Positions 1 to 64,000 of a stretch of 64,000 nucleotides of DNA are shown piece after piece. The first letter of the stretch is position 1. Every line of letters starts with the position of its first letter. This stretch comes from a virus. The notes below the pieces were generated by a model. The model searched no databases. It was not told where the DNA came from and saw nothing but the letters and a program-made list of their open reading frames with translations. The stretch lies in IMG/VR virus record IMGVR_UViG_3300043427_001513, positions 1 through 64,000 of that record. One strand, 5' to 3'. The translations under genes were made by a program, and so were the position numbers.

Positions 1-2
1 AG

Positions 3-176
3 TTTTTAATACCTGTTGAGAGTAATGATAAAGCAATGGTTGCATGGCACATAATAAAGAATCGTTCTGGTGTTACTGGAATGTCATTCTTTGAAGCACA
101 CTGGAATCAGATGTCTATGCAGGCGTGCGATGCACCTCCTGTACAAGAGCAAAACATTTCTACAAAAAATAAATAA
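3..176 (+). CDS. C-terminal end of a DnaB-like replicative helicase (partial)
   Basis: An open frame enters from the left edge and stops at 174-176, giving the last 57 residues of a protein whose start lies outside the window. The readable part contains AWHIIKNRSGVTG followed by a short beta-like segment. This matches the very end of DnaB-family replicative helicases, where a conserved K-x-R-x-G-x-T-G turn precedes the terminal strand. The following gene starts one base after the stop, so it is in the same operon, and the neighbours (recombinase, SSB-like protein, primase) fit a replication module. The assignment rests on this short motif only; a UvsW or other RecA-fold helicase tail cannot be excluded. 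Confidence 0.5.
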   Translation, partial: FLIPVESNDKAMVAWHIIKNRSGVTGMSFFEAHWNQMSMQACDAPPVQEQNISTKNK

Positions 177-177
177 C

Positions 178-714
178 ATGAGTGATTTACAAGACAAAAG
201 ACAAAGAGCAACAAAAGAACTTCTAGAAAAGCACGCCCCTTATCTAGACGCTAATGGAATTAAAGCAAACCAGTTTGTATTAAAACCTGAGTACCCAAGT
301 AAAGCATTAGGTGGCACAAGATGCGTAAGCATGTTTGCCAGCGAGCTAAATAAAAAAACAGATTTGTATATCTGTCTGACCAATTTTGATTTTGAAGCTT
401 TAGATGATAATCTATATCTATACAAGCACAATCCTCACTGGAAAGAAGAGTATGCAACCAATCAGTTTATTGAAAAGATTCAAGACTATACGTATAACGT
501 TCCGACAGAACTTATGCAAAGAGTTGAAACCACAGTAAAAGCTTCAACACAGCAAAAACTTGAGCTAGATGTTCAGTTTATTGATACTGATCAAGATGCT
601 ATGATGGAGTCTCTTACTATTAGAGATCTTGCTGCCATCATGATGAAAGCCCCTCTAAGTAAGAAGACATGGTTAAATACTATGATTGATCAAGCAAGAA
701 CAAATTATAAATAA
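178..714 (+). CDS. Unknown replication-module protein, 178 aa
   Basis: I do not recognise this protein. The start at 178 is chosen because it follows the upstream stop codon by one base; the longer open frame back to base 70 only shadows the helicase tail. The product is mixed alpha/beta, mildly acidic, without membrane segment or signal peptide. It begins with a helical, charged N-terminus (DLQDKRQRATKELLEKH) and ends in a helical segment rich in Met and Ala. It lies between a DnaB-like helicase tail and a RecA/Sak4-type NTPase, so a role as a replication or recombination accessory is inferred from context alone. Confidence 0.7.
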   Translation: MSDLQDKRQRATKELLEKHAPYLDANGIKANQFVLKPEYPSKALGGTRCVSMFASELNKKTDLYICLTNFDFEALDDNLYLYKHNPHWKEEYATNQFIEKIQDYTYNVPTELMQRVETTVKASTQQKLELDVQFIDTDQDAMMESLTIRDLAAIMMKAPLSKKTWLNTMIDQARTNYK

Positions 715-717
715 TAT

Positions 718-1431
718 ATGGCACATTCAATTTTAGTAGTAGCAGAGTCCGGTAGTGGTAAGTCTACTTCAATCAGAGATTTAAATCCTGAAGAAACGTT
801 TGTAATCAACATTGCAAATAAACCTCTTCCTTTTAAAGGATGGAGAAGCAAGTACAAGAACATTGATGTTCAAGTACAAGATGGTACTCCAAGGTTTTCC
901 ATTAAGAGTGGTAATATGATTACCGGAAGAACTGCACCGTTTATTCTTAAAGTTCTTACTGAGATTAACGCAGAGCGTCCTGAAATTAAAAACATCATTA
1001 TTGATGATTTTCAGTACATGTCAGCGTTTGAGTACTTTGACAGAGCTAATGAGAAAGGCTATGATAAGTTTACACAGATTGCGCTGAACCTTGCTATGGT
1101 TGCAAGAAAACCTCAGACAATGCGTGATGACTTATATGTTTTCTTTCTTACACACTCTGAAGAATCTACAGATGTTAATGGTAATCGCAGAATCAAAGCC
1201 AAAACGGTTGGCAAGATGATCGATAATGCTCTTACACTGGAGGGTCTTTATTCAATTGTATTGTTTGGTAAAGTTGTAAAGTTAGAAGATGGTACTATCA
1301 AGTATGTCTTTGAAACTAGAAACAATGGTGAGAACACATGCAAGTCTCCTGATGGAATGTTCGTAGAAAAATATATAGAAAATAGTCTGCAAGTGGTAAA
1401 AGATGCCATTGTAGCTTATGAAAATGATTAA
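718..1431 (+). CDS. RecA-fold P-loop NTPase, Sak4-like annealing/recombination protein
   Basis: The N-terminus carries a Walker A motif, AESGSGKS (residues 9-16), and a Walker B strand IIIDD at about residues 93-97 followed by FQY. The 237-aa length and the immediate start into the P-loop match phage Sak4-type single-strand annealing proteins, which are compact RecA-like ATPases usually encoded beside an SSB. The next gene, 21 bases downstream, looks like such an SSB. The expected role is ATP-dependent recombination or annealing of phage DNA at replication forks. A generic phage AAA ATPase of unknown role is the alternative. The start at 718 lies just after the TAA of the upstream gene. Confidence 0.7.
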   Translation: MAHSILVVAESGSGKSTSIRDLNPEETFVINIANKPLPFKGWRSKYKNIDVQVQDGTPRFSIKSGNMITGRTAPFILKVLTEINAERPEIKNIIIDDFQYMSAFEYFDRANEKGYDKFTQIALNLAMVARKPQTMRDDLYVFFLTHSEESTDVNGNRRIKAKTVGKMIDNALTLEGLYSIVLFGKVVKLEDGTIKYVFETRNNGENTCKSPDGMFVEKYIENSLQVVKDAIVAYEND

Positions 1432-1452
1432 CTTTAACCTTTAATTTGTAAT

Positions 1453-2097
1453 ATGTCACTATCAACCAAAACCGTTCAGATCTCGGCAGCTAAAACAGGC
1501 CCACTTGTAAAGCCGGGTAATCATGTATTGAAAATCAATAAGATTTCTTTGGAGAAACCTTTGTACCAACACGATGGTCTTCAGTACTTTCTAGTTCTTG
1601 ATGTAGAAACACAGCCTGTTGATGATCCTAACTTCACAGCTTTTAAGGATGCTAATGGTAAACCTTATGCTGGTCAGATTGGTAAGATCAAATACAATCG
1701 TTATGCATTTAAAGATGCTACTTTGACAAACGGCACTGTTATTACCCTTGTAGGAACAGTAATGGAAAGCATTGTACGTCTAGCAACTGCAATGGGTCAG
1801 CGCGATGTTGTAGATAACATTGAAGAAAATACCATTGAAGATCTTGTTATGAGCGTTTCTGCAGCCCTTTGTCCAACAGCTTACATGAGCTTTTGTGTAG
1901 CTGGTAAAGAGTATGAGAATAAGCAAGGTTATACAAACTATGATTTGTTCTTGCCTAAAGGTTCAAAAGATGGATATGCTTTTGGTCCTGTAAACTCTGA
2001 TAAAGTTGCAATCTTTAACGAAGCTGATCACATCATTAAGAACGAGCGTAAAGAGCAACCAATTGATGGTTTTGCTAGTACGTTAGATGCTTATTAA
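1453..2097 (+). CDS. Putative single-stranded DNA-binding protein (OB-fold-like)
   Basis: The 214-aa product begins with a beta-rich segment (GNHVLKINKISLEKP, then YFLVLDVETQPVDDPNF) that resembles the phage SSB-like proteins paired with Sak4/RecA-type ATPases. There are no catalytic motifs, no Cys-based zinc site and no membrane segment. The C-terminus is not the acidic tail seen in bacterial SSB. It is the last gene before an intrinsic terminator (2117-2150), so it closes the helicase-recombinase transcription unit. The function is inferred from partner genes and the beta-rich layout; sequence identity to known SSBs is not visible by eye. Confidence 0.5.
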   Translation: MSLSTKTVQISAAKTGPLVKPGNHVLKINKISLEKPLYQHDGLQYFLVLDVETQPVDDPNFTAFKDANGKPYAGQIGKIKYNRYAFKDATLTNGTVITLVGTVMESIVRLATAMGQRDVVDNIEENTIEDLVMSVSAALCPTAYMSFCVAGKEYENKQGYTNYDLFLPKGSKDGYAFGPVNSDKVAIFNEADHIIKNERKEQPIDGFASTLDAY

Positions 2098-2116
2098 GCA
2101 TTTGGATTTTTAACTT

Positions 2117-2150
2117 AAAGGGGGTACTTTGGTGCCCCCTTTATTTTTTT
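2117..2150 (+). terminator. Intrinsic terminator after the SSB-like gene
   Basis: GGGGG at 2120-2124 pairs with CCCCC at 2135-2139. The stem is extended outward by AAA/TTT and inward by three pairs around a short TTTG-type loop. It is followed by TTATTTTTTT. It lies between a stop codon and the next start, the classical position for factor-independent termination. Confidence 0.85.
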
Positions 2151-2158
2151 AACTAAGT

Positions 2159-3133
2159 ATGATTAGTACAAAGCTTCTTGTTGGTAGCTCAGCAGAGGTT
2201 CCATCCGCATGGGGCTTTCAGTATTATTTGAAGCTTTCACAACCACTGTCTTCTGACGGATTAAAAATGCACTCCGTTTTTCGTAAAGAGAAGACTCCAT
2301 CAATGTATATATACTATAACGACGCTAAAGGAGACTGGTACTACAAAGATTTTAGTAGTGGTAACGGTGGTAACTTAATGCAGTTAGTACAAGATCTGTT
2401 TAATCTTAGCTTTTCACAAGCAAGTCTTAAGGTTCTTAGAGACTATAATGACTTTGTTATGAGTCATGGAGAATTTAAGGTAGAACAGTTTAAATCGGGT
2501 ACTAAATACAGGGTTACATCCTTTGAAAAGCGACAGTGGTTTACACAAGATAAAGAATACTGGGTTCCTTATGGAATAGGTTCTGATCTATTAGAGAAGT
2601 ATAATGTACAACCTCTCCGGGAGTACACTATGAGTAAAGAAGATGATGAAATCAACATCAAGCATTCTAACTTATATGGTTTCTTTAGATCTGACGGAAC
2701 TCTCTATAAAATCTACCAACCAAAACTTATTAAGAAAAAGTTTATTAAAGTTGCAGACTATACTCAAGGTGTGGATCAGCTTCAGTTTAATAAGCCATAT
2801 TTAGTTATATGCTCATCTTTAAAAGATGCAATGTGTATGCTACTTATGGGCTTTAATATTGAAGTTATTGCTCCTGACAGTGAGAATAGTATTATAAAAC
2901 CCAGCGTTATAAATCTTATGAAAGATAAATATGAGAAGATCATAACAATCTTTGATAATGATGAAGCCGGTATGCTCGCAGTAAATAAATATCAGGAGAT
3001 ATATGGAATTCCAGGAGCTATCTTAGATATGGAAAAAGACATAGCTGATTCTGTATATGTACACAAAATCAAGGAAGTAAAGAAAAAACTTATACCTATC
3101 TTAGAGGAAACTTTAAGTAAGTATAAAAAATGA
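2159..3133 (+). CDS. DnaG-like primase with degenerate zinc-binding and TOPRIM domains
   Basis: Residues ~40-85 follow the layout of the CHC2 zinc-binding domain of DnaG primases: FRKEKTPSMYIYY, then a GNGGN turn and a QLVQDLF helix. The zinc-ligand cysteines are absent. Residues ~210-305 form a TOPRIM-like domain with DNDEAG (from residue 266) and KDIADS near the end. The usual TOPRIM glutamate (E-G-x-x-D) is replaced by S219-S220-L-K-D. It would make RNA primers for the phage replisome, with the helicase and polymerase encoded nearby. The stop overlaps the start of the RusA-like gene (ATGA at 3130). The missing residues raise the possibility of an altered or non-catalytic role. Confidence 0.75.
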   Translation: MISTKLLVGSSAEVPSAWGFQYYLKLSQPLSSDGLKMHSVFRKEKTPSMYIYYNDAKGDWYYKDFSSGNGGNLMQLVQDLFNLSFSQASLKVLRDYNDFVMSHGEFKVEQFKSGTKYRVTSFEKRQWFTQDKEYWVPYGIGSDLLEKYNVQPLREYTMSKEDDEINIKHSNLYGFFRSDGTLYKIYQPKLIKKKFIKVADYTQGVDQLQFNKPYLVICSSLKDAMCMLLMGFNIEVIAPDSENSIIKPSVINLMKDKYEKIITIFDNDEAGMLAVNKYQEIYGIPGAILDMEKDIADSVYVHKIKEVKKKLIPILEETLSKYKK

Positions 3134-3519
3134 AGACTTGGTTTATACCCGGCAATGTACCTAGTAGTAAAAACAGTCGTCAATGGACTGGTAAATTTTT
3201 TATTGCTAGTAAAACAACACAGAAATACAGAAAAGACAGCGAGCAACACTGGATTGCAGCAAAAGACAGTTTTTTAGAATCAGTTAAAGATCTTCCTAAA
3301 CCATATCATATTGCTTTTGAGTTTATCAGAGGTAGTAAACATAAGTTTGACTATATCAATCCTTTACAAACTGTACAGGATGAAATGGTTAAATATGGTT
3401 GGATAGAAGATGATAACGCTGATATTTTGCTTCCTATGGTTCTTCCTTATAAATATGATAAGGAAAAGCCTGGAGTTATCATACACGTCATTAAACTATA
3501 CAATGAAAAAGATCAATGA
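3130..3519 (+). CDS. RusA-like Holliday junction resolvase
   Basis: The 129-aa size, the N-terminal PSSKNSRQ segment and the acidic sites fit the RusA family of crossover-junction endodeoxyribonucleases. The acidic sites are D74 in KFDYIN and D94-D95 in WIEDDNADI. RusA enzymes are dimers that nick four-way junctions symmetrically using three aspartates; here they would resolve recombination intermediates before packaging. It is translationally coupled to the primase (ATGA) and overlaps the start of the next gene by 17 bases. Confidence 0.88.
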   Translation: MKTWFIPGNVPSSKNSRQWTGKFFIASKTTQKYRKDSEQHWIAAKDSFLESVKDLPKPYHIAFEFIRGSKHKFDYINPLQTVQDEMVKYGWIEDDNADILLPMVLPYKYDKEKPGVIIHVIKLYNEKDQ

Positions 3520-4672
3520 AGAAAGCTTAGCAAAAGGTATTAAAGATTTGATGTTAGAAGAGCCCTTTTATGGGCTCTTTTTAATTGGTCTAAACAAGAC
3601 CTGGTCTACAATTGTACCTACAGCAGGGGTTTCTAAAAACAAAATTGGAGTACAGCTTACTATCAATGAAAATTTTTGGGAACCTCTACCTAAAGAACAC
3701 AAACAAGGTATCTTAAAACATGAGATACTACACATTGCATTTGGACATCTTACTCTGAGACATAAGTATCTAGATCCTAAACTTTTTAATATAGCAGCAG
3801 ATATAGAGATAAATCAATATATCAGAAAAGATTACTTACCAGACTTTGCTCTGTATCCTGAAACATTTCCTGAACTAAATCTTCCTCCTAGAGCCGGTAC
3901 TGATGTTTATTATAAGTTGTTAGAAGATGCCAAGAACAATGGACAGTCTGAAACTTTGAATAATATCTTAAACCAAATAGAAGAAGAGAACAGTGTTTAT
4001 GATCACTCTACTTGGTCTGATTTTGAAGATCTAGATGAAGCTGAAAAAAAGCTTATTGAAAAGCAAATAGAACATCAACTTAAGTCAGCTGCTGAAGAAA
4101 CTCAAAAGAAACAAGGTAACATACCTGGTGAGCTTTCTGAGCTTATTAGAAAGCTTTTTGAAGTTGAACCAGCAAAGTTTGATTGGAGAACATACCTAAG
4201 GAGATTTGTAGGAAATAGCAATGTTGTATATACTAAAAAGCTTAGGAGAAAGTATAACAAACGTTATATGGAAAATCCAGGGCTAAAGATCAAGTTTAAG
4301 AATCATGTTCTAGTTGCAATTGATACATCCGGATCAGTTTCTAGTGAAGAACTTAAAGAATTCTTAAGTGAGATACATCATATACACAGGACCGGTAATA
4401 AAGTAAGTATTGTACAGTGTGATACTCGACTATATGCGCCTGAGCCGTTTAATCCTAATAAAGATTTTAAGATAAAAGGTAGAGGAGGTACAAACTTCCA
4501 ACCTGTTATTGATCATTATAACGAAAATTCAAGAAAGTATACAAATCTTATATATCTAACAGACGGTGAGTGCAGCGCTCCACGTAACGCACCTAAAAAA
4601 CTTCTGTGGGTATTATCCAGCCGTTCTCAAGAAACGGATCATTTACCTGGTTACACTATCAAACTTAACTAA
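3503..4672 (+). CDS. DUF2201-type putative metallopeptidase with VWA-like domain
   Basis: Two domains are visible. The N-terminal half has a zinc-binding HEILH motif (residues 73-77) followed by FGHL and NIAADIEIN, as in the DUF2201 putative metallopeptidase domain. The C-terminal half has the MIDAS motif DTSGS (274-278) and TDGE of a VWA-like domain. The start at 3503 gives 389 aa and a 17-base overlap with the RusA gene; an in-frame ATG 93 bases upstream would run deep into that gene. The gene is followed directly by a MoxR-like AAA ATPase. VWA/MoxR pairs typically act as a metal- and ATP-dependent chaperone or remodelling complex; the phage substrate is unknown. Confidence 0.85.
   Translation: MKKINEESLAKGIKDLMLEEPFYGLFLIGLNKTWSTIVPTAGVSKNKIGVQLTINENFWEPLPKEHKQGILKHEILHIAFGHLTLRHKYLDPKLFNIAADIEINQYIRKDYLPDFALYPETFPELNLPPRAGTDVYYKLLEDAKNNGQSETLNNILNQIEEENSVYDHSTWSDFEDLDEAEKKLIEKQIEHQLKSAAEETQKKQGNIPGELSELIRKLFEVEPAKFDWRTYLRRFVGNSNVVYTKKLRRKYNKRYMENPGLKIKFKNHVLVAIDTSGSVSSEELKEFLSEIHHIHRTGNKVSIVQCDTRLYAPEPFNPNKDFKIKGRGGTNFQPVIDHYNENSRKYTNLIYLTDGECSAPRNAPKKLLWVLSSRSQETDHLPGYTIKLN
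3558..3582 (+). terminator. Terminator-like hairpin inside the start of the VWA gene
   Basis: AAGAGCCC (3558-3565) and GGGCTCTT (3572-3579) form a perfect 8-bp stem with a TTTTAT loop, followed by further T residues. It looks like an intrinsic terminator, but it lies 55 bases inside the VWA/metallopeptidase coding region. It may terminate or attenuate transcripts from the upstream primase-RusA genes. Confidence 0.6.
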
Positions 4673-4674
4673 TT

Positions 4675-5937
4675 ATGGCACAAGTAAATCTTAACATCAA
4701 CGAACTCAAGTCTTTTTTAAACCACATCATTAACAATAACAGAGTTATCCAAGAAAAGGGTAAAAATCCTGTTGCCGTAGAAGTTGTTGGTGATTCTGGT
4801 ATTGGTAAGACTTCTACTATTATTCAGATTGCTCAAGAGCACAATCTAGATTTTGTAAAGCTAAACTTAGCGCAAATCGAGGAGCTAGGCGACCTTGTTG
4901 GTTTTCCTGTAAAGCAATTTCAAGTTGCTAAGAAAATTAATACAGAAGAAGCTCTTGCATTTAATGCAACAACTGCCCGCTCTATTAGTCAACTTGAGTC
5001 TTTAGCTACTACAAGTAGCGGTCAAAATTATCAAGTTGCATGGATTGATGAGATGGCAGTACAGGAGTACATTAAAGCAAACTATGTCATGACAGGTAAA
5101 AAAAGAATGTCTTATGCTGCTCCTGAATGGATTGCTGATAAAAAGAAAGGTGGTATTCTTCTTCTTGATGACTGGAATCGTGCTGACGTGCGTTTTATTC
5201 AAGCTATCATGGAGTTGATTGATCGTCAATCTTACATCTCTTGGAGTCTTCCTAAAGACTGGCATATTGTACTAACAAGTAACCCTGATAATGGTGATTA
5301 CATGGTTAACAGTATTGACAGTGCACAAAAAACTCGTTTTATTACTGCAAACTTAAAGTATGACATTGACGTATGGGCTAAGTGGGCAGAAGAAGCAGAG
5401 ATTGATACTCGTTGTATCAACTTTTTGCTTATGCATCCAGAGCTTGTAACGCAAGAAACAAATGCTCGTAGCATTACTACTTTCTTTAACTCTATTTCAA
5501 GTATTGACAACTTTGAAGATAGCCTTCCACTAATCCAAATGATTGGTGAAGGTTCTGTCGGTCAAGAGTTTGCTTCATTGTTTACAATGTTTATCAATAA
5601 CCGTCTTGATAAAATGATGTCACCTAAAGATATCCTTTTAACAGCCGATGATGATAAAGTAATTAGTTCTCTTAAAAACAGTATTAGTAAAGACTCAGAT
5701 TACAGAGCTGATATTGCAGCAACACAAGCAACTCGTATTGCTAACTACAGTCTATACTATGCTAAAGACAACCGAATTGACGATAAGATTATAAGCAGAC
5801 TTTCTAAACTAATTGTTCATGAAATGTTTACTGATGATCTTAAATATCTTATGGTTAGAGAAGTTGTTAATGGTAACAAAACAAAGTTTCAAAAACTTCT
5901 TATGAATCCCACAGTTCTTAAGTATACCGCTAAGTAA
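4675..5937 (+). CDS. MoxR-like AAA+ ATPase
   Basis: A Walker A motif GDSGIGKT occupies residues 39-46 and a Walker B LLLDD lies at ~162-166, followed by WNRADVRF. The sensor-type stretch LTSNPDNGDY completes a AAA+ module of the MoxR/CbbQ type. These ATPases work with VWA-domain partners to activate or remodel protein complexes. The upstream gene, two bases away, encodes exactly such a VWA protein, so the two very probably form a complex. The C-terminal ~150 residues are helical. The stop codon overlaps the next start (TAATG). The target in the infected cell is not evident. Confidence 0.88.
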   Translation: MAQVNLNINELKSFLNHIINNNRVIQEKGKNPVAVEVVGDSGIGKTSTIIQIAQEHNLDFVKLNLAQIEELGDLVGFPVKQFQVAKKINTEEALAFNATTARSISQLESLATTSSGQNYQVAWIDEMAVQEYIKANYVMTGKKRMSYAAPEWIADKKKGGILLLDDWNRADVRFIQAIMELIDRQSYISWSLPKDWHIVLTSNPDNGDYMVNSIDSAQKTRFITANLKYDIDVWAKWAEEAEIDTRCINFLLMHPELVTQETNARSITTFFNSISSIDNFEDSLPLIQMIGEGSVGQEFASLFTMFINNRLDKMMSPKDILLTADDDKVISSLKNSISKDSDYRADIAATQATRIANYSLYYAKDNRIDDKIISRLSKLIVHEMFTDDLKYLMVREVVNGNKTKFQKLLMNPTVLKYTAK

Positions 5938-6968
5938 TGAAAGACGTATTTCAGCCTATTCCTAGTGCTGTAGAAACCTTATGGGGCTCTTTTTTAAAGA
6001 GCCCTGTAAGTGTTTCAGTAGGCGCTAGTCAAGATTATAAAACAGCTCATTTTGTAGATTTTACGTTTTATGAAAATTTATACGATAAAATAACTGAAGA
6101 AACAGTAAATACTACAACTTCTGGGGATAAGTATTTCTTTTTACCTGGTGCTTCTTATTCTCAAGCAAGAATTAAAGAACTATGTAAACAATCTAAAATT
6201 GTAATAACTAATAACATTGAAGATGCAAATGTTATAGTATCAAATAAAGATTGTTTTGTTTCTGTCCGTTATTCTCCTGAAGATATAAAAAGCTATCATA
6301 TCGGATATGAAGATGTTTTTGCTTTAGTAGATTCAGGAAACGGTATAAAACAATTAAGAAAAAAAACAAGCTGGAGAGAAGATACTGTTGAACCTTCTTA
6401 CAGAAGTATAGTAACACCATTAATGCTTATTGCTGCTTATCATATAGAGAACACCGGCAAGTGTGTAATGAGTTTTGATACGTTTGTTAAAAATTCTAGT
6501 TCTCAAGTTATTGTACCTATAACTGAGGAAATGGTAGAAACCATTTCACAAATGATTTATTCCGGTAATACTGATGACAAAAAGCTTGCAGCAAATCTTT
6601 TAGTAAATATAGATACAAGAAAGAATAAGCATTTTCTCTGGCGACTTTTTAAAAAAACTAGTCCTTATTTACCAAGTATAGATAATAAGAATAAAGATTT
6701 TAAACAATGGATTGAAAGTTCAGATTATAACAAGATTAATGATATAAAAGCTGAATACATGATTAAAATTCTTGAAAAAGAAAAAACTTTAACGTATGAT
6801 GAGTTTGTTTACTTAGAAAAATTTGCAAGACAAGAGGTACAAATCTATCATAGATCAATGTATTCTTTTGAAGTAAAGCTTATACCTGAATGGCGTGAGT
6901 TATTAGAAACATTAAAAAAAGAAAAAGATGAGTCCTACGTACAAAATTTGCAAAACAATACGATTTGA
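5937..6968 (+). CDS. Unknown phage protein, 343 aa
   Basis: I do not recognise this protein. It is soluble, mixed in composition in the first ~120 residues, and increasingly Lys/Asn-rich and helical towards the C-terminus (KILEKEKTLTYDEFVYLEKF). There is no P-loop, zinc site or signal peptide. It starts by a one-base overlap with the MoxR stop and overlaps the next gene by 41 bases, so it is part of the VWA-MoxR unit. This tight coupling suggests that it and its downstream neighbour serve the same complex, but nothing in the sequence proves it. Confidence 0.75.
   Translation: MKDVFQPIPSAVETLWGSFLKSPVSVSVGASQDYKTAHFVDFTFYENLYDKITEETVNTTTSGDKYFFLPGASYSQARIKELCKQSKIVITNNIEDANVIVSNKDCFVSVRYSPEDIKSYHIGYEDVFALVDSGNGIKQLRKKTSWREDTVEPSYRSIVTPLMLIAAYHIENTGKCVMSFDTFVKNSSSQVIVPITEEMVETISQMIYSGNTDDKKLAANLLVNIDTRKNKHFLWRLFKKTSPYLPSIDNKNKDFKQWIESSDYNKINDIKAEYMIKILEKEKTLTYDEFVYLEKFARQEVQIYHRSMYSFEVKLIPEWRELLETLKKEKDESYVQNLQNNTI
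5984..6004 (+). other. Start-proximal perfect hairpin
   Basis: GGGCTCTTT (5984-5992) and AAAGAGCCC (5996-6004) make a 9-bp stem with a 3-base loop, 47 bases inside the gene starting at 5937. No T-tract follows. The arms are nearly the same sequence as the stem at 3558-3579, in reversed order. Confidence 0.55.
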
Positions 6969-8217
6969 CAAGTCAAATCCATTTAGAGAACCTGAAGTAT
7001 TTAATAGTATAGAGATTGACAATAAAGAAAGTAATTATAGCAAATTAATTACAGAACTTTATACCTCATTATTACAAGGAACTATTGATGAAAGTAAAGA
7101 CTTAAAACTATATACTCACCCTGGTAGTATTATTACTAGGGATATGTGGATTAGCTTAAAGGAAAACACAAAAATCAGAAAAACATTAAACAAAAAAAAT
7201 GCTGATCTTTTTGCAATGTCTTTTAAGACTTTTAGGAAGCATATAAAAGATGTAGATTCTTTTACTATACCATCTGAAGAGTTTATTGAAAACGTTAGTT
7301 TTTTTAAAGACTTTAAAGAATTTTGTGTAATAACAAAAATGACTTTTCGAGATTTTGAAATTGACAATGATGCAAAGCTTGTTAAAGCTATGCACTTATT
7401 TGAAAAGTGTAAATTTTATATTGATACTTTAATAAGTAATACACGTTATGTTGATAAGGTAAACTACATAGGTTGGAAAAGTTATAAATCTTATGAATTT
7501 CTTAAAGCTGAAGATGATTATTTATATAAAGCTATTTGTGGTGCAATACTAGAACAAGGTTTACATAACCCAAATAGAAAAAGCACAAGAGACACCATCA
7601 TATTATTATATACTAATGAATCATTTAATGAAATAGGCCACTTTATATCTAATAAAGACAAATACATTAATGAAAACAACGTTAAAAAAAGAATACAAAG
7701 TGATTTAGCAGTAATTGATCAAGATATGTATAAAAATATACTATCTATGATTAAGAGTAGTGATTCTTCTAATGGTATTTTAGCAGTAAGTATTTTATCT
7801 TCAGTTAATGTAACGCAATCATTTGGGTATATAACTCTTATAATGTACCAATGCATAAATATTTTTAGCAATCATAGAGAATGGTTTACATCTTCTAATG
7901 CTAAAAGCTTCTTAACGCAGTACAATACATTATGTGATGGTCATATGTCAAAAGAATTTAAAAGTAATATATGGTTAGGAAATTCTTTTTCTGGTAGTTC
8001 TTTACCTAAACGAATAGAGGAACCTAAAATATTAATGGAACTTATTAAAAGATCAAACCAGAATTCTGTAGAAATCTTAAGTATTATTAAAGAGATAATG
8101 CTAAATGACTTTAAGAATTTTATATCAAGAAGTTGGATGCATAATATTATTAACTTAGAAGCACTTTGTACATCATTTGATTTTAAAGAAGACTTTAAGC
8201 AACAGGGGGTTGTATAA
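6928..8217 (+). CDS. Unknown phage protein, 429 aa
   Basis: I do not recognise this protein. It is Lys/Asn/Ile-rich, all-alpha in appearance, with no transmembrane segment or catalytic motif. The chosen ATG at 6928 lies inside the preceding gene (41-base overlap), which is long for this operon. The next in-frame ATG lies far inside, so the long form is kept. An intrinsic terminator overlaps its last codons (8205-8227), marking the end of the VWA-MoxR transcription unit. Its weak codon constraint and low complexity are similar to those of the gene before it, suggesting the two have a shared history. Confidence 0.72.
   Translation: MSPTYKICKTIRFDKSNPFREPEVFNSIEIDNKESNYSKLITELYTSLLQGTIDESKDLKLYTHPGSIITRDMWISLKENTKIRKTLNKKNADLFAMSFKTFRKHIKDVDSFTIPSEEFIENVSFFKDFKEFCVITKMTFRDFEIDNDAKLVKAMHLFEKCKFYIDTLISNTRYVDKVNYIGWKSYKSYEFLKAEDDYLYKAICGAILEQGLHNPNRKSTRDTIILLYTNESFNEIGHFISNKDKYINENNVKKRIQSDLAVIDQDMYKNILSMIKSSDSSNGILAVSILSSVNVTQSFGYITLIMYQCINIFSNHREWFTSSNAKSFLTQYNTLCDGHMSKEFKSNIWLGNSFSGSSLPKRIEEPKILMELIKRSNQNSVEILSIIKEIMLNDFKNFISRSWMHNIINLEALCTSFDFKEDFKQQGVV
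6962..6979 (+). other. Hairpin spanning a gene junction
   Basis: GATTTGAC and GTCAAATC form a nearly closed inverted repeat with a 2-4 base loop. It lies 34 bases inside the gene that starts at 6928 and includes the TGA stop of the upstream gene (6966-6968). Confidence 0.45.
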
Positions 8218-8227
8218 ACCCCCTTTT
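8205..8227 (+). terminator. Intrinsic terminator overlapping a stop codon
   Basis: GGGGGTT (8205-8211) pairs with AACCCCC (8217-8223) and is followed by TTTT. The stem includes the last codons and TAA of the 429-aa gene. It ends the VWA-MoxR unit ahead of the exonuclease gene. Confidence 0.85.
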
Positions 8228-8239
8228 AAAAAACTTACC

Positions 8240-9235
8240 ATGACAGAGCAAGAAAAAATATTTTACGACAACAAGTTCTACTTCAGCTACAGTGGGCTAA
8301 GTAAACTTCTTTATGACCCTAAGCTGTTTTACAGCTATTACATTCTCAACGAAAGAGAAGAAAAAACAGAAGCACACCTTATTGAAGGTCGTGTGTTACA
8401 CTGTTTAATCCTTCAACCTGAAGATTTTGAGAATCAGTTTGCAGTAATGCCTAATGACATTCCTACAGCAAACACTAAAAATATTATAGATAACCTTTAC
8501 AAGGTTAGAGACGAAAGAACCGACATCAACGATTATACTGATCAGATTCTTGCTTTACTTCAAATGGCAAATCTTCACCAGAGCTTGAAGACAGATCAGC
8601 AAAGACTTGATAAAATCTTAACTCCAGATGCAATTGCTTACTGGAACTATATAGTTTCATCACAAGGCAAAACAGTTATTGACAGCATTACCTATGACAG
8701 AATGGTAGAAGCTAAAGACTCTATGCTAAAGGATGAGCGCATGAAAAAGATGTTTAGTGATGTCCATGCTTCAGAAAATGGATTAATTGTGTTTAGTGAA
8801 AAGCTTTTACAGTACGATTTACAGAGGTACAAGTTTGGTCTTAAGGGTATAGTTGATAGAATCGTTATCGATCCTAAAAATGCGCTTATTGATGTTATTG
8901 ATGTAAAGACCTCAAATAAAGCACATTCTGAATTTATTGATACAATTGAGTATTACAGGTACTGGTTACAAGCTACCATCTATACTCTCTTAGTTGTTAG
9001 ATATGTTTCTGATAATAAAATCATTCCGGAAGAAATGATTAACAACATAAAAGTATCTTTTAAGTTTGTAGTGTACGACAAGTTAAAGAATACCTGTATA
9101 TTTGAGCTATCTGAGCAAACCTTAAACGAGTGGTACTCTAGAATGGAAGCAAGTCTACAAGTAGCAGACTATCACTATTCTAACAACAAGTACAACGCTC
9201 CAAAAGACTTTGACTTGGGTATAGTACAGATATAA
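8240..9235 (+). CDS. PD-(D/E)XK exonuclease (RecB/RecE/Cas4-like)
   Basis: The 331-aa product has the RecB-like nuclease signature: a GRVLH segment near residue 50, GIVDR with D206, then IDVIDVKTS with D221-x-K223, and a Q-containing helix (YYRYWLQATIYTLL). This order is typical of phage exodeoxyribonuclease VIII-like and PDDEXK_1 proteins, which resect double-stranded DNA for annealing-based recombination. The Sak4-like and SSB-like proteins upstream would be natural partners. The start at 8240 is placed just after the terminator at 8205-8227; a longer frame from 8177 would cross that terminator. The stop overlaps the next ATG by one base. Confidence 0.85.
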   Translation: MTEQEKIFYDNKFYFSYSGLSKLLYDPKLFYSYYILNEREEKTEAHLIEGRVLHCLILQPEDFENQFAVMPNDIPTANTKNIIDNLYKVRDERTDINDYTDQILALLQMANLHQSLKTDQQRLDKILTPDAIAYWNYIVSSQGKTVIDSITYDRMVEAKDSMLKDERMKKMFSDVHASENGLIVFSEKLLQYDLQRYKFGLKGIVDRIVIDPKNALIDVIDVKTSNKAHSEFIDTIEYYRYWLQATIYTLLVVRYVSDNKIIPEEMINNIKVSFKFVVYDKLKNTCIFELSEQTLNEWYSRMEASLQVADYHYSNNKYNAPKDFDLGIVQI

Positions 9236-9774
9236 TGAGGAAGCTCTATAAGGACTATTTTCAAAAAAGCAAAGTCTTTTTGTATCCTATATTAGGATTA
9301 CAAAGAGGCATATCAACAGTGCCGTCAGGTACATACATTGCTTGGGAAAAACTCATAGAGCCTGCAGATCAGAAACTCATTATTACGTATAACTGTATAA
9401 ATCACGAAGAGTATCCAGACTTTAAAAAGAATGTATTACTACAACATGATTTTCTTATAGATATACGCATAGGAGAAAATGATGAGCACATATATGTCTT
9501 TGACTTGTTAGCTATCGGCGCTGATTATCAATCATTTCTACAAGGTAGGTATTCTATGATATCAGATGAAGTGAAGGAATTAATCCTTACCTTCTTTGAT
9601 GGAGATAAAAAAACCTTAGAGTTTGTAGAAAGTTATCTTTTTCCAGAAGATTATTTTGATGATTACTCAAAATTGCTTAACGTTGATATAGAATTGCTTA
9701 AGAGCGTGGGGGAGTTGTGTGCTCCCCCCGATCTTATTAAAGAAACACTTAAAACCACAATAAAAAAACCATGA
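9235..9774 (+). CDS. Unknown phage protein, 179 aa
   Basis: I do not recognise this protein. It is acidic, with hydrophobic beta-like strands in the middle (HDFLIDIRIGENDEHIYVF) and an acidic C-terminal third rich in Phe/Asp/Glu. No catalytic residues stand out. It is coupled to the exonuclease (TAATGA) and to the next gene (ATGA at 9771), placing it between the exonuclease and the DNA polymerase. A GC-rich hairpin sits 46 bases before its stop. Confidence 0.72.
   Translation: MRKLYKDYFQKSKVFLYPILGLQRGISTVPSGTYIAWEKLIEPADQKLIITYNCINHEEYPDFKKNVLLQHDFLIDIRIGENDEHIYVFDLLAIGADYQSFLQGRYSMISDEVKELILTFFDGDKKTLEFVESYLFPEDYFDDYSKLLNVDIELLKSVGELCAPPDLIKETLKTTIKKP
9708..9728 (+). other. GC-rich hairpin near a gene end
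   Basis: GGGGGAG (9708-9714) and CTCCCCC (9722-9728) form a perfect 7-bp stem with a 7-base loop. The stem sequence is identical to that of the real terminator at 12944-12962. It has no T-tract and lies inside the 179-aa gene, so it may be a relic or a processing site. Confidence 0.5.
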
Positions 9775-10178
9775 CACAAGCAAACGGCAGCATGATGCTG
9801 ATTCACTCAAACTTCGGTAACGCTAAGTCTTTTAGACTCATTCCAGTTACAACAGCATGTCCTTATGTAGAAGTACTCTTTGATCCAGAGACAGGAACAC
9901 TTGTACCAGTACTTAACGTAATCAAGCAAGCATACCACATGCTTCCAAAACTTGATGACAACGGTGATGTAATGCGCATAAAACTTGGAGGTAGAGATAA
10001 TGGTAAAGACTACAAAGAAGAGCGCCGTCTAGTAGAAACCTTTACAGAGTTTTATCTTGCTGAAGAAAGCAGCATTGAAGAATTTATCAAGTACTTTGCA
10101 ATCAACCACCACTCATTTGATTGGAAGTCTTTTATGCCTGCAACTGAACAAGCTCATAAGCCTATAATCACTATGTAA
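9771..10178 (+). CDS. Unknown phage protein, 135 aa
   Basis: I do not recognise this protein by family name. It is a compact mixed alpha/beta protein beginning MTQANGSMMLIHSNFGNAK, with FRLIPVTTACPYVEVLFDP as a strand-rich core and no membrane segment. It is coupled at both ends (ATGA at 9771, TAATGA at 10176) and lies directly before the DNA polymerase gene. Codon use resembles the ThyX-polymerase genes rather than the AT-richer genes at 5937-8217. A polymerase accessory role is a guess from position. Confidence 0.75.
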   Translation: MTQANGSMMLIHSNFGNAKSFRLIPVTTACPYVEVLFDPETGTLVPVLNVIKQAYHMLPKLDDNGDVMRIKLGGRDNGKDYKEERRLVETFTEFYLAEESSIEEFIKYFAINHHSFDWKSFMPATEQAHKPIITM

Positions 10179-12175
10179 TGAAGCAACACTGGGTCATGGA
10201 CTATGAGACCCTTGTTGATTGTTTCGTTGGTGTTTTTGAAGCAACCAATTCTGATGATCGCAAGATCTTCATATGTTCAAAGCAACAGAATGATATCTCC
10301 GGTATTATTGAATTTCTAAAGCAGAATTCAGAAGACCGGTCATTTCATTTTTCTTTTAATGGTTTAGCTTTTGATGCCCAGGTTAGTGAGTTTATACTTA
10401 AGAACTCATCTACATTACTAAATGATTCTGAACCGGCTACTAAGATTTATGAGTTTGTACAAAACAAGCTTATAAGTGCTGAAAAGTCGCAATTTGGACC
10501 TAGATTACCTTATGCTAGCTGGGAATTAAGTATTCCTCAGGTAGATCTTTATAAGCTTAATCACTGGGATAATCCTGCAAAGTCATCTTCTCTTAAGTGG
10601 ATACAGTGCAGTATGGATTGGGAGAATGTCCAAGAGATGCCTCTTAATCATACTACACATATAGAAACTCAGGAGCAGCTTGACATGATTGTATCATATT
10701 GTATAAATGATGTAAGGTCTACAAAGAAGATACTTGATTTAAGTCGTGAGCAGATAAACCTAAGAATAGCTCTTACTAAAGAGTATGGGATTGATCTATA
10801 CAGCGCTAGTGAACCAAGAATAAGTAAAGAACTCTTTGCTTATTTCTTGACTAATAGACTAGACATTGATAAGAGAGATCTTAAGCAGCTTAGAACAAGA
10901 CGTACTCAAATTGTAGTAAAGGATATCATACTCCCTTATATACATTTTAAGACGCCGCAGCTTGCAAGGATTCTAGAGGAGTTTAAGAAGATTGTTATTA
11001 ATCCTAATGAAACTAAAGGAAGCCTAAAGCTTTCTATGAAGGATCGTGGAGTAAAAACAGACTTTGGTCTAGGTGGTGTGCACGGTGCTGCAGACAGTGG
11101 AGTATACAAATCAGATGAAGACACTATAATCATGTCTTCAGATGTTACTTCTTTCTATCCCAATCTAGCTATTCGTAACAAGTGGTCTCCTGGTCACTTA
11201 GATGCTCAAGCTTTTTGTGAACTGTATGAATGGTTCTTTGAAGAAAGAAAGAAAATACCCAAAAAAGATCCTAAGAACTACGTCTATAAAATTATTCTCA
11301 ACTCGACTTACGGTTTGAGTAATGATGAAAACAGTTTTCTATACGATCCAGAGTTTACTATGAGGATTACTATTAATGGTCAACTTAGTCTAATGCTTCT
11401 TTATGAAATGATTATAGAAGCAATACCTGATGCAAAACCATTAATGCAAAACACTGACGGTCTTGAAACTATAATACCAAGAGACAAAGTAGATACTTAT
11501 ATGGACGTATGTTCTCAATGGGAACAGCTTACTAGTCTTCAGCTTGAACATGAAACTTATCAAAAGTTAGTGCTAGCTGATGTAAATAACTATATTGCTG
11601 TTACTGAGTTTAAAGAACTTCCAGACAAAGACTCTTGGTTAGGTTTACAAAAAGCCGTTCCATATTATCTATATAAGATATCTGCAGGGCGTTTTATGTA
11701 TGCCGCAACAAAGTGTAAAGGTAGATTTGAGTTTACAGGACTTGCTCTTCACAAGAACAAGTCAAACTTAGTTATACCTAAAGCTTTGTTTGAGTACTTT
11801 GTTAAAGGTACTCCGGTTGAACAATATCTCATGCATAATCATAATATTCTAGATTATTGCATGGTAACTCGTTCACGCGGCGACTGGTACTTTGCAGAGT
11901 CTTGTATTGTAGATGGAGTATTTCTACAAAATAAACTGCAACACGTTATCAGATACTATGTATCTCATAAAGGTTGCAAGATTATTAAGTACAACTCTAT
12001 TGATGGTAGAGAAACTAAATCCGAAGCTGGTCCTTATCTACAAACGGTATACAATGAAATTAAAGATAGACCTTTTGAAGAATACGGTGTAAACATCGCA
12101 TACTACTTAAGAGCTATAGAGAGTGAGATTGATAATATTCAAAAAACTCATGTACAATTAAACTTGTTTTTATGA
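10178..12175 (+). CDS. Family B DNA polymerase
   Basis: The 665-aa protein has the exonuclease motifs of family B polymerases: Exo I DYET (D8, E10), Exo II FNGLAFD (~60-66), and Exo III with Y174 and D178. The polymerase motifs follow: motif A SDVTSFYPN (D322), motif B KIILNSTYG (371-379), and motif C QNTDG (N425, D427). It would replicate the phage genome with proofreading. Motif C has N where most family B enzymes have the first D of DTD. The A-to-B spacing is short (about 50 residues), so the fingers are compact. It overlaps the DUF932 gene by 4 bases. Confidence 0.92.
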   Translation: MKQHWVMDYETLVDCFVGVFEATNSDDRKIFICSKQQNDISGIIEFLKQNSEDRSFHFSFNGLAFDAQVSEFILKNSSTLLNDSEPATKIYEFVQNKLISAEKSQFGPRLPYASWELSIPQVDLYKLNHWDNPAKSSSLKWIQCSMDWENVQEMPLNHTTHIETQEQLDMIVSYCINDVRSTKKILDLSREQINLRIALTKEYGIDLYSASEPRISKELFAYFLTNRLDIDKRDLKQLRTRRTQIVVKDIILPYIHFKTPQLARILEEFKKIVINPNETKGSLKLSMKDRGVKTDFGLGGVHGAADSGVYKSDEDTIIMSSDVTSFYPNLAIRNKWSPGHLDAQAFCELYEWFFEERKKIPKKDPKNYVYKIILNSTYGLSNDENSFLYDPEFTMRITINGQLSLMLLYEMIIEAIPDAKPLMQNTDGLETIIPRDKVDTYMDVCSQWEQLTSLQLEHETYQKLVLADVNNYIAVTEFKELPDKDSWLGLQKAVPYYLYKISAGRFMYAATKCKGRFEFTGLALHKNKSNLVIPKALFEYFVKGTPVEQYLMHNHNILDYCMVTRSRGDWYFAESCIVDGVFLQNKLQHVIRYYVSHKGCKIIKYNSIDGRETKSEAGPYLQTVYNEIKDRPFEEYGVNIAYYLRAIESEIDNIQKTHVQLNLFL

Positions 12176-12939
12176 AAACTACACCAGACGTAACAAAAAA
12201 TTATCTAATTGGGGCTCCATTGCCCCAACACGGTGGAAGATACAGTGTAATTCCACACGGTGACGTTATTAGAAAAGTCACAAAGAGTATTGAACAAAAC
12301 GGATTTGAGATCGAGAGAGAGCTTTATCGTAGTAGCATGGATGCACAAGTTGCAACAGGAATCTACCACATAAAGTCTTCTCTTGATAATGAGATGTCAA
12401 TGATGTTTGCATGGGTAAACAGCTACAACAAAACTAGAAGATTTCGTTGCGCTGTAGGATCTTATGTATCTGTATGCATGAACGGAATGATCTCCGGGGA
12501 TCTAAAGTCATATGGCAGAAAACATATGGGAAGTGCTGACGTAGAATATAGTCAAGTTATTTTTGACCAGCTGTCTCAGCTTAGTACTCACCATAAGAAT
12601 CTTGTTAATGACAAGAACGCAATGAAAGAGATCACAGTATCTAAAAAGCGTCAGGCAGAGCTCTTAGGTCAGCTTTTTATTAATGAGAACATTCTGACAT
12701 CTACCCAGCTTTCAGAAGTTAAACAAGAGATGGAAAATCCAACTTTTGATTACGGAACTCCAGACGACAACTTGTGGACTCTTTACAACCACGTAACTCA
12801 TGCAGTAAAGAGCACTCACCCAAGTCTTTGGATTGACCGTCTAAGAGATGTGCATACTTTCTTTACACAAGAGTACTCATCTTATATGAGACCTACATCT
12901 TCTGATTTTGTTCCTGAAAAAGGAGTATTTGCTTTATAA
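12172..12939 (+). CDS. DUF932-family protein
   Basis: The 255-aa product has the pattern of phage and plasmid DUF932 proteins. An N-terminal HGDVIRKV segment is followed by a strand-rich core (MMFAWVNSYNKTRRFRC). After it comes GSYVSVCMNGMISGD, the characteristic C-x-N-G turn, and a helical C-terminal half. DUF932 proteins are common near phage replication genes; their biochemical role is not established. The start is coupled to the polymerase stop (ATGA), and an intrinsic terminator follows the stop, so this gene closes the exonuclease-polymerase unit. Confidence 0.72.
   Translation: MKTTPDVTKNYLIGAPLPQHGGRYSVIPHGDVIRKVTKSIEQNGFEIERELYRSSMDAQVATGIYHIKSSLDNEMSMMFAWVNSYNKTRRFRCAVGSYVSVCMNGMISGDLKSYGRKHMGSADVEYSQVIFDQLSQLSTHHKNLVNDKNAMKEITVSKKRQAELLGQLFINENILTSTQLSEVKQEMENPTFDYGTPDDNLWTLYNHVTHAVKSTHPSLWIDRLRDVHTFFTQEYSSYMRPTSSDFVPEKGVFAL
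12209..12228 (+). other. Start-proximal GC-rich hairpin
   Basis: TTGGGGC (12209-12215) and GCCCCAA (12222-12228) form a perfect 7-bp stem with a 6-base loop, 37 bases inside the DUF932 gene and just after the polymerase stop codon. Confidence 0.55.
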
Positions 12940-12943
12940 TTAA

Positions 12944-12968
12944 GGGGGAGTACATCTCCCCCTTTTTT
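12944..12968 (+). terminator. Intrinsic terminator after the DUF932 gene
   Basis: GGGGGAG (12944-12950) pairs with CTCCCCC (12956-12962) across a 5-base loop and is followed by six T. It lies four bases beyond the stop codon. Confidence 0.9.
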
Positions 12969-12983
12969 AATAACTTTGTGATT

Positions 12984-13310
12984 ATGAGTAAACTAAACAA
13001 TCACGGAAGACCGCTTTTTGCTTTACTTAGAGAAGAAGATCATCTTCTTAAAACAGCAAACAGTATAGGTTGGATAGAATGGGCACCAGATGGAACATTT
13101 AAAAGTTTAAAACCAGAAATAGCTTTAGGACTAAGCTTAATACTTGATCCTAACAGACTTTCTTTTACCTGGTTAACAACGACAGTTGAAGAAATTGTAG
13201 AACAAACTGATGAATACATTAAATTCAGAACCACCAATAGCAACTATACGCTACATTATGGAACAGCAGAAAAGCAAATTCACAGCACCGAAGAAGAAGA
13301 TAACTCTTAA
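12984..13310 (+). CDS. Unknown phage protein, 108 aa
   Basis: I do not recognise this protein. It is a small acidic soluble protein with no cysteine and a C-terminal cluster of Glu/Asp (STEEEDNS). The ATG at 12984 is preferred over a GTG six bases earlier. A TAACTTTG element lies at 12971-12978, matching the Bacteroidota -7 consensus TAnnTTTG. It is so close to the ATG that it would imply a nearly leaderless transcript. The gene begins a new unit after the terminator and overlaps the next gene by 53 bases. Confidence 0.7.
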   Translation: MSKLNNHGRPLFALLREEDHLLKTANSIGWIEWAPDGTFKSLKPEIALGLSLILDPNRLSFTWLTTTVEEIVEQTDEYIKFRTTNSNYTLHYGTAEKQIHSTEEEDNS

Positions 13311-13887
13311 AAAGCTTCTTATCGAAATTAAGTATACTATTCTTTTTTGGAAAGGTAGATCCAAAGGAATGATACATACTCGTAATCTTAAGTTATCTGA
13401 TATCAGATACATATTTTTCCCTAAAGACTTTACAGAAAAGTATGGATATCTTGGAGCTACAATTCCTTCTAGCGGAGAACTATTTCAAGCACTTTACCCT
13501 CTTGTTCTTGCGTTAGACTTTCAAGCAAAGCCCAGCTGGTGTCCAAGATGGTTTCTTCGTTTTCTGCATGTGTTTGGAAATGATAAATCAATAGTAAGAG
13601 TACGTAACTTTAGACTGCATCTTCTTTTTAGAAAGATTACACAAGGAGTTGTATTCTGGGATTGGAAAACTAAATGGTACAGTTACGATTTAAGAATCAG
13701 TGTATCAGGTGCGAGACATCTTCAAAATCTTGCAAGCGCAATTGAGCACGACTTCTTTAAAAGAGGTTATACTGAAGAGCTTAAAAGTAAGATAAAGAAG
13801 TTAGATCCTGAAGCAAAGATTATAATGACTGATATCAAAAGCCTAGAAAGAATGTTAAACAATTTAGAAGAAAAAAATGAACAATAA
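13258..13887 (+). CDS. Unknown basic phage protein, 209 aa
   Basis: I do not recognise this protein. It starts with a very basic N-terminus (Lys-rich, FTAPKKKITLKKLL) and is rich in Arg, Lys, Phe and Trp throughout. It ends in a helical, possibly coiled-coil segment (DIKSLERMLNNLEEKNEQ). Nucleic-acid binding is plausible from charge alone. An alternative ATG at 13210 would extend it by 16 residues but would deepen the overlap with the preceding gene to 101 bases. It overlaps the ThyX gene by 11 bases. Confidence 0.7.
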   Translation: MEQQKSKFTAPKKKITLKKLLIEIKYTILFWKGRSKGMIHTRNLKLSDIRYIFFPKDFTEKYGYLGATIPSSGELFQALYPLVLALDFQAKPSWCPRWFLRFLHVFGNDKSIVRVRNFRLHLLFRKITQGVVFWDWKTKWYSYDLRISVSGARHLQNLASAIEHDFFKRGYTEELKSKIKKLDPEAKIIMTDIKSLERMLNNLEEKNEQ

Positions 13888-14545
13888 AGTAGAGCTTCTA
13901 GGATACTACGGTAGTGATGAAGTAATTGCGCAGTCTGCTTGGACTTCTACAAGTAGGGAACTTACTGAGGAAAAAAGAAAAAGAATTCCAGCACTAATTA
14001 ATATGCTTTGGTCAGAAGGACATGAAACTCCTTTTGAAAAAGGTAATGTGCACTTCTTAGTTACTTGTGATATTGCTAGTCATATTCATCTTCTAAAACA
14101 CAGAATTGCTAGCATTAATGCAGAGTCAGCTAGGTATAAAGAACTTAAGGAGGATAAGACCTACTTGCCTGAAGATTGGAAAGGTATCATTCTTAAGTCT
14201 CAACTTGAGATTGGAGGTCCTCAAAATAAAATGATTGACTGGTATGAAAGATTAGACAGCTTTACTCAAGAAGCTAATCAACTATATCATGAAGCTGTAG
14301 AAGAACTTACTCCAGTTCTCGGAAGAAAGCGGGCTAAAGAATCAGCTAGATTCTTTAAAACCTACAACTCTCAGATCACTGCAGACGTACAGTTTAACAT
14401 GAGGTCTTTTGCAAACTTTCTTAAACTTCGTGCTTCAGATCATGCACAGGTAGAGATTAAAGATATCGCCTGGAAAATGTTTAACTTGGTTGCTGCTATT
14501 GAAGAGCAGCCTTTTAAAGAAACACTTAAGCTAATTAAACCATGA
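13877..14545 (+). CDS. thyX: Flavin-dependent thymidylate synthase ThyX
   Basis: The ThyX signature (R/K-H-R-x3-S-x-N-x2-S-x-R-Y) is present as KHRIASINAESARYKE at about residues 73-88. The C-terminal half carries the RSFANFLKLR and HAQVEIKDIAW stretches found in the same family. At 222 aa it has the usual ThyX length. The enzyme methylates dUMP to dTMP using methylene-tetrahydrofolate and FAD. The downstream dCMP deaminase would supply dUMP, giving a short phage route from dCMP to dTMP. Confidence 0.95.
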   Translation: MNNKVELLGYYGSDEVIAQSAWTSTSRELTEEKRKRIPALINMLWSEGHETPFEKGNVHFLVTCDIASHIHLLKHRIASINAESARYKELKEDKTYLPEDWKGIILKSQLEIGGPQNKMIDWYERLDSFTQEANQLYHEAVEELTPVLGRKRAKESARFFKTYNSQITADVQFNMRSFANFLKLRASDHAQVEIKDIAWKMFNLVAAIEEQPFKETLKLIKP

Positions 14546-14979
14546 TGGTCACAGGTAGCGAACCCATTACACATAAAAACAGATATGGTGACGTCTACAC
14601 CTTTACTGAAGATGAAGACGGCAACATTCTATGGGAGGGTCCATTTCTATACTGTAGAAATGGTTTTCCTAATGACTATACAAAAGCTTATGATGCTTAT
14701 GTAAATGATCTTGATGGTCAACAAGCAATGAATATATCAGACTTTATCAAAGAAGTAACTCGTTATGATTCAGATAACGGTGGTTATACAGATATTGGTA
14801 AAAAATACAGCAAGGAAATAACTACGTTGTTTGAACTTATAACAATGGTTGATCCTTCCGGAGGACCCTACATTGCTCGTGGTCACAGCACTCATCTTAT
14901 AAGCAAGACTTTTAAGAAAGGTACTGTTGATCAGTTTATTAGTATTGACACGGGATACAAAATAATTATATCAAGATGA
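14542..14979 (+). CDS. Unknown phage protein, 145 aa
   Basis: I do not recognise this protein. It is soluble, Asp/Gly-rich, with a strand-rich start (HKNRYGDVYTFTEDEDGNIL) that resembles a small beta domain, followed by a helical middle. It is coupled on both sides (ATGA at 14542 and 14976) inside the nucleotide-metabolism genes. A second ATG at 14545 is possible. A terminator-like hairpin lies about 100 bases inside it. Confidence 0.72.
   Translation: MMVTGSEPITHKNRYGDVYTFTEDEDGNILWEGPFLYCRNGFPNDYTKAYDAYVNDLDGQQAMNISDFIKEVTRYDSDNGGYTDIGKKYSKEITTLFELITMVDPSGGPYIARGHSTHLISKTFKKGTVDQFISIDTGYKIIISR
14641..14667 (+). terminator. Terminator-like hairpin inside a gene
   Basis: CCATTTCTA (14641-14649) and TAGAAATGG (14655-14663) form a perfect 9-bp stem with a 5-base loop followed by TTTT. 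It sits about 100 bases inside the 145-aa gene that follows thyX. Confidence 0.45.
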
Positions 14980-15302
14980 GTGAAGAAAACAAAGAACAAG
15001 CTCTTCGCTATAATGAAGGAAAGATCAAATGGTCTCTAGTAGATTTTAAATCTTTAGAGGGTATGGTAAGAGTTCTAGAAATGGGCGCCAAAAAGTATGA
15101 CGCGCATAACTGGAAGAAAGGAATGCCTGTAAGCCAAGTCTCAGAATCTCTTATGAGACACTTGTACGCTTTTCTAAACGGTGAAGATCACGATAAAGAA
15201 AGCGGTTTACATCACATCTCACATGTAATGTGTAACGCTATGTTCTTAGAATACATATTAAGAGAGAAACCTGAATTTGACGATCGCTATGGTAAACCAT
15301 AA
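14976..15302 (+). CDS. DUF5664-type dATP/dGTP diphosphohydrolase-like protein
   Basis: The 108-aa sequence has the pattern of the phage DUF5664 domain: RYNEGKIKWSLVDF, then EMGAKKYDAHNWKKG, SLMRHLYAFLNGEDHDKESG and HHISHVMCNAMFL. This is an all-alpha, MazG-related fold with acidic and His residues for metal and nucleotide binding. Pfam describes the domain as a dATP/dGTP diphosphohydrolase. It would adjust purine dNTP pools. It lies between ThyX and dCMP deaminase and overlaps the latter by 14 bases. No adenylosuccinate synthetase-like PurZ gene is visible, so a Z-genome is not supported. Confidence 0.82.
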   Translation: MSEENKEQALRYNEGKIKWSLVDFKSLEGMVRVLEMGAKKYDAHNWKKGMPVSQVSESLMRHLYAFLNGEDHDKESGLHHISHVMCNAMFLEYILREKPEFDDRYGKP

Positions 15303-15693
15303 TACATACATGAAGGTTGCTCACGTATTTGCTGAAAACTCTTATTGTAAAAGAGCTCAAGTCGGTGCGTTAATTGTAAAAGACGGTAATGTAATAGCTT
15401 TTGGTTACAACGGTACACCTAAAGGTTGGAACAATTGCTGTGAAGATGAGAATAATGTAACAAAACCTGAAGTATTACATGCTGAAAGTAATGCTATTAC
15501 TAAATGCTCAGCATCTCCAAATAGTTCTTCAGGTGCAGATCTTTATTGTACTCATGCACCCTGTATAGAATGCTCTAAGCTGATTATACAATCAGGTATA
15601 AAGAGAGTGTACTATGATATCATGTATCGTAATGATGATGGTATAAAGCTTCTTATTAAAAACAACATCCCAGTAGAACAAATAGCACCATGA
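15289..15693 (+). CDS. Deoxycytidylate (dCMP) deaminase
   Basis: The zinc-dependent deaminase signature is complete. HAESNAI supplies the zinc-binding His and catalytic Glu, and CTHAPCIECSK supplies the PCxxC ligands. The N-terminal half (CKRAQVGALIVKDG, FGYNGTPKGWNNC) is typical of ComEB/dCMP deaminases rather than tRNA or cytidine deaminases. The product is dUMP, the ThyX substrate. The start at 15289 is an ATG; an alternative TTG lies at 15277. The stop is coupled to the next gene (ATGA). Confidence 0.93.
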   Translation: MVNHNTYMKVAHVFAENSYCKRAQVGALIVKDGNVIAFGYNGTPKGWNNCCEDENNVTKPEVLHAESNAITKCSASPNSSSGADLYCTHAPCIECSKLIIQSGIKRVYYDIMYRNDDGIKLLIKNNIPVEQIAP

Positions 15694-15986
15694 CCCAAGT
15701 ACAATACATTATAATTATGTCCTTTTTATCTTTTGTTACTCTTTTATCAGTAGTTCTTTTTGTCCTTTTAAATCTTAGATCATACTATATAAAAAAGTAT
15801 GATGTAAAAAATATTGGAAAAAGAGATCAAGTAGGAGATCAACAATGGAAAGACGAACAAAGACCTTACATTAAAGAACACAAAACATATGGCAAAACTC
15901 CACACAAAGGGCCGTACAACCGTAAGAGTAGTTATAGACCCGGACGGAACACGAACACTAATGTACAAGGACCAAAAGACAAATAA
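15690..15986 (+). CDS. Small single-pass membrane protein, 98 aa
   Basis: A single hydrophobic segment (about residues 7-27, IIIMSFLSFVTLLSVVLFVLL) is followed by a basic, Lys/Tyr/Pro-rich tail that would lie in the cytoplasm. There is no cleavable signal. Its function is unknown. It is coupled to dCMP deaminase and its last 98 bases overlap, in another frame, a second small gene. An AT-rich inverted repeat (15779-15803) lies near the end of the membrane segment. Confidence 0.65.
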   Translation: MTQVQYIIIMSFLSFVTLLSVVLFVLLNLRSYYIKKYDVKNIGKRDQVGDQQWKDEQRPYIKEHKTYGKTPHKGPYNRKSSYRPGRNTNTNVQGPKDK

Positions 15987-16044
15987 ACCTGTTATCATCA
16001 AGCTAGACGATAACTACCATGTCTTTGGTAAACAACCTTTTTAA
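15889..16044 (+). CDS. Small unknown protein, 51 aa, overlapping gene
   Basis: An ATG at 15889 opens a 51-residue frame that continues past the stop of the 98-aa membrane protein. It contains a plausible compact beta protein: TTVRVVIDPDGTRTLMYKD, then PVIIKLDDNYHVFG. The overlap of 98 bases is unusual, but the frame is the only coding candidate from 15987 to 16044. Its TAA overlaps the stop of the first minus-strand gene. It is the last plus-strand gene of the left half. Confidence 0.5.
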   Translation: MAKLHTKGRTTVRVVIDPDGTRTLMYKDQKTNKPVIIKLDDNYHVFGKQPF

Positions 16045-16205
16045 AGGTAATCTTCGTTGATAATGTCAATGTCAACAGCGATGAACCCCAATGCTATCTC
16101 AATCGTATCAAAGGGGTCATCTTCTGTTGCTTCAAATACTTGCCATCCAAACATGAACTTCACATGTGGCCAGTAGAGTTTTATTACTATTCTCCAGTTA
16201 TTCAT
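16041..16205 (-). CDS. Small conserved-type phage protein, 54 aa
   Basis: The minus-strand frame from 16205 to 16041 encodes 54 residues: MNNWRIVIKLYWPHVKF, then GWQVFEATEDD, PFDTIEIALGFIAV and a C-terminal acidic tail. This Trp, P-x-x-x-F, DTI and LGFI layout recurs in small proteins of Bacteroidota phages and other phages, of unknown function. It lies four bases downstream of the PhoH stop, so it is the terminal gene of that minus-strand operon. Confidence 0.65.
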   Translation of the reverse strand: MNNWRIVIKLYWPHVKFMFGWQVFEATEDDPFDTIEIALGFIAVDIDIINEDYL

Positions 16206-16209
16206 AAGT

Positions 16210-16893
16210 TTAATCTCTAAAGGTCTCGTACACTTTTAGTACAGGTTCAACAATTGGATGTCTATGATTCTGCTTTAATATACAGATTCTTACACCTTGA
16301 ACTTGTTCTTCTACTCTTGTTAGAAAAGAGAAGCCGGTTTGTCTACGATCCTTTAAGTCTATCTGACTAAGATCACCACAGATTGCTATCTTACTGTTGA
16401 TACCCAATCTGCCGAGAACCATCTCCATTTGAGAATGAGTCACGTTTTGAGCTTCGTCAACTATAACAAAAGCATTTACAAATGTTCTACCACGCATGAA
16501 AGCGAAAGGTAGAATCTCAATGTTACCTTCTTCTACTTCCTTGTCGATTTTTGCTTTGTCGTAGAGGAGGTAGAGGTTGTGGTAGATTGGTGCAAGCCAG
16601 GGGTCCATTTTCTCTTTGATATCTCCTGGGAGGAATCCGATATCTTCTTTAGCCACTGTTGGTCGCGTGATGATAATTTTCTCGACTTGCTTGGTAAATA
16701 AGAGATCAAGAGCAGTTTGAACAGCCACCAGCGTCTTTCCACTTCCTGCCATACCTCTAAGAACGGTAACAGGATTTGAAAGCATAATTTCTTTAGCTGA
16801 CTTCTGTTCTTCATTTAAACTGATGTTAAACTTGATAGGATTTTTTGGTCTTCTTTTAGACAAGAAGACTTCATCGTTATGGTTTTTCTGCAT
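16210..16893 (-). CDS. PhoH-like ATPase
   Basis: The 227-aa protein has a Walker A motif GMAGSGKT, the PhoH segments ITRPTVAKEDIGFLPG, PFAFMRGRTF and VIVDEAQN (Walker B), and GDLSQIDL. These identify a PhoH-type P-loop ATPase of the helicase-like superfamily, frequent in phages. The role may be RNA-related or stress-related but is not settled. The ATG at 16893 is inside the end of the small gene 16877-17017, so the two are translationally linked. Confidence 0.94.
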   Translation of the reverse strand: MQKNHNDEVFLSKRRPKNPIKFNISLNEEQKSAKEIMLSNPVTVLRGMAGSGKTLVAVQTALDLLFTKQVEKIIITRPTVAKEDIGFLPGDIKEKMDPWLAPIYHNLYLLYDKAKIDKEVEEGNIEILPFAFMRGRTFVNAFVIVDEAQNVTHSQMEMVLGRLGINSKIAICGDLSQIDLKDRRQTGFSFLTRVEEQVQGVRICILKQNHRHPIVEPVLKVYETFRD

Positions 16894-17017
16894 TGGAAGA
16901 GTTATTATCGGAAAGTCTTTTAAGAATATCTAAGTTAGATGATAGAACCTTACTAACCTTGTTAGTTACTCTAGATTGTATTTTACCTGCGATTCTTTTT
17001 TTAATAGACTTTGCCAT
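16877..17017 (-). CDS. Small basic protein, 46 aa
   Basis: A minus-strand frame encodes MAKSIKKRIAGKIQSRVTN, then KVSKVLSSNLDILKRL and a short polar tail. It is a highly basic, probably amphipathic helical peptide. Its ATG shares a base with the TAA of the upstream small gene (TAATG at 17015-17019), and its end overlaps the PhoH start, both signs of a real gene. Function unknown; RNA or DNA binding is possible from charge. Confidence 0.6.
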   Translation of the reverse strand: MAKSIKKRIAGKIQSRVTNKVSKVLSSNLDILKRLSDNNSSNAEKP

Positions 17018-17163
17018 TACCTTCCTTGTCCTCTATAGGACTTCTTATAGTTAGTAGCATTTTTACTTGAAGACACCTTAGTTTTAGCATGTACGCCTGG
17101 ACGAGTTGTCTTTGGTGCCTTTTTAAAAGTAGACACTTGAACTTTTGGAGACTTTGCTGCCAT
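17017..17163 (-). CDS. Small basic protein, 48 aa (RPGVH / YRGQGR type)
   Basis: The frame encodes a Lys-rich peptide containing KTTRPGVHAKTKVSSSKN and ending NYKKSYRGQGR. This RPGVH-A/S-K-T-K ... NYKKxYxGQGR layout recurs in short proteins of many Bacteroidota phages. It has no known function, and a nucleic-acid- or ribosome-associated role is only suggested by charge. It is the first gene of the small-gene/PhoH operon and lies below the long stem-loop at 17192-17234. Confidence 0.65.
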   Translation of the reverse strand: MAAKSPKVQVSTFKKAPKTTRPGVHAKTKVSSSKNATNYKKSYRGQGR

Positions 17164-17191
17164 GATGATTTTATTAGTGGTGAGACAATGT

Positions 17192-17234
17192 GATTAGAAG
17201 AGCTGCGTACAGTTTACGCAGCACTCTTCTAATC
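17192..17234. terminator. Long stem-loop between endolysin and the small-gene/PhoH operon
   Basis: GATTAGAAGAG plus CTGCGTA (17192-17209) pair with TACGCAG and CTCTTCTAATC (17215-17221, 17224-17234), giving 18 base pairs with a CA bulge and a CAGTT loop. On the plus strand it is followed by TTTACTTTTTG. On the minus strand, the direction of the surrounding genes, no T-tract follows. It may end leftward endolysin transcripts by processing, or block rightward read-through from the left half. Confidence 0.7.
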
Positions 17235-17252
17235 TTTACTTTTTGCTTTTTA

Positions 17253-18077
17253 CTAAGCGATATCATTAGACTCTATAAGAGTGTATGTGTAATACTTAAA
17301 GCCTGCTTTGTTAGACTTTCTAGCTATTGTCATAAACTCTTCAAAATCTGCTGCACGCTTAAATACTTGACATCCTTCAGACCAGTTTTCTACAAACGTA
17401 GAATCAACACCGGCCTTGTGAATATTGATACCAAAAATTCCAGATTGAGTTTTAGCCTCATCATAAGTCATATCTCTGTTAGCATCGCGGTAAACAGTTA
17501 CATTACGTGCTTGCTTAAGAGCTTCATACTTACCTTGGTGAAGACCTAAAGCATGTGACTCAATATATTGACCAGGCACCAAACGTGCTACACCAGCCGC
17601 GTTATGATACTCTTTAACTCCCTTAGTTCCGGGATCTGTAGTATTCATCCACTCTTTATAGAACCATTCACCATTCTCTTTCCAAGAAACAGTAATTCTA
17701 TCATCAAAAGCATTAGTTACTTTCTTACCAGTATCAGAATTTCTTACACCAACAATATTAAGATGTAAGTCTTTCTCTTCAAACCACTTATACCCTTTAG
17801 CTTTAACCGCAGCTTCAATCTTATCCTTGCTGTATTTAACAGCAACAGGTGCAGCAGCTTTTGCAGGAGCTTTTGCAGGAGCTGCCGTAGCAGTAATGCC
17901 AAGCTTAGCAAGAGTACCAGGACCCACAATACCATCAGCAGTTAGTCCATTCTTCTTTTGAAACTCTTTAACAGCTTCTTCAGTCTTAGGACCAAACTTT
18001 CCTACAGGATCAACTCCAAGTTTTACTTGGATTTGACGGATAACTTCTCCTTGATCTCCTTTTTTGTAAACAGCCAT
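17253..18077 (-). CDS. Endolysin: peptidoglycan-binding domain plus L,D-transpeptidase-like domain
   Basis: Residues ~5-62 are a PG_binding_1 domain (GEVIRQIQVKLGVD, then KFGPKTEEAVKEFQKKNGL and GIVGPGTLAKLG). An Ala/Pro-rich linker (~63-80) follows. The C-terminal part has GIFGINIHKAG and, after 10 residues, NWSEGCQVF. This His...S-x-G-C arrangement is like the catalytic His/Cys of YkuD-type L,D-transpeptidases and related phage murein enzymes. There is no signal peptide, so export would depend on the holin encoded upstream. Its expected role is cell-wall degradation at lysis. The exact bond cut is not readable from the sequence. Confidence 0.82.
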   Translation of the reverse strand: MAVYKKGDQGEVIRQIQVKLGVDPVGKFGPKTEEAVKEFQKKNGLTADGIVGPGTLAKLGITATAAPAKAPAKAAAPVAVKYSKDKIEAAVKAKGYKWFEEKDLHLNIVGVRNSDTGKKVTNAFDDRITVSWKENGEWFYKEWMNTTDPGTKGVKEYHNAAGVARLVPGQYIESHALGLHQGKYEALKQARNVTVYRDANRDMTYDEAKTQSGIFGINIHKAGVDSTFVENWSEGCQVFKRAADFEEFMTIARKSNKAGFKYYTYTLIESNDIA

Positions 18078-18093
18078 GACTTATATTTTATAA

Positions 18094-18345
18094 TTAACCT
18101 TCTTCTTCTTCAGTTTTATCTTTCTTACCGAAGATTTTTCCAGCTTCAGCAATTCCAAAAGAACCGAGAACGATAATAACAAAAGAGTTAAAAATGGTAT
18201 CGCTGATTACAAGTTGATTACCCATAATACCGGTTACCACGTCTGCAATAGCAGTAATGCTCATTACAGCAAATGACAAGAAGCCAACAATAGTCTTCTC
18301 ATTCCAGTCATTGTCATCTTTAAAGATGCTCCAGAAGTTTTTCAT
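18094..18345 (-). CDS. Putative holin, 83 aa
   Basis: Two hydrophobic segments are visible, about residues 19-40 (IVGFLSFAVMSITAIADVVTG) and 46-68 (LVISDTIFNSFVIIVLGSFGIA). They are followed by a charged tail ending in EEEEG. Size, two-helix topology, a charged C-terminus and position directly before the endolysin fit a class II-like holin that would open the inner membrane at lysis. A candidate promoter motif lies just upstream (18372-18400), so holin and endolysin can be expressed as their own unit. Confidence 0.75.
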   Translation of the reverse strand: MKNFWSIFKDDNDWNEKTIVGFLSFAVMSITAIADVVTGIMGNQLVISDTIFNSFVIIVLGSFGIAEAGKIFGKKDKTEEEEG

Positions 18346-18371
18346 AATTAGAATTTTATATGATTTAAAGT

Positions 18372-18400
18372 GTTGGCTTCATATAAAATATACGAAATTT
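18372..18400 (-). promoter_or_regulatory. Candidate late promoter, lysis genes
   Basis: On the minus strand this reads AAATTTCGTATATTTTATAT followed by GAAGCCAAC. It shares about 25 positions with 24510-24538 and resembles the motifs at 51328, 60292 and 63962. It is 27 bases from the holin ATG. Confidence 0.5.
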
Positions 18401-18821
18401 AGTCTAGTGCATCAACTAAAGCTTTCTTTACCGCGACAGAAAACTCCGTTCTCTCAAAAGGAAGGTTATCATCCTGAAGTTGCATTAGTGTTGCAGCAAC
18501 GTTTGTGTTAGCTTTTCCAACACCATGATAGACCTTAGATTCAAAAGTGATATCTACTTCTACAATAGTTTTCTTTTGCTTAAACTCAAAGGGTCCTATA
18601 CGTATTCCTTGAGTTGGAGCTTTAATTTCTGTGATTACTACATATACAGGTTCAGCACCTTTGACTTTTTCAGGATCACAAAATAAGTGACCTTGTTCTA
18701 GCATTAGATCTTCAGTCATTTGTTTAACACCAAACGTAAATTTGGCATTATCTACTCCTGCTAGATTAGCTTGAGAGGTCACACTTGCAATGTAAAAACA
18801 GTAGGCAATAATAGGATTCAT
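18399..18821 (-). CDS. Secreted CsgG-like small protein, 140 aa
   Basis: The N-terminus (MNPIIAYCFYIASVTSQA) looks like a short signal peptide. The mature part is strand-rich (PVYVVITEIKAPTQGIRIGP, then TIVEVDITFESKVYHGVGKA) and ends in a helix with AVKKALVDALD. The order of a substrate-like strand, G-x-G-x-A turn and terminal helix resembles the second half of CsgG-family proteins, without the first half. It is coupled to the PA14 gene (ATGA). The assignment is tentative; any small periplasmic or outer-membrane-associated protein is an alternative. Confidence 0.55.
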   Translation of the reverse strand: MNPIIAYCFYIASVTSQANLAGVDNAKFTFGVKQMTEDLMLEQGHLFCDPEKVKGAEPVYVVITEIKAPTQGIRIGPFEFKQKKTIVEVDITFESKVYHGVGKANTNVAATLMQLQDDNLPFERTEFSVAVKKALVDALD

Positions 18822-19942
18822 TGTATTGATTGGGCATTAGGGTTAGAGGAAGCGTTATGAATACCGGTTCCCATTATATAAAACCGGTTTTGATTTTCTA
18901 CTGTACGTATCTGAGTTGGGAAGTACGTATTGTAGTAGTTTGTATTAGCATTAGATTCTATAGCAGTTTTCTCTGCTTGAGTAAAGACATATTTATTATG
19001 TAGAGATCCCGTGGTATACAGCCTGTAACAGAAATAAATGTCTTCCCACTCAAACGTAGAAGTATTATCACAGTCACAGGTATAGAAGTCCCAGTCTTGT
19101 AGTGGACCCAAATCACCTTTCATAAACATCATATAGATCAAGCCAAACTCTGGTACATTGTGAAACTTCTGAGAAGTATTAACCGTTACTCTGTAAGGTC
19201 TATTTAGAGTGTTTGAAAACATTACTTCTCCGTTTATGTTTGTATTAGCAGTGCCCTGGTTTACCCAGCTTGAACTTGCTACCCCAATCTCATTGGTTTG
19301 TAAAGACCAATTAGACTGAGAAGGTCTTCTCCATAGTAAGACTAATCCGTCTCCTCCACCATATTCTTGCATTCTAGTAATAACTGTATATTGTTGACCA
19401 GCAACCATGTAATAACTCCCATACTTATACGGACCTGTTCCTTTACCTCCATAAAATTCAATTACAGATGTTCCGTTAATCATTAAGTCTCCACCATCAT
19501 CAGATGTAATACCAAATGAATATGTACCAGTTTCTGCAGCAACCATTGTAAAGGTTACTTCTGTAGCATAGTAATCTCCCCAACTAGGTACAGATGCTCC
19601 GGCTGATGTAAGTGTTGTATAATTATAGAAGTTTAAAGAGCTTGTAGCATTCATATTACCACTCCACCACAAAGCAGTTGCGGCATAAGCAGTATTAAAC
19701 AACTTATTCATCTCAGTTCTATTCATAGGATACTGAGCATACTGAGAGGTATTTCCGTTACCGTAGTGAGTTCTGAAAATCCTTACTGAAGTGATTCCAT
19801 TAGCTGTTGTAACGTAGTGCTCTACAGTAACCGGAATACCGCTAACATCCTGTGTACCAATTGGTGTCAGAGTAATAGTTTGAGAATACGCTCCAATTGA
19901 TACCCACAGTATAAATATTTGCAACAAAATAAACTTTCTCAT
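18818..19942 (-). CDS. Secreted protein with PA14-like domain, 374 aa
   Basis: A clear signal peptide opens the protein (MRKFILLQIFILWVSIGAYS, cleavage near GAYSQ). Residues ~110-210 have the PA14/GLEYA layout: YYATEVTFTMVAAETGTYSF, GITSDDGGDLMINGT, and a YTVITRMQEYGGGDGLVLLW strand pair. The DDGG-type turn is typical of the carbohydrate-binding surface loops. The C-terminal 150 residues have several Cys in a CDCDN-containing loop. It may bind glycans at the host cell surface. It overlaps both neighbours by four bases, so it is co-translated with the CsgG-like and beta-barrel proteins. Confidence 0.72.
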   Translation of the reverse strand: MRKFILLQIFILWVSIGAYSQTITLTPIGTQDVSGIPVTVEHYVTTANGITSVRIFRTHYGNGNTSQYAQYPMNRTEMNKLFNTAYAATALWWSGNMNATSSLNFYNYTTLTSAGASVPSWGDYYATEVTFTMVAAETGTYSFGITSDDGGDLMINGTSVIEFYGGKGTGPYKYGSYYMVAGQQYTVITRMQEYGGGDGLVLLWRRPSQSNWSLQTNEIGVASSSWVNQGTANTNINGEVMFSNTLNRPYRVTVNTSQKFHNVPEFGLIYMMFMKGDLGPLQDWDFYTCDCDNTSTFEWEDIYFCYRLYTTGSLHNKYVFTQAEKTAIESNANTNYYNTYFPTQIRTVENQNRFYIMGTGIHNASSNPNAQSIQ

Positions 19943-21429
19943 AGCAACATCTTTGTTCCGGTTGATAACTGAAAGTTAAGAATATCCGCGTTCCATTGAT
20001 AAGCACCTGAGAATGAAATACTCCACTTAAACTTGTCGGTAAGTTTGAAGTCTACATTTGCTAGAGGTACAATAAGAATTCCAGACTTGTACCATTGTCC
20101 CTCATAATAGAATATAAAAGGTGAGTATACTCCTAGAGCCATTACATTAGCAGAGACAACCTTTCCTCCTTTAAAGTTTGTAAAGCCTCCGCCCACCAGT
20201 GACCAGTTCTGGAACCAGCTTTCTCCAATTTGACCTAGAGTAAAGTTACTTCCTGCCATACCAGTAAACTTTCCAAGTTTTTGTGCAGACAATAAAGTAA
20301 CGGTGTTAAACCAGTCAGATTTAAAGTTGGTCATAAATGAGTTTGAGCCTACACCCATAAATCCTTTAGATTTATAAGAGCCATAAAAAGTAAGGTTTGC
20401 TACGTTCTCTCCTGTAGTATAGTTCAGGTTAATACCTTTAATAAAGTTCTGCTTGGTATTGACATGTGTTACAGACGTATTGAATCTGAAGTTGTCATTT
20501 TGTTTGCTGATATCATTACCATTTCTAATAACAACAAAGTCCCCTGATCCAATCAGAGAACCTCTACCAATCTTTTCCTGCTTGTTCTTGGGTTTATTAC
20601 CTCCACCACCTCCTCCAGATTCACCAGAAGAGCTTTCTGATTCACCACCAGATGCCGTAGTAGTATTATCACTACTACCTGCAGTAGAACTTGGTTCTGA
20701 ACTACCTGATGAAGTACCACCTGAAGTGCTACCTCCACCAGTACCACCTACTCCACTTTCTGGTTGTCCTCCACCTGTACTTCCACCACCTTCTGGTCTA
20801 CCTGATCCTCCACCACCTGACGAGCCTGAAGAACCGCCCGAACTATTTCCGGATCCTCCGGAGTTAGAACCGTTTGAACCATTAGAACCACCACCTCCAG
20901 AAGTAGAACCACCATTAGACCCAGAGCTACCTGAGGATGATCCACCTGAAGAGCTGCCAGAGCTGCTGCTATTGTTATTGTCATTAGAATTACCACCAGA
21001 AGTTGACGATGAACCATTTGTGCTGCCTGTTGAAATTGAACCTGTACTTACTGAACCACCACCTAAGCTGCCAGCAATGCTTGTACTAATAGAAACAATA
21101 CCGCTAACATTATTAGCAGTGTTAGTTCCAATATTAGCATTACTGTTATTCGCATTAGACGAACCATTACCCGCACAAGGATTGCTTCCTGGAGGAAACT
21201 GGGAATTAATTTGAGCAACCCATGCTTCATATCCTCCTGATTGTAATTGTGCTGCGGTAAAACTTTGATACTGCCCAGCATAAAACATTACTACTGTTCC
21301 ACTGGTCTGAGATAAAGTTACACTATTAAGAATGCCTGTACAAGGATCCGTATAGTTATAAGTAAAGGTTTGACCACTTACAACTATAGACCCCAGCAGG
21401 AAGACAATCCATAATAGTTTACCATTCAT
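19939..21429 (-). CDS. Secreted Ser/Gly-rich protein with C-terminal beta-barrel-like domain
   Basis: The protein has a signal peptide (MNGKLLWIVFLLGSIVVSGQ) and a small Cys-containing domain to residue ~90. A ~190-residue low-complexity stretch of Ser, Gly, Asn and Thr follows. The C-terminal ~200 residues (from about 290) have alternating hydrophobic strands with aromatic ends, e.g. ISFSGAYQWNADILNFQLST and a terminal KMLL. That C-terminal pattern is typical of outer-membrane beta-barrels. It may place a flexible Ser/Gly-rich passenger on the cell surface. It overlaps the CsgG-like lipoprotein by 11 bases. The low-complexity part could alternatively be an extended linker. Confidence 0.68.
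   Translation of the reverse strand: MNGKLLWIVFLLGSIVVSGQTFTYNYTDPCTGILNSVTLSQTSGTVVMFYAGQYQSFTAAQLQSGGYEAWVAQINSQFPPGSNPCAGNGSSNANNSNANIGTNTANNVSGIVSISTSIAGSLGGGSVSTGSISTGSTNGSSSTSGGNSNDNNNSSSSGSSSGGSSSGSSGSNGGSTSGGGGSNGSNGSNSGGSGNSSGGSSGSSGGGGSGRPEGGGSTGGGQPESGVGGTGGGSTSGGTSSGSSEPSSTAGSSDNTTTASGGESESSSGESGGGGGGNKPKNKQEKIGRGSLIGSGDFVVIRNGNDISKQNDNFRFNTSVTHVNTKQNFIKGINLNYTTGENVANLTFYGSYKSKGFMGVGSNSFMTNFKSDWFNTVTLLSAQKLGKFTGMAGSNFTLGQIGESWFQNWSLVGGGFTNFKGGKVVSANVMALGVYSPFIFYYEGQWYKSGILIVPLANVDFKLTDKFKWSISFSGAYQWNADILNFQLSTGTKMLL
20580..21140 (-). repeat. Low-complexity Ser/Gly-coding tract
   Basis: This stretch of the 496-aa gene codes almost only for Ser, Gly, Asn and Thr in irregular short repeats. 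It creates long spurious open frames on both strands. No exact tandem unit is conserved, which suggests compositional rather than recently expanded repeats. Confidence 0.75.
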
Positions 21430-22165
21430 ACTGGTCCATGCGTTTCATAAGGTTTACCGTAGCAACCTCTAACGCACGTTGTGTAGCAACACCCACAGTT
21501 GACTGATCAAAGCCCATTGTAGGATTCTTAAAGAAGCCTTCACCAACTTGTGTAGAAGTTCCTTGACCAGAAGCAACAATGTATTGTGAGTTATCTACGT
21601 TGACCATTTTAATCTGGATACCGATGATAGTAGTATTAGTCTTCTCTACTTTACCCTTATTATAGGTTTCGCCGTAAGAAGTAGAGAATTCATAGATCTC
21701 TGCGTAGACAATGTATTTAGGAAGAACTACAGAACCTACATTCAGTTTAGTTCTACCATCACCCATGTCATTGAGATCTTTCTCCCATACATCAAGCATT
21801 TGATTAACAATAGCTTCCTTTTCTTCCGCATATAAGAATCTTTGAGTCACCTCAAAGTTCTCTACAATACGGTTAGATACACCCATACCAACTCTTTTGT
21901 CTCTGAGTTCCGGGAACATTTCCCATAGTTCTTTATTGACGTTAAGATTAGCGATTTGAATTACTTTCTTTTCTCCAGTAAATACAGGAAATGTACTCAG
22001 TGGTTGAGCTTTTTCAAACTCAGCTTGATACTGCGTTGTAGATATAGAAGATGAGCAAGAAGTTGCAACACCGCCTACAATACCAAGTCCAATTACAATA
22101 GCCGCAATGCCAATAACACTGGCAACCATTGCAATGATTTCTTCTCTTTTAGTTTGATGCTCCAT
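21419..22165 (-). CDS. CsgG-like outer-membrane lipoprotein
   Basis: The start at 22165 is chosen because the longer frame to 22198 would use TTG, and because GAAAGAG precedes this ATG. The N-terminus has a basic region (HQTKREE), a hydrophobic stretch and a lipobox-like VATSC. The mature part follows the CsgG layout: KKVIQIANLNVN, a GVSNRIVENFEV helix, RFLYAEEKEAIVNQML, then PKYIVYAEIYEF and IQIKMVNVDNSQYIVASGQG. CsgG proteins are lipoproteins that form an oligomeric outer-membrane channel for curlin secretion. Whether this protein forms a channel is inference; CsgE and CsgF partners and curlin repeats are not seen. Confidence 0.62.
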   Translation of the reverse strand: MEHQTKREEIIAMVASVIGIAAIVIGLGIVGGVATSCSSSISTTQYQAEFEKAQPLSTFPVFTGEKKVIQIANLNVNKELWEMFPELRDKRVGMGVSNRIVENFEVTQRFLYAEEKEAIVNQMLDVWEKDLNDMGDGRTKLNVGSVVLPKYIVYAEIYEFSTSYGETYNKGKVEKTNTTIIGIQIKMVNVDNSQYIVASGQGTSTQVGEGFFKNPTMGFDQSTVGVATQRALEVATVNLMKRMDQYEW

Positions 22166-22541
22166 CTCTTTCAGCTTTTTCTTTCTTAAGTCTTGCAATA
22201 CGCTCTGCAGTAGTCTCTTTCTTTTCTTCTACTACTGGTGCAGGTGCAGGTGCAGCTACTTCACGTACAGTTTCTTTAATAATGGTCTGTCCACCTCCAG
22301 AATTGTTCTGCTGTTGAGTATTATTATTCTCAATGTTTAGAACAATTGGTGCAGCCTGAGCTGCAGGTTGTCCCTGCTCTGCTACTTGCTCTGTCTTTAC
22401 TTCAGACTCTTCTTCAACACCGAAGATCTTGTTAATATTCGTAGTAGCCCAGATACCAAATCCAGTTACAGCTGTGCCAGCTACACCTAGAATTGTTTTC
22501 TTAAGTCCTGATAGTCCACCTTCTTGTGTTTCTTCACTCAT
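22149..22541 (-). CDS. Inner-membrane anchored protein with acidic/Ala-Pro-rich tail, 130 aa
   Basis: A single hydrophobic segment (about residues 16-32, TILGVAGTAVTGFGIWA) is followed by an acidic stretch, a Gln/Asn-rich part (LNIENNNTQQQNNSGGG), an Ala/Pro-rich stretch and a charged helix ending KEKAERD. This is a TonB-like or spanin-like topology, anchored in the inner membrane and extending into the periplasm, but no TonB C-terminal domain is visible. It overlaps the CsgG-like lipoprotein by 17 bases, so the two may form an inner/outer membrane pair. Function unknown. Confidence 0.62.
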   Translation of the reverse strand: MSEETQEGGLSGLKKTILGVAGTAVTGFGIWATTNINKIFGVEEESEVKTEQVAEQGQPAAQAAPIVLNIENNNTQQQNNSGGGQTIIKETVREVAAPAPAPVVEEKKETTAERIARLKKEKAERDGASN

Positions 22542-22545
22542 GGTT

Positions 22546-24474
22546 TTAATGTTTAATGATTTTGTAAAATTTCTCTCTGTCGTTAGTTACCAGCTTTACA
22601 ACATACATGCCTTTAGGAAGGTCTCCAAACCAAATGCCTTGGGTCTGGAATCCTCTTTCTGTAAGGTTGTTGCTAACTGACTTAACAAGCTGACCCTGAG
22701 AGTTGTAGATCAGCGCGTTAAACTTTGTAAAGTCTTCTAAGTAGAAGTCTGCAATTAACCAATGATTGGTAATCTCTGATACTGGGTTAGGATATACAAT
22801 AAATCCTGTAAGAAGAGCCAGAGTATGCTCATCCATTTCTGCTTTACCGTTTACTACAGAACCATCGTTAGGTGACGGACGTAGAGACATATCGTAAGCA
22901 TTCTCATCACCTGCAGCTTTGTTAAAGATTGCAAGTGGTGAAGTTCTCCATCCAAGAATAGACTTAACTCTGAATCGAAAAGTAAATACTTGTGTTGGTC
23001 CATCAAGAAGACTGGGGTTCATCTTATCTTCGTGTCCCGCCCAGAAAACTCCCTTATCTGTAAATGTCATAAATGATGTCCACTTTGAAGCAGCGTCCCC
23101 CATATTTAGAGACACAAACTCAAATACCGCAGTATCATATGCAATCCCTAACTGCATTGCTCCAACCTTATTACCAAACGTGTACACTGTCACAGGAACG
23201 TCCATATAGTTATCAGTTGTCACAATCAGTTTAGGTATTCTAAACTCAATTGAATCTGGCTTATTAGAATAGTATACAGCCGGATCAAGAATGTAATCTG
23301 TACCTGCTCCAGGATTTGCCATCTTAGCAAGAATAGTAGCAGGGTTGTTGTAACCAGAACTAGTAGCATCACCTACTACATAGACATAAGGCTCAAGAGT
23401 ATCTAGACTATTTACTACAGTATCAATCATATATACTCTAGGTGTATTAGCCCAGTTAGGAGCAACTGTTGCAGAATTTGCAATAGTCCATTCTGAAGGC
23501 CAAAGAACTGATACGTTATTAACACCAGTAAATAATTGATCCCAATCTGCTTGGTTAAGAGCAAGTCTGTTAAATACAGCAAATGCATCTGATACTGTTA
23601 CACTTTGGCTTTGGTTAACATCACCTTCGTACCATTCAATTCCTGCTAGAGTATCTTGAGCAGATACATGGTTAGCTAGCTTATATGCATCTACAATAGT
23701 AAGTGCACCACCATCAGACATAGAATCAGTTTGTGCAGCAATCTTAAGATTCCAATAGTTTGTATCAAGCGGATGTGAAAATTCTACCAGCCCCGCCATG
23801 TTGGTTGAGTCAGTAGAAATAGTTTGCCATGTTGCAAGAGGAGTAGACTTGAGTCTCTTAGTTGCACTAAACCAAACACCTTGAGCTGGTGATCCATCAG
23901 CATTTCTAACCTTAACTGGAAATACCATTTGTGTCATTTGGAATGCTCCACCATAAGTATACAGCTCTAGATTAACGTCAGTACCATTACCAATAGTAGC
24001 CAAGTTATTGTAACTACTTGATCCAGAGATAGCTACAGGAGTTACAACACCATCATATGCTGACGAATGAAAAAGACGGAGCTTAAACATAGCGCCGTCT
24101 GCCCAGTCAAAGTTTGGAGTTGAACCAGTGTAAGTAGCAACAACGTTAATATATCCTGTGTTGTTGAAGTAAGAACCGTACTTATCGGTAATTGATTGTG
24201 CAGTAGGTCCCCAATACATTACAGCATTGGAAAACTTAGCATTGTCATAGAACAAACGAAACTGTACAGCCTTTACCGGAGTAACAGTTGGGTTTGCAAA
24301 GTGAACGTAAATATCTGTATAAGTAGCTGGATAGTTGTCCAGGGTAAACAGAGTATCTACAAGAATGTATGGATCATTACTTGCAGGTGCTACAAGTATT
24401 TCATTTGCACCATTCTGTGCAAACGCAGAAATAGAAATTAAGGAGGTTACCAGACTCCACCAAGGTTTTTTCAT
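22546..24474 (-). CDS. Secreted cohesin/dockerin-like protein with T9SS type A sorting domain
   Basis: The ATG at 24474 gives a good signal peptide (MKKPWWSLVTSLISISAFAQ); the upstream frame would use TTG. Residues ~20-170 and ~420-530 are beta-rich and resemble cohesin-type domains (VQFRLFYDNAKF and MQLGIAYDTAVFEF with following turns). Residues ~260-310 contain GDVNQSQSVTVSDAFAVFN, a dockerin-like calcium loop. The last ~85 residues match the T9SS type A sorting domain: FIVYPNPVSE, then ALIYNSQGQLVKS, and LPKGMYVVKLVTND ending FYKIIKH. That domain directs cleaved secretion or surface attachment by the host type IX system. A phage-encoded T9SS substrate is unusual. It is the first gene of the secreted-protein operon. 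Confidence 0.82.
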   Translation of the reverse strand: MKKPWWSLVTSLISISAFAQNGANEILVAPASNDPYILVDTLFTLDNYPATYTDIYVHFANPTVTPVKAVQFRLFYDNAKFSNAVMYWGPTAQSITDKYGSYFNNTGYINVVATYTGSTPNFDWADGAMFKLRLFHSSAYDGVVTPVAISGSSSYNNLATIGNGTDVNLELYTYGGAFQMTQMVFPVKVRNADGSPAQGVWFSATKRLKSTPLATWQTISTDSTNMAGLVEFSHPLDTNYWNLKIAAQTDSMSDGGALTIVDAYKLANHVSAQDTLAGIEWYEGDVNQSQSVTVSDAFAVFNRLALNQADWDQLFTGVNNVSVLWPSEWTIANSATVAPNWANTPRVYMIDTVVNSLDTLEPYVYVVGDATSSGYNNPATILAKMANPGAGTDYILDPAVYYSNKPDSIEFRIPKLIVTTDNYMDVPVTVYTFGNKVGAMQLGIAYDTAVFEFVSLNMGDAASKWTSFMTFTDKGVFWAGHEDKMNPSLLDGPTQVFTFRFRVKSILGWRTSPLAIFNKAAGDENAYDMSLRPSPNDGSVVNGKAEMDEHTLALLTGFIVYPNPVSEITNHWLIADFYLEDFTKFNALIYNSQGQLVKSVSNNLTERGFQTQGIWFGDLPKGMYVVKLVTNDREKFYKIIKH

Positions 24475-24509
24475 CTTGTACAAGATTAGTGTTACGCATT
24501 AATGTTGGA

Positions 24510-24538
24510 GTTGGTTTCATATATAAAATACGAAATGA
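24510..24538 (-). promoter_or_regulatory. Candidate promoter of the secreted-protein operon
   Basis: On the minus strand it reads TCATTTCGTATTTTATATAT followed by GAAACCAAC, 36 bases from the ATG at 24474. It closely matches 18372-18400. A TTGCCGGCAA palindrome (24543-24552) lies directly upstream and could be an operator. Confidence 0.55.
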
Positions 24539-24606
24539 AACCTTGCCGGCAAACTTGTTAATCTAAATATAAACTCTTAACTTCCCTATCACAAAAACCC
24601 AACATT

Positions 24607-24789
24607 ATGAATATTATAGAATTAGACATCCTTTCTAAGGACGCCATTGCAGTAGGTATCACCTACAGAAAGACTACAAGAGAATTTGAAAACGCTAGAG
24701 GTCGCTGCTATCCTTGCAACGAACTCATTATAGGTTTTCTATTCTTTAATGTTAGATGGATAAAGCCTTTAATCAACTTTGTTGATTAG
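24607..24789 (+). CDS. Isolated plus-strand small protein, 60 aa
   Basis: This ATG frame lies in the 311-base gap between the T9SS operon and the RNA polymerase operon and is the only plus-strand gene candidate right of 16044. It encodes MNIIELDILSKDAIAVGITY, then RKTTREFENARGRC and YPCNELIIGFLFFNVRWIKP. It has two Cys in a C-x2-C arrangement (CYPC). Its stop overlaps the stop of the converging minus-strand gene. It could be a small regulatory protein of the RNA polymerase region, or fortuitous. Function unknown. Confidence 0.5.
   Translation: MNIIELDILSKDAIAVGITYRKTTREFENARGRCYPCNELIIGFLFFNVRWIKPLINFVD
24771..24787. terminator. Hairpin at convergent gene ends
   Basis: AATCAAC (24771-24777) and GTTGATT (24781-24787) form a perfect 7-bp stem with a TTT loop. 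It covers the stop codons of the converging plus-strand small gene and the minus-strand nuclease-domain gene. There is no long T-tract on either side. Confidence 0.45.
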
Positions 24790-27700
24790 TCTTTGATATA
24801 CCATCTTTCAACACTATCAAAGCTTTTCCATCTGTTTATTGATCTAACTACAGGCAAAGCATCTTCCCACTGTTTAATGAACTTAGGGTCACCCTTTCTT
24901 TCAGTGCGTTGATAATACTTGTCCTCTCTATCAGGAGTAAGGAAGTAATCTGCCGAGTAGTTAATCGCTTCAGCAAACTCACCAAGTGAACGGCTAGAAG
25001 CAATAGGATTTTTTAGAAGACGAGCGTATTCTGTTGGGTCTACAAAGGTTGTAATTTCAGACTGAGTTCTATCAGCTTGGAATTGCAGCAGGCCCAGCAG
25101 ACGCTTGAGTTCTTTATCATCGTCATCTACACCATCTTTAAGGCCTCTAAAGATTGCAAACAGTGCAAGGCTACCTAAGAAAAATCCAATTTCAGCAAGT
25201 GTCTTTTGAATGTTTGCTATTTCTGTAGGAGTTAAAACACCGTTAGCTTCCTTGTATCTCTCTTTGATACTACCATGAGCACCCCATACATATCCAAGCA
25301 TTTTAACCATAGTACGATATCTACCTTCAGTGTAAACACCAAAGCGCTCATCAAAACTGCTCTTCTTAAATCTAGCTTTAAATGAAGGCCACACCCACTT
25401 ATGGAACTGAGCAGCTAACAAACCAAGCGAGTACTTTTGAATTACCATCTTGTCTTCATCAGCATAGTTACCATGAATGTATTCATTCATACCCCAGATA
25501 TTTCTACTTAGCTCAGCACGCTGATCTTCAGTAAACTCAAAACCATCTTTAACAGAAACCTTTCCTGTAGCTTGGTCATAATCTAGAGCATCGTATATAG
25601 AAGATGTCTCACCAGTAATGCTGTTTGTAAGCTGCTTAGACATAAGCATTGCAACACCAGTCTTACTCTGAATCATATATTCACCGCCTTCCTGAAGCCA
25701 GTAACCAAAACTAAGAACATCAGAGATGCCTTCTCTACCTTCACCAGACTGATACTTACGTATCATTTTAAAGTGATCAACTAAAGCTTCATACTTTGAG
25801 TTTGGTTTGTGATTTCTATACTTATCCGGACCAGTCATAAAAGCAGCTTTGCTTCCAAGCCCTTGCATGAATCCACCAAGTGCAATATTTAATTCTTTTG
25901 TAGAACGCATGATTGCCCTTCTATCATAAAACTGAGCACCGGCAGTTTCAATAGCATTAGATATCCTACCGTATATAATGTTATTTAAAGCTGAGAATGG
26001 GTTAAATCCAACATAAGTTAAAGAGGTATACTTAAGAACTGTAGATACCAGTTGTTCTGCCACACTCTTTTCAAAAGCACCTTCGTTGTAAAAAGTCATC
26101 TCAAGCCAGTTATTTAATCTGTCTTGAACATTACTCATTTTCTTTTCTCCAGACATAGAGAGCATTTCTCTACCCTTAGCAGTAACCTTTTGAGAGAGCT
26201 CACCTCCAGCAGGGGTGTACTCTCTTTGATCAATAATCTTCTTAAGAGCAAGAATAGTATCTTCTACTGCATTCATTGCTTCAAAGTTTGAAGCCATTGT
26301 TCTAAATGCAATAAGATTCTGAGTCATATCAGTATTGATATCGTCAGGTGTAATCTTGTTTTCTTCAGCAGTAAGAATACCAGAAAGTCTTTTACGCTCA
26401 GCCAAGTATTCTTTTATACCAATTGTCCCCGCCTTCTTTTGATTAACTAGCTCTTCAAGCTGAGTCTTCAAACTATCAATGCGTTTTTGACTCTTTAGAT
26501 CTGCTGTAAAAAATACAGGAGGTGTTCTTACTAAGTCTCCAGCCTCGTCTGTTTGATATACTTTAGGATAAACTTTAGTCTTAATTCCAAAAACATTCAC
26601 AAGTTTACCAACCATTTTAAGAACAGCGGCACCTCTACCCTCATCCATATCTTTAATCTTATTAAAGAAATTCTTCTGGATTCTGGGTATCTTTCCTGTA
26701 ATGCTGGATTCAATATCTCTAGGCAATGAAGCAATAGAACCTTTTTCATGCTGATTAGTCCACCAATCATAGTAGTCTTTTCTAGCTTGGCCTAAAGCAT
26801 CAGTTGGTTTCATGATCTCTTCATATGCTGAATCAAGCATGTTTTCTCCAGTTGCAGCCTGCTCTCTAATTTCTATGTACTCGTCTCTTACAAAGTATCT
26901 GTCTTTTACTTCACGAACTTCACCAGTAAACTTACCTTCAACCACGATTGGACTCATGTAAGGAGGCGCCTTTCTGAAGTATTTATTTAGGTAACCTGCG
27001 TATTCTTCAGCAGTAACACCAGCTTTTGGTCTCCAACGGCCACCTCTAAACTCAGCATACTGAGCTCTTGCAGTTTTAAACTCGTTACTATAGCGATGGT
27101 AATCACCATCTTCAAATCCATTTTCAGTTATCTTTTCAGCATTCTTAAAGCTGTTATAAACCTTCTTTGCAGCATAGAGCTTAATGTTATAAGATATAGC
27201 ATCTTTAAGCTCTTGACCTTTAAGAGTATCTGTCTTTTTATATTGAGCCGGTTTACCCTCTTCATCAAGAGTCTCTGCACGTAGAGCATAAAGCTTTTCC
27301 CAATACTGATATCCAATCTTCTGTACATATCTACCGTTTAGTTTACCGTCCTGGTTTTTACTAAACATAAACATATAAGCATCAGTGTCCTTAATACCAG
27401 CTGCTTTACTTGCAGCTAAAAGAGCGTTGCCTTTTTCATTAGCTTCTTGAACAAACAGGTCGTTCTCAAACATCAGCTTCGCTTTCTGGGCCTTATAGAT
27501 CTTATCTATAAGAGCAAGAACAGTATCAGAAGAAGCAGCCATAGATTCAAGTAAAGCATCTGCTTTATTGATGTCTACAGTTTTTTCCAGCATTGCTCGG
27601 ATATCTGATTCCGTTAGATCTGTATTTAGAGTATTGTTAGTAACGAATGCAGCCGCAAACTCTGTAAAAGATTTGTCAAGCAATGTTCCTGCAGAATCTA

Positions 27701-30257
27701 GTGCAGCCTTAAGTTCAATAAGTCTTTTTTGGTTTGTGCTATTAACCTTTGATATAAGATTCTCAACACCCGTGTAGGTTTCTAAGAACTTTGAATAACT
27801 AAGGATAATACTAGCAAACTCCGGCTTTCCATAGTTATTAGGATTACTAGCATACTTCTCAAAAGACTCCAAGTCTTGAATAGCAAACTCAGTAAGTCTA
27901 CCAACAGCTGCGTTTAACTGAGTACCATTAAGAAGAGCGTAGTCTTCAATGTCTTGCCTAACAGCATTCATAAGAACTGTAAGCTTTACAATAGACTGTT
28001 CTCTCTTACTTTTTCCCGCCTGTGAGGAGAAACCTTTCTTTTGACTCAGCATTCTTTCAAGCTGGCCTTTTCTAAGTTGTAGTTCTCCCAGAATATTATT
28101 GAGTTCAACTACTAATCCAGGATTGTCTTTGTTGTCTTCAGCTTCTTTAGTCGCTTCTTCTCTAGCGGTTGACTCTGATTTTGTTTGAGAAGATCCGATT
28201 GGTTCCGCTTCATCCTTTGTTCTTACGTTATCAGTTACAGTAACAATCTTTGCAATGTGCTCCCTATTACCTGATACAGAATGATCTACAGATCCTTCAA
28301 AAACAAGATCAGTAACTGTTTGATTATCACCTGTTTGACCCTCAGGAACAATAACATTTACGTGCATTGTTCTAGTCCTAACAACATTTACACCCAGAGC
28401 ATAGAGCATCTCTGCATATGATCCTACTTGAATAGCATGTTGGGCTTTAGTAGAGAGCTTCTGTCCTTTAAATGCACCATCTGTTTGAACATACGATGTA
28501 TTATAAGATGATACCTCCACTCCGGAGTCAGTAACAAACTTCTTGTTAATGCTATTCTTTGACGCTTTAATGTCTACAACTTCTGCAGTACCGTCAGGAT
28601 TAATTACAAGGAGGTCAACCGAACCAGCTACCATAGATGTAGGATCAGAAACTATTACCTGAGGAATAATAATAGCATTATCCTGGAAGCCGTTTTCTTC
28701 ATCCGCAAATACTTTGACAAGCTCATTGTAGATTTTTTCCAGCAAGTCATCAGATATACCTTGATCAGCAGTTAGCGCAGGTAAACCCAAGTCTTGACGT
28801 CTTGCATTTGTTTTTGCAATCATCTTTTGAGCTTCTTCTTTAGCTTCTTCAAATGTCCTACCTGAAGTAAAGCTTTCAACCAAAGCATCTATCTGATTAC
28901 CAAACAGCAAGTTAAGTGAATTCTTAATCTCTTTTTCAGCAGGAAGAGTGCCCTTCATCTTTGTAGTTACCGAAGTGTACTCTACACCGTCTTGATCATA
29001 GTACGTGTGAGTTTTATCTACTAGGGTAACTTGATTAGGATTGTTAAAGATTACAGTATCAATTACATCTTTTTGCTGTTGTGTACCGTTCTTATAAACT
29101 TGCTCTACATAAGGACGCAGATCTTTTTGGATATTGTATCTAACCTTATCGTCAAGAGTAATATCAACATCAAAGCTTAAAGCTTCTGTTAGTATACCTT
29201 CGGCAAGCTTTTTAAAAGAAAGATCCTGATTAAGATCTTTAATCTTTACTGTAGTTACTTTGGTAATTGGATCAATAGTAGCATATCCAGCAAGACCAGA
29301 AAGATACTTTTTAACCGTTTCAATAAACCATTCATAGAAGTTATTGATATAATCTACAAGATCCTTTCGAGTACCTGTCTCTTCAAACTTCTTATTTACT
29401 ACACGAGATAAAACCTGTGACACAAGTTCAATCTCCATGTCTCTAGCATCAAAATTCTTTAGTCCCAGGTAAGCATTCTTAATCTGCTGTACTAGTGCAG
29501 GAAAATGAATTGCTGCATCACCAACAAGCTTTTGAAATAGCTCCGGCTTTTCTACACTTAAAGCAAATACAAAAGGATGCAACACCTCTTCTACAGCAAT
29601 TTCATTTGTTACACGACCTCTAATTAGATATGCAGTGCCTTTATGATAGAAGCTTTTAACATTATCAAAGTTGACGTCTGTTTTCTGCCAGTCTGCAATA
29701 GTATCGTGTATAGCCTTTGCTTCAGCAGGGCTTACAATTTTTATTGTTACTCCTGGTATAGTGCTCTTAAGATGATTAAGAAGAGGGCTAAGATTGTTTA
29801 CAGCTGCGCTTTGAGGTATATAATCTTTTACTCTTTCAGGAAGTATTTGAATAGATACTGATTTAGCATGCTGTATAACTCTATACATACCTTCAGTAAT
29901 CCTGTTGGCTTGCAAATAGTTAATTGCCGCTCTAAGATTTCTATCTCTAACAGAAGCAATTGTGTGTCTAGCGTTTTTTGGTGACTGAGTAATAAAAAGC
30001 TTACCATTAAGTCTATGAGCAAATCCTTTCTTAATAAGATTGTTTTCAATTGCTCTTACAGGATCTTGTAAGCTACTCGTTGGAGTAGCTTTAATATCCC
30101 GCATAATAGTAGATGCTTGAATTGTTGAGGGAAAGTCATCAGTTTTTGTACGACTCTGATATTCGTCAACAATGGCTGAAACAACATAGTAGTTGTTATA
30201 GACTCTCATAAGTTCCTGAAAACCAGGATCATTTGTATTATAACATTTTGCAGCCAT
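24786..30257 (-). CDS. Very large virion cargo-type protein with PD-(D/E)XK nuclease motif (1823 aa)
   Basis: The ATG at 30257 shares a base with the TAA of the RNA polymerase gene (TAATG), so translation is coupled; a TTG three codons earlier is less likely. About residues 221-229 carry an E-E-x-x-H-P motif (AVEEVLHPF). Residues ~545-565 have the RecB-like nuclease pattern GSVDLL with D548, then EVVDIKAS with D562-x-K564 and a following Gln/Tyr helix. The remaining ~1200 residues are long helical regions and a late hydrophobic stretch (LTYVGFNPFSALNNIIYGRI). As the immediate neighbour of the virion RNA polymerase it is expected to be packaged and injected. The nuclease could act on host DNA or on phage DNA ends. 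Confidence 0.8.
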   Translation of the reverse strand: MAAKCYNTNDPGFQELMRVYNNYYVVSAIVDEYQSRTKTDDFPSTIQASTIMRDIKATPTSSLQDPVRAIENNLIKKGFAHRLNGKLFITQSPKNARHTIASVRDRNLRAAINYLQANRITEGMYRVIQHAKSVSIQILPERVKDYIPQSAAVNNLSPLLNHLKSTIPGVTIKIVSPAEAKAIHDTIADWQKTDVNFDNVKSFYHKGTAYLIRGRVTNEIAVEEVLHPFVFALSVEKPELFQKLVGDAAIHFPALVQQIKNAYLGLKNFDARDMEIELVSQVLSRVVNKKFEETGTRKDLVDYINNFYEWFIETVKKYLSGLAGYATIDPITKVTTVKIKDLNQDLSFKKLAEGILTEALSFDVDITLDDKVRYNIQKDLRPYVEQVYKNGTQQQKDVIDTVIFNNPNQVTLVDKTHTYYDQDGVEYTSVTTKMKGTLPAEKEIKNSLNLLFGNQIDALVESFTSGRTFEEAKEEAQKMIAKTNARRQDLGLPALTADQGISDDLLEKIYNELVKVFADEENGFQDNAIIIPQVIVSDPTSMVAGSVDLLVINPDGTAEVVDIKASKNSINKKFVTDSGVEVSSYNTSYVQTDGAFKGQKLSTKAQHAIQVGSYAEMLYALGVNVVRTRTMHVNVIVPEGQTGDNQTVTDLVFEGSVDHSVSGNREHIAKIVTVTDNVRTKDEAEPIGSSQTKSESTAREEATKEAEDNKDNPGLVVELNNILGELQLRKGQLERMLSQKKGFSSQAGKSKREQSIVKLTVLMNAVRQDIEDYALLNGTQLNAAVGRLTEFAIQDLESFEKYASNPNNYGKPEFASIILSYSKFLETYTGVENLISKVNSTNQKRLIELKAALDSAGTLLDKSFTEFAAAFVTNNTLNTDLTESDIRAMLEKTVDINKADALLESMAASSDTVLALIDKIYKAQKAKLMFENDLFVQEANEKGNALLAASKAAGIKDTDAYMFMFSKNQDGKLNGRYVQKIGYQYWEKLYALRAETLDEEGKPAQYKKTDTLKGQELKDAISYNIKLYAAKKVYNSFKNAEKITENGFEDGDYHRYSNEFKTARAQYAEFRGGRWRPKAGVTAEEYAGYLNKYFRKAPPYMSPIVVEGKFTGEVREVKDRYFVRDEYIEIREQAATGENMLDSAYEEIMKPTDALGQARKDYYDWWTNQHEKGSIASLPRDIESSITGKIPRIQKNFFNKIKDMDEGRGAAVLKMVGKLVNVFGIKTKVYPKVYQTDEAGDLVRTPPVFFTADLKSQKRIDSLKTQLEELVNQKKAGTIGIKEYLAERKRLSGILTAEENKITPDDINTDMTQNLIAFRTMASNFEAMNAVEDTILALKKIIDQREYTPAGGELSQKVTAKGREMLSMSGEKKMSNVQDRLNNWLEMTFYNEGAFEKSVAEQLVSTVLKYTSLTYVGFNPFSALNNIIYGRISNAIETAGAQFYDRRAIMRSTKELNIALGGFMQGLGSKAAFMTGPDKYRNHKPNSKYEALVDHFKMIRKYQSGEGREGISDVLSFGYWLQEGGEYMIQSKTGVAMLMSKQLTNSITGETSSIYDALDYDQATGKVSVKDGFEFTEDQRAELSRNIWGMNEYIHGNYADEDKMVIQKYSLGLLAAQFHKWVWPSFKARFKKSSFDERFGVYTEGRYRTMVKMLGYVWGAHGSIKERYKEANGVLTPTEIANIQKTLAEIGFFLGSLALFAIFRGLKDGVDDDDKELKRLLGLLQFQADRTQSEITTFVDPTEYARLLKNPIASSRSLGEFAEAINYSADYFLTPDREDKYYQRTERKGDPKFIKQWEDALPVVRSINRWKSFDSVERWYIKD

Positions 30258-33200
30258 TATTCGCAAGTTTTATTTTTCTCTATAGAGCTTTGTACAAATT
30301 TCATTCTTTTCTCGTAAGGTGCACTCTTCATCATTTGAGCTCCTTTCCATACAAGATCTGCTTTCTCTCTAGGAACACCCTGTCCAACAACATATTCAAT
30401 AAACGAATCCTTGTCATCTAGAACATCCTTCAATTCTAAAGTTAAACCATTTGTAGGAGAGTTTGGCAAAGTTCCGTTCTCTTCTTCAACGTTTTCATCA
30501 ACTTTAAAGTCAGCAGCAACCTCAGCAGGTTTCTTACCAGAATACTTTGATATAGTGTTTCCTTGAGAATCAAAGTAAGTAATACCGTTTACAGGATCAA
30601 TAACAAACGTTACACCATTTTGAGAAAGAATATCTCTAGGACTTCCTTGTACAGAAGACTCTGGAGTTTTTTCTACAGGCTTCTGTTGAGGTGTTTCTGT
30701 AGAGTTTTGCTCAACAGGATTAGCTGTTACTTGTCTTTCTTGACGGCGCTCGCGCTTTATATCAAGAATCTCTGTTGTTGTTGGAACTGAACCAAAGACA
30801 AAACCAATTGGTGTAGTCTTAGCTGTACCAACACTATCCGCCTTCTTATAAGTAAACTTAGTACCAAGCGGAAGATAGTATTCAAAACTACTCTGTGGTT
30901 TTACTTTACCACTGAAGGCAGAAGTTTCCAAATAGTAAACTTCGTTATCGTACATAAGAGCTGTGGGTGCAAAGAATCCTCTTGCTTCTCCAGCATTAGG
31001 TATAAATCCGATCTTCAACAATTCCATGAAGTTCTTATTCATAACTGCCTTATTATCATTCTTTTGCTCTTCTGTAAGGCCAGTTCTTTCAGTAAAGCTT
31101 ACACCTTCAGATTCATACTTAATAACTTCTCCTTTACTCATACCAGTAAAGATGTCAATGCTGATAGTGCCGTCTTCTGAAACACTAATACCCGGAGCAG
31201 CATCTGCAGAATCTTTATACTTAGGAATCTTTCTTAAGTAAAGAGAAGCGCCGTAGTTCTTGTTAGAAATTGTAGCATGCTTCATGTAATTCTTTACAAA
31301 AGAGTCCATAAGATTAAACTCATTTTGACCAAAGACTTCCATAAAATCTTTATCCGTAGCTCTTTCATTGTCAAGAAGAGCTCTTACGCCTTCAGTAGCA
31401 AAATGGAACTCTTCCTGTAAAACAAAAGGTATAACATTAGATATAGAGCCAGACTTAAACTGACCACCATCTTTAACCAGTATGTAGTTGCTAATAGCAG
31501 TAGCTGAAATAGGATCTTCATTATAGAGCTCTACAAAAGCTGCCTGCAATCTTTGAAGCTGAATAGGTTCAATCTTAGACCAAGTGTTTGTTTCAATGTA
31601 ATCAAAACCTGACTTGTTCGCTACAGAGTCTGCAGAGAATGCATGAATAAACCTATCAAGAAACTCGTTTGTACGACCTTGATCTTTAAACTTCTCCTTA
31701 AGTTTCTCTACATAGTCAACAATAGTAGGCATGCCTTCTTTATAGAAAAGAAGACTGTTAGATAGAGTATACTCAATCTCTTGAAGTCTACCTTGATTTT
31801 TTAGATAGTTTTTATAAGCTAGGATATCAAAGTAAGAAACCATGTCTCTTGTAAGCTTATTCCGGAACTCCTCTAACTTGTAAGATTTTACAGCTGTTGA
31901 TTCCAAAATACTCTTCTTAAGCTTCATGAATTTAGGAGTTCTTCTTACAAGAACCTGTCTTGCTTTCTCCTTCATGTCATTAAGAATAGATATCGCAGTT
32001 GCTATATAAGGATCAGAATCAAATACTTCCTTCATTCCTGGGTATATATTGCCCTCGCTTTCTTTAGTTATAGCATCATAGTCTTCAAAAACAGTATCAA
32101 AACTTTGTTCTGTAGAGTCTCCAATACCTTTTACAAGACCTGAGATATTAGATATGCGTATAAACTGTTTAGTGTAGTCTTGCAAATTCATAAACTGCTT
32201 AGCTACAGCTAAATCAAAATCAAGGTTTGAACCTCCCTCTAAATCTTTAGCAATTGCTTCAGACAAAGATCTAATATTAAACCCAAGCTTAGCTTTTTTG
32301 AGTCTTTCATTTAGAAGATCCGTTGTTTCAAAAGCAGGCTTGCCGCCAACCGTCAAAGCTTTTCTTAAAATCTCTAAAGGATCTCCGCTCTTTTGCTCTC
32401 TGCTAAACTCATCTCTTGAAAGCTCTAGCTCTTTATAATAACGCTTTATCAAAGGTTGATTAATAAAGAGAACCGCTTCTTTAAGAGAAACACCAACAGC
32501 AACCATATGGGCAACATGACCAAGTGCATCACGATTCAAACCTAGGATTGCAGCGAGTCTTTCTTTAGCGTTATCTGTCATTGCAGAAACGAGTGCAGAA
32601 ATAATATATCCTTTTCTTTGACCGTCAGAACCTACAGAGTTACCATAGTCATTATAAGAAACCGTATTCTTACCTTGAAGACCAACATAAATATCAGCCT
32701 TTGCCTGAATACCATGCTTCTGAAGATAATTCCACGCAAGCAAAGATTTTACTGCTGAACCGATGTTTACAGCACCCTCCTTGTTGTTTTTTCTAGCACG
32801 AACCATTCCAGCAAAAGTGTTGTGCTGGAATGCTCTTTCTGAGAACAAAGTGCTAATTTCAATCTTAAGATTAGCTTTTTGATCGTCATCAATTTCTAAT
32901 CCATCTACTATTGTAGACAGATCATCAGTTAAAATCTTCGTAAGATTCTTCAAAGGATCTACGTGTGCTACCTGGAATGCTGGAGCAGCATCTTTTACAT
33001 TGTCTCCTGTTTTAGTTTTTCTAGGGGCAGAAGTATAATCGTTAAAAGTGAGCGCCGTTTTTAACTGCATAATCTCAGTATCAAGAGCACCAACATATAA
33101 GTCGTGTCCTTTCTTATCATATGCTTTTTGATATTCTCCTTCATTAGAAGGTAGACCCATGTTCTTAAGAACGTCCGCAATATAACGTTGCTTTACATTT

Positions 33201-36200
33201 TCTTGAGTTAGAACCTCAGCAACAAACTGCTCAACACTATCAAGAGGTTGGTCTAGATACTCGTTATACTGCTTCTTAAATTCAGCATTGTATCTAAACA
33301 AGTAGTGCACAAAGTGACGGAATCTATCCTTTGAAGTAGTTACATCACCGTATGCTTCAAACTCTCTAGTGTTTTGGTTATAGAAGTAGTTTGCAGAAGC
33401 TGCATAAACCTTATCAATATCAAAGTCAGCACCTGATATTTCAATAAGTTCATGAGGAGAAACCATAACTGAACCATACTCTACTGGTAAGAAGTCTACC
33501 ACACGAATAGAAACAGAAGAGTGCTTATCCTGAGAAGGGATACGAACACCAAACAATCTTGCTACAGCTTCTGGTATACGACCATTCTTGAGATACTTAG
33601 CTGCTTCAAGAGTTTGGGGAGGAATCATTACCTCAGTATATCTATCGATGATTTCACCTTGCTCATTATAGACAGGTACGTTATGGCGAAGCTCGTCTAC
33701 ATAAAACTCTCCTTCAGAAACACTTTGACCTGTCTCAAGAATATTTGTTAGATCTTTTAATCCAGAATACTTATCTGGGTTTCTACGAATCTCAGCATCT
33801 CTAACAACTTCACCAATTGGATTACCAAGCTCGTCCAGTTTACCAGTAGCTCTCTTAACAACTTTAAAGCCGTAGTTAGAAACAAGCGTTAAAGAGTGAC
33901 CAGGAATCTTTTCTCTAAACACATTGTTTACCATAAAGGTTATATACATCTGTACAAAACGATCTTCAATGGTAACGTTGTTTAGATTTGCTTTTAGATT
34001 TCCATTCTCATCTCTGCTAAACATCTCAATTTCTTTTGGACTTGCTCCAATGCCAATCAAGATATCTTTAATTCTGTCAGCAAGCTTGCCAATATCTGCA
34101 GTTTTTTGACCTTTTGGAAATACTTCAGCAACTATCTCGTCATATTTTTCTTTAAGTCTAGCCGCAGCAAGTTTGCTGTGTCTTTTCTTAAGAGCACCTG
34201 CAGAAAGTTTATTACCTCTGTGGTATACAGGAATCGCATCAGGTACGTCAGACTCAACTGTCTGAGCAACCTGAGTCATGTTTGTTACCTTAGTCTTATT
34301 ACTTGGATTCTCTTGTTGAAGAACAAAGCTTGCAGCAGAAAGAGTTGTAAAACCATTTAAAGTTGTAGCACCTTTAGATGCAGAATTAAACGCAGCAGCA
34401 GCAAGTCCTGTAGCTCCCTGTTGGTTTTCAAGCTTAAGTCTAAGATTATGAATAGCCTCTCTACCGGGATACGCTTTTTCATTGTTGATTGACGTCAGTC
34501 TTGGAGAAAGAACAAAGGCAGAAGTCTTTATATATGCTTGTGCATCACCAGAAGTGTTAAAGTATGCAAGCTTCAAAGAAATCATAGAGTTCTTAAACTG
34601 AACATGACCTTTAACATTATCATTACCAAAGAATCGATCTGCAGAAATTTCTTCTCCACGCTCTACTGCATCTATCATGTCAACAAGATCAGCATCAAAC
34701 TTACCAAAAGAAAACATAAAATGTCTAAATGTCTTTGTAGTCAAGAACATCTGAGCATCGGTCTTCTCTCCAAACTTAGGATTTTGCAGAGTACCTGTAA
34801 ACAAGCTTAAGTATTCTTCGTCTTCAAGAGTAAGAAGGTCTACAGATTCTGTAGGATGCATTACACCCTTCTGGGTATCTATTAAAGAACTGTCTGCAGT
34901 AGGTCCGCCAGCTTGACGACCTTTTGCTCTCTTAACAAACTCTTTAGAAATCTCTGCTACAGAAAGAGACTTTGGATTAATAAGCTTTCCTGTATGGCCA
35001 TACATCAAGTTGTTTGCACTTTGAGCCATTACAAAAGAGTTCATAATAACTTGTGACAAGTTGTGCTCAAGAATCAAGCTGCTTGGTAGAGTTTTATTCT
35101 TTTCTGTACGAGCCAAAAGATTTAGTAAAGCGGAACGCTCTTCATCAATTATACCATCAGAAGTATCTGACTTCTTCTGTATAGTAACACCGTTAATGAT
35201 ATCGTATGGAATACCGGCTTTACCTACAACAGCATCTGCTTTAAGCATGCCTGCTTCTCGCATAATAGTAAAGCTCTCATCAATAACGTTGGCAAAAAAC
35301 TCGTTGATAGATGCGTCAATAGAGTTTTCAGATACTGCTTGCTCAAAAGGAGTACCCTCTTTAGCTGCAGTCTCTAATGCTGTTCTTAGTTCTTCATTCT
35401 GAAGAATGCCCAACATATCAACAAACTTAAGACCTCTTTGATCTCCAGTATGATATCCATCAATTACTCTATAAGGTTCTGTTCCGTTAATCTGATTCTG
35501 TACGGCTGTAATATTATCATACTCACTCTTAATAAGTCTTGTAATTGCAGCAACACCCTGCTCAGATAAAACTACCTTGTTACCTTTTAGTGTTACCATT
35601 GGTATAACAGGCATTTCTGCTATATCCATAGTACTGGTTGATTCAATAACACCTAGGTTTACAAAAGCTGTTCCCACCGTTTTTAGTAGGCCGGATTTAT
35701 CACGATAAGTTTTCTTCTTATTCATGATGTTACCGCTTCCTGACAAGTACATTGCAAGAAGCGTGTGCATAAACTGAGAATCATTAAACCTTGTGTAGGT
35801 TGTACCCTCAATTGATTTGTTTCTTGCAGTATTTTTTCTGTAAGCCTCTCCTTCTTCAAGTCCTAAATCTTGAATCTTAAGACCGTCAACTCTTGAAACT
35901 CCAAAGTCAGAAAGAAGTGCAAGGAATTCAGGCATCTCAAGAAGCATGTTGTTTTGTACAAACTCATCTTCTTTACCGATTACCTCCGGTTTAGCAAACT
36001 CTCTTACTTCACGAGCTCTTTTAAGCTCATAAGTTGGAATCTGATGACCGTAAACAATCTCGTTATCAGCATTTACAAAACTTGTAGCACCAATAGAGTC
36101 ATTAAAGGTTGTGTTACCAGCAGCAATCTTTTGAATACGTCCCGCAGATCCAGAGAAATCATTAGCTTCTTCTGTTTCACCATCTCTAGTAAAAGGATCT

Positions 36201-39200
36201 TCTTTCTTTGAAAGGTTGTTTACAATAGCATTTACACCTTCCAAAGACAATGGTTCTGCAGTAATCGATCTTACAAAAAGCTCATCTTCTGGTGTTCTGT
36301 TTTCAGAGTTACTTAGAGTTGAATAACGTAAATACATTGGCTCCATATAGATGCCAGATGCGTTATACAACTTATCAGACAGCTCAATGAATACATCAAG
36401 ATCTGTCTCAACTCCTTCTGAAACAACAGTTGAAATATCTTCAAGGGCTGCTTTAGTATCTGTGTAAGTAGCTTCTATTCCTCTGTAAGCTACAGTTGAA
36501 TAAAATGCAGATCTCCAGTACTCAAACTGAGTCTTTGAATCATCTCTCTGGTTTGCATTAATTACTCTAATTACACCACCCTGAGGATCAAAAGAGAAGA
36601 ATTTGTAGTCAACTCTAAACTTCTGGAAAGCTTTTAGGATACCCATAAGCTTTGCAGGATTATTAATGCTGTCTTTTAAAAGAGTACCGTCTTCATCAAA
36701 CTGAATATTGAAGTCTGTGAAAAGCTTTTTAACAAATAAGGATGTAGCTGTTGGTCTTGAACTGTATGCCAAGGGTAGCATTGAAGAAAGCTTAGAAAGC
36801 TGTTCTTCCATTTTAGTTGTTCCTTCAAGTACATGCAACAAACCGTTGTATATCTGAGCACCATTGATGACGTTAATAGCGTAGCTATCTGCTGCAATTG
36901 GTCTACCAAAAGCTCCCTGTGGTACAGTTGTACTTTGAATGTAGAGTCTTACCCAAGCAGAAAGAGACTTCATACCACCAATAGTATGTTTTTCTTTTCT
37001 GTTTTCTGTAGAACTATCCTCAGCACCTTTAGGTCCAAGATCATCTTCTACAAGTTCCATAGAATCCTCTTGCTCTTCTGCATTATAATTTAATGAAGCA
37101 AGGTATTCTTCTGCAGCTTCTACAAGCTCTTTTCTGTTTTCTACAAGTACAGTGTTGTAATCTCTAAGGATTGACTCAATGTATTCATAGTCATCACGAA
37201 CTACATATGCCTCGTCCTGATAGTCATAGTGACTTTCAAAGTCAGCAAAAATCTTATCGTACTTCTGTTCATCGGAAAGGTTTCTAAACTCAGAAGCCTC
37301 AGTGTCCATTCTAAATTTTGCTACTGCAATACCTGTGATAAGTTTCATAGAAGCATCACCGGCAAAGTACTTGTTGACTCTTCTTAGTTTACCATTAATA
37401 GTAATGTAGTCTTGTCCAGTAACAAGAGTTTTAAGTGCAACAATTACAGGAGCGCCATTCTCAATCAGATCTGTAAATCTATTAGACTGAATATCAGCGT
37501 TAGAATACTTGCCGTTTTCAATTTCCTGAAACAAGTTGTTGTAGCTATTCTTCTTAAATCCTTTTGTAAATAGATTAACAATAATATCTACAATTCTAGC
37601 AAATAGACTTTTATTTGTAGGGGAAGTCTCTACTTTAATGTCTTTCTTCCAAGCTTCAAATTGGTCAGCTAAGTATTCTTCATATAGTGTATTCTCAAGC
37701 TCTTGCTCAGACATCTCCTCATACATGGGATCCATCTTGCGAAGAGCATTTAATGCACCCTTTAAGGTTTTATAAGAACGGTTTAAACCTGCCATCTTAT
37801 AACCAGATGCAGATCTAAGCTTTTCGTTAACTTCTTTCTTTGCAATACTTAGATACTTACTGATTTCTTCCTCAGTAAGAAGCATTCTAAATACAGCGTG
37901 AAAAGCCTCATGGTACTTAAATGGAGTAGATGCACCAACTCTAATCTTTCCTTTAATCCCTGGGATATTTGTACCAAGAGCAGTAATACTCATAATAAAC
38001 TCACCAACAGTGATGTTACCATTATGAAGATTATCTTGAAGAGTTTGTACTTGTTGTACGCTAATGTTTCTTGGAAGATTCTTAGTTACCCAATCAATGA
38101 ACTCATCAATTTTAGTAGCGTCTTCTTCAGCGTACTGTTTAACAGGTTTACGAATTACCTTTTTAGCAGAGCCAGCGTTAAGCTTAGCTTCAATTTCTGC
38201 AAGTTCAGTAAGTATACTGGTTACTCTAGAGTCAGAGTCTCTTTGAGCAACTACCTCGGCAGCAGGAACACCAGATGCAAGAAGTTCTTTTCTTACTGTG
38301 TTTCTAATATCCTGTAATGATCTGTTAAGCTCAGCTCTTCTTTGAACAAGTCCTTCAGTTGGAGTTGCTGGTTCTTGGGGAGGAGCCATGTTTGCTGACT
38401 GTTGACCTAAGGCAGACAAAGCATCAATAGCGCCAGTATCTGTTTTTGCAGCTTGTTCAGCTTCTGCTTTCTTTCTTTTCTCTTCAAGAATAGCTCTGAT
38501 ATCTCCAAAACCAGACTGTTCAGCTTTCTCTTGCTTTTCAGACTCTTCAACTGCAGGCTTTTCTTTACTAAGAGGCTTGACTCTAAATGAAATATTACCT
38601 ACAACTTCAGGCTTAACATCAGTCTCCATGTTAAGATCAACAAGCTGCTTAGCCTGAGCACCTTGAGAAATGCTAGTTCTAAAAGAAGATGTCTTAAACT
38701 GAATGTTTTTAATCTTGTAGTTCTTAATAACATCTCTATTGTTAGAGACGAGATCATTAAGATGATCTACAAAATCTTGCATATTTTCAAAGGGTTCTGC
38801 AACAATATCTCTAGAGCTATTAATTTCAAAAGCTCCTTTCATTGCAAGGTTATCTGCAAGTTGTAGAGTAAGTTGACCGGATGCGTTTACTCTGAGTTTG
38901 GCGTGCTGACCAGCACCAAGAGCAATGTACATCTTGCTATCAATGATGTCTTTGTTTGCCTCTGTGTTAGTATACGTAGCATTATCAACGTTAGCTACAG
39001 CATCTTGTGCAAGAGTTGCAAGACCTTCAAGTAATCCTGTTTGAGTAGCTTCATCTACTACAGGTGCCTTAAGTGATACAAAACGTACCTTACCGTTAGG
39101 CATCTCTACAGCAAGAATGTATCTACCTCTATTATCTAACTGGTTTGGTGAAGCTTCAAGTGCTGCATCAATTTTTGCTTTTGCTGCTTCTCTAGCTTTT

Positions 39201-42200
39201 CCACGAAGGGTAGTAAGTTCTACAAAACCTGTTTTCTTAGTACCTCTTGCATCTCCACCTTTTGCGGTGCTTGCTCTATCTATAATGTAGTAACCACCCT
39301 CAATCTGTGAGTACTGAAGTTGGTCCATAGTAACAACTTCATTTGGCTCAGCAAAAGCATAAGCTCCATCACCAATAACAAAAGATCCAAAGACTTTTGC
39401 TGTTTCTTCTGGAGAAAGAACTACTTCATTTTGACCAGCTAGTGCTTCATTTGCAAGCTCATAAATTCTAAATGCCTGATAAAACGCAGCATTAGCTTTA
39501 CTTCTCAGCTCTGCAATTGGAGCTGCACCCTCACCTTGATACTTAAATACTCTTCTAAGAATTAAGCTATTTTTAAAAGCTTCATAGTATGGGATTGTAT
39601 TTCCATCAGCATCTAAGAACTGAACGTTCTGAATACTTCTAGAGTAACCTATAACCTCACCGTCAAGAGTAATTCCAATTGCAAGCTTTTCTTTGCGTTC
39701 TTTAACGTGAGGATTGAACTTACCATCTACTGTTAGATATCCTTCTGACCAGTTATTGTTCTTGGTAATCTTCACTCCCATTCTTGAAAGGAGCTCCTCA
39801 GCAGGAGTATTTTCAAGAAGTTCTTTTACTCTTTTTTCAGCAAGCTTATCGGCAAGAGATCTAACTTCAGGATCATCAGTAGCTTTATCGAGAGTCTTTG
39901 CAGCTTCAGCAAGATCAGCTTCTGTACGAGCTGCATAAATCTTGGTATACTTCCAAAGGTCAAGAATCTTGTATTGCTCATTACTTTCAAAATCTTTGTA
40001 CTGACCAGGAATCAATCTTTGATTGCCACTTACAAAAGTCTTTTCTTCTACAGTACCTACACGCTGGGCATTATTTAAGTCTTCAACAACTTGTAATCTA
40101 AGGATAGGTTTTATCGCAGGATTGGTCTCAGAATCTTTAATAGCTTTCTGTGCTTCCTTTCTAGTTGTAAGAACCTTATAGGTTACGCCTCTACCATTGT
40201 TTACAACTTGACCAGCGTAGAAAGCTACACCATTAAATAGAAACTTCTGGCTTTCTGCCGCATACTTTTCTGCAAGTTCTCTCTTACCAGCTTGAGCTTC
40301 ATCAAGAGTTTTAAAAGACTTATCTCCAATAAAGTTTGATCTGTTATCTACAACATAGTAAACCTTTGTTGCCTGCTCATCTGTTCCTACTGTAGTACTA
40401 AGAATAAACAAACCATTATCTCCTTTAGTTGTCTCTAAATCATAACCAGCAGGACGAGTCTCATTTACAAATACATTAGGATCTGTAAGCAATCCACTAA
40501 CTGCACCAATATTTAGATTGTACTTAATAAGAGTATCTCTAAGTCTAGAGCTGCCTTTATTGTCTTCAACCCACTGAGCTACAGAATCTGCAGTATTAGC
40601 GGCATTGTACATCTCCTGAATTTCAGTAAATGCTCTAATTGCATTCTCTCCAGCCGGTGTAAGCTCCCACTCTTGAAAACTCATTGCAGACTCTTGACCT
40701 CGTGTTGCACTATCGTACAACGCGTAGATGGCATTCTGAAAATAGGTGTCAAGATTATCTACAGCTTCACTTAAATTCTCACTAACCGTTTCAGCTTTTT
40801 GTGCATTTGATGCAGCTGTTTCTGCTGCAACAGTATCTCCTTCATTACCCTTCTGCTGTTCTTTTGCTTGATTGTAATACGCAGCAAGCGCAACCATAGC
40901 AATCATATACTCTGGATCTTCTGGTGTAATTAAATCAGTAGATCTTATAGAGTAGAACTTAGAAGGACGAATGTTCTTTTCTAGAAAAGCTTCAATCTCT
41001 TCAGGAGCTATAACAATTCCAGCTTTTGCAAGATTCTCGATAAAGCTTTTTTGCTTTTCGTTTAGATTAACTCTATCAACAATTGCTTGAGACTGAGTCT
41101 TTCTTTCTTCAAAAAGCGATTTTGCAACTTCAGAAATTCTAACTTGAGCATCTCTAAACCCTGCAGGATCCGCAAGAATATTATAAATACCTTGAAGATC
41201 TGCAGCACTTGAAACAAGTGTCTTGCTATCAAAGATCAAAGACAAAGTCTTTCTTGCATTTTGAGGATCTATAGTAGACCCTGTAGTTTTTGCAAGGTGC
41301 TCTAAGAACTTCTCGTATGCAGGCTGTATATAATTAAGCTTTCTTCTATCTGTATATACAGATCCGTCTTTTCTAGTAGTCTTAGACTTATCAATGCCCT
41401 CCTTCATTTCTTGAAGAATGGCAAGACGTTCTTTTTTATTATTAATTATTGCTTGCTGTTCAGCGTCTTCTGTAGTAAGAAGAGTTTCTTTTTTAAGAAC
41501 TTCAATTTCATTAAGAAGCGAATCCTCATCAAACATTACAGCAAAGTCACTGTAAGCAGCCTTAGCTACAGCAGGATTAGCCTTTACTTCATTAATGATA
41601 GATTCATTTCTTTCAAAGTGTCTCTTAATAGCGTGCTTGTAGAAAAGCATCTGACGCTTTGCTTCTTCAACTGCATGATAAGAGTGAACCTCCGCCTCAT
41701 ACTCTGGAGTTCCTTTCTGATAAAGAGAAGGTTTGTATTGATTCTTAACTTCTTTCTCAATAGTTATAAAGTCTTTTGCAAGCTCCTGCATTCTATTGAT
41801 AACCTTGTCAAGCTTAGCAACTGTTTCCTCTTCTGTTCTAGAAGAAAGTTGAGGAATAGCCTCTTTAATTTCTTGGAAAGAAAGCTTCTTAAGATCTGAC
41901 AGATACTTAATGTGCTCATTCATAGCACCAGTTCTCATCAGCATGTGCGCCTTTTCAAAAAGAGCAGCGTCTTTTGCGTGCTGTTGTGCAAGCTGCTCGT
42001 TATTTAAGCCAGCTTCCATCGCAGTATTTCCAATCTTTCTTGCTCTACCAAATGCTTGAGCAAGACTTTTGTAGAATGAATCTACGTCATTACCTACCTC
42101 ATTAAGAGAATCTAGAATCTTTTGATCTCTTTTTGCCTCTTCAGCTTTCTTTTCTTGATAAGCTTTAGGATCGTATACCCTTGAAATAAGATTAGGAACA

Positions 42201-43813
42201 TTGTAAACTCCTTTAGTTACTGGAGTAACAACACCACCCATTAAGAAACCAGAAAGGAATGTTTCTAAACCTTGTGCACTGTACTGCTCTTTAGTTGCTC
42301 TTCCGAGACTTGCAGACCAACTTGCAGCTGAAGCAAAACCCGGATCATTTACGTCATGCGTATAATAGTCCTTAGCTGCAGCTGATATAATTTCTTGACC
42401 AATCTCTTGAATACCTTCAGAGAAGTTGCCTGCAGCATATGTAGTTAAGTACCCAGTGGCGCCTTTTAATGAAGGTTTCTTTGCAAAATTTACAGCAGCT
42501 TTAAATGCTCCAGGCTTCTTCTCATAAAGAATCTTGCCCTTCTCTGCAGCTTTCCTAGTAAACCTACCAAGAACACCATCTCCAGCAATCTCAGCTACGT
42601 CTCCTAAAGGGGTATAACCTTTAAACAGAGTACCAAAAGTAATTTCGTTTGTTGCATAGATTAGAGGAGCGTTAGTTAATGCTGTAGTATTTGCAGCAGC
42701 ATACGATTTCTCTTCAATATCTTGCATCTCCTGGCCCACAGGAGCTCTTCCATTTGTCTGAATAAACTTATTGGTAAGCTCGTCTTTAACTTCTTGCTCT
42801 ACCATACCTGCTTCAAGCTTTGACTCAGACCAAGTCATTGAGGCAGCTTTAACGTCTTTATAGAATGCACCAAAACCTCTGGTAGTCTTAGCAAGATTAG
42901 TCATCTTGTATATCTGACCTTCAGTAGCAGCAAGCTCTTTTGCAAACTGCATTGTATTCTCTAGTGGATTAAGACCAGAAACAGTGCTCTGCCAGAATCT
43001 TTTCAGTTTAGTTACATCTTGTGCGGCGTCAATAGCATTAGTAACTTTTTTTACGCTGTTACTTGCTTTGTATATATCCCAAACACCACCAAGAGCTTTT
43101 GTAAATTGTGCTGTTTTACCAACCGCTGCTGCACCTGTAACTGGAGCTGCTGTACCACCACTTAGATATGTAAGACCAGCAAGAGCTAATTCTGTAGTAA
43201 AGTAGTCGGTAATAATACCAAACGTATACGCAGAGTTTAGCAGGAGGTTATTACCAAAACCAACTAAACCACCACGAGTACTGCTTCCAATGTTAGAAGC
43301 TTTTTCATAGGTCTTAGAGATATCATCAGAGTATGAAAAGTTCTCACCCTGAAAAATATCACCTATTGTTTCATAGGTGCCTACAAAACCAGCACCAAAA
43401 AGTTTCCCAAATTGGGAACCCATTCTTGCATAGTCCTCAGTCCAGTGAGAGTTTTCATTATAAAAGGTTTCATTATCTCTAAGAGGATTGAAACCTAGCT
43501 TGTTAAAAGATGGATGACTATAGTATCTATCAAAGTTGACAACATCTTTACCAAAGGTGATTGGTTCCTGGTAGCCTGGTGCCCTATAAGTCTGACTTAA
43601 ATCAAAAGGCTTGTTTGCAAGCGATTCAATATTTTTAACTGGATCATTGGTAAAACCTCCACTGGTAGAAAACCATTGAGGATTGTCACCTTTAAACTGC
43701 TCAAGCATTCTGAGCGATCTTTCAAGTCCAGCTTCTGCTCCACTAGGAGCACTAACGCCATACGCGTTTGTCAGAGAAGTAGGACCACCCAAGCTATTAG
43801 TCATATCAGCCAT
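30257..43813 (-). CDS. Giant metallopeptidase - virion RNA polymerase fusion, 4518 aa
   Basis: Residues 3463-3467 are DFDID within ISGADFDIDKVYA. This is the catalytic, Mg-binding loop motif of crAss-like phage virion RNA polymerases (DPBB fold, related to eukaryotic RNAi polymerases). Residues 1968-1972 are HEAFH in FKYHEAFHAVFRMLL, a zincin metallopeptidase motif. The RNA polymerase part therefore occupies roughly residues 2100-4450. An N-terminal ~2000 residues of cargo-type helical sequence with hydrophobic stretches (e.g. around residues 205-235) are fused to it. In phage phi14:2 the homologous enzyme is about half this length, travels in the capsid and transcribes early genes after injection. 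The peptidase might cut the polyprotein or its partners. Confidence 0.88.
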   Translation of the reverse strand: MADMTNSLGGPTSLTNAYGVSAPSGAEAGLERSLRMLEQFKGDNPQWFSTSGGFTNDPVKNIESLANKPFDLSQTYRAPGYQEPITFGKDVVNFDRYYSHPSFNKLGFNPLRDNETFYNENSHWTEDYARMGSQFGKLFGAGFVGTYETIGDIFQGENFSYSDDISKTYEKASNIGSSTRGGLVGFGNNLLLNSAYTFGIITDYFTTELALAGLTYLSGGTAAPVTGAAAVGKTAQFTKALGGVWDIYKASNSVKKVTNAIDAAQDVTKLKRFWQSTVSGLNPLENTMQFAKELAATEGQIYKMTNLAKTTRGFGAFYKDVKAASMTWSESKLEAGMVEQEVKDELTNKFIQTNGRAPVGQEMQDIEEKSYAAANTTALTNAPLIYATNEITFGTLFKGYTPLGDVAEIAGDGVLGRFTRKAAEKGKILYEKKPGAFKAAVNFAKKPSLKGATGYLTTYAAGNFSEGIQEIGQEIISAAAKDYYTHDVNDPGFASAASWSASLGRATKEQYSAQGLETFLSGFLMGGVVTPVTKGVYNVPNLISRVYDPKAYQEKKAEEAKRDQKILDSLNEVGNDVDSFYKSLAQAFGRARKIGNTAMEAGLNNEQLAQQHAKDAALFEKAHMLMRTGAMNEHIKYLSDLKKLSFQEIKEAIPQLSSRTEEETVAKLDKVINRMQELAKDFITIEKEVKNQYKPSLYQKGTPEYEAEVHSYHAVEEAKRQMLFYKHAIKRHFERNESIINEVKANPAVAKAAYSDFAVMFDEDSLLNEIEVLKKETLLTTEDAEQQAIINNKKERLAILQEMKEGIDKSKTTRKDGSVYTDRRKLNYIQPAYEKFLEHLAKTTGSTIDPQNARKTLSLIFDSKTLVSSAADLQGIYNILADPAGFRDAQVRISEVAKSLFEERKTQSQAIVDRVNLNEKQKSFIENLAKAGIVIAPEEIEAFLEKNIRPSKFYSIRSTDLITPEDPEYMIAMVALAAYYNQAKEQQKGNEGDTVAAETAASNAQKAETVSENLSEAVDNLDTYFQNAIYALYDSATRGQESAMSFQEWELTPAGENAIRAFTEIQEMYNAANTADSVAQWVEDNKGSSRLRDTLIKYNLNIGAVSGLLTDPNVFVNETRPAGYDLETTKGDNGLFILSTTVGTDEQATKVYYVVDNRSNFIGDKSFKTLDEAQAGKRELAEKYAAESQKFLFNGVAFYAGQVVNNGRGVTYKVLTTRKEAQKAIKDSETNPAIKPILRLQVVEDLNNAQRVGTVEEKTFVSGNQRLIPGQYKDFESNEQYKILDLWKYTKIYAARTEADLAEAAKTLDKATDDPEVRSLADKLAEKRVKELLENTPAEELLSRMGVKITKNNNWSEGYLTVDGKFNPHVKERKEKLAIGITLDGEVIGYSRSIQNVQFLDADGNTIPYYEAFKNSLILRRVFKYQGEGAAPIAELRSKANAAFYQAFRIYELANEALAGQNEVVLSPEETAKVFGSFVIGDGAYAFAEPNEVVTMDQLQYSQIEGGYYIIDRASTAKGGDARGTKKTGFVELTTLRGKAREAAKAKIDAALEASPNQLDNRGRYILAVEMPNGKVRFVSLKAPVVDEATQTGLLEGLATLAQDAVANVDNATYTNTEANKDIIDSKMYIALGAGQHAKLRVNASGQLTLQLADNLAMKGAFEINSSRDIVAEPFENMQDFVDHLNDLVSNNRDVIKNYKIKNIQFKTSSFRTSISQGAQAKQLVDLNMETDVKPEVVGNISFRVKPLSKEKPAVEESEKQEKAEQSGFGDIRAILEEKRKKAEAEQAAKTDTGAIDALSALGQQSANMAPPQEPATPTEGLVQRRAELNRSLQDIRNTVRKELLASGVPAAEVVAQRDSDSRVTSILTELAEIEAKLNAGSAKKVIRKPVKQYAEEDATKIDEFIDWVTKNLPRNISVQQVQTLQDNLHNGNITVGEFIMSITALGTNIPGIKGKIRVGASTPFKYHEAFHAVFRMLLTEEEISKYLSIAKKEVNEKLRSASGYKMAGLNRSYKTLKGALNALRKMDPMYEEMSEQELENTLYEEYLADQFEAWKKDIKVETSPTNKSLFARIVDIIVNLFTKGFKKNSYNNLFQEIENGKYSNADIQSNRFTDLIENGAPVIVALKTLVTGQDYITINGKLRRVNKYFAGDASMKLITGIAVAKFRMDTEASEFRNLSDEQKYDKIFADFESHYDYQDEAYVVRDDYEYIESILRDYNTVLVENRKELVEAAEEYLASLNYNAEEQEDSMELVEDDLGPKGAEDSSTENRKEKHTIGGMKSLSAWVRLYIQSTTVPQGAFGRPIAADSYAINVINGAQIYNGLLHVLEGTTKMEEQLSKLSSMLPLAYSSRPTATSLFVKKLFTDFNIQFDEDGTLLKDSINNPAKLMGILKAFQKFRVDYKFFSFDPQGGVIRVINANQRDDSKTQFEYWRSAFYSTVAYRGIEATYTDTKAALEDISTVVSEGVETDLDVFIELSDKLYNASGIYMEPMYLRYSTLSNSENRTPEDELFVRSITAEPLSLEGVNAIVNNLSKKEDPFTRDGETEEANDFSGSAGRIQKIAAGNTTFNDSIGATSFVNADNEIVYGHQIPTYELKRAREVREFAKPEVIGKEDEFVQNNMLLEMPEFLALLSDFGVSRVDGLKIQDLGLEEGEAYRKNTARNKSIEGTTYTRFNDSQFMHTLLAMYLSGSGNIMNKKKTYRDKSGLLKTVGTAFVNLGVIESTSTMDIAEMPVIPMVTLKGNKVVLSEQGVAAITRLIKSEYDNITAVQNQINGTEPYRVIDGYHTGDQRGLKFVDMLGILQNEELRTALETAAKEGTPFEQAVSENSIDASINEFFANVIDESFTIMREAGMLKADAVVGKAGIPYDIINGVTIQKKSDTSDGIIDEERSALLNLLARTEKNKTLPSSLILEHNLSQVIMNSFVMAQSANNLMYGHTGKLINPKSLSVAEISKEFVKRAKGRQAGGPTADSSLIDTQKGVMHPTESVDLLTLEDEEYLSLFTGTLQNPKFGEKTDAQMFLTTKTFRHFMFSFGKFDADLVDMIDAVERGEEISADRFFGNDNVKGHVQFKNSMISLKLAYFNTSGDAQAYIKTSAFVLSPRLTSINNEKAYPGREAIHNLRLKLENQQGATGLAAAAFNSASKGATTLNGFTTLSAASFVLQQENPSNKTKVTNMTQVAQTVESDVPDAIPVYHRGNKLSAGALKKRHSKLAAARLKEKYDEIVAEVFPKGQKTADIGKLADRIKDILIGIGASPKEIEMFSRDENGNLKANLNNVTIEDRFVQMYITFMVNNVFREKIPGHSLTLVSNYGFKVVKRATGKLDELGNPIGEVVRDAEIRRNPDKYSGLKDLTNILETGQSVSEGEFYVDELRHNVPVYNEQGEIIDRYTEVMIPPQTLEAAKYLKNGRIPEAVARLFGVRIPSQDKHSSVSIRVVDFLPVEYGSVMVSPHELIEISGADFDIDKVYAASANYFYNQNTREFEAYGDVTTSKDRFRHFVHYLFRYNAEFKKQYNEYLDQPLDSVEQFVAEVLTQENVKQRYIADVLKNMGLPSNEGEYQKAYDKKGHDLYVGALDTEIMQLKTALTFNDYTSAPRKTKTGDNVKDAAPAFQVAHVDPLKNLTKILTDDLSTIVDGLEIDDDQKANLKIEISTLFSERAFQHNTFAGMVRARKNNKEGAVNIGSAVKSLLAWNYLQKHGIQAKADIYVGLQGKNTVSYNDYGNSVGSDGQRKGYIISALVSAMTDNAKERLAAILGLNRDALGHVAHMVAVGVSLKEAVLFINQPLIKRYYKELELSRDEFSREQKSGDPLEILRKALTVGGKPAFETTDLLNERLKKAKLGFNIRSLSEAIAKDLEGGSNLDFDLAVAKQFMNLQDYTKQFIRISNISGLVKGIGDSTEQSFDTVFEDYDAITKESEGNIYPGMKEVFDSDPYIATAISILNDMKEKARQVLVRRTPKFMKLKKSILESTAVKSYKLEEFRNKLTRDMVSYFDILAYKNYLKNQGRLQEIEYTLSNSLLFYKEGMPTIVDYVEKLKEKFKDQGRTNEFLDRFIHAFSADSVANKSGFDYIETNTWSKIEPIQLQRLQAAFVELYNEDPISATAISNYILVKDGGQFKSGSISNVIPFVLQEEFHFATEGVRALLDNERATDKDFMEVFGQNEFNLMDSFVKNYMKHATISNKNYGASLYLRKIPKYKDSADAAPGISVSEDGTISIDIFTGMSKGEVIKYESEGVSFTERTGLTEEQKNDNKAVMNKNFMELLKIGFIPNAGEARGFFAPTALMYDNEVYYLETSAFSGKVKPQSSFEYYLPLGTKFTYKKADSVGTAKTTPIGFVFGSVPTTTEILDIKRERRQERQVTANPVEQNSTETPQQKPVEKTPESSVQGSPRDILSQNGVTFVIDPVNGITYFDSQGNTISKYSGKKPAEVAADFKVDENVEEENGTLPNSPTNGLTLELKDVLDDKDSFIEYVVGQGVPREKADLVWKGAQMMKSAPYEKRMKFVQSSIEKNKTCE

Positions 43814-43832
43814 TGTGGTATTTTTAAAATGT

Positions 43833-46604
43833 TTATTTTACTAGTGTGCCTTTATCTTTTACTGCGCCGTTATTTCCTTTAAAGTTTCTTTCAACTTGTT
43901 CGTTAATTTTTGATGCTGCCTGTAAGTTAGCAGTCCACTGATCAAGAATAGCTTCATACTGACCTGGAACAAGAGATGGCAATACCTGACTTGAACGGTT
44001 AGTTATTACTTTTCCTGTAGATGGATCAATAGCTCCAAAAGCTTGAGTAACCTCTACACTACCATCAAGCAACTCTCTCATATAAATAGATGAGTTGTAA
44101 GGACCATCCTGATAGTAAGTACCCATAGGATTTTGTCTCATAGTAGCTTCAACTCCATCAACCTTTTGGTTAGAGTATCTATAAGAGCTTTGATCAAAGT
44201 CTTTATCAAAAGAGATAGAAAACTGGAGATTCTTAGCAAAGTCACTTTCTTCATCAATAAGAAATCCTTTGTCAGGATCTCCTACCCATTTCTTTGCATA
44301 TTCACTATCAAGAGTAAGTGTGTAACCCGCTTTTGCAGGATCTCCTCCAGCAACTGATTGATATTGTAGTGAGAATATAGGAGCTCCAGAGGCATCCTTA
44401 CCTTGTCTAGCAACAATATCTGCAATTACTCTTTGGTACACATCCGCCATTCCAGGATCATTATCACCAATCTGTGCAAGATTGCCAGACTGAAATATCG
44501 CATTTCCAGATCTTCTAGCATTCTGTAAAGTAAGAGCCATCTCATTCATCATCTTGGCTGCATCAGGATTAAGAGCCTGACCATTAAATACAGTTGTATA
44601 TCCAGGATACATACCGCTTCCTGCACCAAGACCTTCTACACCACCAAATAGTTTTTGTCTAGCGCTTGAAGTCATGTACTTATTATAGTGCTCTGTATAA
44701 TTTTTTAGAGTTCTATTGTACTCATCAGCAGCATCTTCTCTAACATCCTCTATAGACTCTCCTTCAATTCTTGCGTAAGCTGCAGTATATTCAGCAAGTG
44801 ATACAGGGCGACCTGTTGATCTGTTAATAAATGCTGAACCAGCAGTAGCGTTTGCAAGCTTCTTTGCATTCTCTTGTTGTGAAGCAAAACTGTTCCAAAT
44901 ATTTATGTCAGCTTCATCAACTTCTGATGAAACTTTACTATAACTAGCCACGTTTCTTTGAATCTTAGAACGTAGAGTCATAAGATCAGCATTATTCTTA
45001 ATTGCAGGATTGGTTGAAGAGTTATTATGAGCTTCTAAATAAGCATTCATAATAAACTGACGACCTTCTGGAGTAGCTGCAAGAGCGTTTAAATCTTTAA
45101 AGGGAACAGCCTGACCATTATATTCAACAGCTTCCCTGCCAAGTATTCTACTATAGTTCTGAAGATACATTGCTTGATCTTTAAGAATCTGCCCTTCATA
45201 ACTAGTTAAAGCTTGCTCGTTTGCTGCACCGGCTGGCATTTCATCAACAGCAAGTCCACCTGGAGCTTCTGGACTTACCATAACGCCACTACCAGATCCA
45301 ACAAGAGCACCAAGATTGAGACCTGAAGTTCCACCTGTTCCTTTAGCAGCTTCTTCATCCATCTTCCAAAGATGCTCAAGATAACCTTTTTGAATACCAA
45401 GTCTAAATTCAAGCTGTTTCATTTGCTGATCAAAACCAAACTTCTGTTGGTTAAGAGCAAACTGATCCTCTTCCATTTTAACTTGATAACCTTTATAAGC
45501 TTGTGCTCTTGCGGCATTCTCAACTTGAGAGTTAAGATTATTAAGATAAAATGTGCTCAATGCTTTATTACGCATCTCTTGCATATTAGCAGCTGGAGTA
45601 ATAATAGCTTGTACCTGCTCACTCTGTTCTTGATTATCAAGACTAGTTAAAGCTTGGATCTTTCTAAGATATTCAACGTGATCATTAGATCCTGGTACAA
45701 CGCCATCCTTAGATATCACAGCTTCATGACCTTCAATATCATCTTTAAGCTGTTGACGACTGCTAACAATCTTTCCAAAAAAGTCTCGTTGAACCAGACC
45801 TTCATTCTCAGAAATGATTTGCTCTGCATAAGCAAGTCTAGCTGCATCTTCATTGCCGTAAACTCCTAAGTTCTGATTTACAAAATCATGTTCACCAACA
45901 TTGTACATTGTTCTGTACATAGCGCTGACGTTAGGATCGTTTTGAAGAGCTGCACTAATTGCCATTTTATACGGTCCATATGCAATGGGACCATTAGAAG
46001 TATGTATAAGATATCCACCTTGCTTTGAAGGCATAATCATAGCATCACTTCCAAACTGCTGCTTTACAATTTCATTTGCCCTTGTAAAGACATCTACCTT
46101 TTCAGTATATCTAGGAACACCGATATTCTTAATCTGATCAACGGGTGAACTCTTAAACTTCTGCTTAATAATATCTAGCTCCTTTACACCAGCTTCCCAA
46201 TACTTAGATCTTTCATTAGGATCTGTAGAGTTTCTAAATCTTTCTGCAGAAGATAACTGATTATTAAAAACCTTCGTCCACTGCATATCATAAGGAATGT
46301 ATTCATCATCCAAAATAGGATTAAATACATTAGTAGCTTGCTCTACAACATTTGGCATTGCCAAATCCATAGATGCAATTCTATTTATCTGAGCTTGAGC
46401 TTGCTTAAAATATTGATCTCTTCTTTCAATGTTAGAATCATTACTCATAGGAGAGTTTAGAAGAGTACCGTAAAGGTTTTCAATTTTAGCCAAGTTAGTA
46501 TCATAGCGCTGCTGAGCAGTGCTAGCCACCTTCAGTAAAAAATCCCAGTTGGGTCTGAAGGGCTCAATCTTAGCTACTGAGGGCTGTGTTAGGTAACTTG
46601 CCAT
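43833..46604 (-). CDS. Large virion cargo-type protein, 923 aa
   Basis: I do not recognise a named domain. The protein is helical and Gln/Asn/Ala-rich with a coiled-coil-like middle (FALNQQKFGFDQQMKQLEFR), a Gly/Ser-rich stretch (GTGGTSGLNLGALVGSGSG) and no signal peptide. The size, the position just upstream of the RNA polymerase gene, and the composition match the cargo proteins that fill the capsid in crAss-like phages. A candidate AT-rich motif (46606-46621) directly precedes the ATG, so it may start its own unit together with the polymerase. Confidence 0.75.
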   Translation of the reverse strand: MASYLTQPSVAKIEPFRPNWDFLLKVASTAQQRYDTNLAKIENLYGTLLNSPMSNDSNIERRDQYFKQAQAQINRIASMDLAMPNVVEQATNVFNPILDDEYIPYDMQWTKVFNNQLSSAERFRNSTDPNERSKYWEAGVKELDIIKQKFKSSPVDQIKNIGVPRYTEKVDVFTRANEIVKQQFGSDAMIMPSKQGGYLIHTSNGPIAYGPYKMAISAALQNDPNVSAMYRTMYNVGEHDFVNQNLGVYGNEDAARLAYAEQIISENEGLVQRDFFGKIVSSRQQLKDDIEGHEAVISKDGVVPGSNDHVEYLRKIQALTSLDNQEQSEQVQAIITPAANMQEMRNKALSTFYLNNLNSQVENAARAQAYKGYQVKMEEDQFALNQQKFGFDQQMKQLEFRLGIQKGYLEHLWKMDEEAAKGTGGTSGLNLGALVGSGSGVMVSPEAPGGLAVDEMPAGAANEQALTSYEGQILKDQAMYLQNYSRILGREAVEYNGQAVPFKDLNALAATPEGRQFIMNAYLEAHNNSSTNPAIKNNADLMTLRSKIQRNVASYSKVSSEVDEADINIWNSFASQQENAKKLANATAGSAFINRSTGRPVSLAEYTAAYARIEGESIEDVREDAADEYNRTLKNYTEHYNKYMTSSARQKLFGGVEGLGAGSGMYPGYTTVFNGQALNPDAAKMMNEMALTLQNARRSGNAIFQSGNLAQIGDNDPGMADVYQRVIADIVARQGKDASGAPIFSLQYQSVAGGDPAKAGYTLTLDSEYAKKWVGDPDKGFLIDEESDFAKNLQFSISFDKDFDQSSYRYSNQKVDGVEATMRQNPMGTYYQDGPYNSSIYMRELLDGSVEVTQAFGAIDPSTGKVITNRSSQVLPSLVPGQYEAILDQWTANLQAASKINEQVERNFKGNNGAVKDKGTLVK

Positions 46605-46656
46605 ATTATATTATTAATATACTCAAAATCCTTGAAGTTTATTAAACTATAAAAGT

Positions 46657-49600
46657 TTAACGTCCTTGATTTCGCATCATTTGCATATACATCATCATCA
46701 TACGAGGATCCATTGTACTTGCGTCTACACCAGGAGTTTGAGAATTTCCACTAATATACTGTTTTGAATACATTTCTGCTACTTTATCAGCAGTTACGTC
46801 TGGAAATCTATTACGATATTCAGCAAAAGTCGGAACTGCAGAACCAGCGCTTCCTGGTGTTAGTTTAGTTTTAGCAGCACCTGGATTAGGAACAATAGTA
46901 CCATACCCTCTCGTATCTACTCTATAGTTAGGAGTCATATACGGAAAGCTTTTAGCAAGTGCCCAGTTAGTCATAAGATTCTGAACAGCCGGTAGAGTAT
47001 TCTGAAGCATATTCATAGAACGCTCTTTATCATAGTTATCAGCTGCAAGAACGTTTTGATCATATCCTGTTTTTTGCAACTGAGTATTAATCATCTGTTC
47101 TCTTGCTGCCATTTCAGCACTTGCTCCAGCCATCTGATTTGCTATACCAACATTCTGCATACCAATGTTACTAATGTTTCCTATCTGTTTGTCTGCACTT
47201 TGACCTTGCGTCATTGCGTTCATAGCTCTTGCTACAGATTCATTACCAGCAAATACATTAGAAGCATCCATTGCCATCTGAGCAGAACTTTGTGCAGCAG
47301 CATTAGCATATCTTGGATCAAGAAAAGTAGGTCTTACTCTTGGTAATTGAACCTGAGGAGTCCAAGATGGATACTTGTTTATAAATGCATTATTTGCAAA
47401 AGCCGAAGCTACAGCAATCTCATCTTGTGGAAAAGGCGGAGTGTACGGAGGTTCAGCAGGAGGTATTTCTGTAGGTGGTTCTAATGGTGGTACAGGAGGT
47501 GTTTTCGGTGGAGTTGCCGGTGGTGTTTTAGGTGGTGGCACATCCGTATACTCAAACGCACCCATATTTACAGACCTTTCACCTGCTTTTGCATCTCTAA
47601 GTTCAGAACGGTGTACTCCGGTTGTGCCAGGAGCTGCAAAAGTGTATCTTCTTTTTAACAGATTAATTTCTTCTGGTGAAAGAGTTTGACCTTTAGCTTG
47701 TCTGTCAGCAATAAAAGCATCAATTCGTGGTTGATTATATTGAGTAATATAATCCTGAAGATTACCAAAAGCTTCGTCTTCAGCTTTCAGTTGTCTAACA
47801 TTACCTGAAGCATCGTAAAGACCACTAACATCTGCACCGCGATCTTTCCAGTACTGATAAAACTGTGGTAATCTAGCCGCAGCACCTTCATAAGCTCCTG
47901 AGGAAGGATTAAAAGCTTGTGTATTTGCGTACAGACTTGTGTTTGGATCAGAGGCCCACCCTTCAGGAAGTGTAGGGTTTGCACCATATCTGGTTAAAAC
48001 CTCTAATGCCTCTTTATCAATAGCTTTAATCTCTTGTTTTCTTGGGGTAGGTGTGCTTGTTGATCCAGCAGATCTTGTTGTTGAAGAAGCTGTACCTTGA
48101 TCTTTTGTTCTTTGAGCTATTGCTGCTTCTCTTGTATCATAGTCTACACCATTGTATCTGTAACGAGTTACACCATTAACCGTAAAAGGCGTAATGGGTC
48201 CACCCTTTTCATACTTTGGTCCACCGTATTTAAAAGATTCGCCCCACACAGTATCTTGAGGTGCAGACAGCTGGTTGTTTAAATCTTGAAGACTTTGTAC
48301 ACCAGACTTCTTGTCTTTTGATTTACCGCTTTTTGCAGGAACTGTATAGTTTTCGTTAGCTTGAGGATAATAAAAACTTCCATCACCTGCTGGTAAACCT
48401 ATCATTCCTTGAGCAAAGGCTTGTTGAAGAGCTTCTGCAGGAAGATAAGTTTCTCTACCTTCCTCGTTTTTAACTTTAACCTGAAATCCTCCAGATAACT
48501 CTTGATCTCTAGAAATAAAAGGATTTACAACAGAGTATTGCTGAGCTTCAGAAAAAACTCCAGGAGCTTCATATATAAAGCTTGTATTTGGAGCTAGATT
48601 AAAATTCTGAGTTTCTCCAAATTGATTGTTATATGTTCCAAGAGAGTATGCGCTAGGAACTTCATTTTGAACTCCCTGCATTCTAGAAAAAGAAACAGGC
48701 TGATACTGATAGTATTTTTTTGATGCAAAAGGATTATCGCTCATCATGGCTCTTTCATCCACAGGAGTAACACCTCTCCAGTTCATCTGCTTTCCAGGTT
48801 TTCCAATAGCAGCGTTTGCAATACCTTGATTCAAGTATGTGTCTGAAGGAATATATACTTCGCCGTTACCTGCCTCATTTGTATATATATTGTAGTTCTC
48901 TTTAAAAGGATTCCACTTACCAGCAACTCTACTAGACATGTAGGGTTGATCATTAATATATACTCGTTCTCCTTTTCTAAATTGTAGGGGAAGTTTTTCA
49001 GCAACTACAGTAGCTTCCGGAAGAGTTTCATTATCTACTTGTTCACCCTCTTGATACATCTTAACCTGAGCACCGTACTTAGCTTGTTGCATACCTCCAG
49101 GCATAACACTATCAGATGTTGCAATACCGTTTAGCTGAGCATATAAACTTGCAATTTGAGGAATACCATCAGGAAAATTCTTCTTTGCTTCTTGAGCCAT
49201 AGCAAGACCACCCAGCTTATAGGTCTTATTAAACATGTTTAATGCAGCTGTGCTCTGCTCAAGCTTATCAGAGTTCTTATCCATAAGAGCTCTTTTATCA
49301 TCGTTCATGTCGATGTACTGCTTAGCAATTTCTGCTGGGGTATAAGACTTGCTTTCAGATTTATTAAAGAAGGAGTTAAGTTCTTTACCAATCTTCATCT
49401 TCGGAGTGTCAGAAAAAATAAATGATCCTGCACTTTCTTTCATTTTAACACCACCTTGTGAGTGACGCTTGCCCTCAATAGCATAGTGCTCAGGAAGACC
49501 ATCACCAGTCTTATCTGTTACAATGGTTTCACCACCTTCTGCTTCAAGGTTAAAGTCTTTAGTTTCTGAAACATCCCTTAGTACATTACCTCCAGTCATC

Positions 49601-49689
49601 ATCTTATGATCAGAGTCTCTCATGATAGTACCATCCGGCATCATGTGATAACCAGCAGGAAGTTTATTGATTTTAATTTTACGTGCCAT
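46657..49689 (-). CDS. Large virion protein, 1010 aa, with Pro-rich linker
   Basis: The ATG at 49689 is preferred over a TTG three codons earlier; the previous stop (49691) is one base away. The N-terminal ~200 residues contain GGNVLRDVSETKDFN, LEAEGGETIVTD and a HSQGGVKM-SAGSFIFSD stretch, a layout seen in large cargo-type proteins of environmental Bacteroidota phages. A Pro-rich linker of repeated PPxTPP-type units lies near residues 735-775. The C-terminal ~250 residues are Ala/Gln/Met-rich, possibly helical. It is probably a capsid or tail cargo protein. No catalytic motif is visible. Confidence 0.75.
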   Translation of the reverse strand: MARKIKINKLPAGYHMMPDGTIMRDSDHKMMTGGNVLRDVSETKDFNLEAEGGETIVTDKTGDGLPEHYAIEGKRHSQGGVKMKESAGSFIFSDTPKMKIGKELNSFFNKSESKSYTPAEIAKQYIDMNDDKRALMDKNSDKLEQSTAALNMFNKTYKLGGLAMAQEAKKNFPDGIPQIASLYAQLNGIATSDSVMPGGMQQAKYGAQVKMYQEGEQVDNETLPEATVVAEKLPLQFRKGERVYINDQPYMSSRVAGKWNPFKENYNIYTNEAGNGEVYIPSDTYLNQGIANAAIGKPGKQMNWRGVTPVDERAMMSDNPFASKKYYQYQPVSFSRMQGVQNEVPSAYSLGTYNNQFGETQNFNLAPNTSFIYEAPGVFSEAQQYSVVNPFISRDQELSGGFQVKVKNEEGRETYLPAEALQQAFAQGMIGLPAGDGSFYYPQANENYTVPAKSGKSKDKKSGVQSLQDLNNQLSAPQDTVWGESFKYGGPKYEKGGPITPFTVNGVTRYRYNGVDYDTREAAIAQRTKDQGTASSTTRSAGSTSTPTPRKQEIKAIDKEALEVLTRYGANPTLPEGWASDPNTSLYANTQAFNPSSGAYEGAAARLPQFYQYWKDRGADVSGLYDASGNVRQLKAEDEAFGNLQDYITQYNQPRIDAFIADRQAKGQTLSPEEINLLKRRYTFAAPGTTGVHRSELRDAKAGERSVNMGAFEYTDVPPPKTPPATPPKTPPVPPLEPPTEIPPAEPPYTPPFPQDEIAVASAFANNAFINKYPSWTPQVQLPRVRPTFLDPRYANAAAQSSAQMAMDASNVFAGNESVARAMNAMTQGQSADKQIGNISNIGMQNVGIANQMAGASAEMAAREQMINTQLQKTGYDQNVLAADNYDKERSMNMLQNTLPAVQNLMTNWALAKSFPYMTPNYRVDTRGYGTIVPNPGAAKTKLTPGSAGSAVPTFAEYRNRFPDVTADKVAEMYSKQYISGNSQTPGVDASTMDPRMMMMYMQMMRNQGR

Positions 49690-49690
49690 C

Positions 49691-51295
49691 TTAATCAAGA
49701 ATTTCTATATCAGCACCTTGAGCAATAAGCTCACGGAGAATTTCATCATCAACCATTGCTACAGTACCACCCTGCTGAGCATATGTAGGATTAGGTCTAG
49801 CTACATTAACAAAAGGATTCCAATAACGTGCGTCATTTTTAAATCCTTGATTGTCCATTCTAAACTGACCTGTATTTACATCGTAATCACCACGATCTTC
49901 CATACCCTGAGGAGTTGGAGAAAACACATTGTCAGCGGTTCTTTGATTGTTAAAGTACTTTTGCTGACGGCGATCTTCTACACCTGCTGCAATATTTTGC
50001 AGAGCACCTAATCCAAAGTTTACAGCAAGAGCTCCATTTTGATCCCACCATGAAGGACCCTGAGGTGCTTCCATGGGTTCAATAGGAGAAGATCTTTGTA
50101 CTTGCATAGGAGGAAGTGGTTTACTAAAATCCCAAACCTGATGCAAAGCTTTTGGTTGAAGATCAATAGGTGTATCCATTTCTCCTACAAAAGGATCTCC
50201 AAGATATTGTCCAGCAAATTGATAGTTTGGTATTTCCATACCATAAGCTGCTTTACTAGTATTAAGAACAAATTGTGCTCTCTTTCTAGTAGTCTCATTT
50301 ACGCTATCTGGATTTTTCTTTACATGCTTAGCATACGCAAGTGCACTATCAAATCCAGCACGTTTAGCTTGCTCTGTAAAACTTCCTACAGTTCCTTTTG
50401 CTTTCATGCGATCAGTAGCTTCTTTAATCCAACCGCCTTCTGCGTACTTCATTGTACCACCACATTCAAAGCATCCGCCCATCTCAGCTTTTCTCCAACC
50501 ACCACCGCGTTCTTTATACCACTTAGCAGCAAATCCATTTGCATATGCTGAAGGATATACATCGTACTTAGCTTTAGCTGCTGCTTTAGCTCTGCTCCAA
50601 AGTCCTGGATTAGTAGGTTTATTCTCACCACCAGATTTCATGTTCTCAATAATCTGCTGCTGTACTGCAGGAGGAAGAGCTCTAAATCCTGGATTATCTA
50701 TTCCGCCACCATTTGCATAAAAGTCTTGAGAGTTTTCATTAAACCACTCACCACCAAAGTTCATGTTAGACATAATCTTTGCCTGCACAAACGCAGGTAA
50801 TGCCTGAAATCCTGGATTCTGTGGTTCGCCACCTTCTTTCCAAGTACCAAATCTTTTATGCCAGTAAAGAGGACTAAACGGATCATTAGCTTTAGCAGAA
50901 TCTCTTCCACCCATACGATCCCAAAATCTTTCTTTACGCTTCTCAGAACCATGCTGAGTAAAGTCTTTCATTCCTTTATATCCGCCGTGTACTACTTTGT
51001 ACTTGTCTCCTTTTTTAGCAAGTACCATCCATTTTTTACCAGGACGATCTGACTGTTTTTTTACTCCTACTTTATTAAATCCCATATTCTTATAACGTTC
51101 TGGGATACCACCTCCTTGTGCAAACATTTGCTCTAAGTCAGCATCAAAAGGTGTAGACATCATATCAAGCATTTGTTGCTCTTGCTGAAGTAAGGATGCT
51201 TGTTGAGCAGGTGTCATACCTGTAAACTTACCGGCATGAACAACACCACCAGATCCTATTACAGGTAGATTAAAAGGAGATTGAAAATTGTTCAT
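49691..51295 (-). CDS. Virion protein with DUF5754-like domain and tandem NPGF-ALP repeats, 534 aa
   Basis: Residues ~86-152 resemble DUF5754: KKWMVLAKKGDKYKVVHGGY, GMKDFTQHGSEKRKERF and a YWHKRFGTW end. Two 24-residue repeats follow (160-183 and 201-224) with consensus NPGFxALPxxVQxxIxxNMxxGGE, plus a third partial NPGL at 229. Residues ~242-269 have a second conserved segment, YDVYPSAYANGFAAKWYKER, before a CFEC site. These domains also occur in nucleocytoplasmic large DNA viruses. It is probably a structural or cargo protein. Its own candidate promoter lies at 51328-51345. Confidence 0.75.
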   Translation of the reverse strand: MNNFQSPFNLPVIGSGGVVHAGKFTGMTPAQQASLLQQEQQMLDMMSTPFDADLEQMFAQGGGIPERYKNMGFNKVGVKKQSDRPGKKWMVLAKKGDKYKVVHGGYKGMKDFTQHGSEKRKERFWDRMGGRDSAKANDPFSPLYWHKRFGTWKEGGEPQNPGFQALPAFVQAKIMSNMNFGGEWFNENSQDFYANGGGIDNPGFRALPPAVQQQIIENMKSGGENKPTNPGLWSRAKAAAKAKYDVYPSAYANGFAAKWYKERGGGWRKAEMGGCFECGGTMKYAEGGWIKEATDRMKAKGTVGSFTEQAKRAGFDSALAYAKHVKKNPDSVNETTRKRAQFVLNTSKAAYGMEIPNYQFAGQYLGDPFVGEMDTPIDLQPKALHQVWDFSKPLPPMQVQRSSPIEPMEAPQGPSWWDQNGALAVNFGLGALQNIAAGVEDRRQQKYFNNQRTADNVFSPTPQGMEDRGDYDVNTGQFRMDNQGFKNDARYWNPFVNVARPNPTYAQQGGTVAMVDDEILRELIAQGADIEILD

Positions 51296-51327
51296 ATTAA
51301 AACAAAGTTAGTAGAAGTACAGTGTCT

Positions 51328-51345
51328 ACAATATTAATATACAGC
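51328..51345 (-). promoter_or_regulatory. Candidate late promoter
   Basis: On the minus strand it reads CTGTATATTAATATTGTA, 33 bases from the ATG at 51295. It matches the shared GTATATTA-TGTA motif of other minus-strand operons. Confidence 0.45.
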
Positions 51346-51368
51346 TTTTAGCTTTAATGACATAGTTA

Positions 51369-53378
51369 TTAGTATAGATCTGATCGGAATCTAGGTATAC
51401 TTCCACCATATTCTGACCGCTTATGTTGATATGATATTCGCTGACTTGATGTCTTTTCTCTTTTGAATTTTGCCTTTTCTGTTGATGAAAGTTCTGAAGC
51501 TGTTTTAGGTGTTTTAGAATTTACTCTTTTGCTAGGTCTGCATGCAGGATATCCTTTACGCTTTTCACCAGACTGTCTTCCACACTCTTTGCCTGTCTTT
51601 ACATCTACCCATTTCTCAGCAAACCATCTGTCAAGTCCACCATGTTGACCGCCACCTTTATAGTAATATCTATCATAGAACTCATATGGATTGGTCAGAG
51701 TATTTAAGGGACCTTCAAAATCATATCTATCATAAATAGATATGTAATTACCTTTTTCATCTTTGCCTCTACCTATTGTAAAGTTTTGAAGAGGATCAAT
51801 CTGAGAAAACTCTTCTCTAGGCATAAATCCTTCACGAATATATGGAGCTAAAGAAGGTAATACTATAGATTGTCCTTCTTGAATATTTCTCTTCTTCGCT
51901 TCTGCAATCAAAAGTTGAGGATCAATTACATCTCTATTTAGAGTATAGTATTGTGCATCCGCATCTTTAGCTTTAGTAGGTTTATACTTAGATGGAATTA
52001 TATAATGAGATTGTGTAGGATTACCCAATGCTCTTTGCCAAGCCTCTTCTCCAATACTGTATCTACCATCAGGATCTCTTAAAGGTGGTGCGTTTAAACC
52101 AAGTACACCTTTTGTAAGATTAACAGCACCACTTACAATACCAGGATACTCGACAGGTCTGATATTTTGAAACAACCAAGGTCTTGCAGCACCCTGTGCT
52201 TTAATTGCAAGAGGAGCTAATGTTGGACTAGTATACATAGCATTCATTGCTGCGCTAGTTACATCATCTAAAGCTTGGTTAACTATTGGACCTAAGTAAT
52301 CTGCTGCAGATGCTATAGCATATATTGTAGGATTAACTATATAATCATCAAACGCATTTCCTTTACGCATTTGTAGTTGTTCACCACCTCCTTGCTTATA
52401 GCCAGAACTATATGTAGTTGGTTGAGGTCTTTCAGTTCTTGTGTTTTTATATCTAGGAAAAGAATATGTTGCCTTGATAGCACCATATGGTTCAGATTTA
52501 AACTGACCCATATCACCATATTTATCCCCAATACCTACACCAAGATCTCCTTCGATACTGAGTCTTCCACGATTATCTAACTCTTTTTCGTACTGTGCAT
52601 TTAATCCTGCTGTAAGTCTAGGTCTAATATTATTATAAGCAAGTTGATTACTCGTTCCATCAAACTCTGTATAATCATTAGTTTGCCAGTTAACACCACC
52701 ATAAGGTCCCCAAGAAAGTTCTTCTCTTCTATTATCAATAGGATTAAACCTTTTACCTCCTTGTGCTCTAATGCTGGCACCACGTAGAGGATCTAGACCA
52801 AGTCTAATCATTCCTTGAGTACCGTACTTCTGATTATCGTAATCTAAACCAACAGCAACGCCAGGACCTTGTTTAGTACCAAATACTTCTCCGTAATATT
52901 TAGAATCATCTTGAGGATTCATCATATATCTAAAGGCAGCAGCAGGAGAATCATACATAGAATCATAACCTAATGATAGACTTGTTTGTCCACCTTGCTG
53001 CATGCTATTAGCCATCCTCAAGAATTCATACTTGTTGTATGTAACATTCTCTCTATTAAAATTAGATATCATCTGTCTAGCAATTTTGCGCCTGTTCTGA
53101 GGATCTTTTACTTGTACAAGGATATCAGCAATGCCTTCAATCATTTCACGATCATTATTCTCCTCACCACCTTCTTTAAAAACAGGAATCTCAAATACCT
53201 GATTACCAGGGAATTGATATTCACCACCAGGATACATCATCTGAGTATTGCCCATATCATCCATACCAAATACAGGAAAGTCTACATCCTGCATGGTAAT
53301 TCTACCAGAAGGAATGACATTGTATTTATTGTATAGATCTGGGCTATATCTTTTGTATCCTAGCTTAGAGTACTTCAT
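51369..53378 (-). CDS. Virion protein with barrel-like middle and C-terminal DUF5872 domain, 669 aa
   Basis: The last ~90 residues match DUF5872: LDRWFAEKWVDV, CGRQSGEKRKGYPACRPSKR and TPKTASELSSTEK. The middle (~140-335) alternates short hydrophobic strands with Gly/Asn/Asp turns (RLTAGLNAQYEKEL, RLSIEGDLGVGIG, YGAIKATYSF), like an outer-membrane barrel. The N-terminus lacks a signal peptide. It is coupled to the muzzle-type gene (ATGA overlap). As part of a podovirus tail or cargo set, it could enter the envelope during DNA ejection; that is inference. DUF5872 is found in large eukaryotic viruses and in phages. Confidence 0.78.
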   Translation of the reverse strand: MKYSKLGYKRYSPDLYNKYNVIPSGRITMQDVDFPVFGMDDMGNTQMMYPGGEYQFPGNQVFEIPVFKEGGEENNDREMIEGIADILVQVKDPQNRRKIARQMISNFNRENVTYNKYEFLRMANSMQQGGQTSLSLGYDSMYDSPAAAFRYMMNPQDDSKYYGEVFGTKQGPGVAVGLDYDNQKYGTQGMIRLGLDPLRGASIRAQGGKRFNPIDNRREELSWGPYGGVNWQTNDYTEFDGTSNQLAYNNIRPRLTAGLNAQYEKELDNRGRLSIEGDLGVGIGDKYGDMGQFKSEPYGAIKATYSFPRYKNTRTERPQPTTYSSGYKQGGGEQLQMRKGNAFDDYIVNPTIYAIASAADYLGPIVNQALDDVTSAAMNAMYTSPTLAPLAIKAQGAARPWLFQNIRPVEYPGIVSGAVNLTKGVLGLNAPPLRDPDGRYSIGEEAWQRALGNPTQSHYIIPSKYKPTKAKDADAQYYTLNRDVIDPQLLIAEAKKRNIQEGQSIVLPSLAPYIREGFMPREEFSQIDPLQNFTIGRGKDEKGNYISIYDRYDFEGPLNTLTNPYEFYDRYYYKGGGQHGGLDRWFAEKWVDVKTGKECGRQSGEKRKGYPACRPSKRVNSKTPKTASELSSTEKAKFKREKTSSQRISYQHKRSEYGGSIPRFRSDLY

Positions 53379-56300
53379 CGCAGAGAATATTGAACTTTAG
53401 TATTGTTAATCTTTATAGAAAGTCTATTTGGACCACAAACCGTTCTTCTAAGTAGAACACTGTTTGTTGTTTGCCTAAACTTCTTATGCTGATGAGCAGG
53501 TTTTGCATAATCAACATTAGCAAGATTTATTTGACGAATATAACCGTTTGGTTCCGTATTAAAAATTGAAAGTCTTGTATTTGTAAACTCTCCTCTATCT
53601 CTTGTGATGTCCCAGAACTGATTAAACCTAAACTTGTTTTCCTCTTTAGAGTAAAGAATATCTATAAATGACAAGTTTGTTCTAGGATAAGTAAGAATTA
53701 GAGGCGCATTATTCTTGGGAGTAAGATTTAATCTTAACAAACCTGAAATCTGCTCACTATTAAATACAATCGCCTGATCAAAATTGCTATCAAGAACGTG
53801 ATGTGTATCTCTACAATCGTTTTTATACTGGTGTGCTTCAAGTTGGTATTCAAAGCTTCTTACAGTTGAAACGTTTGCTCCTGTAGTAGATGTAACCTCA
53901 ATCTCAAAAGGATAGTCTACACCATAGAAAGTACAGAATCTATCACAAGTTTGATTGTGCTTATAGATCTCATTGTCATAAGTAGTTAAGAAATGAGAAG
54001 TGCTGGGCATTGACAAGTACGGATGCCAATCGTGGAATGATACAAATTCTTTAGTCTTAGTATCAAAACTTAAAGTCCAACTGGCGTCATCAAAATAAAG
54101 CGGATCACCACCCTTAACAGTAAGCATGTTATCTACAAAGAAGTAGTTGCCTCCGATATATGTAACACGCTCCCTATAGTCTGGCTTTACTATGAAGTCT
54201 TTCTTACAGAAGTATACAATAGCATCCGTATTATCATAAGTCGTCTGCATACCAACACCATCAACTGGATTATCTACTGCAGTGTAAGTCGGAAACTGAT
54301 CGGTAATCTTATATGGCATGTACTCATGTAACCACCATTTCATTCCTGTAGCACCAAGATCAAGGAGCTGTCCTGCAAACAAGAATATTCTACCTTGATT
54401 CTGAGAAGTCCAGAACACACCAGCAGGTGTAGATATAACAGAAAGCCTATCTTGACAACTTCCATATTCATATGTTGTATCAGCATTTACAATTCTCTGT
54501 GGAGAATTTGCAAATAGACCACCATCACCAATTGTAATCTTAACGTTGTTGTCTGTTTTTAAAGTATCAACACCTCTGAACTGCATTGGTGGTGCACTAT
54601 TAAATAAAATAAGAGAACCTGTTTCGTTTATTTCTTTAATAGCAACAACCTTACTTGAGAAGTCATAATAGTTTAAAGGAAGAAAAACCCTCCAGCCATC
54701 TTTCTTAGAAGAACTGGTTTCAGGTAATGAGTAAAGAACTCTATTGTCAACCTTCACATAGCACTCTGAAGATACTGTTGGATCGTAATCTTGTGTCTGT
54801 AGTGAGCCCCAAGATACAAGCTGACCCCAATACTTATTTACACTAAGAGAATAATCATACTTCCAGAAGTTTCCTACTTTAATTTGAGAAGGTCTAAACA
54901 AGCTGTCAAGATCTGTGTATTCTTTGTGATTATAAAATCTACTAGCTTCTGTGTCCTCGTGATCTCTTTGTGCAAGATTCACTTCAGACTCTACCCAAAA
55001 ATCTCTAATACCTGAGTTAAACAAATAGAAGTATCTATTTTTAACAGCAAGAGAAAGCCCGATTAGATTACATTTTGTGGGATCACCATCAAGAGCATAA
55101 TCGTCATTTGGAAAAGCATTACTAAAATCAAGACGAGCAAGTCCAGAAAAGAACTCTGTAAAATCATACTTCTCACTATTCATCCAGAACCAAGGATAAG
55201 CAACATTTACATATTGTCTGTAATCAAACTCAGTTCCATCTGGTTGATTCATCATCCAGTTATAGAAGTAGAAGAAAGTATTCTTTTCTGTATAGCGACC
55301 AACATATGTGTCACCACCAAATAAAATATCAGATTTAAAAGTCTGACCCGGTGAAGTAATTGTTACTTTCTGAACGCAGTTTGTAATTGGTACTTGTCTT
55401 ATAGTGTAGAGCTGTCCATACTGATTCTCAAGGTTATATTTAAGACCTACGTACAAACTTGATATAGTTGTAGATCTTGTTCTTGTAGGTTCTTTCCAGT
55501 CATTATTTGTACCAATAGTATAGCGACTTGTGTCAACTGTAGTTGGTCTAGCAAGATCTGCAGTAAGCTTTATACCAACGGAATCAGAGCGATAAAGATT
55601 GTTTACTCTCTCTAAAGAAAACTCTTGAATCTGAGGACGAAGATAAACAGAGTCATCAATTAGACGACGTCTGTTACCGTTAGCAACACATAAAAAATCA
55701 TTATAGTAACCGTGAGACTTATAATGATATGCATACTGTCTGTACGGTAAAATATTTTGAATGATGTCAAGAGTTCTGTTAGCACCATTAGACATATGAT
55801 ATGCTGTTATCCAAGTAGCATTTACAACTCTAAGAAGAGTTGGAATCTCTTGTGTTTCACTGCTTTCATATGTTCTTTCAGTTGTACTACCATTAGTCAT
55901 TGGAACAACATCCATAGTAGTATTAAAAATCTTCCTTGCACCACGTACAGCAACAGGATATAAAGTACCACCTGTTGCAAACAAATCCGCAACTCTTACT
56001 ACATCTCCAACAAGTGCTAATGCACCAGCTAAGATTCCTTCTGCAATACCTTTTGCAATAGATCTACCAGCGGCAGTAGCAGCTCTTGTTCCAGTTCCAA
56101 CAGGGGATTCAGAACCTTCGTTTCTTGCTGAAGTATCTGTAACTTTTGTTGTAGTCTTACCATGCATTTGGGTAAGAGTATAACCAAGAGCTAAAGTAGA
56201 AGAAAGAAAGAAAGCAGTATTTCTTAACAACTTATGTTTAGGGTGACCTTCTACAGTATCAAAATTACCAGTACTTAAACCCTTGTACTCACCATACACT

Positions 56301-58147
56301 TTTAACTCAGTTGGAGAGAGAAAGGGATTTTTAAATGATGTGTCTGGAGAATGAAAAGTAAAGGCGTTATCTCTAAACGTACCCATACTTTTTCCGTTGT
56401 GATTTCCAATCTTACAAGCACCATCAGTCTGAACTGTAGAAAGGAAGGGATCAATCCTTAAATCATTATATGGATAGTTTGGGTAAAGAGACTTTCTTCC
56501 ATTACTATTAGGAATCTCATACTCACCCATGTTGTTAATGATTCCTTTTGCAACAATAGACTTGTTACCATCTCTTGTAGCTCTTAGGATTTCATATCCA
56601 ACAATACCCGGAATAATGTTTCCTTGATTGTCTACGGGTGGTTTAATATTTTCAAATCTTACACCAAGTACTCTGAGACGATCCTTGTTATCATTAATAA
56701 GTTTGACACTTGGATCAGTGCACTCTTCTGGAAACTTGTGATGTCTAATAGGTTTACCGCACAATGGTCCCCAAATGTCTGGCCTGTCATCAGGATATTG
56801 TTCAACAGACTCCCAGTAACCCATTCTTCCTTCTTTGATGATTACGCCACCATCAGGAAGAATACCACCAACAGTTGGTAGAGGTGCTGCAGTATTATAA
56901 ACCTGCCAACGTCTTGGAGTACCACTTGAAACAGGAAGAGCATCTGCACCTTGAGTTATCTGTAAATCAGAAGCTGTAGATACACGACCTGGTATATGAT
57001 AAGAAGCAGATTTATCACCTGTATTATAGACCCAACGAATGAAGAAAGCATACTGCTCATCTCTAAGATATCCTACAACATTACCACCATTATGATAATA
57101 GTCAGTAGAATACTCTACAGAAACCCACTTGGTTGTAATGTTATTAGCAATAGGCTGGTAGTTAAAATCAAACTTGCCTGTTGGAGCTACTCTAAATAGA
57201 TATCCATTAGCTTCAAACATTGCTTCTGATTTCTCAAAAGCAGGGTTACTTATAACAAGATTTGCTGTAGGAATTACAGGAAGAGAATTATCAAAGTAAT
57301 CAATAACAACTCTAGAAGTTCTGGTATCGTAATATCCAATTCTTCTACCTTCAGTTTGCTCATTAGCAAAAACAATAAGCGCTAATTCAAACTGATCAAA
57401 ACGCTGATCAAGATCTCCGATAGTAACCTCTAAAGAACCTTCACCATTATCATGAGTAAACAAAGACTGAAGATTAGAAACTCCAATGTAGTCTGTTACT
57501 CTTTGCTGATCAATAGTGTATGCAATAAATACTTGATACGTACCGTTTACCAAAGTACCTCCATCTGGAAGTTGATTTAGCTTTACACAAGGTGCGCTAA
57601 CAAGTTTGGCTAATCTAAGCTCTTCGCAATCAAGCTCTAAAGGATAGATAAGATCGTAAGTAGTACAATCATTAACTGTTGTAGCAATCTTTTTAAATGG
57701 TGGTTCATCAAGATTCATTGTTCTACTTGGGTTCTTACCATCATCCCAGTATACTTGCGTAGTACAATCAAAGTTACCTTTTGATACGCCCTTTATAAGA
57801 TTTTGTGTAGAGAAGGAAAGACAAGGATCATTTACAACAGTAGTGTAAGAACACAGCTTTTCATCAAAGATTCCAATTTCTGAATTTTGGTTATCTGTAG
57901 AATAAATTGCCCAACTACCCTCACCAAGAGATATAGTTCCTATAATTGTATAAGGTGCTGATTGACAGATTGTATTTGCAATCTCACTAGAAAGAACACC
58001 AAGTCTACCATCTTCAGTATTGTGTACAGCATTTCTAGCATGTGTCCATGCACCATCTGGTACTAGACCATATTCACCGTCTTTATATAAACCTTTGTTA
58101 AACGTGTTTAGCTTAACATCTGATGTGCTGTTATCCTGCTTTGCCAT
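53375..58147 (-). CDS. Muzzle / stabilisation-type tail protein, 1590 aa
   Basis: The N-terminus (LNTFNKGLYKDGEYGLVPDG, then AWTHARNAVHNTEDGRLGVL) has the signature opening of crAss-like tail stabilisation or muzzle proteins: an NxFxxGLxxD...A.N segment. The body is strand-rich with many short beta motifs and a few longer hydrophobic stretches (e.g. SIAKGIAEGILAGALALVGD near residue 700). The size is typical of the large muzzle protein that closes the tail barrel of crAss-like podoviruses. It overlaps the DUF5872-domain gene by four bases and is preceded by the ring/hub genes. Confidence 0.82.
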   Translation of the reverse strand: MAKQDNSTSDVKLNTFNKGLYKDGEYGLVPDGAWTHARNAVHNTEDGRLGVLSSEIANTICQSAPYTIIGTISLGEGSWAIYSTDNQNSEIGIFDEKLCSYTTVVNDPCLSFSTQNLIKGVSKGNFDCTTQVYWDDGKNPSRTMNLDEPPFKKIATTVNDCTTYDLIYPLELDCEELRLAKLVSAPCVKLNQLPDGGTLVNGTYQVFIAYTIDQQRVTDYIGVSNLQSLFTHDNGEGSLEVTIGDLDQRFDQFELALIVFANEQTEGRRIGYYDTRTSRVVIDYFDNSLPVIPTANLVISNPAFEKSEAMFEANGYLFRVAPTGKFDFNYQPIANNITTKWVSVEYSTDYYHNGGNVVGYLRDEQYAFFIRWVYNTGDKSASYHIPGRVSTASDLQITQGADALPVSSGTPRRWQVYNTAAPLPTVGGILPDGGVIIKEGRMGYWESVEQYPDDRPDIWGPLCGKPIRHHKFPEECTDPSVKLINDNKDRLRVLGVRFENIKPPVDNQGNIIPGIVGYEILRATRDGNKSIVAKGIINNMGEYEIPNSNGRKSLYPNYPYNDLRIDPFLSTVQTDGACKIGNHNGKSMGTFRDNAFTFHSPDTSFKNPFLSPTELKVYGEYKGLSTGNFDTVEGHPKHKLLRNTAFFLSSTLALGYTLTQMHGKTTTKVTDTSARNEGSESPVGTGTRAATAAGRSIAKGIAEGILAGALALVGDVVRVADLFATGGTLYPVAVRGARKIFNTTMDVVPMTNGSTTERTYESSETQEIPTLLRVVNATWITAYHMSNGANRTLDIIQNILPYRQYAYHYKSHGYYNDFLCVANGNRRRLIDDSVYLRPQIQEFSLERVNNLYRSDSVGIKLTADLARPTTVDTSRYTIGTNNDWKEPTRTRSTTISSLYVGLKYNLENQYGQLYTIRQVPITNCVQKVTITSPGQTFKSDILFGGDTYVGRYTEKNTFFYFYNWMMNQPDGTEFDYRQYVNVAYPWFWMNSEKYDFTEFFSGLARLDFSNAFPNDDYALDGDPTKCNLIGLSLAVKNRYFYLFNSGIRDFWVESEVNLAQRDHEDTEASRFYNHKEYTDLDSLFRPSQIKVGNFWKYDYSLSVNKYWGQLVSWGSLQTQDYDPTVSSECYVKVDNRVLYSLPETSSSKKDGWRVFLPLNYYDFSSKVVAIKEINETGSLILFNSAPPMQFRGVDTLKTDNNVKITIGDGGLFANSPQRIVNADTTYEYGSCQDRLSVISTPAGVFWTSQNQGRIFLFAGQLLDLGATGMKWWLHEYMPYKITDQFPTYTAVDNPVDGVGMQTTYDNTDAIVYFCKKDFIVKPDYRERVTYIGGNYFFVDNMLTVKGGDPLYFDDASWTLSFDTKTKEFVSFHDWHPYLSMPSTSHFLTTYDNEIYKHNQTCDRFCTFYGVDYPFEIEVTSTTGANVSTVRSFEYQLEAHQYKNDCRDTHHVLDSNFDQAIVFNSEQISGLLRLNLTPKNNAPLILTYPRTNLSFIDILYSKEENKFRFNQFWDITRDRGEFTNTRLSIFNTEPNGYIRQINLANVDYAKPAHQHKKFRQTTNSVLLRRTVCGPNRLSIKINNTKVQYSLR

Positions 58148-58158
58148 AACTCAAAAAA

Positions 58159-59025
58159 TTAGTTTTGTATAACAGGAAAACTCTTGAACATATTTACATA
58201 CTTGTGGTATTGTGCTTTTCTATTTACCTCCCACAGTTTGCGCATTTCAGCAAAGTCTGGCGTATTAACAATAGACAAAGCATTATTTCTAGCAGCTCTT
58301 AATCTCTGCTCAATAAGTGTCATTTTCTGAACTACGTCTTCTCCGGCAAAGTACATGTTTTCAAGAATGCGCTGCTTAATTGCATATTCATAATATTCAT
58401 TAAGCATAGGATGATCTACAACTAATAGATTACCATCCTCATCTTCCATTGCACCCTGGTAGTTAATGTAAACACTACCGGTTTTAAAAGGAGTTCTTAA
58501 AAACCCATCTTTAATTTCTGCACTATCTGCAGGACCTGTATATTTATTTGGACAGCTAGGATCCAAACTACTTCCAGACTTAATTCTTAAAGAACCAAAA
58601 GTTTTGTAAACTCTGGTTTCAAACTTTGTTTTCTGAATAAGCTGATAGTAGTTACCACAGTCTGTCATACATACAGAACTATCTACCGGACAATCATCAT
58701 CGTTTAATACTACGTCACCTGGATCAAGAATTCTTTCCTCAATCTCTGTACCGCTTAGTATTGGTTCCTTTACTTCATAGGTACCACACTGATAAGCAAA
58801 GTTAAGAACATAAAAATCAGAAGGAAGCTTGGCTTTATAGTTCTCGATTTCTAGTAAATGCTCTTTTTGAGAGTGTATTCTAAGACCAAGATCGTAGTTA
58901 ACTCTTGTAGCAACTTTAATAAGCTGCTGTGGTTCAATCATTCCTTCAAGACTGTAGCTACCAAAGTCTACACTTACATCCTCAAGGAGCTGATCAAAAG
59001 ATCTATAGTTAATGTAGCGTGCCAT
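58159..59025 (-). CDS. Tail ring or hub protein, 288 aa
   Basis: The protein has a helical N-terminal part (SFDQLLEDVSVDF, QQLIKVATRVNYDLGLRI) and a Cys-containing beta middle (Cys in CPVDSSVCMTDCGNYY). A conserved C-terminal half carries GAMEDEDGNLLVVDHPMLNE, then EYAIKQRILENMYF and a helical end. The layout is that of the tail hub/ring family adjacent to the muzzle protein in crAss-like phages. It shares a base with the upstream ring gene. The precise position in the tail is not decidable from sequence. Confidence 0.7.
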   Translation of the reverse strand: MARYINYRSFDQLLEDVSVDFGSYSLEGMIEPQQLIKVATRVNYDLGLRIHSQKEHLLEIENYKAKLPSDFYVLNFAYQCGTYEVKEPILSGTEIEERILDPGDVVLNDDDCPVDSSVCMTDCGNYYQLIQKTKFETRVYKTFGSLRIKSGSSLDPSCPNKYTGPADSAEIKDGFLRTPFKTGSVYINYQGAMEDEDGNLLVVDHPMLNEYYEYAIKQRILENMYFAGEDVVQKMTLIEQRLRAARNNALSIVNTPDFAEMRKLWEVNRKAQYHKYVNMFKSFPVIQN

Positions 59026-59696
59026 TATCTTGCAATGTTCTGTTTATTGTGCTCACCATCTGAAGGATAGCTTGCAGTACTCATGATATCTTTTAATACG
59101 TTTTGCTCAATCTCTGCAAAGAGAAAGTCAGGGACGTTAAAAGGTTGTGATTGACGAGGGTCACAGTCATCTTTAGGATCGCAGTTCCACTTTGTAACAT
59201 CATCTTCAAAGATGCCCTCTATAAGAATTGCATCCCATGGAATGTTGGGCATATACAAGTAACCATTAAGAAACCAGTAATACTTAGTATTGTTATACTT
59301 AAAGCTGGTAGTCTTGGTCATAGAAGTATATGTACCAGGGTGTGTAGGTTGCAGCTCAATTGAGGTATCAATAGAACTCACAGTTCTAATGATAGGTCCC
59401 CAATAACCCTGCATAAAATTTGGAAGCTTTTCCTTAGTGCGCTTAATAGTAATACCACTCTTAATTCCAGAGCAGTGTGCCTCTACCTTATCTACATCTA
59501 TAAGCTCTACAAAAGGTAAAGTCTGAAAAACAGAGTTAAACTTCATCAGCTTATTCTCTGAATCTTGTCTTCTAAGGTACAGCGCTGTGTACTTGAGTAT
59601 CAGGCTATAGAGGTATCTATCGGTAATAAAAGCATCTTGCCTTACCGATTTGATTTGATTTCTTACCCTTGATACAACTTCACCTATGGTTGTCAT
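59025..59696 (-). CDS. Tail ring protein, 223 aa
   Basis: The protein begins with a helical region (IGEVVSRVRNQIKSVRQDA, then LYSLILKYTALYLRR) followed by a beta-rich half containing FVELIDVDKVEAHCSGIK, a WNCDPKDDCDPRQ Cys/Asp loop and PFNVPDFLFAEIEQN. It belongs with the small connector or ring proteins between portal and tail hub in crAss-like podoviruses. Its name in that scheme cannot be fixed here. It overlaps the next gene by one base and follows the 194-aa gene after one base. Confidence 0.7.
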   Translation of the reverse strand: MTTIGEVVSRVRNQIKSVRQDAFITDRYLYSLILKYTALYLRRQDSENKLMKFNSVFQTLPFVELIDVDKVEAHCSGIKSGITIKRTKEKLPNFMQGYWGPIIRTVSSIDTSIELQPTHPGTYTSMTKTTSFKYNNTKYYWFLNGYLYMPNIPWDAILIEGIFEDDVTKWNCDPKDDCDPRQSQPFNVPDFLFAEIEQNVLKDIMSTASYPSDGEHNKQNIAR

Positions 59697-59697
59697 G

Positions 59698-60282
59698 TCA
59701 ATCTATTTTAAACTCGTCATAGTCTTCTATCTGTTGTTCTGCTTTTTTAAGGAAGTATTCCTTCTTTAATATGCTTCGATATAGACTAGATATTCTTAAG
59801 TCCGGGCTCATAACAACATATCGTTGATATGATTCCGGATACTCTTTTGCCACTGTTCTTTTAAACTGTCTAACTGCTTGAAAAGTCCATAACTCTCTAT
59901 TAGCAAAACGATACTTTTCATAGTAGTTGGTATAAAAGATTTTAGCAATCTTATTATCTGTTTCCCAATTTCTATTCTGTACAGCTACACCGTGTTGTGC
60001 ACTTGCATGAAAGTTGATGTTAGTCTTCTTTGGTGCTGGGCATGTACCAATAAAAAGATGTCCAAGACTTTCTGGAAGTTGAACACCATCTCTATTTTCT
60101 ACAACTGCACGCCAAATCAAACCGTTAAACACTTTAATTATTTTAGAGAACGTCTGTGACTCCATATCTGAATGGTGTGGGTACTTAGCTTGAAACTCTT
60201 TATGAGTCTTAGCGTTGTCAAACGTCAAAGCTGTAGAACGATATCTTGCAGCTTTTAGGTCAGGTACTTTAAACTCTTTCAT
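59698..60282 (-). CDS. Conserved tail or connector protein, 194 aa
   Basis: A segment VENRDGVQLPESLGHLFIG closely resembles a conserved motif of a small crAss-like virion protein near the portal and tail genes. The rest is helical and basic (KTHKEFQAKYPHH, FQAVRQFKRTVAKE), with an acidic C-terminus. It is probably a ring or completion protein. It begins a unit after the candidate promoter at 60292-60309 and is followed at one base by the next ring gene. Confidence 0.72.
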   Translation of the reverse strand: MKEFKVPDLKAARYRSTALTFDNAKTHKEFQAKYPHHSDMESQTFSKIIKVFNGLIWRAVVENRDGVQLPESLGHLFIGTCPAPKKTNINFHASAQHGVAVQNRNWETDNKIAKIFYTNYYEKYRFANRELWTFQAVRQFKRTVAKEYPESYQRYVVMSPDLRISSLYRSILKKEYFLKKAEQQIEDYDEFKID

Positions 60283-60291
60283 TTATGTGGA

Positions 60292-60309
60292 GTACATTAT
60301 AATTTACGA
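60292..60309 (-). promoter_or_regulatory. Candidate late promoter
   Basis: On the minus strand it reads TCGTAAATTATAATGTAC, ten bases from the ATG at 60282, implying a very short leader. It resembles 51328-51345 and 63962-63979. A TTTTTT tract precedes it. Confidence 0.45.
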
Positions 60310-60326
60310 AAAAAACACCAGCGATA

Positions 60327-61568
60327 CTAGTCTAAAATGCAGACAAGCTCACATATTAAACCTTTATTAGGATCATGGATATCAATTACACCCGCTCTAC
60401 GGTTTCCAACATACTTATTATGGTAGTGCCAATAGTCCGTTCTAGATAATGAAGGCAGAATCTTTAGCATGAATCCAGTCTGCTCATCTTCTGTTATGTA
60501 CTCAATTCTCTTCTTAGTATGAAGGTGTCCTGTATATAGTGTTCTATATACAGTGCAGCCCCAATCATATGAAAACTCAGTAGCATAAACAAGCAAAGAA
60601 TTCTTTGTATTTACATCACCATGTTCAAATGCAAAGAAGTTTGTACCATAAGTAAAGACTTTTCTTTCTTCATACTCAACGTGCCAAATAATATCGTCAT
60701 GTTGTACAGCTTTTGAAAGGGCATGAGCTAAATGATATGAGCTTAGTCTATCATGATTGCCTGGTATATATACAATGTGCAGTGTATCACAAAACTCTTT
60801 AATATATCCAATAGACCAAAGCAATGCATCGAAAGCTTGCTTATAAGCTTCTGTAGCTTTCATATTGTTGTCTACTGGCGTTCCACTTGTAGTAGTACCA
60901 GTAAACGTATCCATATTTAAAAGATCACCACCAACGACATAATAAACTTGAGAAAGATTTGCAACACTGCTAGCTCTTTCTATAAGATCTATAACCGCAT
61001 TTTGAAAGTCTTCTGAAATTTCTTCATTACCTTCTTTACCGAAATGGATATCCTGTAGTGATAACACAGCAGCTGCACTCTCCAAAGCTTTGTTATTTCT
61101 GGTAGCAGACTCAAAACCTTTGTAGGGTTTTGGAGACCAAGTCTTAAGAAAGTTAATAATAGTTTCACTATCTGTAGCTTTAATTCTTGTTACTAATGCT
61201 GATACTACCCACTTGTCAGACTTTTGCTTGTTCCAGTATTGAGACAACTTCCACTTAGTTGTATCAATTTTAAGAGCCGCTATAATCTCATCTGGAGACT
61301 GCGGCTCATAACTTAATGTTGTTTCTAATCTTGCTTCTCCTTTATCTAAATTATAAGAAGCTTCTATTTTAGAATCATCCGATTTAGATAGATTCTTATA
61401 TGCTGCATAAACAGCGTCCTCATCATCACCCACAATTTGTTTGATAAGAAGAATGTCTCTCTTAAGATCAACATATTCTTCATATGAAAGTCCTAATCTC
61501 TGAGCACTTTCTTCATTAGATCTTTTACCCCTAATAGTAGCTAAAACATCTTTAATTAGTTGTTGCAT
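60327..61568 (-). CDS. Calcineurin-like metallophosphoesterase, 413 aa
   Basis: The five metallophosphatase motifs are in order: LQDIHFG (D-x-H), GGDLLNMD (GD), IPGNHDR (GNHD), FEHGDVN (H), and YTGHLHTK (GH-x-H). They bind two metal ions in phosphodiesterases, nucleases and phosphatases. The N-terminal ~60 residues include a helical segment (RSNEESAQRLGLSYEEYVDL) similar to a short helix-turn-helix. An intergenic hairpin and a candidate promoter region lie upstream, so it may have its own transcript. The substrate is unknown; DNA or cyclic-nucleotide defence signals are possibilities, unproven. Confidence 0.9.
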   Translation of the reverse strand: MQQLIKDVLATIRGKRSNEESAQRLGLSYEEYVDLKRDILLIKQIVGDDEDAVYAAYKNLSKSDDSKIEASYNLDKGEARLETTLSYEPQSPDEIIAALKIDTTKWKLSQYWNKQKSDKWVVSALVTRIKATDSETIINFLKTWSPKPYKGFESATRNNKALESAAAVLSLQDIHFGKEGNEEISEDFQNAVIDLIERASSVANLSQVYYVVGGDLLNMDTFTGTTTSGTPVDNNMKATEAYKQAFDALLWSIGYIKEFCDTLHIVYIPGNHDRLSSYHLAHALSKAVQHDDIIWHVEYEERKVFTYGTNFFAFEHGDVNTKNSLLVYATEFSYDWGCTVYRTLYTGHLHTKKRIEYITEDEQTGFMLKILPSLSRTDYWHYHNKYVGNRRAGVIDIHDPNKGLICELVCILD

Positions 61569-61628
61569 AACTTACTGATTTACAGTTGTACCAATATAAG
61601 GCAATTTGTTTAATGTATTATTAAATCA

Positions 61629-61659
61629 GAGAAGCCCCGACATTTCTGCCGAGGCTCTC
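61629..61659. terminator. Imperfect GC-rich hairpin between fibre and phosphoesterase genes
   Basis: Arms 61629-61639 and 61650-61659 pair in 9 of 11 positions, with one bulge and one C-A mismatch. It sits in the 132-base gap after the Fn3 gene. No clear T-tract follows on the minus strand (TCTGATTTAATAAT), so it may be a weak terminator or a processing signal. The rest of the gap holds an AT-rich leader for the next gene, with no other gene. Confidence 0.5.
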
Positions 61660-61700
61660 CTTGTCAGCCACGTAAAACCAACAAACCGTGACTTATTTCT

Positions 61701-62216
61701 TTATGCTGTAGTAGTAAACGCAATGGTTAAAGAACTAAAGCTTGAACTGTTAATTCCCTTTGCTGTTACCTTAACATGATAGTGAGTAGAGGGTGTAAGA
61801 TTAATGAACTTATATTTTGTAGCTGTATTTGCTACAGTAACATTCGTCCATGTACCTAGAGCGCCAACTCTAATACTTACTTCATATCCTGTTACGTTAG
61901 ATACTGCATCCCATTCAATCTCTGCTTCCGTATCTTTTATAGAGAACGTCTCTACATTATAGGGAGCATGAATTCCATTAGAACCACTAAGAGCAGCGGC
62001 ATCAAGGTGTAAAAGAATAAGTTTCTTTAAAGTAACCTCAACACGCTCATTGTGCTCAAGTGGAAAATCCACAAGATCATCACCATTGTAAAGAACACAC
62101 TCTGAAGCTATATAATCTTCACAGCGTTCACCACCAGGACATGCACTCGTCCCCAGCTGATAACTAGCTGGGAGCGAGACATGTGAATCATTACATCCGC
62201 AATTATGACAAGACAT
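61701..62216 (-). CDS. Appendage protein with Cys-rich N-terminus and Fn3 domain, 171 aa
   Basis: The N-terminus has a Cys cluster (SCHNCGCND, then CPGGERCEDYIASEC). The C-terminal ~90 residues are a fibronectin type III-like domain: EIEWDAVSNVTGYEVSIR, then WTNVTVANTATKYKF and LTPSTHYHVKVTAKG. Fn3 domains are common in phage tail or head fibres for host-surface contact. It follows the 558-aa fibre-type gene at 20 bases, in the same unit. No signal peptide is present, so it is expected to be part of the virion. Confidence 0.75.
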   Translation of the reverse strand: MSCHNCGCNDSHVSLPASYQLGTSACPGGERCEDYIASECVLYNGDDLVDFPLEHNERVEVTLKKLILLHLDAAALSGSNGIHAPYNVETFSIKDTEAEIEWDAVSNVTGYEVSIRVGALGTWTNVTVANTATKYKFINLTPSTHYHVKVTAKGINSSSFSSLTIAFTTTA

Positions 62217-62236
62217 CTTTATTTATAGTTGTTAGA

Positions 62237-63913
62237 TTAAACTTCACAAGAATTACAATCATTAACCTGGTGAGAAATCAACACCGCATTCGGGAAGGTA
62301 CCTACATCAGTAATTGTGTAGCAATATCCTTGATATCCGGCACCAGTAAGAGCAACAACATCATTCAATCCGATTGTAGGATCAGTTGTTCTTACAGCAT
62401 TATTAGGTGGTACAGGAGCATTTACAGAATCACAAGGACTTACTTGCCAGTAGTACTCTGTTGCAGAATCTGTAGTAATGTTTGCAGGAGTACAAACTTG
62501 AGGAGTGGCTCCAGGAACAAGAACTGTAATTCTAACCTGATAAGCAACACCCGGACTCAAAGCAGTAAACGTTCCTGTTTGAACACCGTTGGGTTCATTA
62601 ATAACGTACATTGTTCCTACAACACTACTGTTTTGCAACAGATCAACTTGGTAACTTACATTAATTCCAAGAACATGCGTAAAGTCCCAAGTAATTGTAG
62701 TTTGAGTTCCATCTAAAGTGAGAGTAGGACAAGTAACTGTACCTGTAAGAGTATAGTTGTAAGCGTTCTCACAAGTAATAGTACCGTCAGTAAAGCAAGT
62801 TTGAATGTTTACAGAAAGTGTAGAACCTTGAGTAAGACTAGTAGTACCAAGAGATAAGGTATAGTTGCTAGAAGTAGAAAGGAGGCTAGCAACGTTGATG
62901 TAATCTGTGTGGACTGCACCAAAGGTGTCTGTGATTTGAAGAATCGCACCAAGAGGGTTACAGCTGAAGAAACCAGAAGGAATAACAGAACCAGCAACAG
63001 ATATAGTAACCGTATCACCGGCACCATTAAGAGAAGGAGCAAAAGCCAAAGTAATATCATTGCAATCTGTTGAGCAGCAGTTATCAATTACATTCTGCAA
63101 TGCAGCTCTCATATCACAAACAGTTAACCAAAGGTTTGTTACAGAGTCTGCAAGATTTGTTACAGGATTTTTCCATCCGGCAATTCCTGACATTGTTCCA
63201 GTACCGGACTGTCTAGGAAGATTGGTAAGGTTAGCGCATTGATAGCCAGTACTTGTTATAATCTCAAATGCTTCACCAGTTGCTTCTTTAAGGTCGCAAA
63301 GCTGAGCCTCTACAGCAATAAGAACCTCATCCATATCTGTAGGTACAGCAGGAAGTACACACGTTGGCGTTACTTGAGGAAGAGTTGCAGATCCTAAATT
63401 GTTAATCTGAGTTTGAAGACTTGTAATTTGAGTGGTGTGCTGACTAACTGTAGTCTGTAGTGTGGTAATGCTTGTTGCAATTGCACAAATCTTAGCACCC
63501 AGAAACTCAGCATAAACGTCAACAGCTACCTCAACGGCTCCTAGTTCTGCAATATGACAGTTAGCTACTGTAACGTTAATAGTAGAAGAACCACCTCCAC
63601 CACCAGAACCACCCTCAAGAGTTGTACAACGACCATCTAAAGAACAAAGCTCGTCGATAATAGTTTGTGTAAGCTCTTGAAAATCCTGAGGAGTTTGTGA
63701 TGGTGAAAGATTTAGACAAGACAAATCAAGATTGTTAAGATTTGTCTGATCTAAAAGACTGCAAAGTTCTGTAGCAAGTTTATATACTACATCAGATACA
63801 GAATCTCCTGTGCACAGGTCAATGCAAGGAATGTTCGGTCCTTGCCAAATAATGCAGTTGGATGATACTGGTACACATCCGTCTGTGCTTCCGCTTGATG
63901 CTACTGGAATCAT
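62237..63913 (-). CDS. Cys-rich fibre/appendage protein, 558 aa
   Basis: The N-terminus (CIIWQGPNIPCIDLCTGDSV) followed by SDVVYKLATELC matches a head- or tail-fibre type seen in Bacteroidota phages. A Gly-rich hinge, coiled-coil heptads (TTLQTTVSQHTTQITSLQTQ) and a Cys-rich middle (NCCSTDCND) follow. The C-terminal region has Fn3-like parts (ITWDFTHVLGINVSYQV, then SPGVAYQVRITVLVPG). It likely forms trimers and binds the host or decorates the capsid. A candidate promoter lies at 63962-63979. Confidence 0.78.
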   Translation of the reverse strand: MIPVASSGSTDGCVPVSSNCIIWQGPNIPCIDLCTGDSVSDVVYKLATELCSLLDQTNLNNLDLSCLNLSPSQTPQDFQELTQTIIDELCSLDGRCTTLEGGSGGGGGSSTINVTVANCHIAELGAVEVAVDVYAEFLGAKICAIATSITTLQTTVSQHTTQITSLQTQINNLGSATLPQVTPTCVLPAVPTDMDEVLIAVEAQLCDLKEATGEAFEIITSTGYQCANLTNLPRQSGTGTMSGIAGWKNPVTNLADSVTNLWLTVCDMRAALQNVIDNCCSTDCNDITLAFAPSLNGAGDTVTISVAGSVIPSGFFSCNPLGAILQITDTFGAVHTDYINVASLLSTSSNYTLSLGTTSLTQGSTLSVNIQTCFTDGTITCENAYNYTLTGTVTCPTLTLDGTQTTITWDFTHVLGINVSYQVDLLQNSSVVGTMYVINEPNGVQTGTFTALSPGVAYQVRITVLVPGATPQVCTPANITTDSATEYYWQVSPCDSVNAPVPPNNAVRTTDPTIGLNDVVALTGAGYQGYCYTITDVGTFPNAVLISHQVNDCNSCEV

Positions 63914-63961
63914 AGTTTATAATAATGTATTGATCAATACTTAGTAAGGACGGCCACACCC

Positions 63962-63979
63962 CTACACTATAATATACCA
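63962..63979 (-). promoter_or_regulatory. Candidate late promoter
   Basis: On the minus strand it reads TGGTATATTATAGTGTAG, 49 bases from the ATG at 63913. The intervening leader holds a perfect palindrome GTATTGATCAATAC (63927-63940). No gene is seen from 63914 to the window end. Confidence 0.5.
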
Positions 63980-64000
63980 ATAATATGTATAAAAAAGAAA

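Follow-up and report, generated by a model that had tools for sequence, protein, structure and literature searches.

What does a phage do with six genes for envelope and secreted proteins that are packed together and run into its holin and endolysin genes? The question is raised by the window, that is, the whole analysed stretch of 64,000 nucleotides of viral DNA. In the window all six open reading frames of the module lie on the minus strand where the preliminary description had placed them, with gaps of at most 4 bases or overlaps of 4-17 bases between neighbours, and are followed by the holin-like and endolysin genes (Table 1). The endolysin is recognised by PG_binding_1 (1.5e-14, Pfam) and phrog_3000 (2.6e-34). 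None of the six operon proteins is recognised by PHROGs and PADLOC, and a DNA search of annotated phages for the nearest relative of the window gave no match.

Table 1. Genes, protein domains and motifs of the module and the adjoining lysis genes in the window.
Feature	Position	Strand	Description or basis
Promoter-like motif TTTCGTATTTTATATATGAAACCAAC	24510-24535	-	upstream of module
T9	22546-24474; alternative start TTG at 24483	-	secreted, cohesin and T9SS sorting domain
T9 middle region, aa ~214-380	23344-23844	-	dockerin-like, homologous to cargo C-terminus
T9 cohesin domain, aa 427-510	22954-23205	-	PF00963
T9SS type A C-terminal sorting domain of T9, aa 563-643	22555-22797	-	PF18962 and TIGR04183
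TM	22149-22541	-	130 aa, N-terminal transmembrane helix
CsgGlip (CsgG-like lipoprotein)	21419-22165 from ATG; TTG at 22198	-	CsgG fold by Foldseek, lipobox
SGbar (Ser/Gly-barrel protein)	19939-21429	-	alignments
C-terminal beta-barrel of SGbar	19942-20580	-	AlphaFold2 and Foldseek
Cargo gene (PA14) of the window phage	18818-19942	-	signal peptide, PA14, shared C-terminal region
Shared 150-aa C-terminal docking-type region of cargo	18821-19270	-	cargo C-termini align although their N-terminal domains differ
sCsgG (small CsgG-like protein)	18399-18821	-	hhalign to CsgGlip family
Promoter-like motif, second copy	18372-18397	-	ahead of holin-like gene, upstream of lysis pair
Holin-like two-TM protein	18094-18345	-	family alignment
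Endolysin	17253-18077	-	PG_binding_1 and phrog_3000 domains

The module is a conserved viral system, of which we found no prior description. About 100 viral loci keep the gene order T9, TM, (holin-like), CsgGlip, SGbar, variable genes and sCsgG; one viral scan confirmed 308 relatives, and hundreds of viral contigs carry the module. T9, TM and SGbar are each present in 31/31 non-redundant loci and sCsgG in 29/31. The hosts of the module include crAss-like phages, sheathed myoviruses (9/30 records) and contigs of up to 373 kb. A scan of bacterial species genomes found it in two MAG contigs, and a profile search of a Bacteroidota genome sample in 1/395, a metagenome-assembled genome. Judged by these searches, the module is nearly absent from bacteria and is carried by unrelated phages. 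The preliminary description proposed a dedicated envelope or surface system, which an isolated and unconserved host-gene capture would have contradicted. The module is conserved over unrelated phages and near-absent from the Bacteroidota sample, hence it is not such an isolated capture and the core of that proposal is supported; a recent capture is ruled out as well by its near-absence from bacterial genomes.

T9 consists of a signal peptide, an N-terminal beta domain, a dockerin-like middle region, a cohesin and a T9SS type A sorting domain. The signal peptide has, in the alignment, typical n and h regions ending in AQ. In the window T9 the cohesin matches PF00963 with 35.1 bits (E 1.8e-8, cut-off 24.1) and the sorting domain matches both PF18962 Por_Secre_tail (35.3 bits, 1.4e-8, cut-off 27) and TIGR04183 (36.9 bits, cut-off 23). 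Hence, the T9SS substrate had been named correctly, and so had the PA14 protein (Pfam 3.6e-7), which is the cargo of the window phage. Nearly all cargo proteins have a signal peptide, and they are without the T9SS signal. Their N-terminal domains differ across loci and comprise PA14, C-type lectin (Lectin_C, 9e-15), Laminin_G_3 (3e-13) and GEVED (5e-13). Despite this variety their C-termini form a single family, and the N- and C-parts vary independently among close relatives. The sole enzyme among the cargo is a nuclease; a glycoside hydrolase was not found among the cargo proteins.

The middle region of T9 is related to the C-terminal region of the cargo, as is evidenced by hhalign (probability 99.5, E 3.7e-22, 153 columns). 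The hmmsearch with the cargo region also finds the window T9 with 4.6e-12 and its relatives with values down to 5e-27. Dockerin_1 matches 14 of the 35 proteins with the shared region at E<=1, the best with 2.3e-4; the best score of 21.7 bits is under the Pfam cut-off of 22.9, and the window T9 has an E of 0.14. No homology was detectable for the N-terminal domain of T9 as a second cohesin. In the variant loci L127, L151 and L159 another protein is found in the place of T9, and in L151 this protein has Lectin_C and a cohesin under the cut-off (0.00035). We note that the shared cargo C-terminal region together with the cohesin in the T9SS substrate, which is the strongest clue at this locus, was absent from the preliminary description.

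The CsgG likeness of CsgGlip is visible by fold comparison only. At E<=1 none of 20 records that bear the module matches the CsgG family PF03783, versus 6 of 14 control genomes, and the PDB, searched with HMMs built from the alignments of CsgGlip, sCsgG and the barrel, gave no real match. In the Foldseek comparison with the PDB the top 19 matches of the CsgGlip model are all CsgG (best E 1.8e-8, TM-score about 0.53) and PelC comes next, at a modest confidence of the model itself (pLDDT 65, pTM 0.52). This gives strong structural support to the CsgG fold predicted for CsgGlip, so that the earlier call is borne out by structure where Pfam gives nothing. The model has long strands at residues 151-169, 172-189 and 195-210, and on visual inspection the hairpin contains charged residues. 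Because the hairpins look too charged for membrane spanning, CsgGlip possibly forms a ring in the periplasm instead of a pore. It is similar to the periplasmic ring lipoproteins of the PelC/CsgG/FlgT type in the order of the fold matches and in that most members are lipoproteins: the lipobox, VATSC in the window, is kept in 55/70 distinct relatives by pattern and is absent in 15/70. However, unlike those rings, CsgGlip has no sequence-level family match and is accompanied in the operon by a second, smaller paralogue. This is sCsgG, which hhalign relates to the CsgGlip family (probability 92, E 5.7e-7). Of the envelope features described before, the lipobox stands, whereas the signal peptide of the window sCsgG is marginal and a classical one is seen in its distant relatives.

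SGbar is built of a signal peptide, a small N-domain with two conserved Cys, a Ser/Gly linker of about 200 aa and a C-terminal outer-membrane beta-barrel. The barrel-like end noticed earlier was modelled by AlphaFold2 as a barrel of 14 strands (pLDDT 84.3, pTM 0.70), and its best PDB matches in Foldseek are outer-membrane barrels (4y25, E 1.4e-4). TM has an N-terminal helix (LKKT...GG) and a Pro/Ala/Glu-rich tail in the family alignment of 40 sequences, and is predicted to be the inner-membrane anchor.

A single candidate promoter had been described for the operon. The motif upstream of the module is indeed there, but a second copy precedes the holin-like gene; shuffles predict 0 copies in the window. 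Both places carry the motif again in three crAss-like relatives (L002-L004). Because of this recurring second copy the lysis pair appears to be transcribed from a start of its own. A putative RNA structure beside the lysis promoter did not stand out from shuffled sequences.

We suggest that the operon is a mobile phage-specific envelope module, whose products decorate the Bacteroidota cell surface in the late phase of infection. We regard this reading, drawn from sequence and models, as about evenly poised between right and wrong. The host type IX secretion system would carry T9 to the cell surface. The cargo would cross the outer membrane via, or be held by, a complex that SGbar and TM would form with the CsgG-like rings; through its dockerin-like C-terminus the cargo would dock onto the T9 cohesin. 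Thus, sugar-binding proteins would be placed on the infected cell shortly before the burst. The least certain step is the last one: the displayed lectins might mask or cross-link surface sugars, which would exclude competing phages and keep the progeny from re-adsorbing to debris or to the dying cell itself; or the effect might be that neighbouring cells are held close. A late role would be in line with expression together with, or close to, the lysis genes. In its fullest form the proposal describes a cellulosome-like viral scaffold, with a cohesin anchor planted by the T9SS and a CsgG-ring, barrel and TM apparatus that delivers interchangeable dockerin-tagged lectins, the whole being transferable and controlling binding at the dying cell; this we advance only tentatively, as somewhat doubtful.

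The likeness to the cellulosome lies in one cohesin surface protein and secreted proteins, which share a dockerin-like C-terminus and have interchangeable N-terminal domains of carbohydrate-binding type. In contrast to the cellulosome, the dockerin match here is below the curated cut-off, the shared region is larger than a dockerin, the cargo are lectins and not glycosidases, and the cohesin-dockerin interaction is a predicted one. Phage products with T9SS type A sorting domains, one of them with PA14, are known from Cryophage, where superinfection or competition was suggested as their role and where they likewise vary among phage variants (PMC7468147). However, in Cryophage several enzymes each have their own sorting domain, whereas here one conserved anchor has it and the variable proteins do without (PMC7468147).

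The most serious rival is that the module performs the outer-membrane step of lysis. TM in the inner membrane and CsgGlip as outer-membrane lipoprotein would behave like an inner/outer spanin pair, and SGbar with the surface proteins would weaken the outer membrane once holin and endolysin have done their work. We consider it unlikely but well within reach. A holin-like or endolysin gene adjoins the module in 26/31 non-redundant loci, so outer-membrane opening has to be taken seriously; this close link fits the lysis rival equally well or better than surface display. Of the 31 loci, 23 have the endolysin gene no more than 2 kb from the module, where chance would give at most 3.9, and 9 have the holin-like gene inside it. 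The TM and CsgGlip genes adjoin and overlap near the holin and endolysin genes, as a single-TM protein and a lipoprotein gene do in two-component spanins, and overlap is common among spanin genes. By the pattern heuristic, CsgGlip is the only window ORF of at least 40 aa with a lipobox, therefore no other outer spanin is apparent in the window. In phage Melnitz, CsgG/CsgF have likewise been suggested to act in lysis (PMC9004378).

In two-component spanins a coiled-coil inner-membrane protein is paired with an outer-membrane lipoprotein, whereas in this module the tail of TM is rich in Pro/Ala/Glu, the 248-aa lipoprotein has a CsgG fold, and the two always occur within a larger secreted set. 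Several observations argue against the lysis reading. The lipobox is missing from the minority of distinct CsgGlip proteins noted above, and the lysis pair has a promoter-like motif copy of its own. Lysis alone hardly accounts for surface lectins, PA14 proteins and a cohesin protein predicted to be exported by the T9SS. The holin-like family is without module genes within 10 kb in 15/27 full-context loci, and in Flavobacterium phage immuto the holin-like and endolysin genes are about 27 kb from the module, which is thus not an obligate part of the lysis cassette. Hence, the earlier idea that the operon replaces missing spanins keeps the support of the adjoining lysis genes but is weakened by these separations. 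The holin-like gene itself was initially taken for a module part, since the only annotated phages with it were the four immuto records, which also bear the module; it was dropped when a wider scan showed a common phage family, often without the module.

That the proteins are virion parts, decorating the particle with lectin and Ig-like domains, appears very improbable to us. Phage particles often bear lectin, PA14 and Ig-like domains, and the module lies near late genes in the window. However, tailed phages assemble in the cytoplasm, while the signal peptides of T9, SGbar and nearly all cargo, the CsgGlip lipobox and the T9SS sorting domain point out of it, and the module moves among phages with unrelated virions. 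We give just as little weight to a captured bacterial operon for nutrient acquisition or adhesion with a metabolic benefit to the infected host. Cohesin, dockerin-like, PA14 and T9SS-substrate parts, all present in the module, are typical of polysaccharide-degrading Bacteroidota, and the variant L127 carries a TonB-dependent-receptor-like protein; against this stand the scarcity of the module in Bacteroidota genomes and the cargo's single enzyme, with no glycoside hydrolase.

A divergent curli (type VIII) secretion system, exporting an amyloid or adhesive fibre so that infected cells clump and siblings are captured, is hardly likely either. Such CsgG/CsgF modules are known from pelagiphages (SAR11) and OM43 phages, including the methylophage Melnitz (PMC7029224, PMC9599517, PMC9004378), and the CsgG fold of CsgGlip and the long Ser/Gly/Asn-rich segment of SGbar would agree with one. 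Those modules are also multi-gene envelope modules with a CsgG-fold protein, spread over phage families, and their function is disputed between adhesion, superinfection exclusion and lysis timing. They have recognisable CsgG and CsgF, in some cases the curlins CsgA/B, and belong to Proteobacteria phages. Here, in the Bacteroidota-linked phages, CsgG is below family detection, CsgF/A/B were not found, and the set further comprises the outer-membrane barrel of SGbar, TM as the predicted anchor, lectin cargo and a cohesin protein with a putative T9SS export route. No operon or cargo protein matches a Csg family (the csgE/F/A/B partners) in Pfam. The Ser/Gly segment is a freely varying linker that leads to the barrel, and curlin-type repeats were not seen in it. 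True curli membership was rejected, as the Pfam CsgG family is unmatched in the 20 module-bearing records.

If surface display is correct, many phages of Bacteroidota, from several unrelated lineages, have in common a ready-made kit for rebuilding the host outer surface before lysis. This would be a new viral use of the type IX secretion system and, as far as we could trace, the first assembly of cohesin/dockerin type found in a phage. The module also bears on how Bacteroidota phages pass or manage the outer membrane without recognised spanins.

The module is present in one cultured phage, the above-mentioned immuto (four records), which grows on Flavobacterium sp. LMO8 and thus offers a testable system. 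The T9 of immuto is divided over two genes, which both encode a signal peptide, and the split is exactly between the cargo-like and the cohesin parts. The first part ends in a C-terminus like that of the cargo, while gp15 is just a cohesin (6e-9, PF00963 36.6 bits) and a T9SS domain (6e-12). A frameshift or pseudogene was rejected as the cause, since both halves are intact, have signal peptides and are split in 4/4 records. The split T9 adjoins gp13, a cargo gene of the C-type-lectin kind.

The six genes of the module are open reading frames that nearly touch or overlap one another, and a holin-like gene and then an endolysin lie downstream of them; the coordinates and basic labels of the preliminary description are borne out by the ORF positions and domain matches. 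In the T9SS substrate (T9), a cohesin domain and a T9SS type A sorting domain each score above the Pfam cut-off, and the fifth gene, the cargo gene, has a Pfam PA14 domain. None of the six has a match in PHROGs. The virus record comprises 69,489 bases, of which the window is bases 1-64000. One of its structural proteins matches Cellulophaga crAss-like phages, Flavobacterium psychrophilum phages and an uncultured gut crAss-like phage; hence, we assign the virus by this match to the crAss-like phages, with a host that is most likely flavobacterium-like. The window also holds giant proteins like those of crAss-like phages, and close to the record end three genes in tandem encode LamG-like repeats; their products are probably tail or adhesion proteins.

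Coordinates of the features discussed in the window and in the relative loci (L-numbers)
Feature	Locus	Position	Strand	Remark
Six module genes	window	24474 down to 18399	minus	
Motif TTTCGTATnTTnTATATGAArCC	window	24510-24535		before module
Near-identical motif copy	window	18372-18397		before lysis pair; only two copies in window
Open frame of 4518 aa beside one of 1826 aa	window	30257-43813		
Structural protein	window	59028-59696		
Tandem LamG-like genes	L193	2444-6234		record 65443-69233
T9 as two adjacent genes	L061 (immuto)	9799-11623		
Module of immuto	MW353176	11.6-16.4 kb		
DNA/RNA non-specific endonuclease	L020	12253-12837		2.2e-24
TnpB-like gene	L018	12880-13809		
DVGDGWxxxVDSAL protein, ~150 aa	L049	9118-9567		also in L020, L045
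TonB-dependent-receptor-like protein	L127	11348-13825		plug + barrel

With the CsgG-like protein alone as query, 59 viral loci were retrieved, and a profile-guided viral scan yielded 308 confirmed relatives; the best 80 were retained for analysis. Gene order, read from six-frame ORFs with family HMMs, is T9 - TM (single-helix protein) - (holin-like) - CsgGlip (CsgG-like lipoprotein) - SGbar (Ser/Gly linker and barrel) - [variable genes] - sCsgG (small CsgG-like protein) in nearly all loci. After near-duplicates were dropped at CsgGlip identity of at least 95%, 31 loci with full flanks were left; T9, TM and SGbar are each present in 31/31 and sCsgG in 29/31, CsgGlip being there by construction and the others independently of it, since the loci were collected via CsgGlip. 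A species-genome scan found relatives in only two bacterial assemblies, both metagenome contigs, and one of 395 Bacteroidota genomes matched in a profile search, namely the metagenome-assembled genome already met in that scan. Because of this near-absence from bacteria, set against the viral loci, the module is by its distribution a property of phages, which agrees with the earlier proposal of a dedicated system rather than an isolated host capture. In L062 and L063, bacterial metagenome bins, the contigs that hold the module are probably phage contigs binned with Bacteroidota.

The genes between SGbar and sCsgG differ from phage to phage. N-terminal parts of these cargo proteins include PA14, Lectin_C (9e-15), Laminin_G_3 (3e-13), GEVED and Ig_7, and many share a C-terminal region of 150 residues. 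Profile comparison shows homology between this region and the middle of T9 (hmmsearch E down to 5e-27, 4.6e-12 for the window T9; hhalign probability 99.5, E 3.7e-22, 153 columns). It contains a DxNxDG-type loop, and Pfam Dockerin_1 at E up to 1 matches 14 of 35 scanned proteins, the best (2.3e-4) just below the cut-off; with such matches we call it dockerin-like, not a dockerin. Between the window and close relatives, the two halves of the cargo diverge independently: the window protein is 35% identical to that of L002 in the N half and 66% in the C half, and 83% and 51% to that of L004. The L020 module also has as cargo a secreted non-specific endonuclease, which could degrade the DNA of incoming phages in the periplasm or make the lysate less viscous; similar genes occur in L022, L026, L034, L037 and others. 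In L018 a transposon TnpB-like gene is inserted in the variable part. A small secreted protein without a family match follows sCsgG in many relatives and is absent from the window.

The cultured Flavobacterium phage immuto (160 kb, host Flavobacterium sp. LMO8) has T9, TM, CsgGlip, SGbar and sCsgG, adjoining a C-type-lectin gene and a DNA/RNA endonuclease gene. In place of a single T9 gene it has two adjacent, intact ones that each encode a signal peptide: gp14, whose C-terminal end resembles that of cargo proteins, and gp15, which comprises a cohesin (6e-9) and a T9SS domain (6e-12) and nothing else. The split, seen in 4/4 annotated immuto records, coincides exactly with the boundary that separates the docking-type region from the cohesin anchor.

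The AlphaFold2 model of CsgGlip (pLDDT 65, pTM 0.52) has CsgG as its best 19 PDB matches (E from 1.8e-8, TM-score ~0.53), followed by PelC and similar lipoproteins; the Pfam CsgG model gave no match. Of 70 distinct CsgGlip proteins, 55 carry a lipobox, and sCsgG is, by profile alignment, a relative (hhalign probability 92, E 5.7e-7). Since the hairpin residues, judged by eye, are charged, the modelled protein could equally well form a periplasmic ring or a pore. The last 213 residues of SGbar give a confident barrel model (pLDDT 84, 14 strands; nearest match the outer-membrane barrel 4y25, E 1.4e-4). N-terminal to the barrel are a small conserved domain and a Ser/Gly linker whose length varies.

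Going beyond what the sequences and models show, namely the domain make-up, folds, conservation and mobility, we suggest that T9 would reach the cell surface via the host T9SS, that cargo would cross by, or be retained through, the CsgG-like/SGbar/TM assembly and dock on the T9 cohesin, and that the cell would thus be coated late with carbohydrate-binding proteins. We give this display scheme even chances overall. Its purpose is a guess: superinfection exclusion, avoidance of re-adsorption or clumping, with surface masking the likeliest.

A role in lysis, a serious rival that we consider less likely, would account for an endolysin within 2 kb of the module in 23/31 loci (at most 3.9 expected under random placement), any adjacent lysis gene in 26/31 and a holin-like gene inside the module in 9/31, although the loci are kindred and these numbers are not independent trials. 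However, the holin-like family is common, and 15 of its 27 full-context loci lack the module; in immuto, ~27 kb separate the module from the holin-like gene and its neighbour, a putative chitinase. Both points argue against an obligate role. A lipobox heuristic applied to the ORFs of bases 1-64000 found no other lipoprotein candidate, and the window thus shows no sign of a conventional spanin pair; the record may be incomplete. The motif TTTCGTATnTTnTATAT stands upstream of T9 and again upstream of the holin-like gene (0 expected in shuffles), and three relatives (L002-L004) have recognisable copies at the two sites. It is probably a phage-specific promoter, and its placement suggests co-regulation of module and lysis pair from two starts. 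The candidate promoter proposed earlier at 24510 keeps its place before the module, and the lysis pair seems to have a start of its own.

Earlier work describes CsgG/CsgF modules of pelagiphages and a methylophage and proposes roles that range from sibling capture to lysis timing (PMC7029224, PMC9599517, PMC9004378). For Cryophage, T9SS-tagged cargo, among it a PA14 protein, has been reported and connected with superinfection or competition (PMC7468147). As the literature searched yielded no report of this gene set or of a cohesin/dockerin-type assembly in phages, we place the module among phage-encoded surface and secretion modules; if the docking model holds, it is possibly a new kind beyond those known.

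The module moves between unrelated phages. Among 30 records tested, the window's crAss-like structural protein occurs only in the window record and two close relatives, and another nine records match a contractile sheath (seven above the cut-off). The window's CsgGlip shares 75% identity with its L005 counterpart and 70% with the protein from the sheathed phage behind L009, and module-bearing contigs reach 373 kb. Three large contigs (L127, L151, L159; 202-289 kb) have no recognisable T9 and in its place a protein of 763-766 aa; that of L151, the only one tested, combines a C-type lectin domain with a cohesin match below the cut-off (0.00035) and lacks the docking region. These variant modules also contain small lipoproteins, and in L127 an outer-membrane protein resembling TonB-dependent receptors lies between CsgGlip and SGbar.
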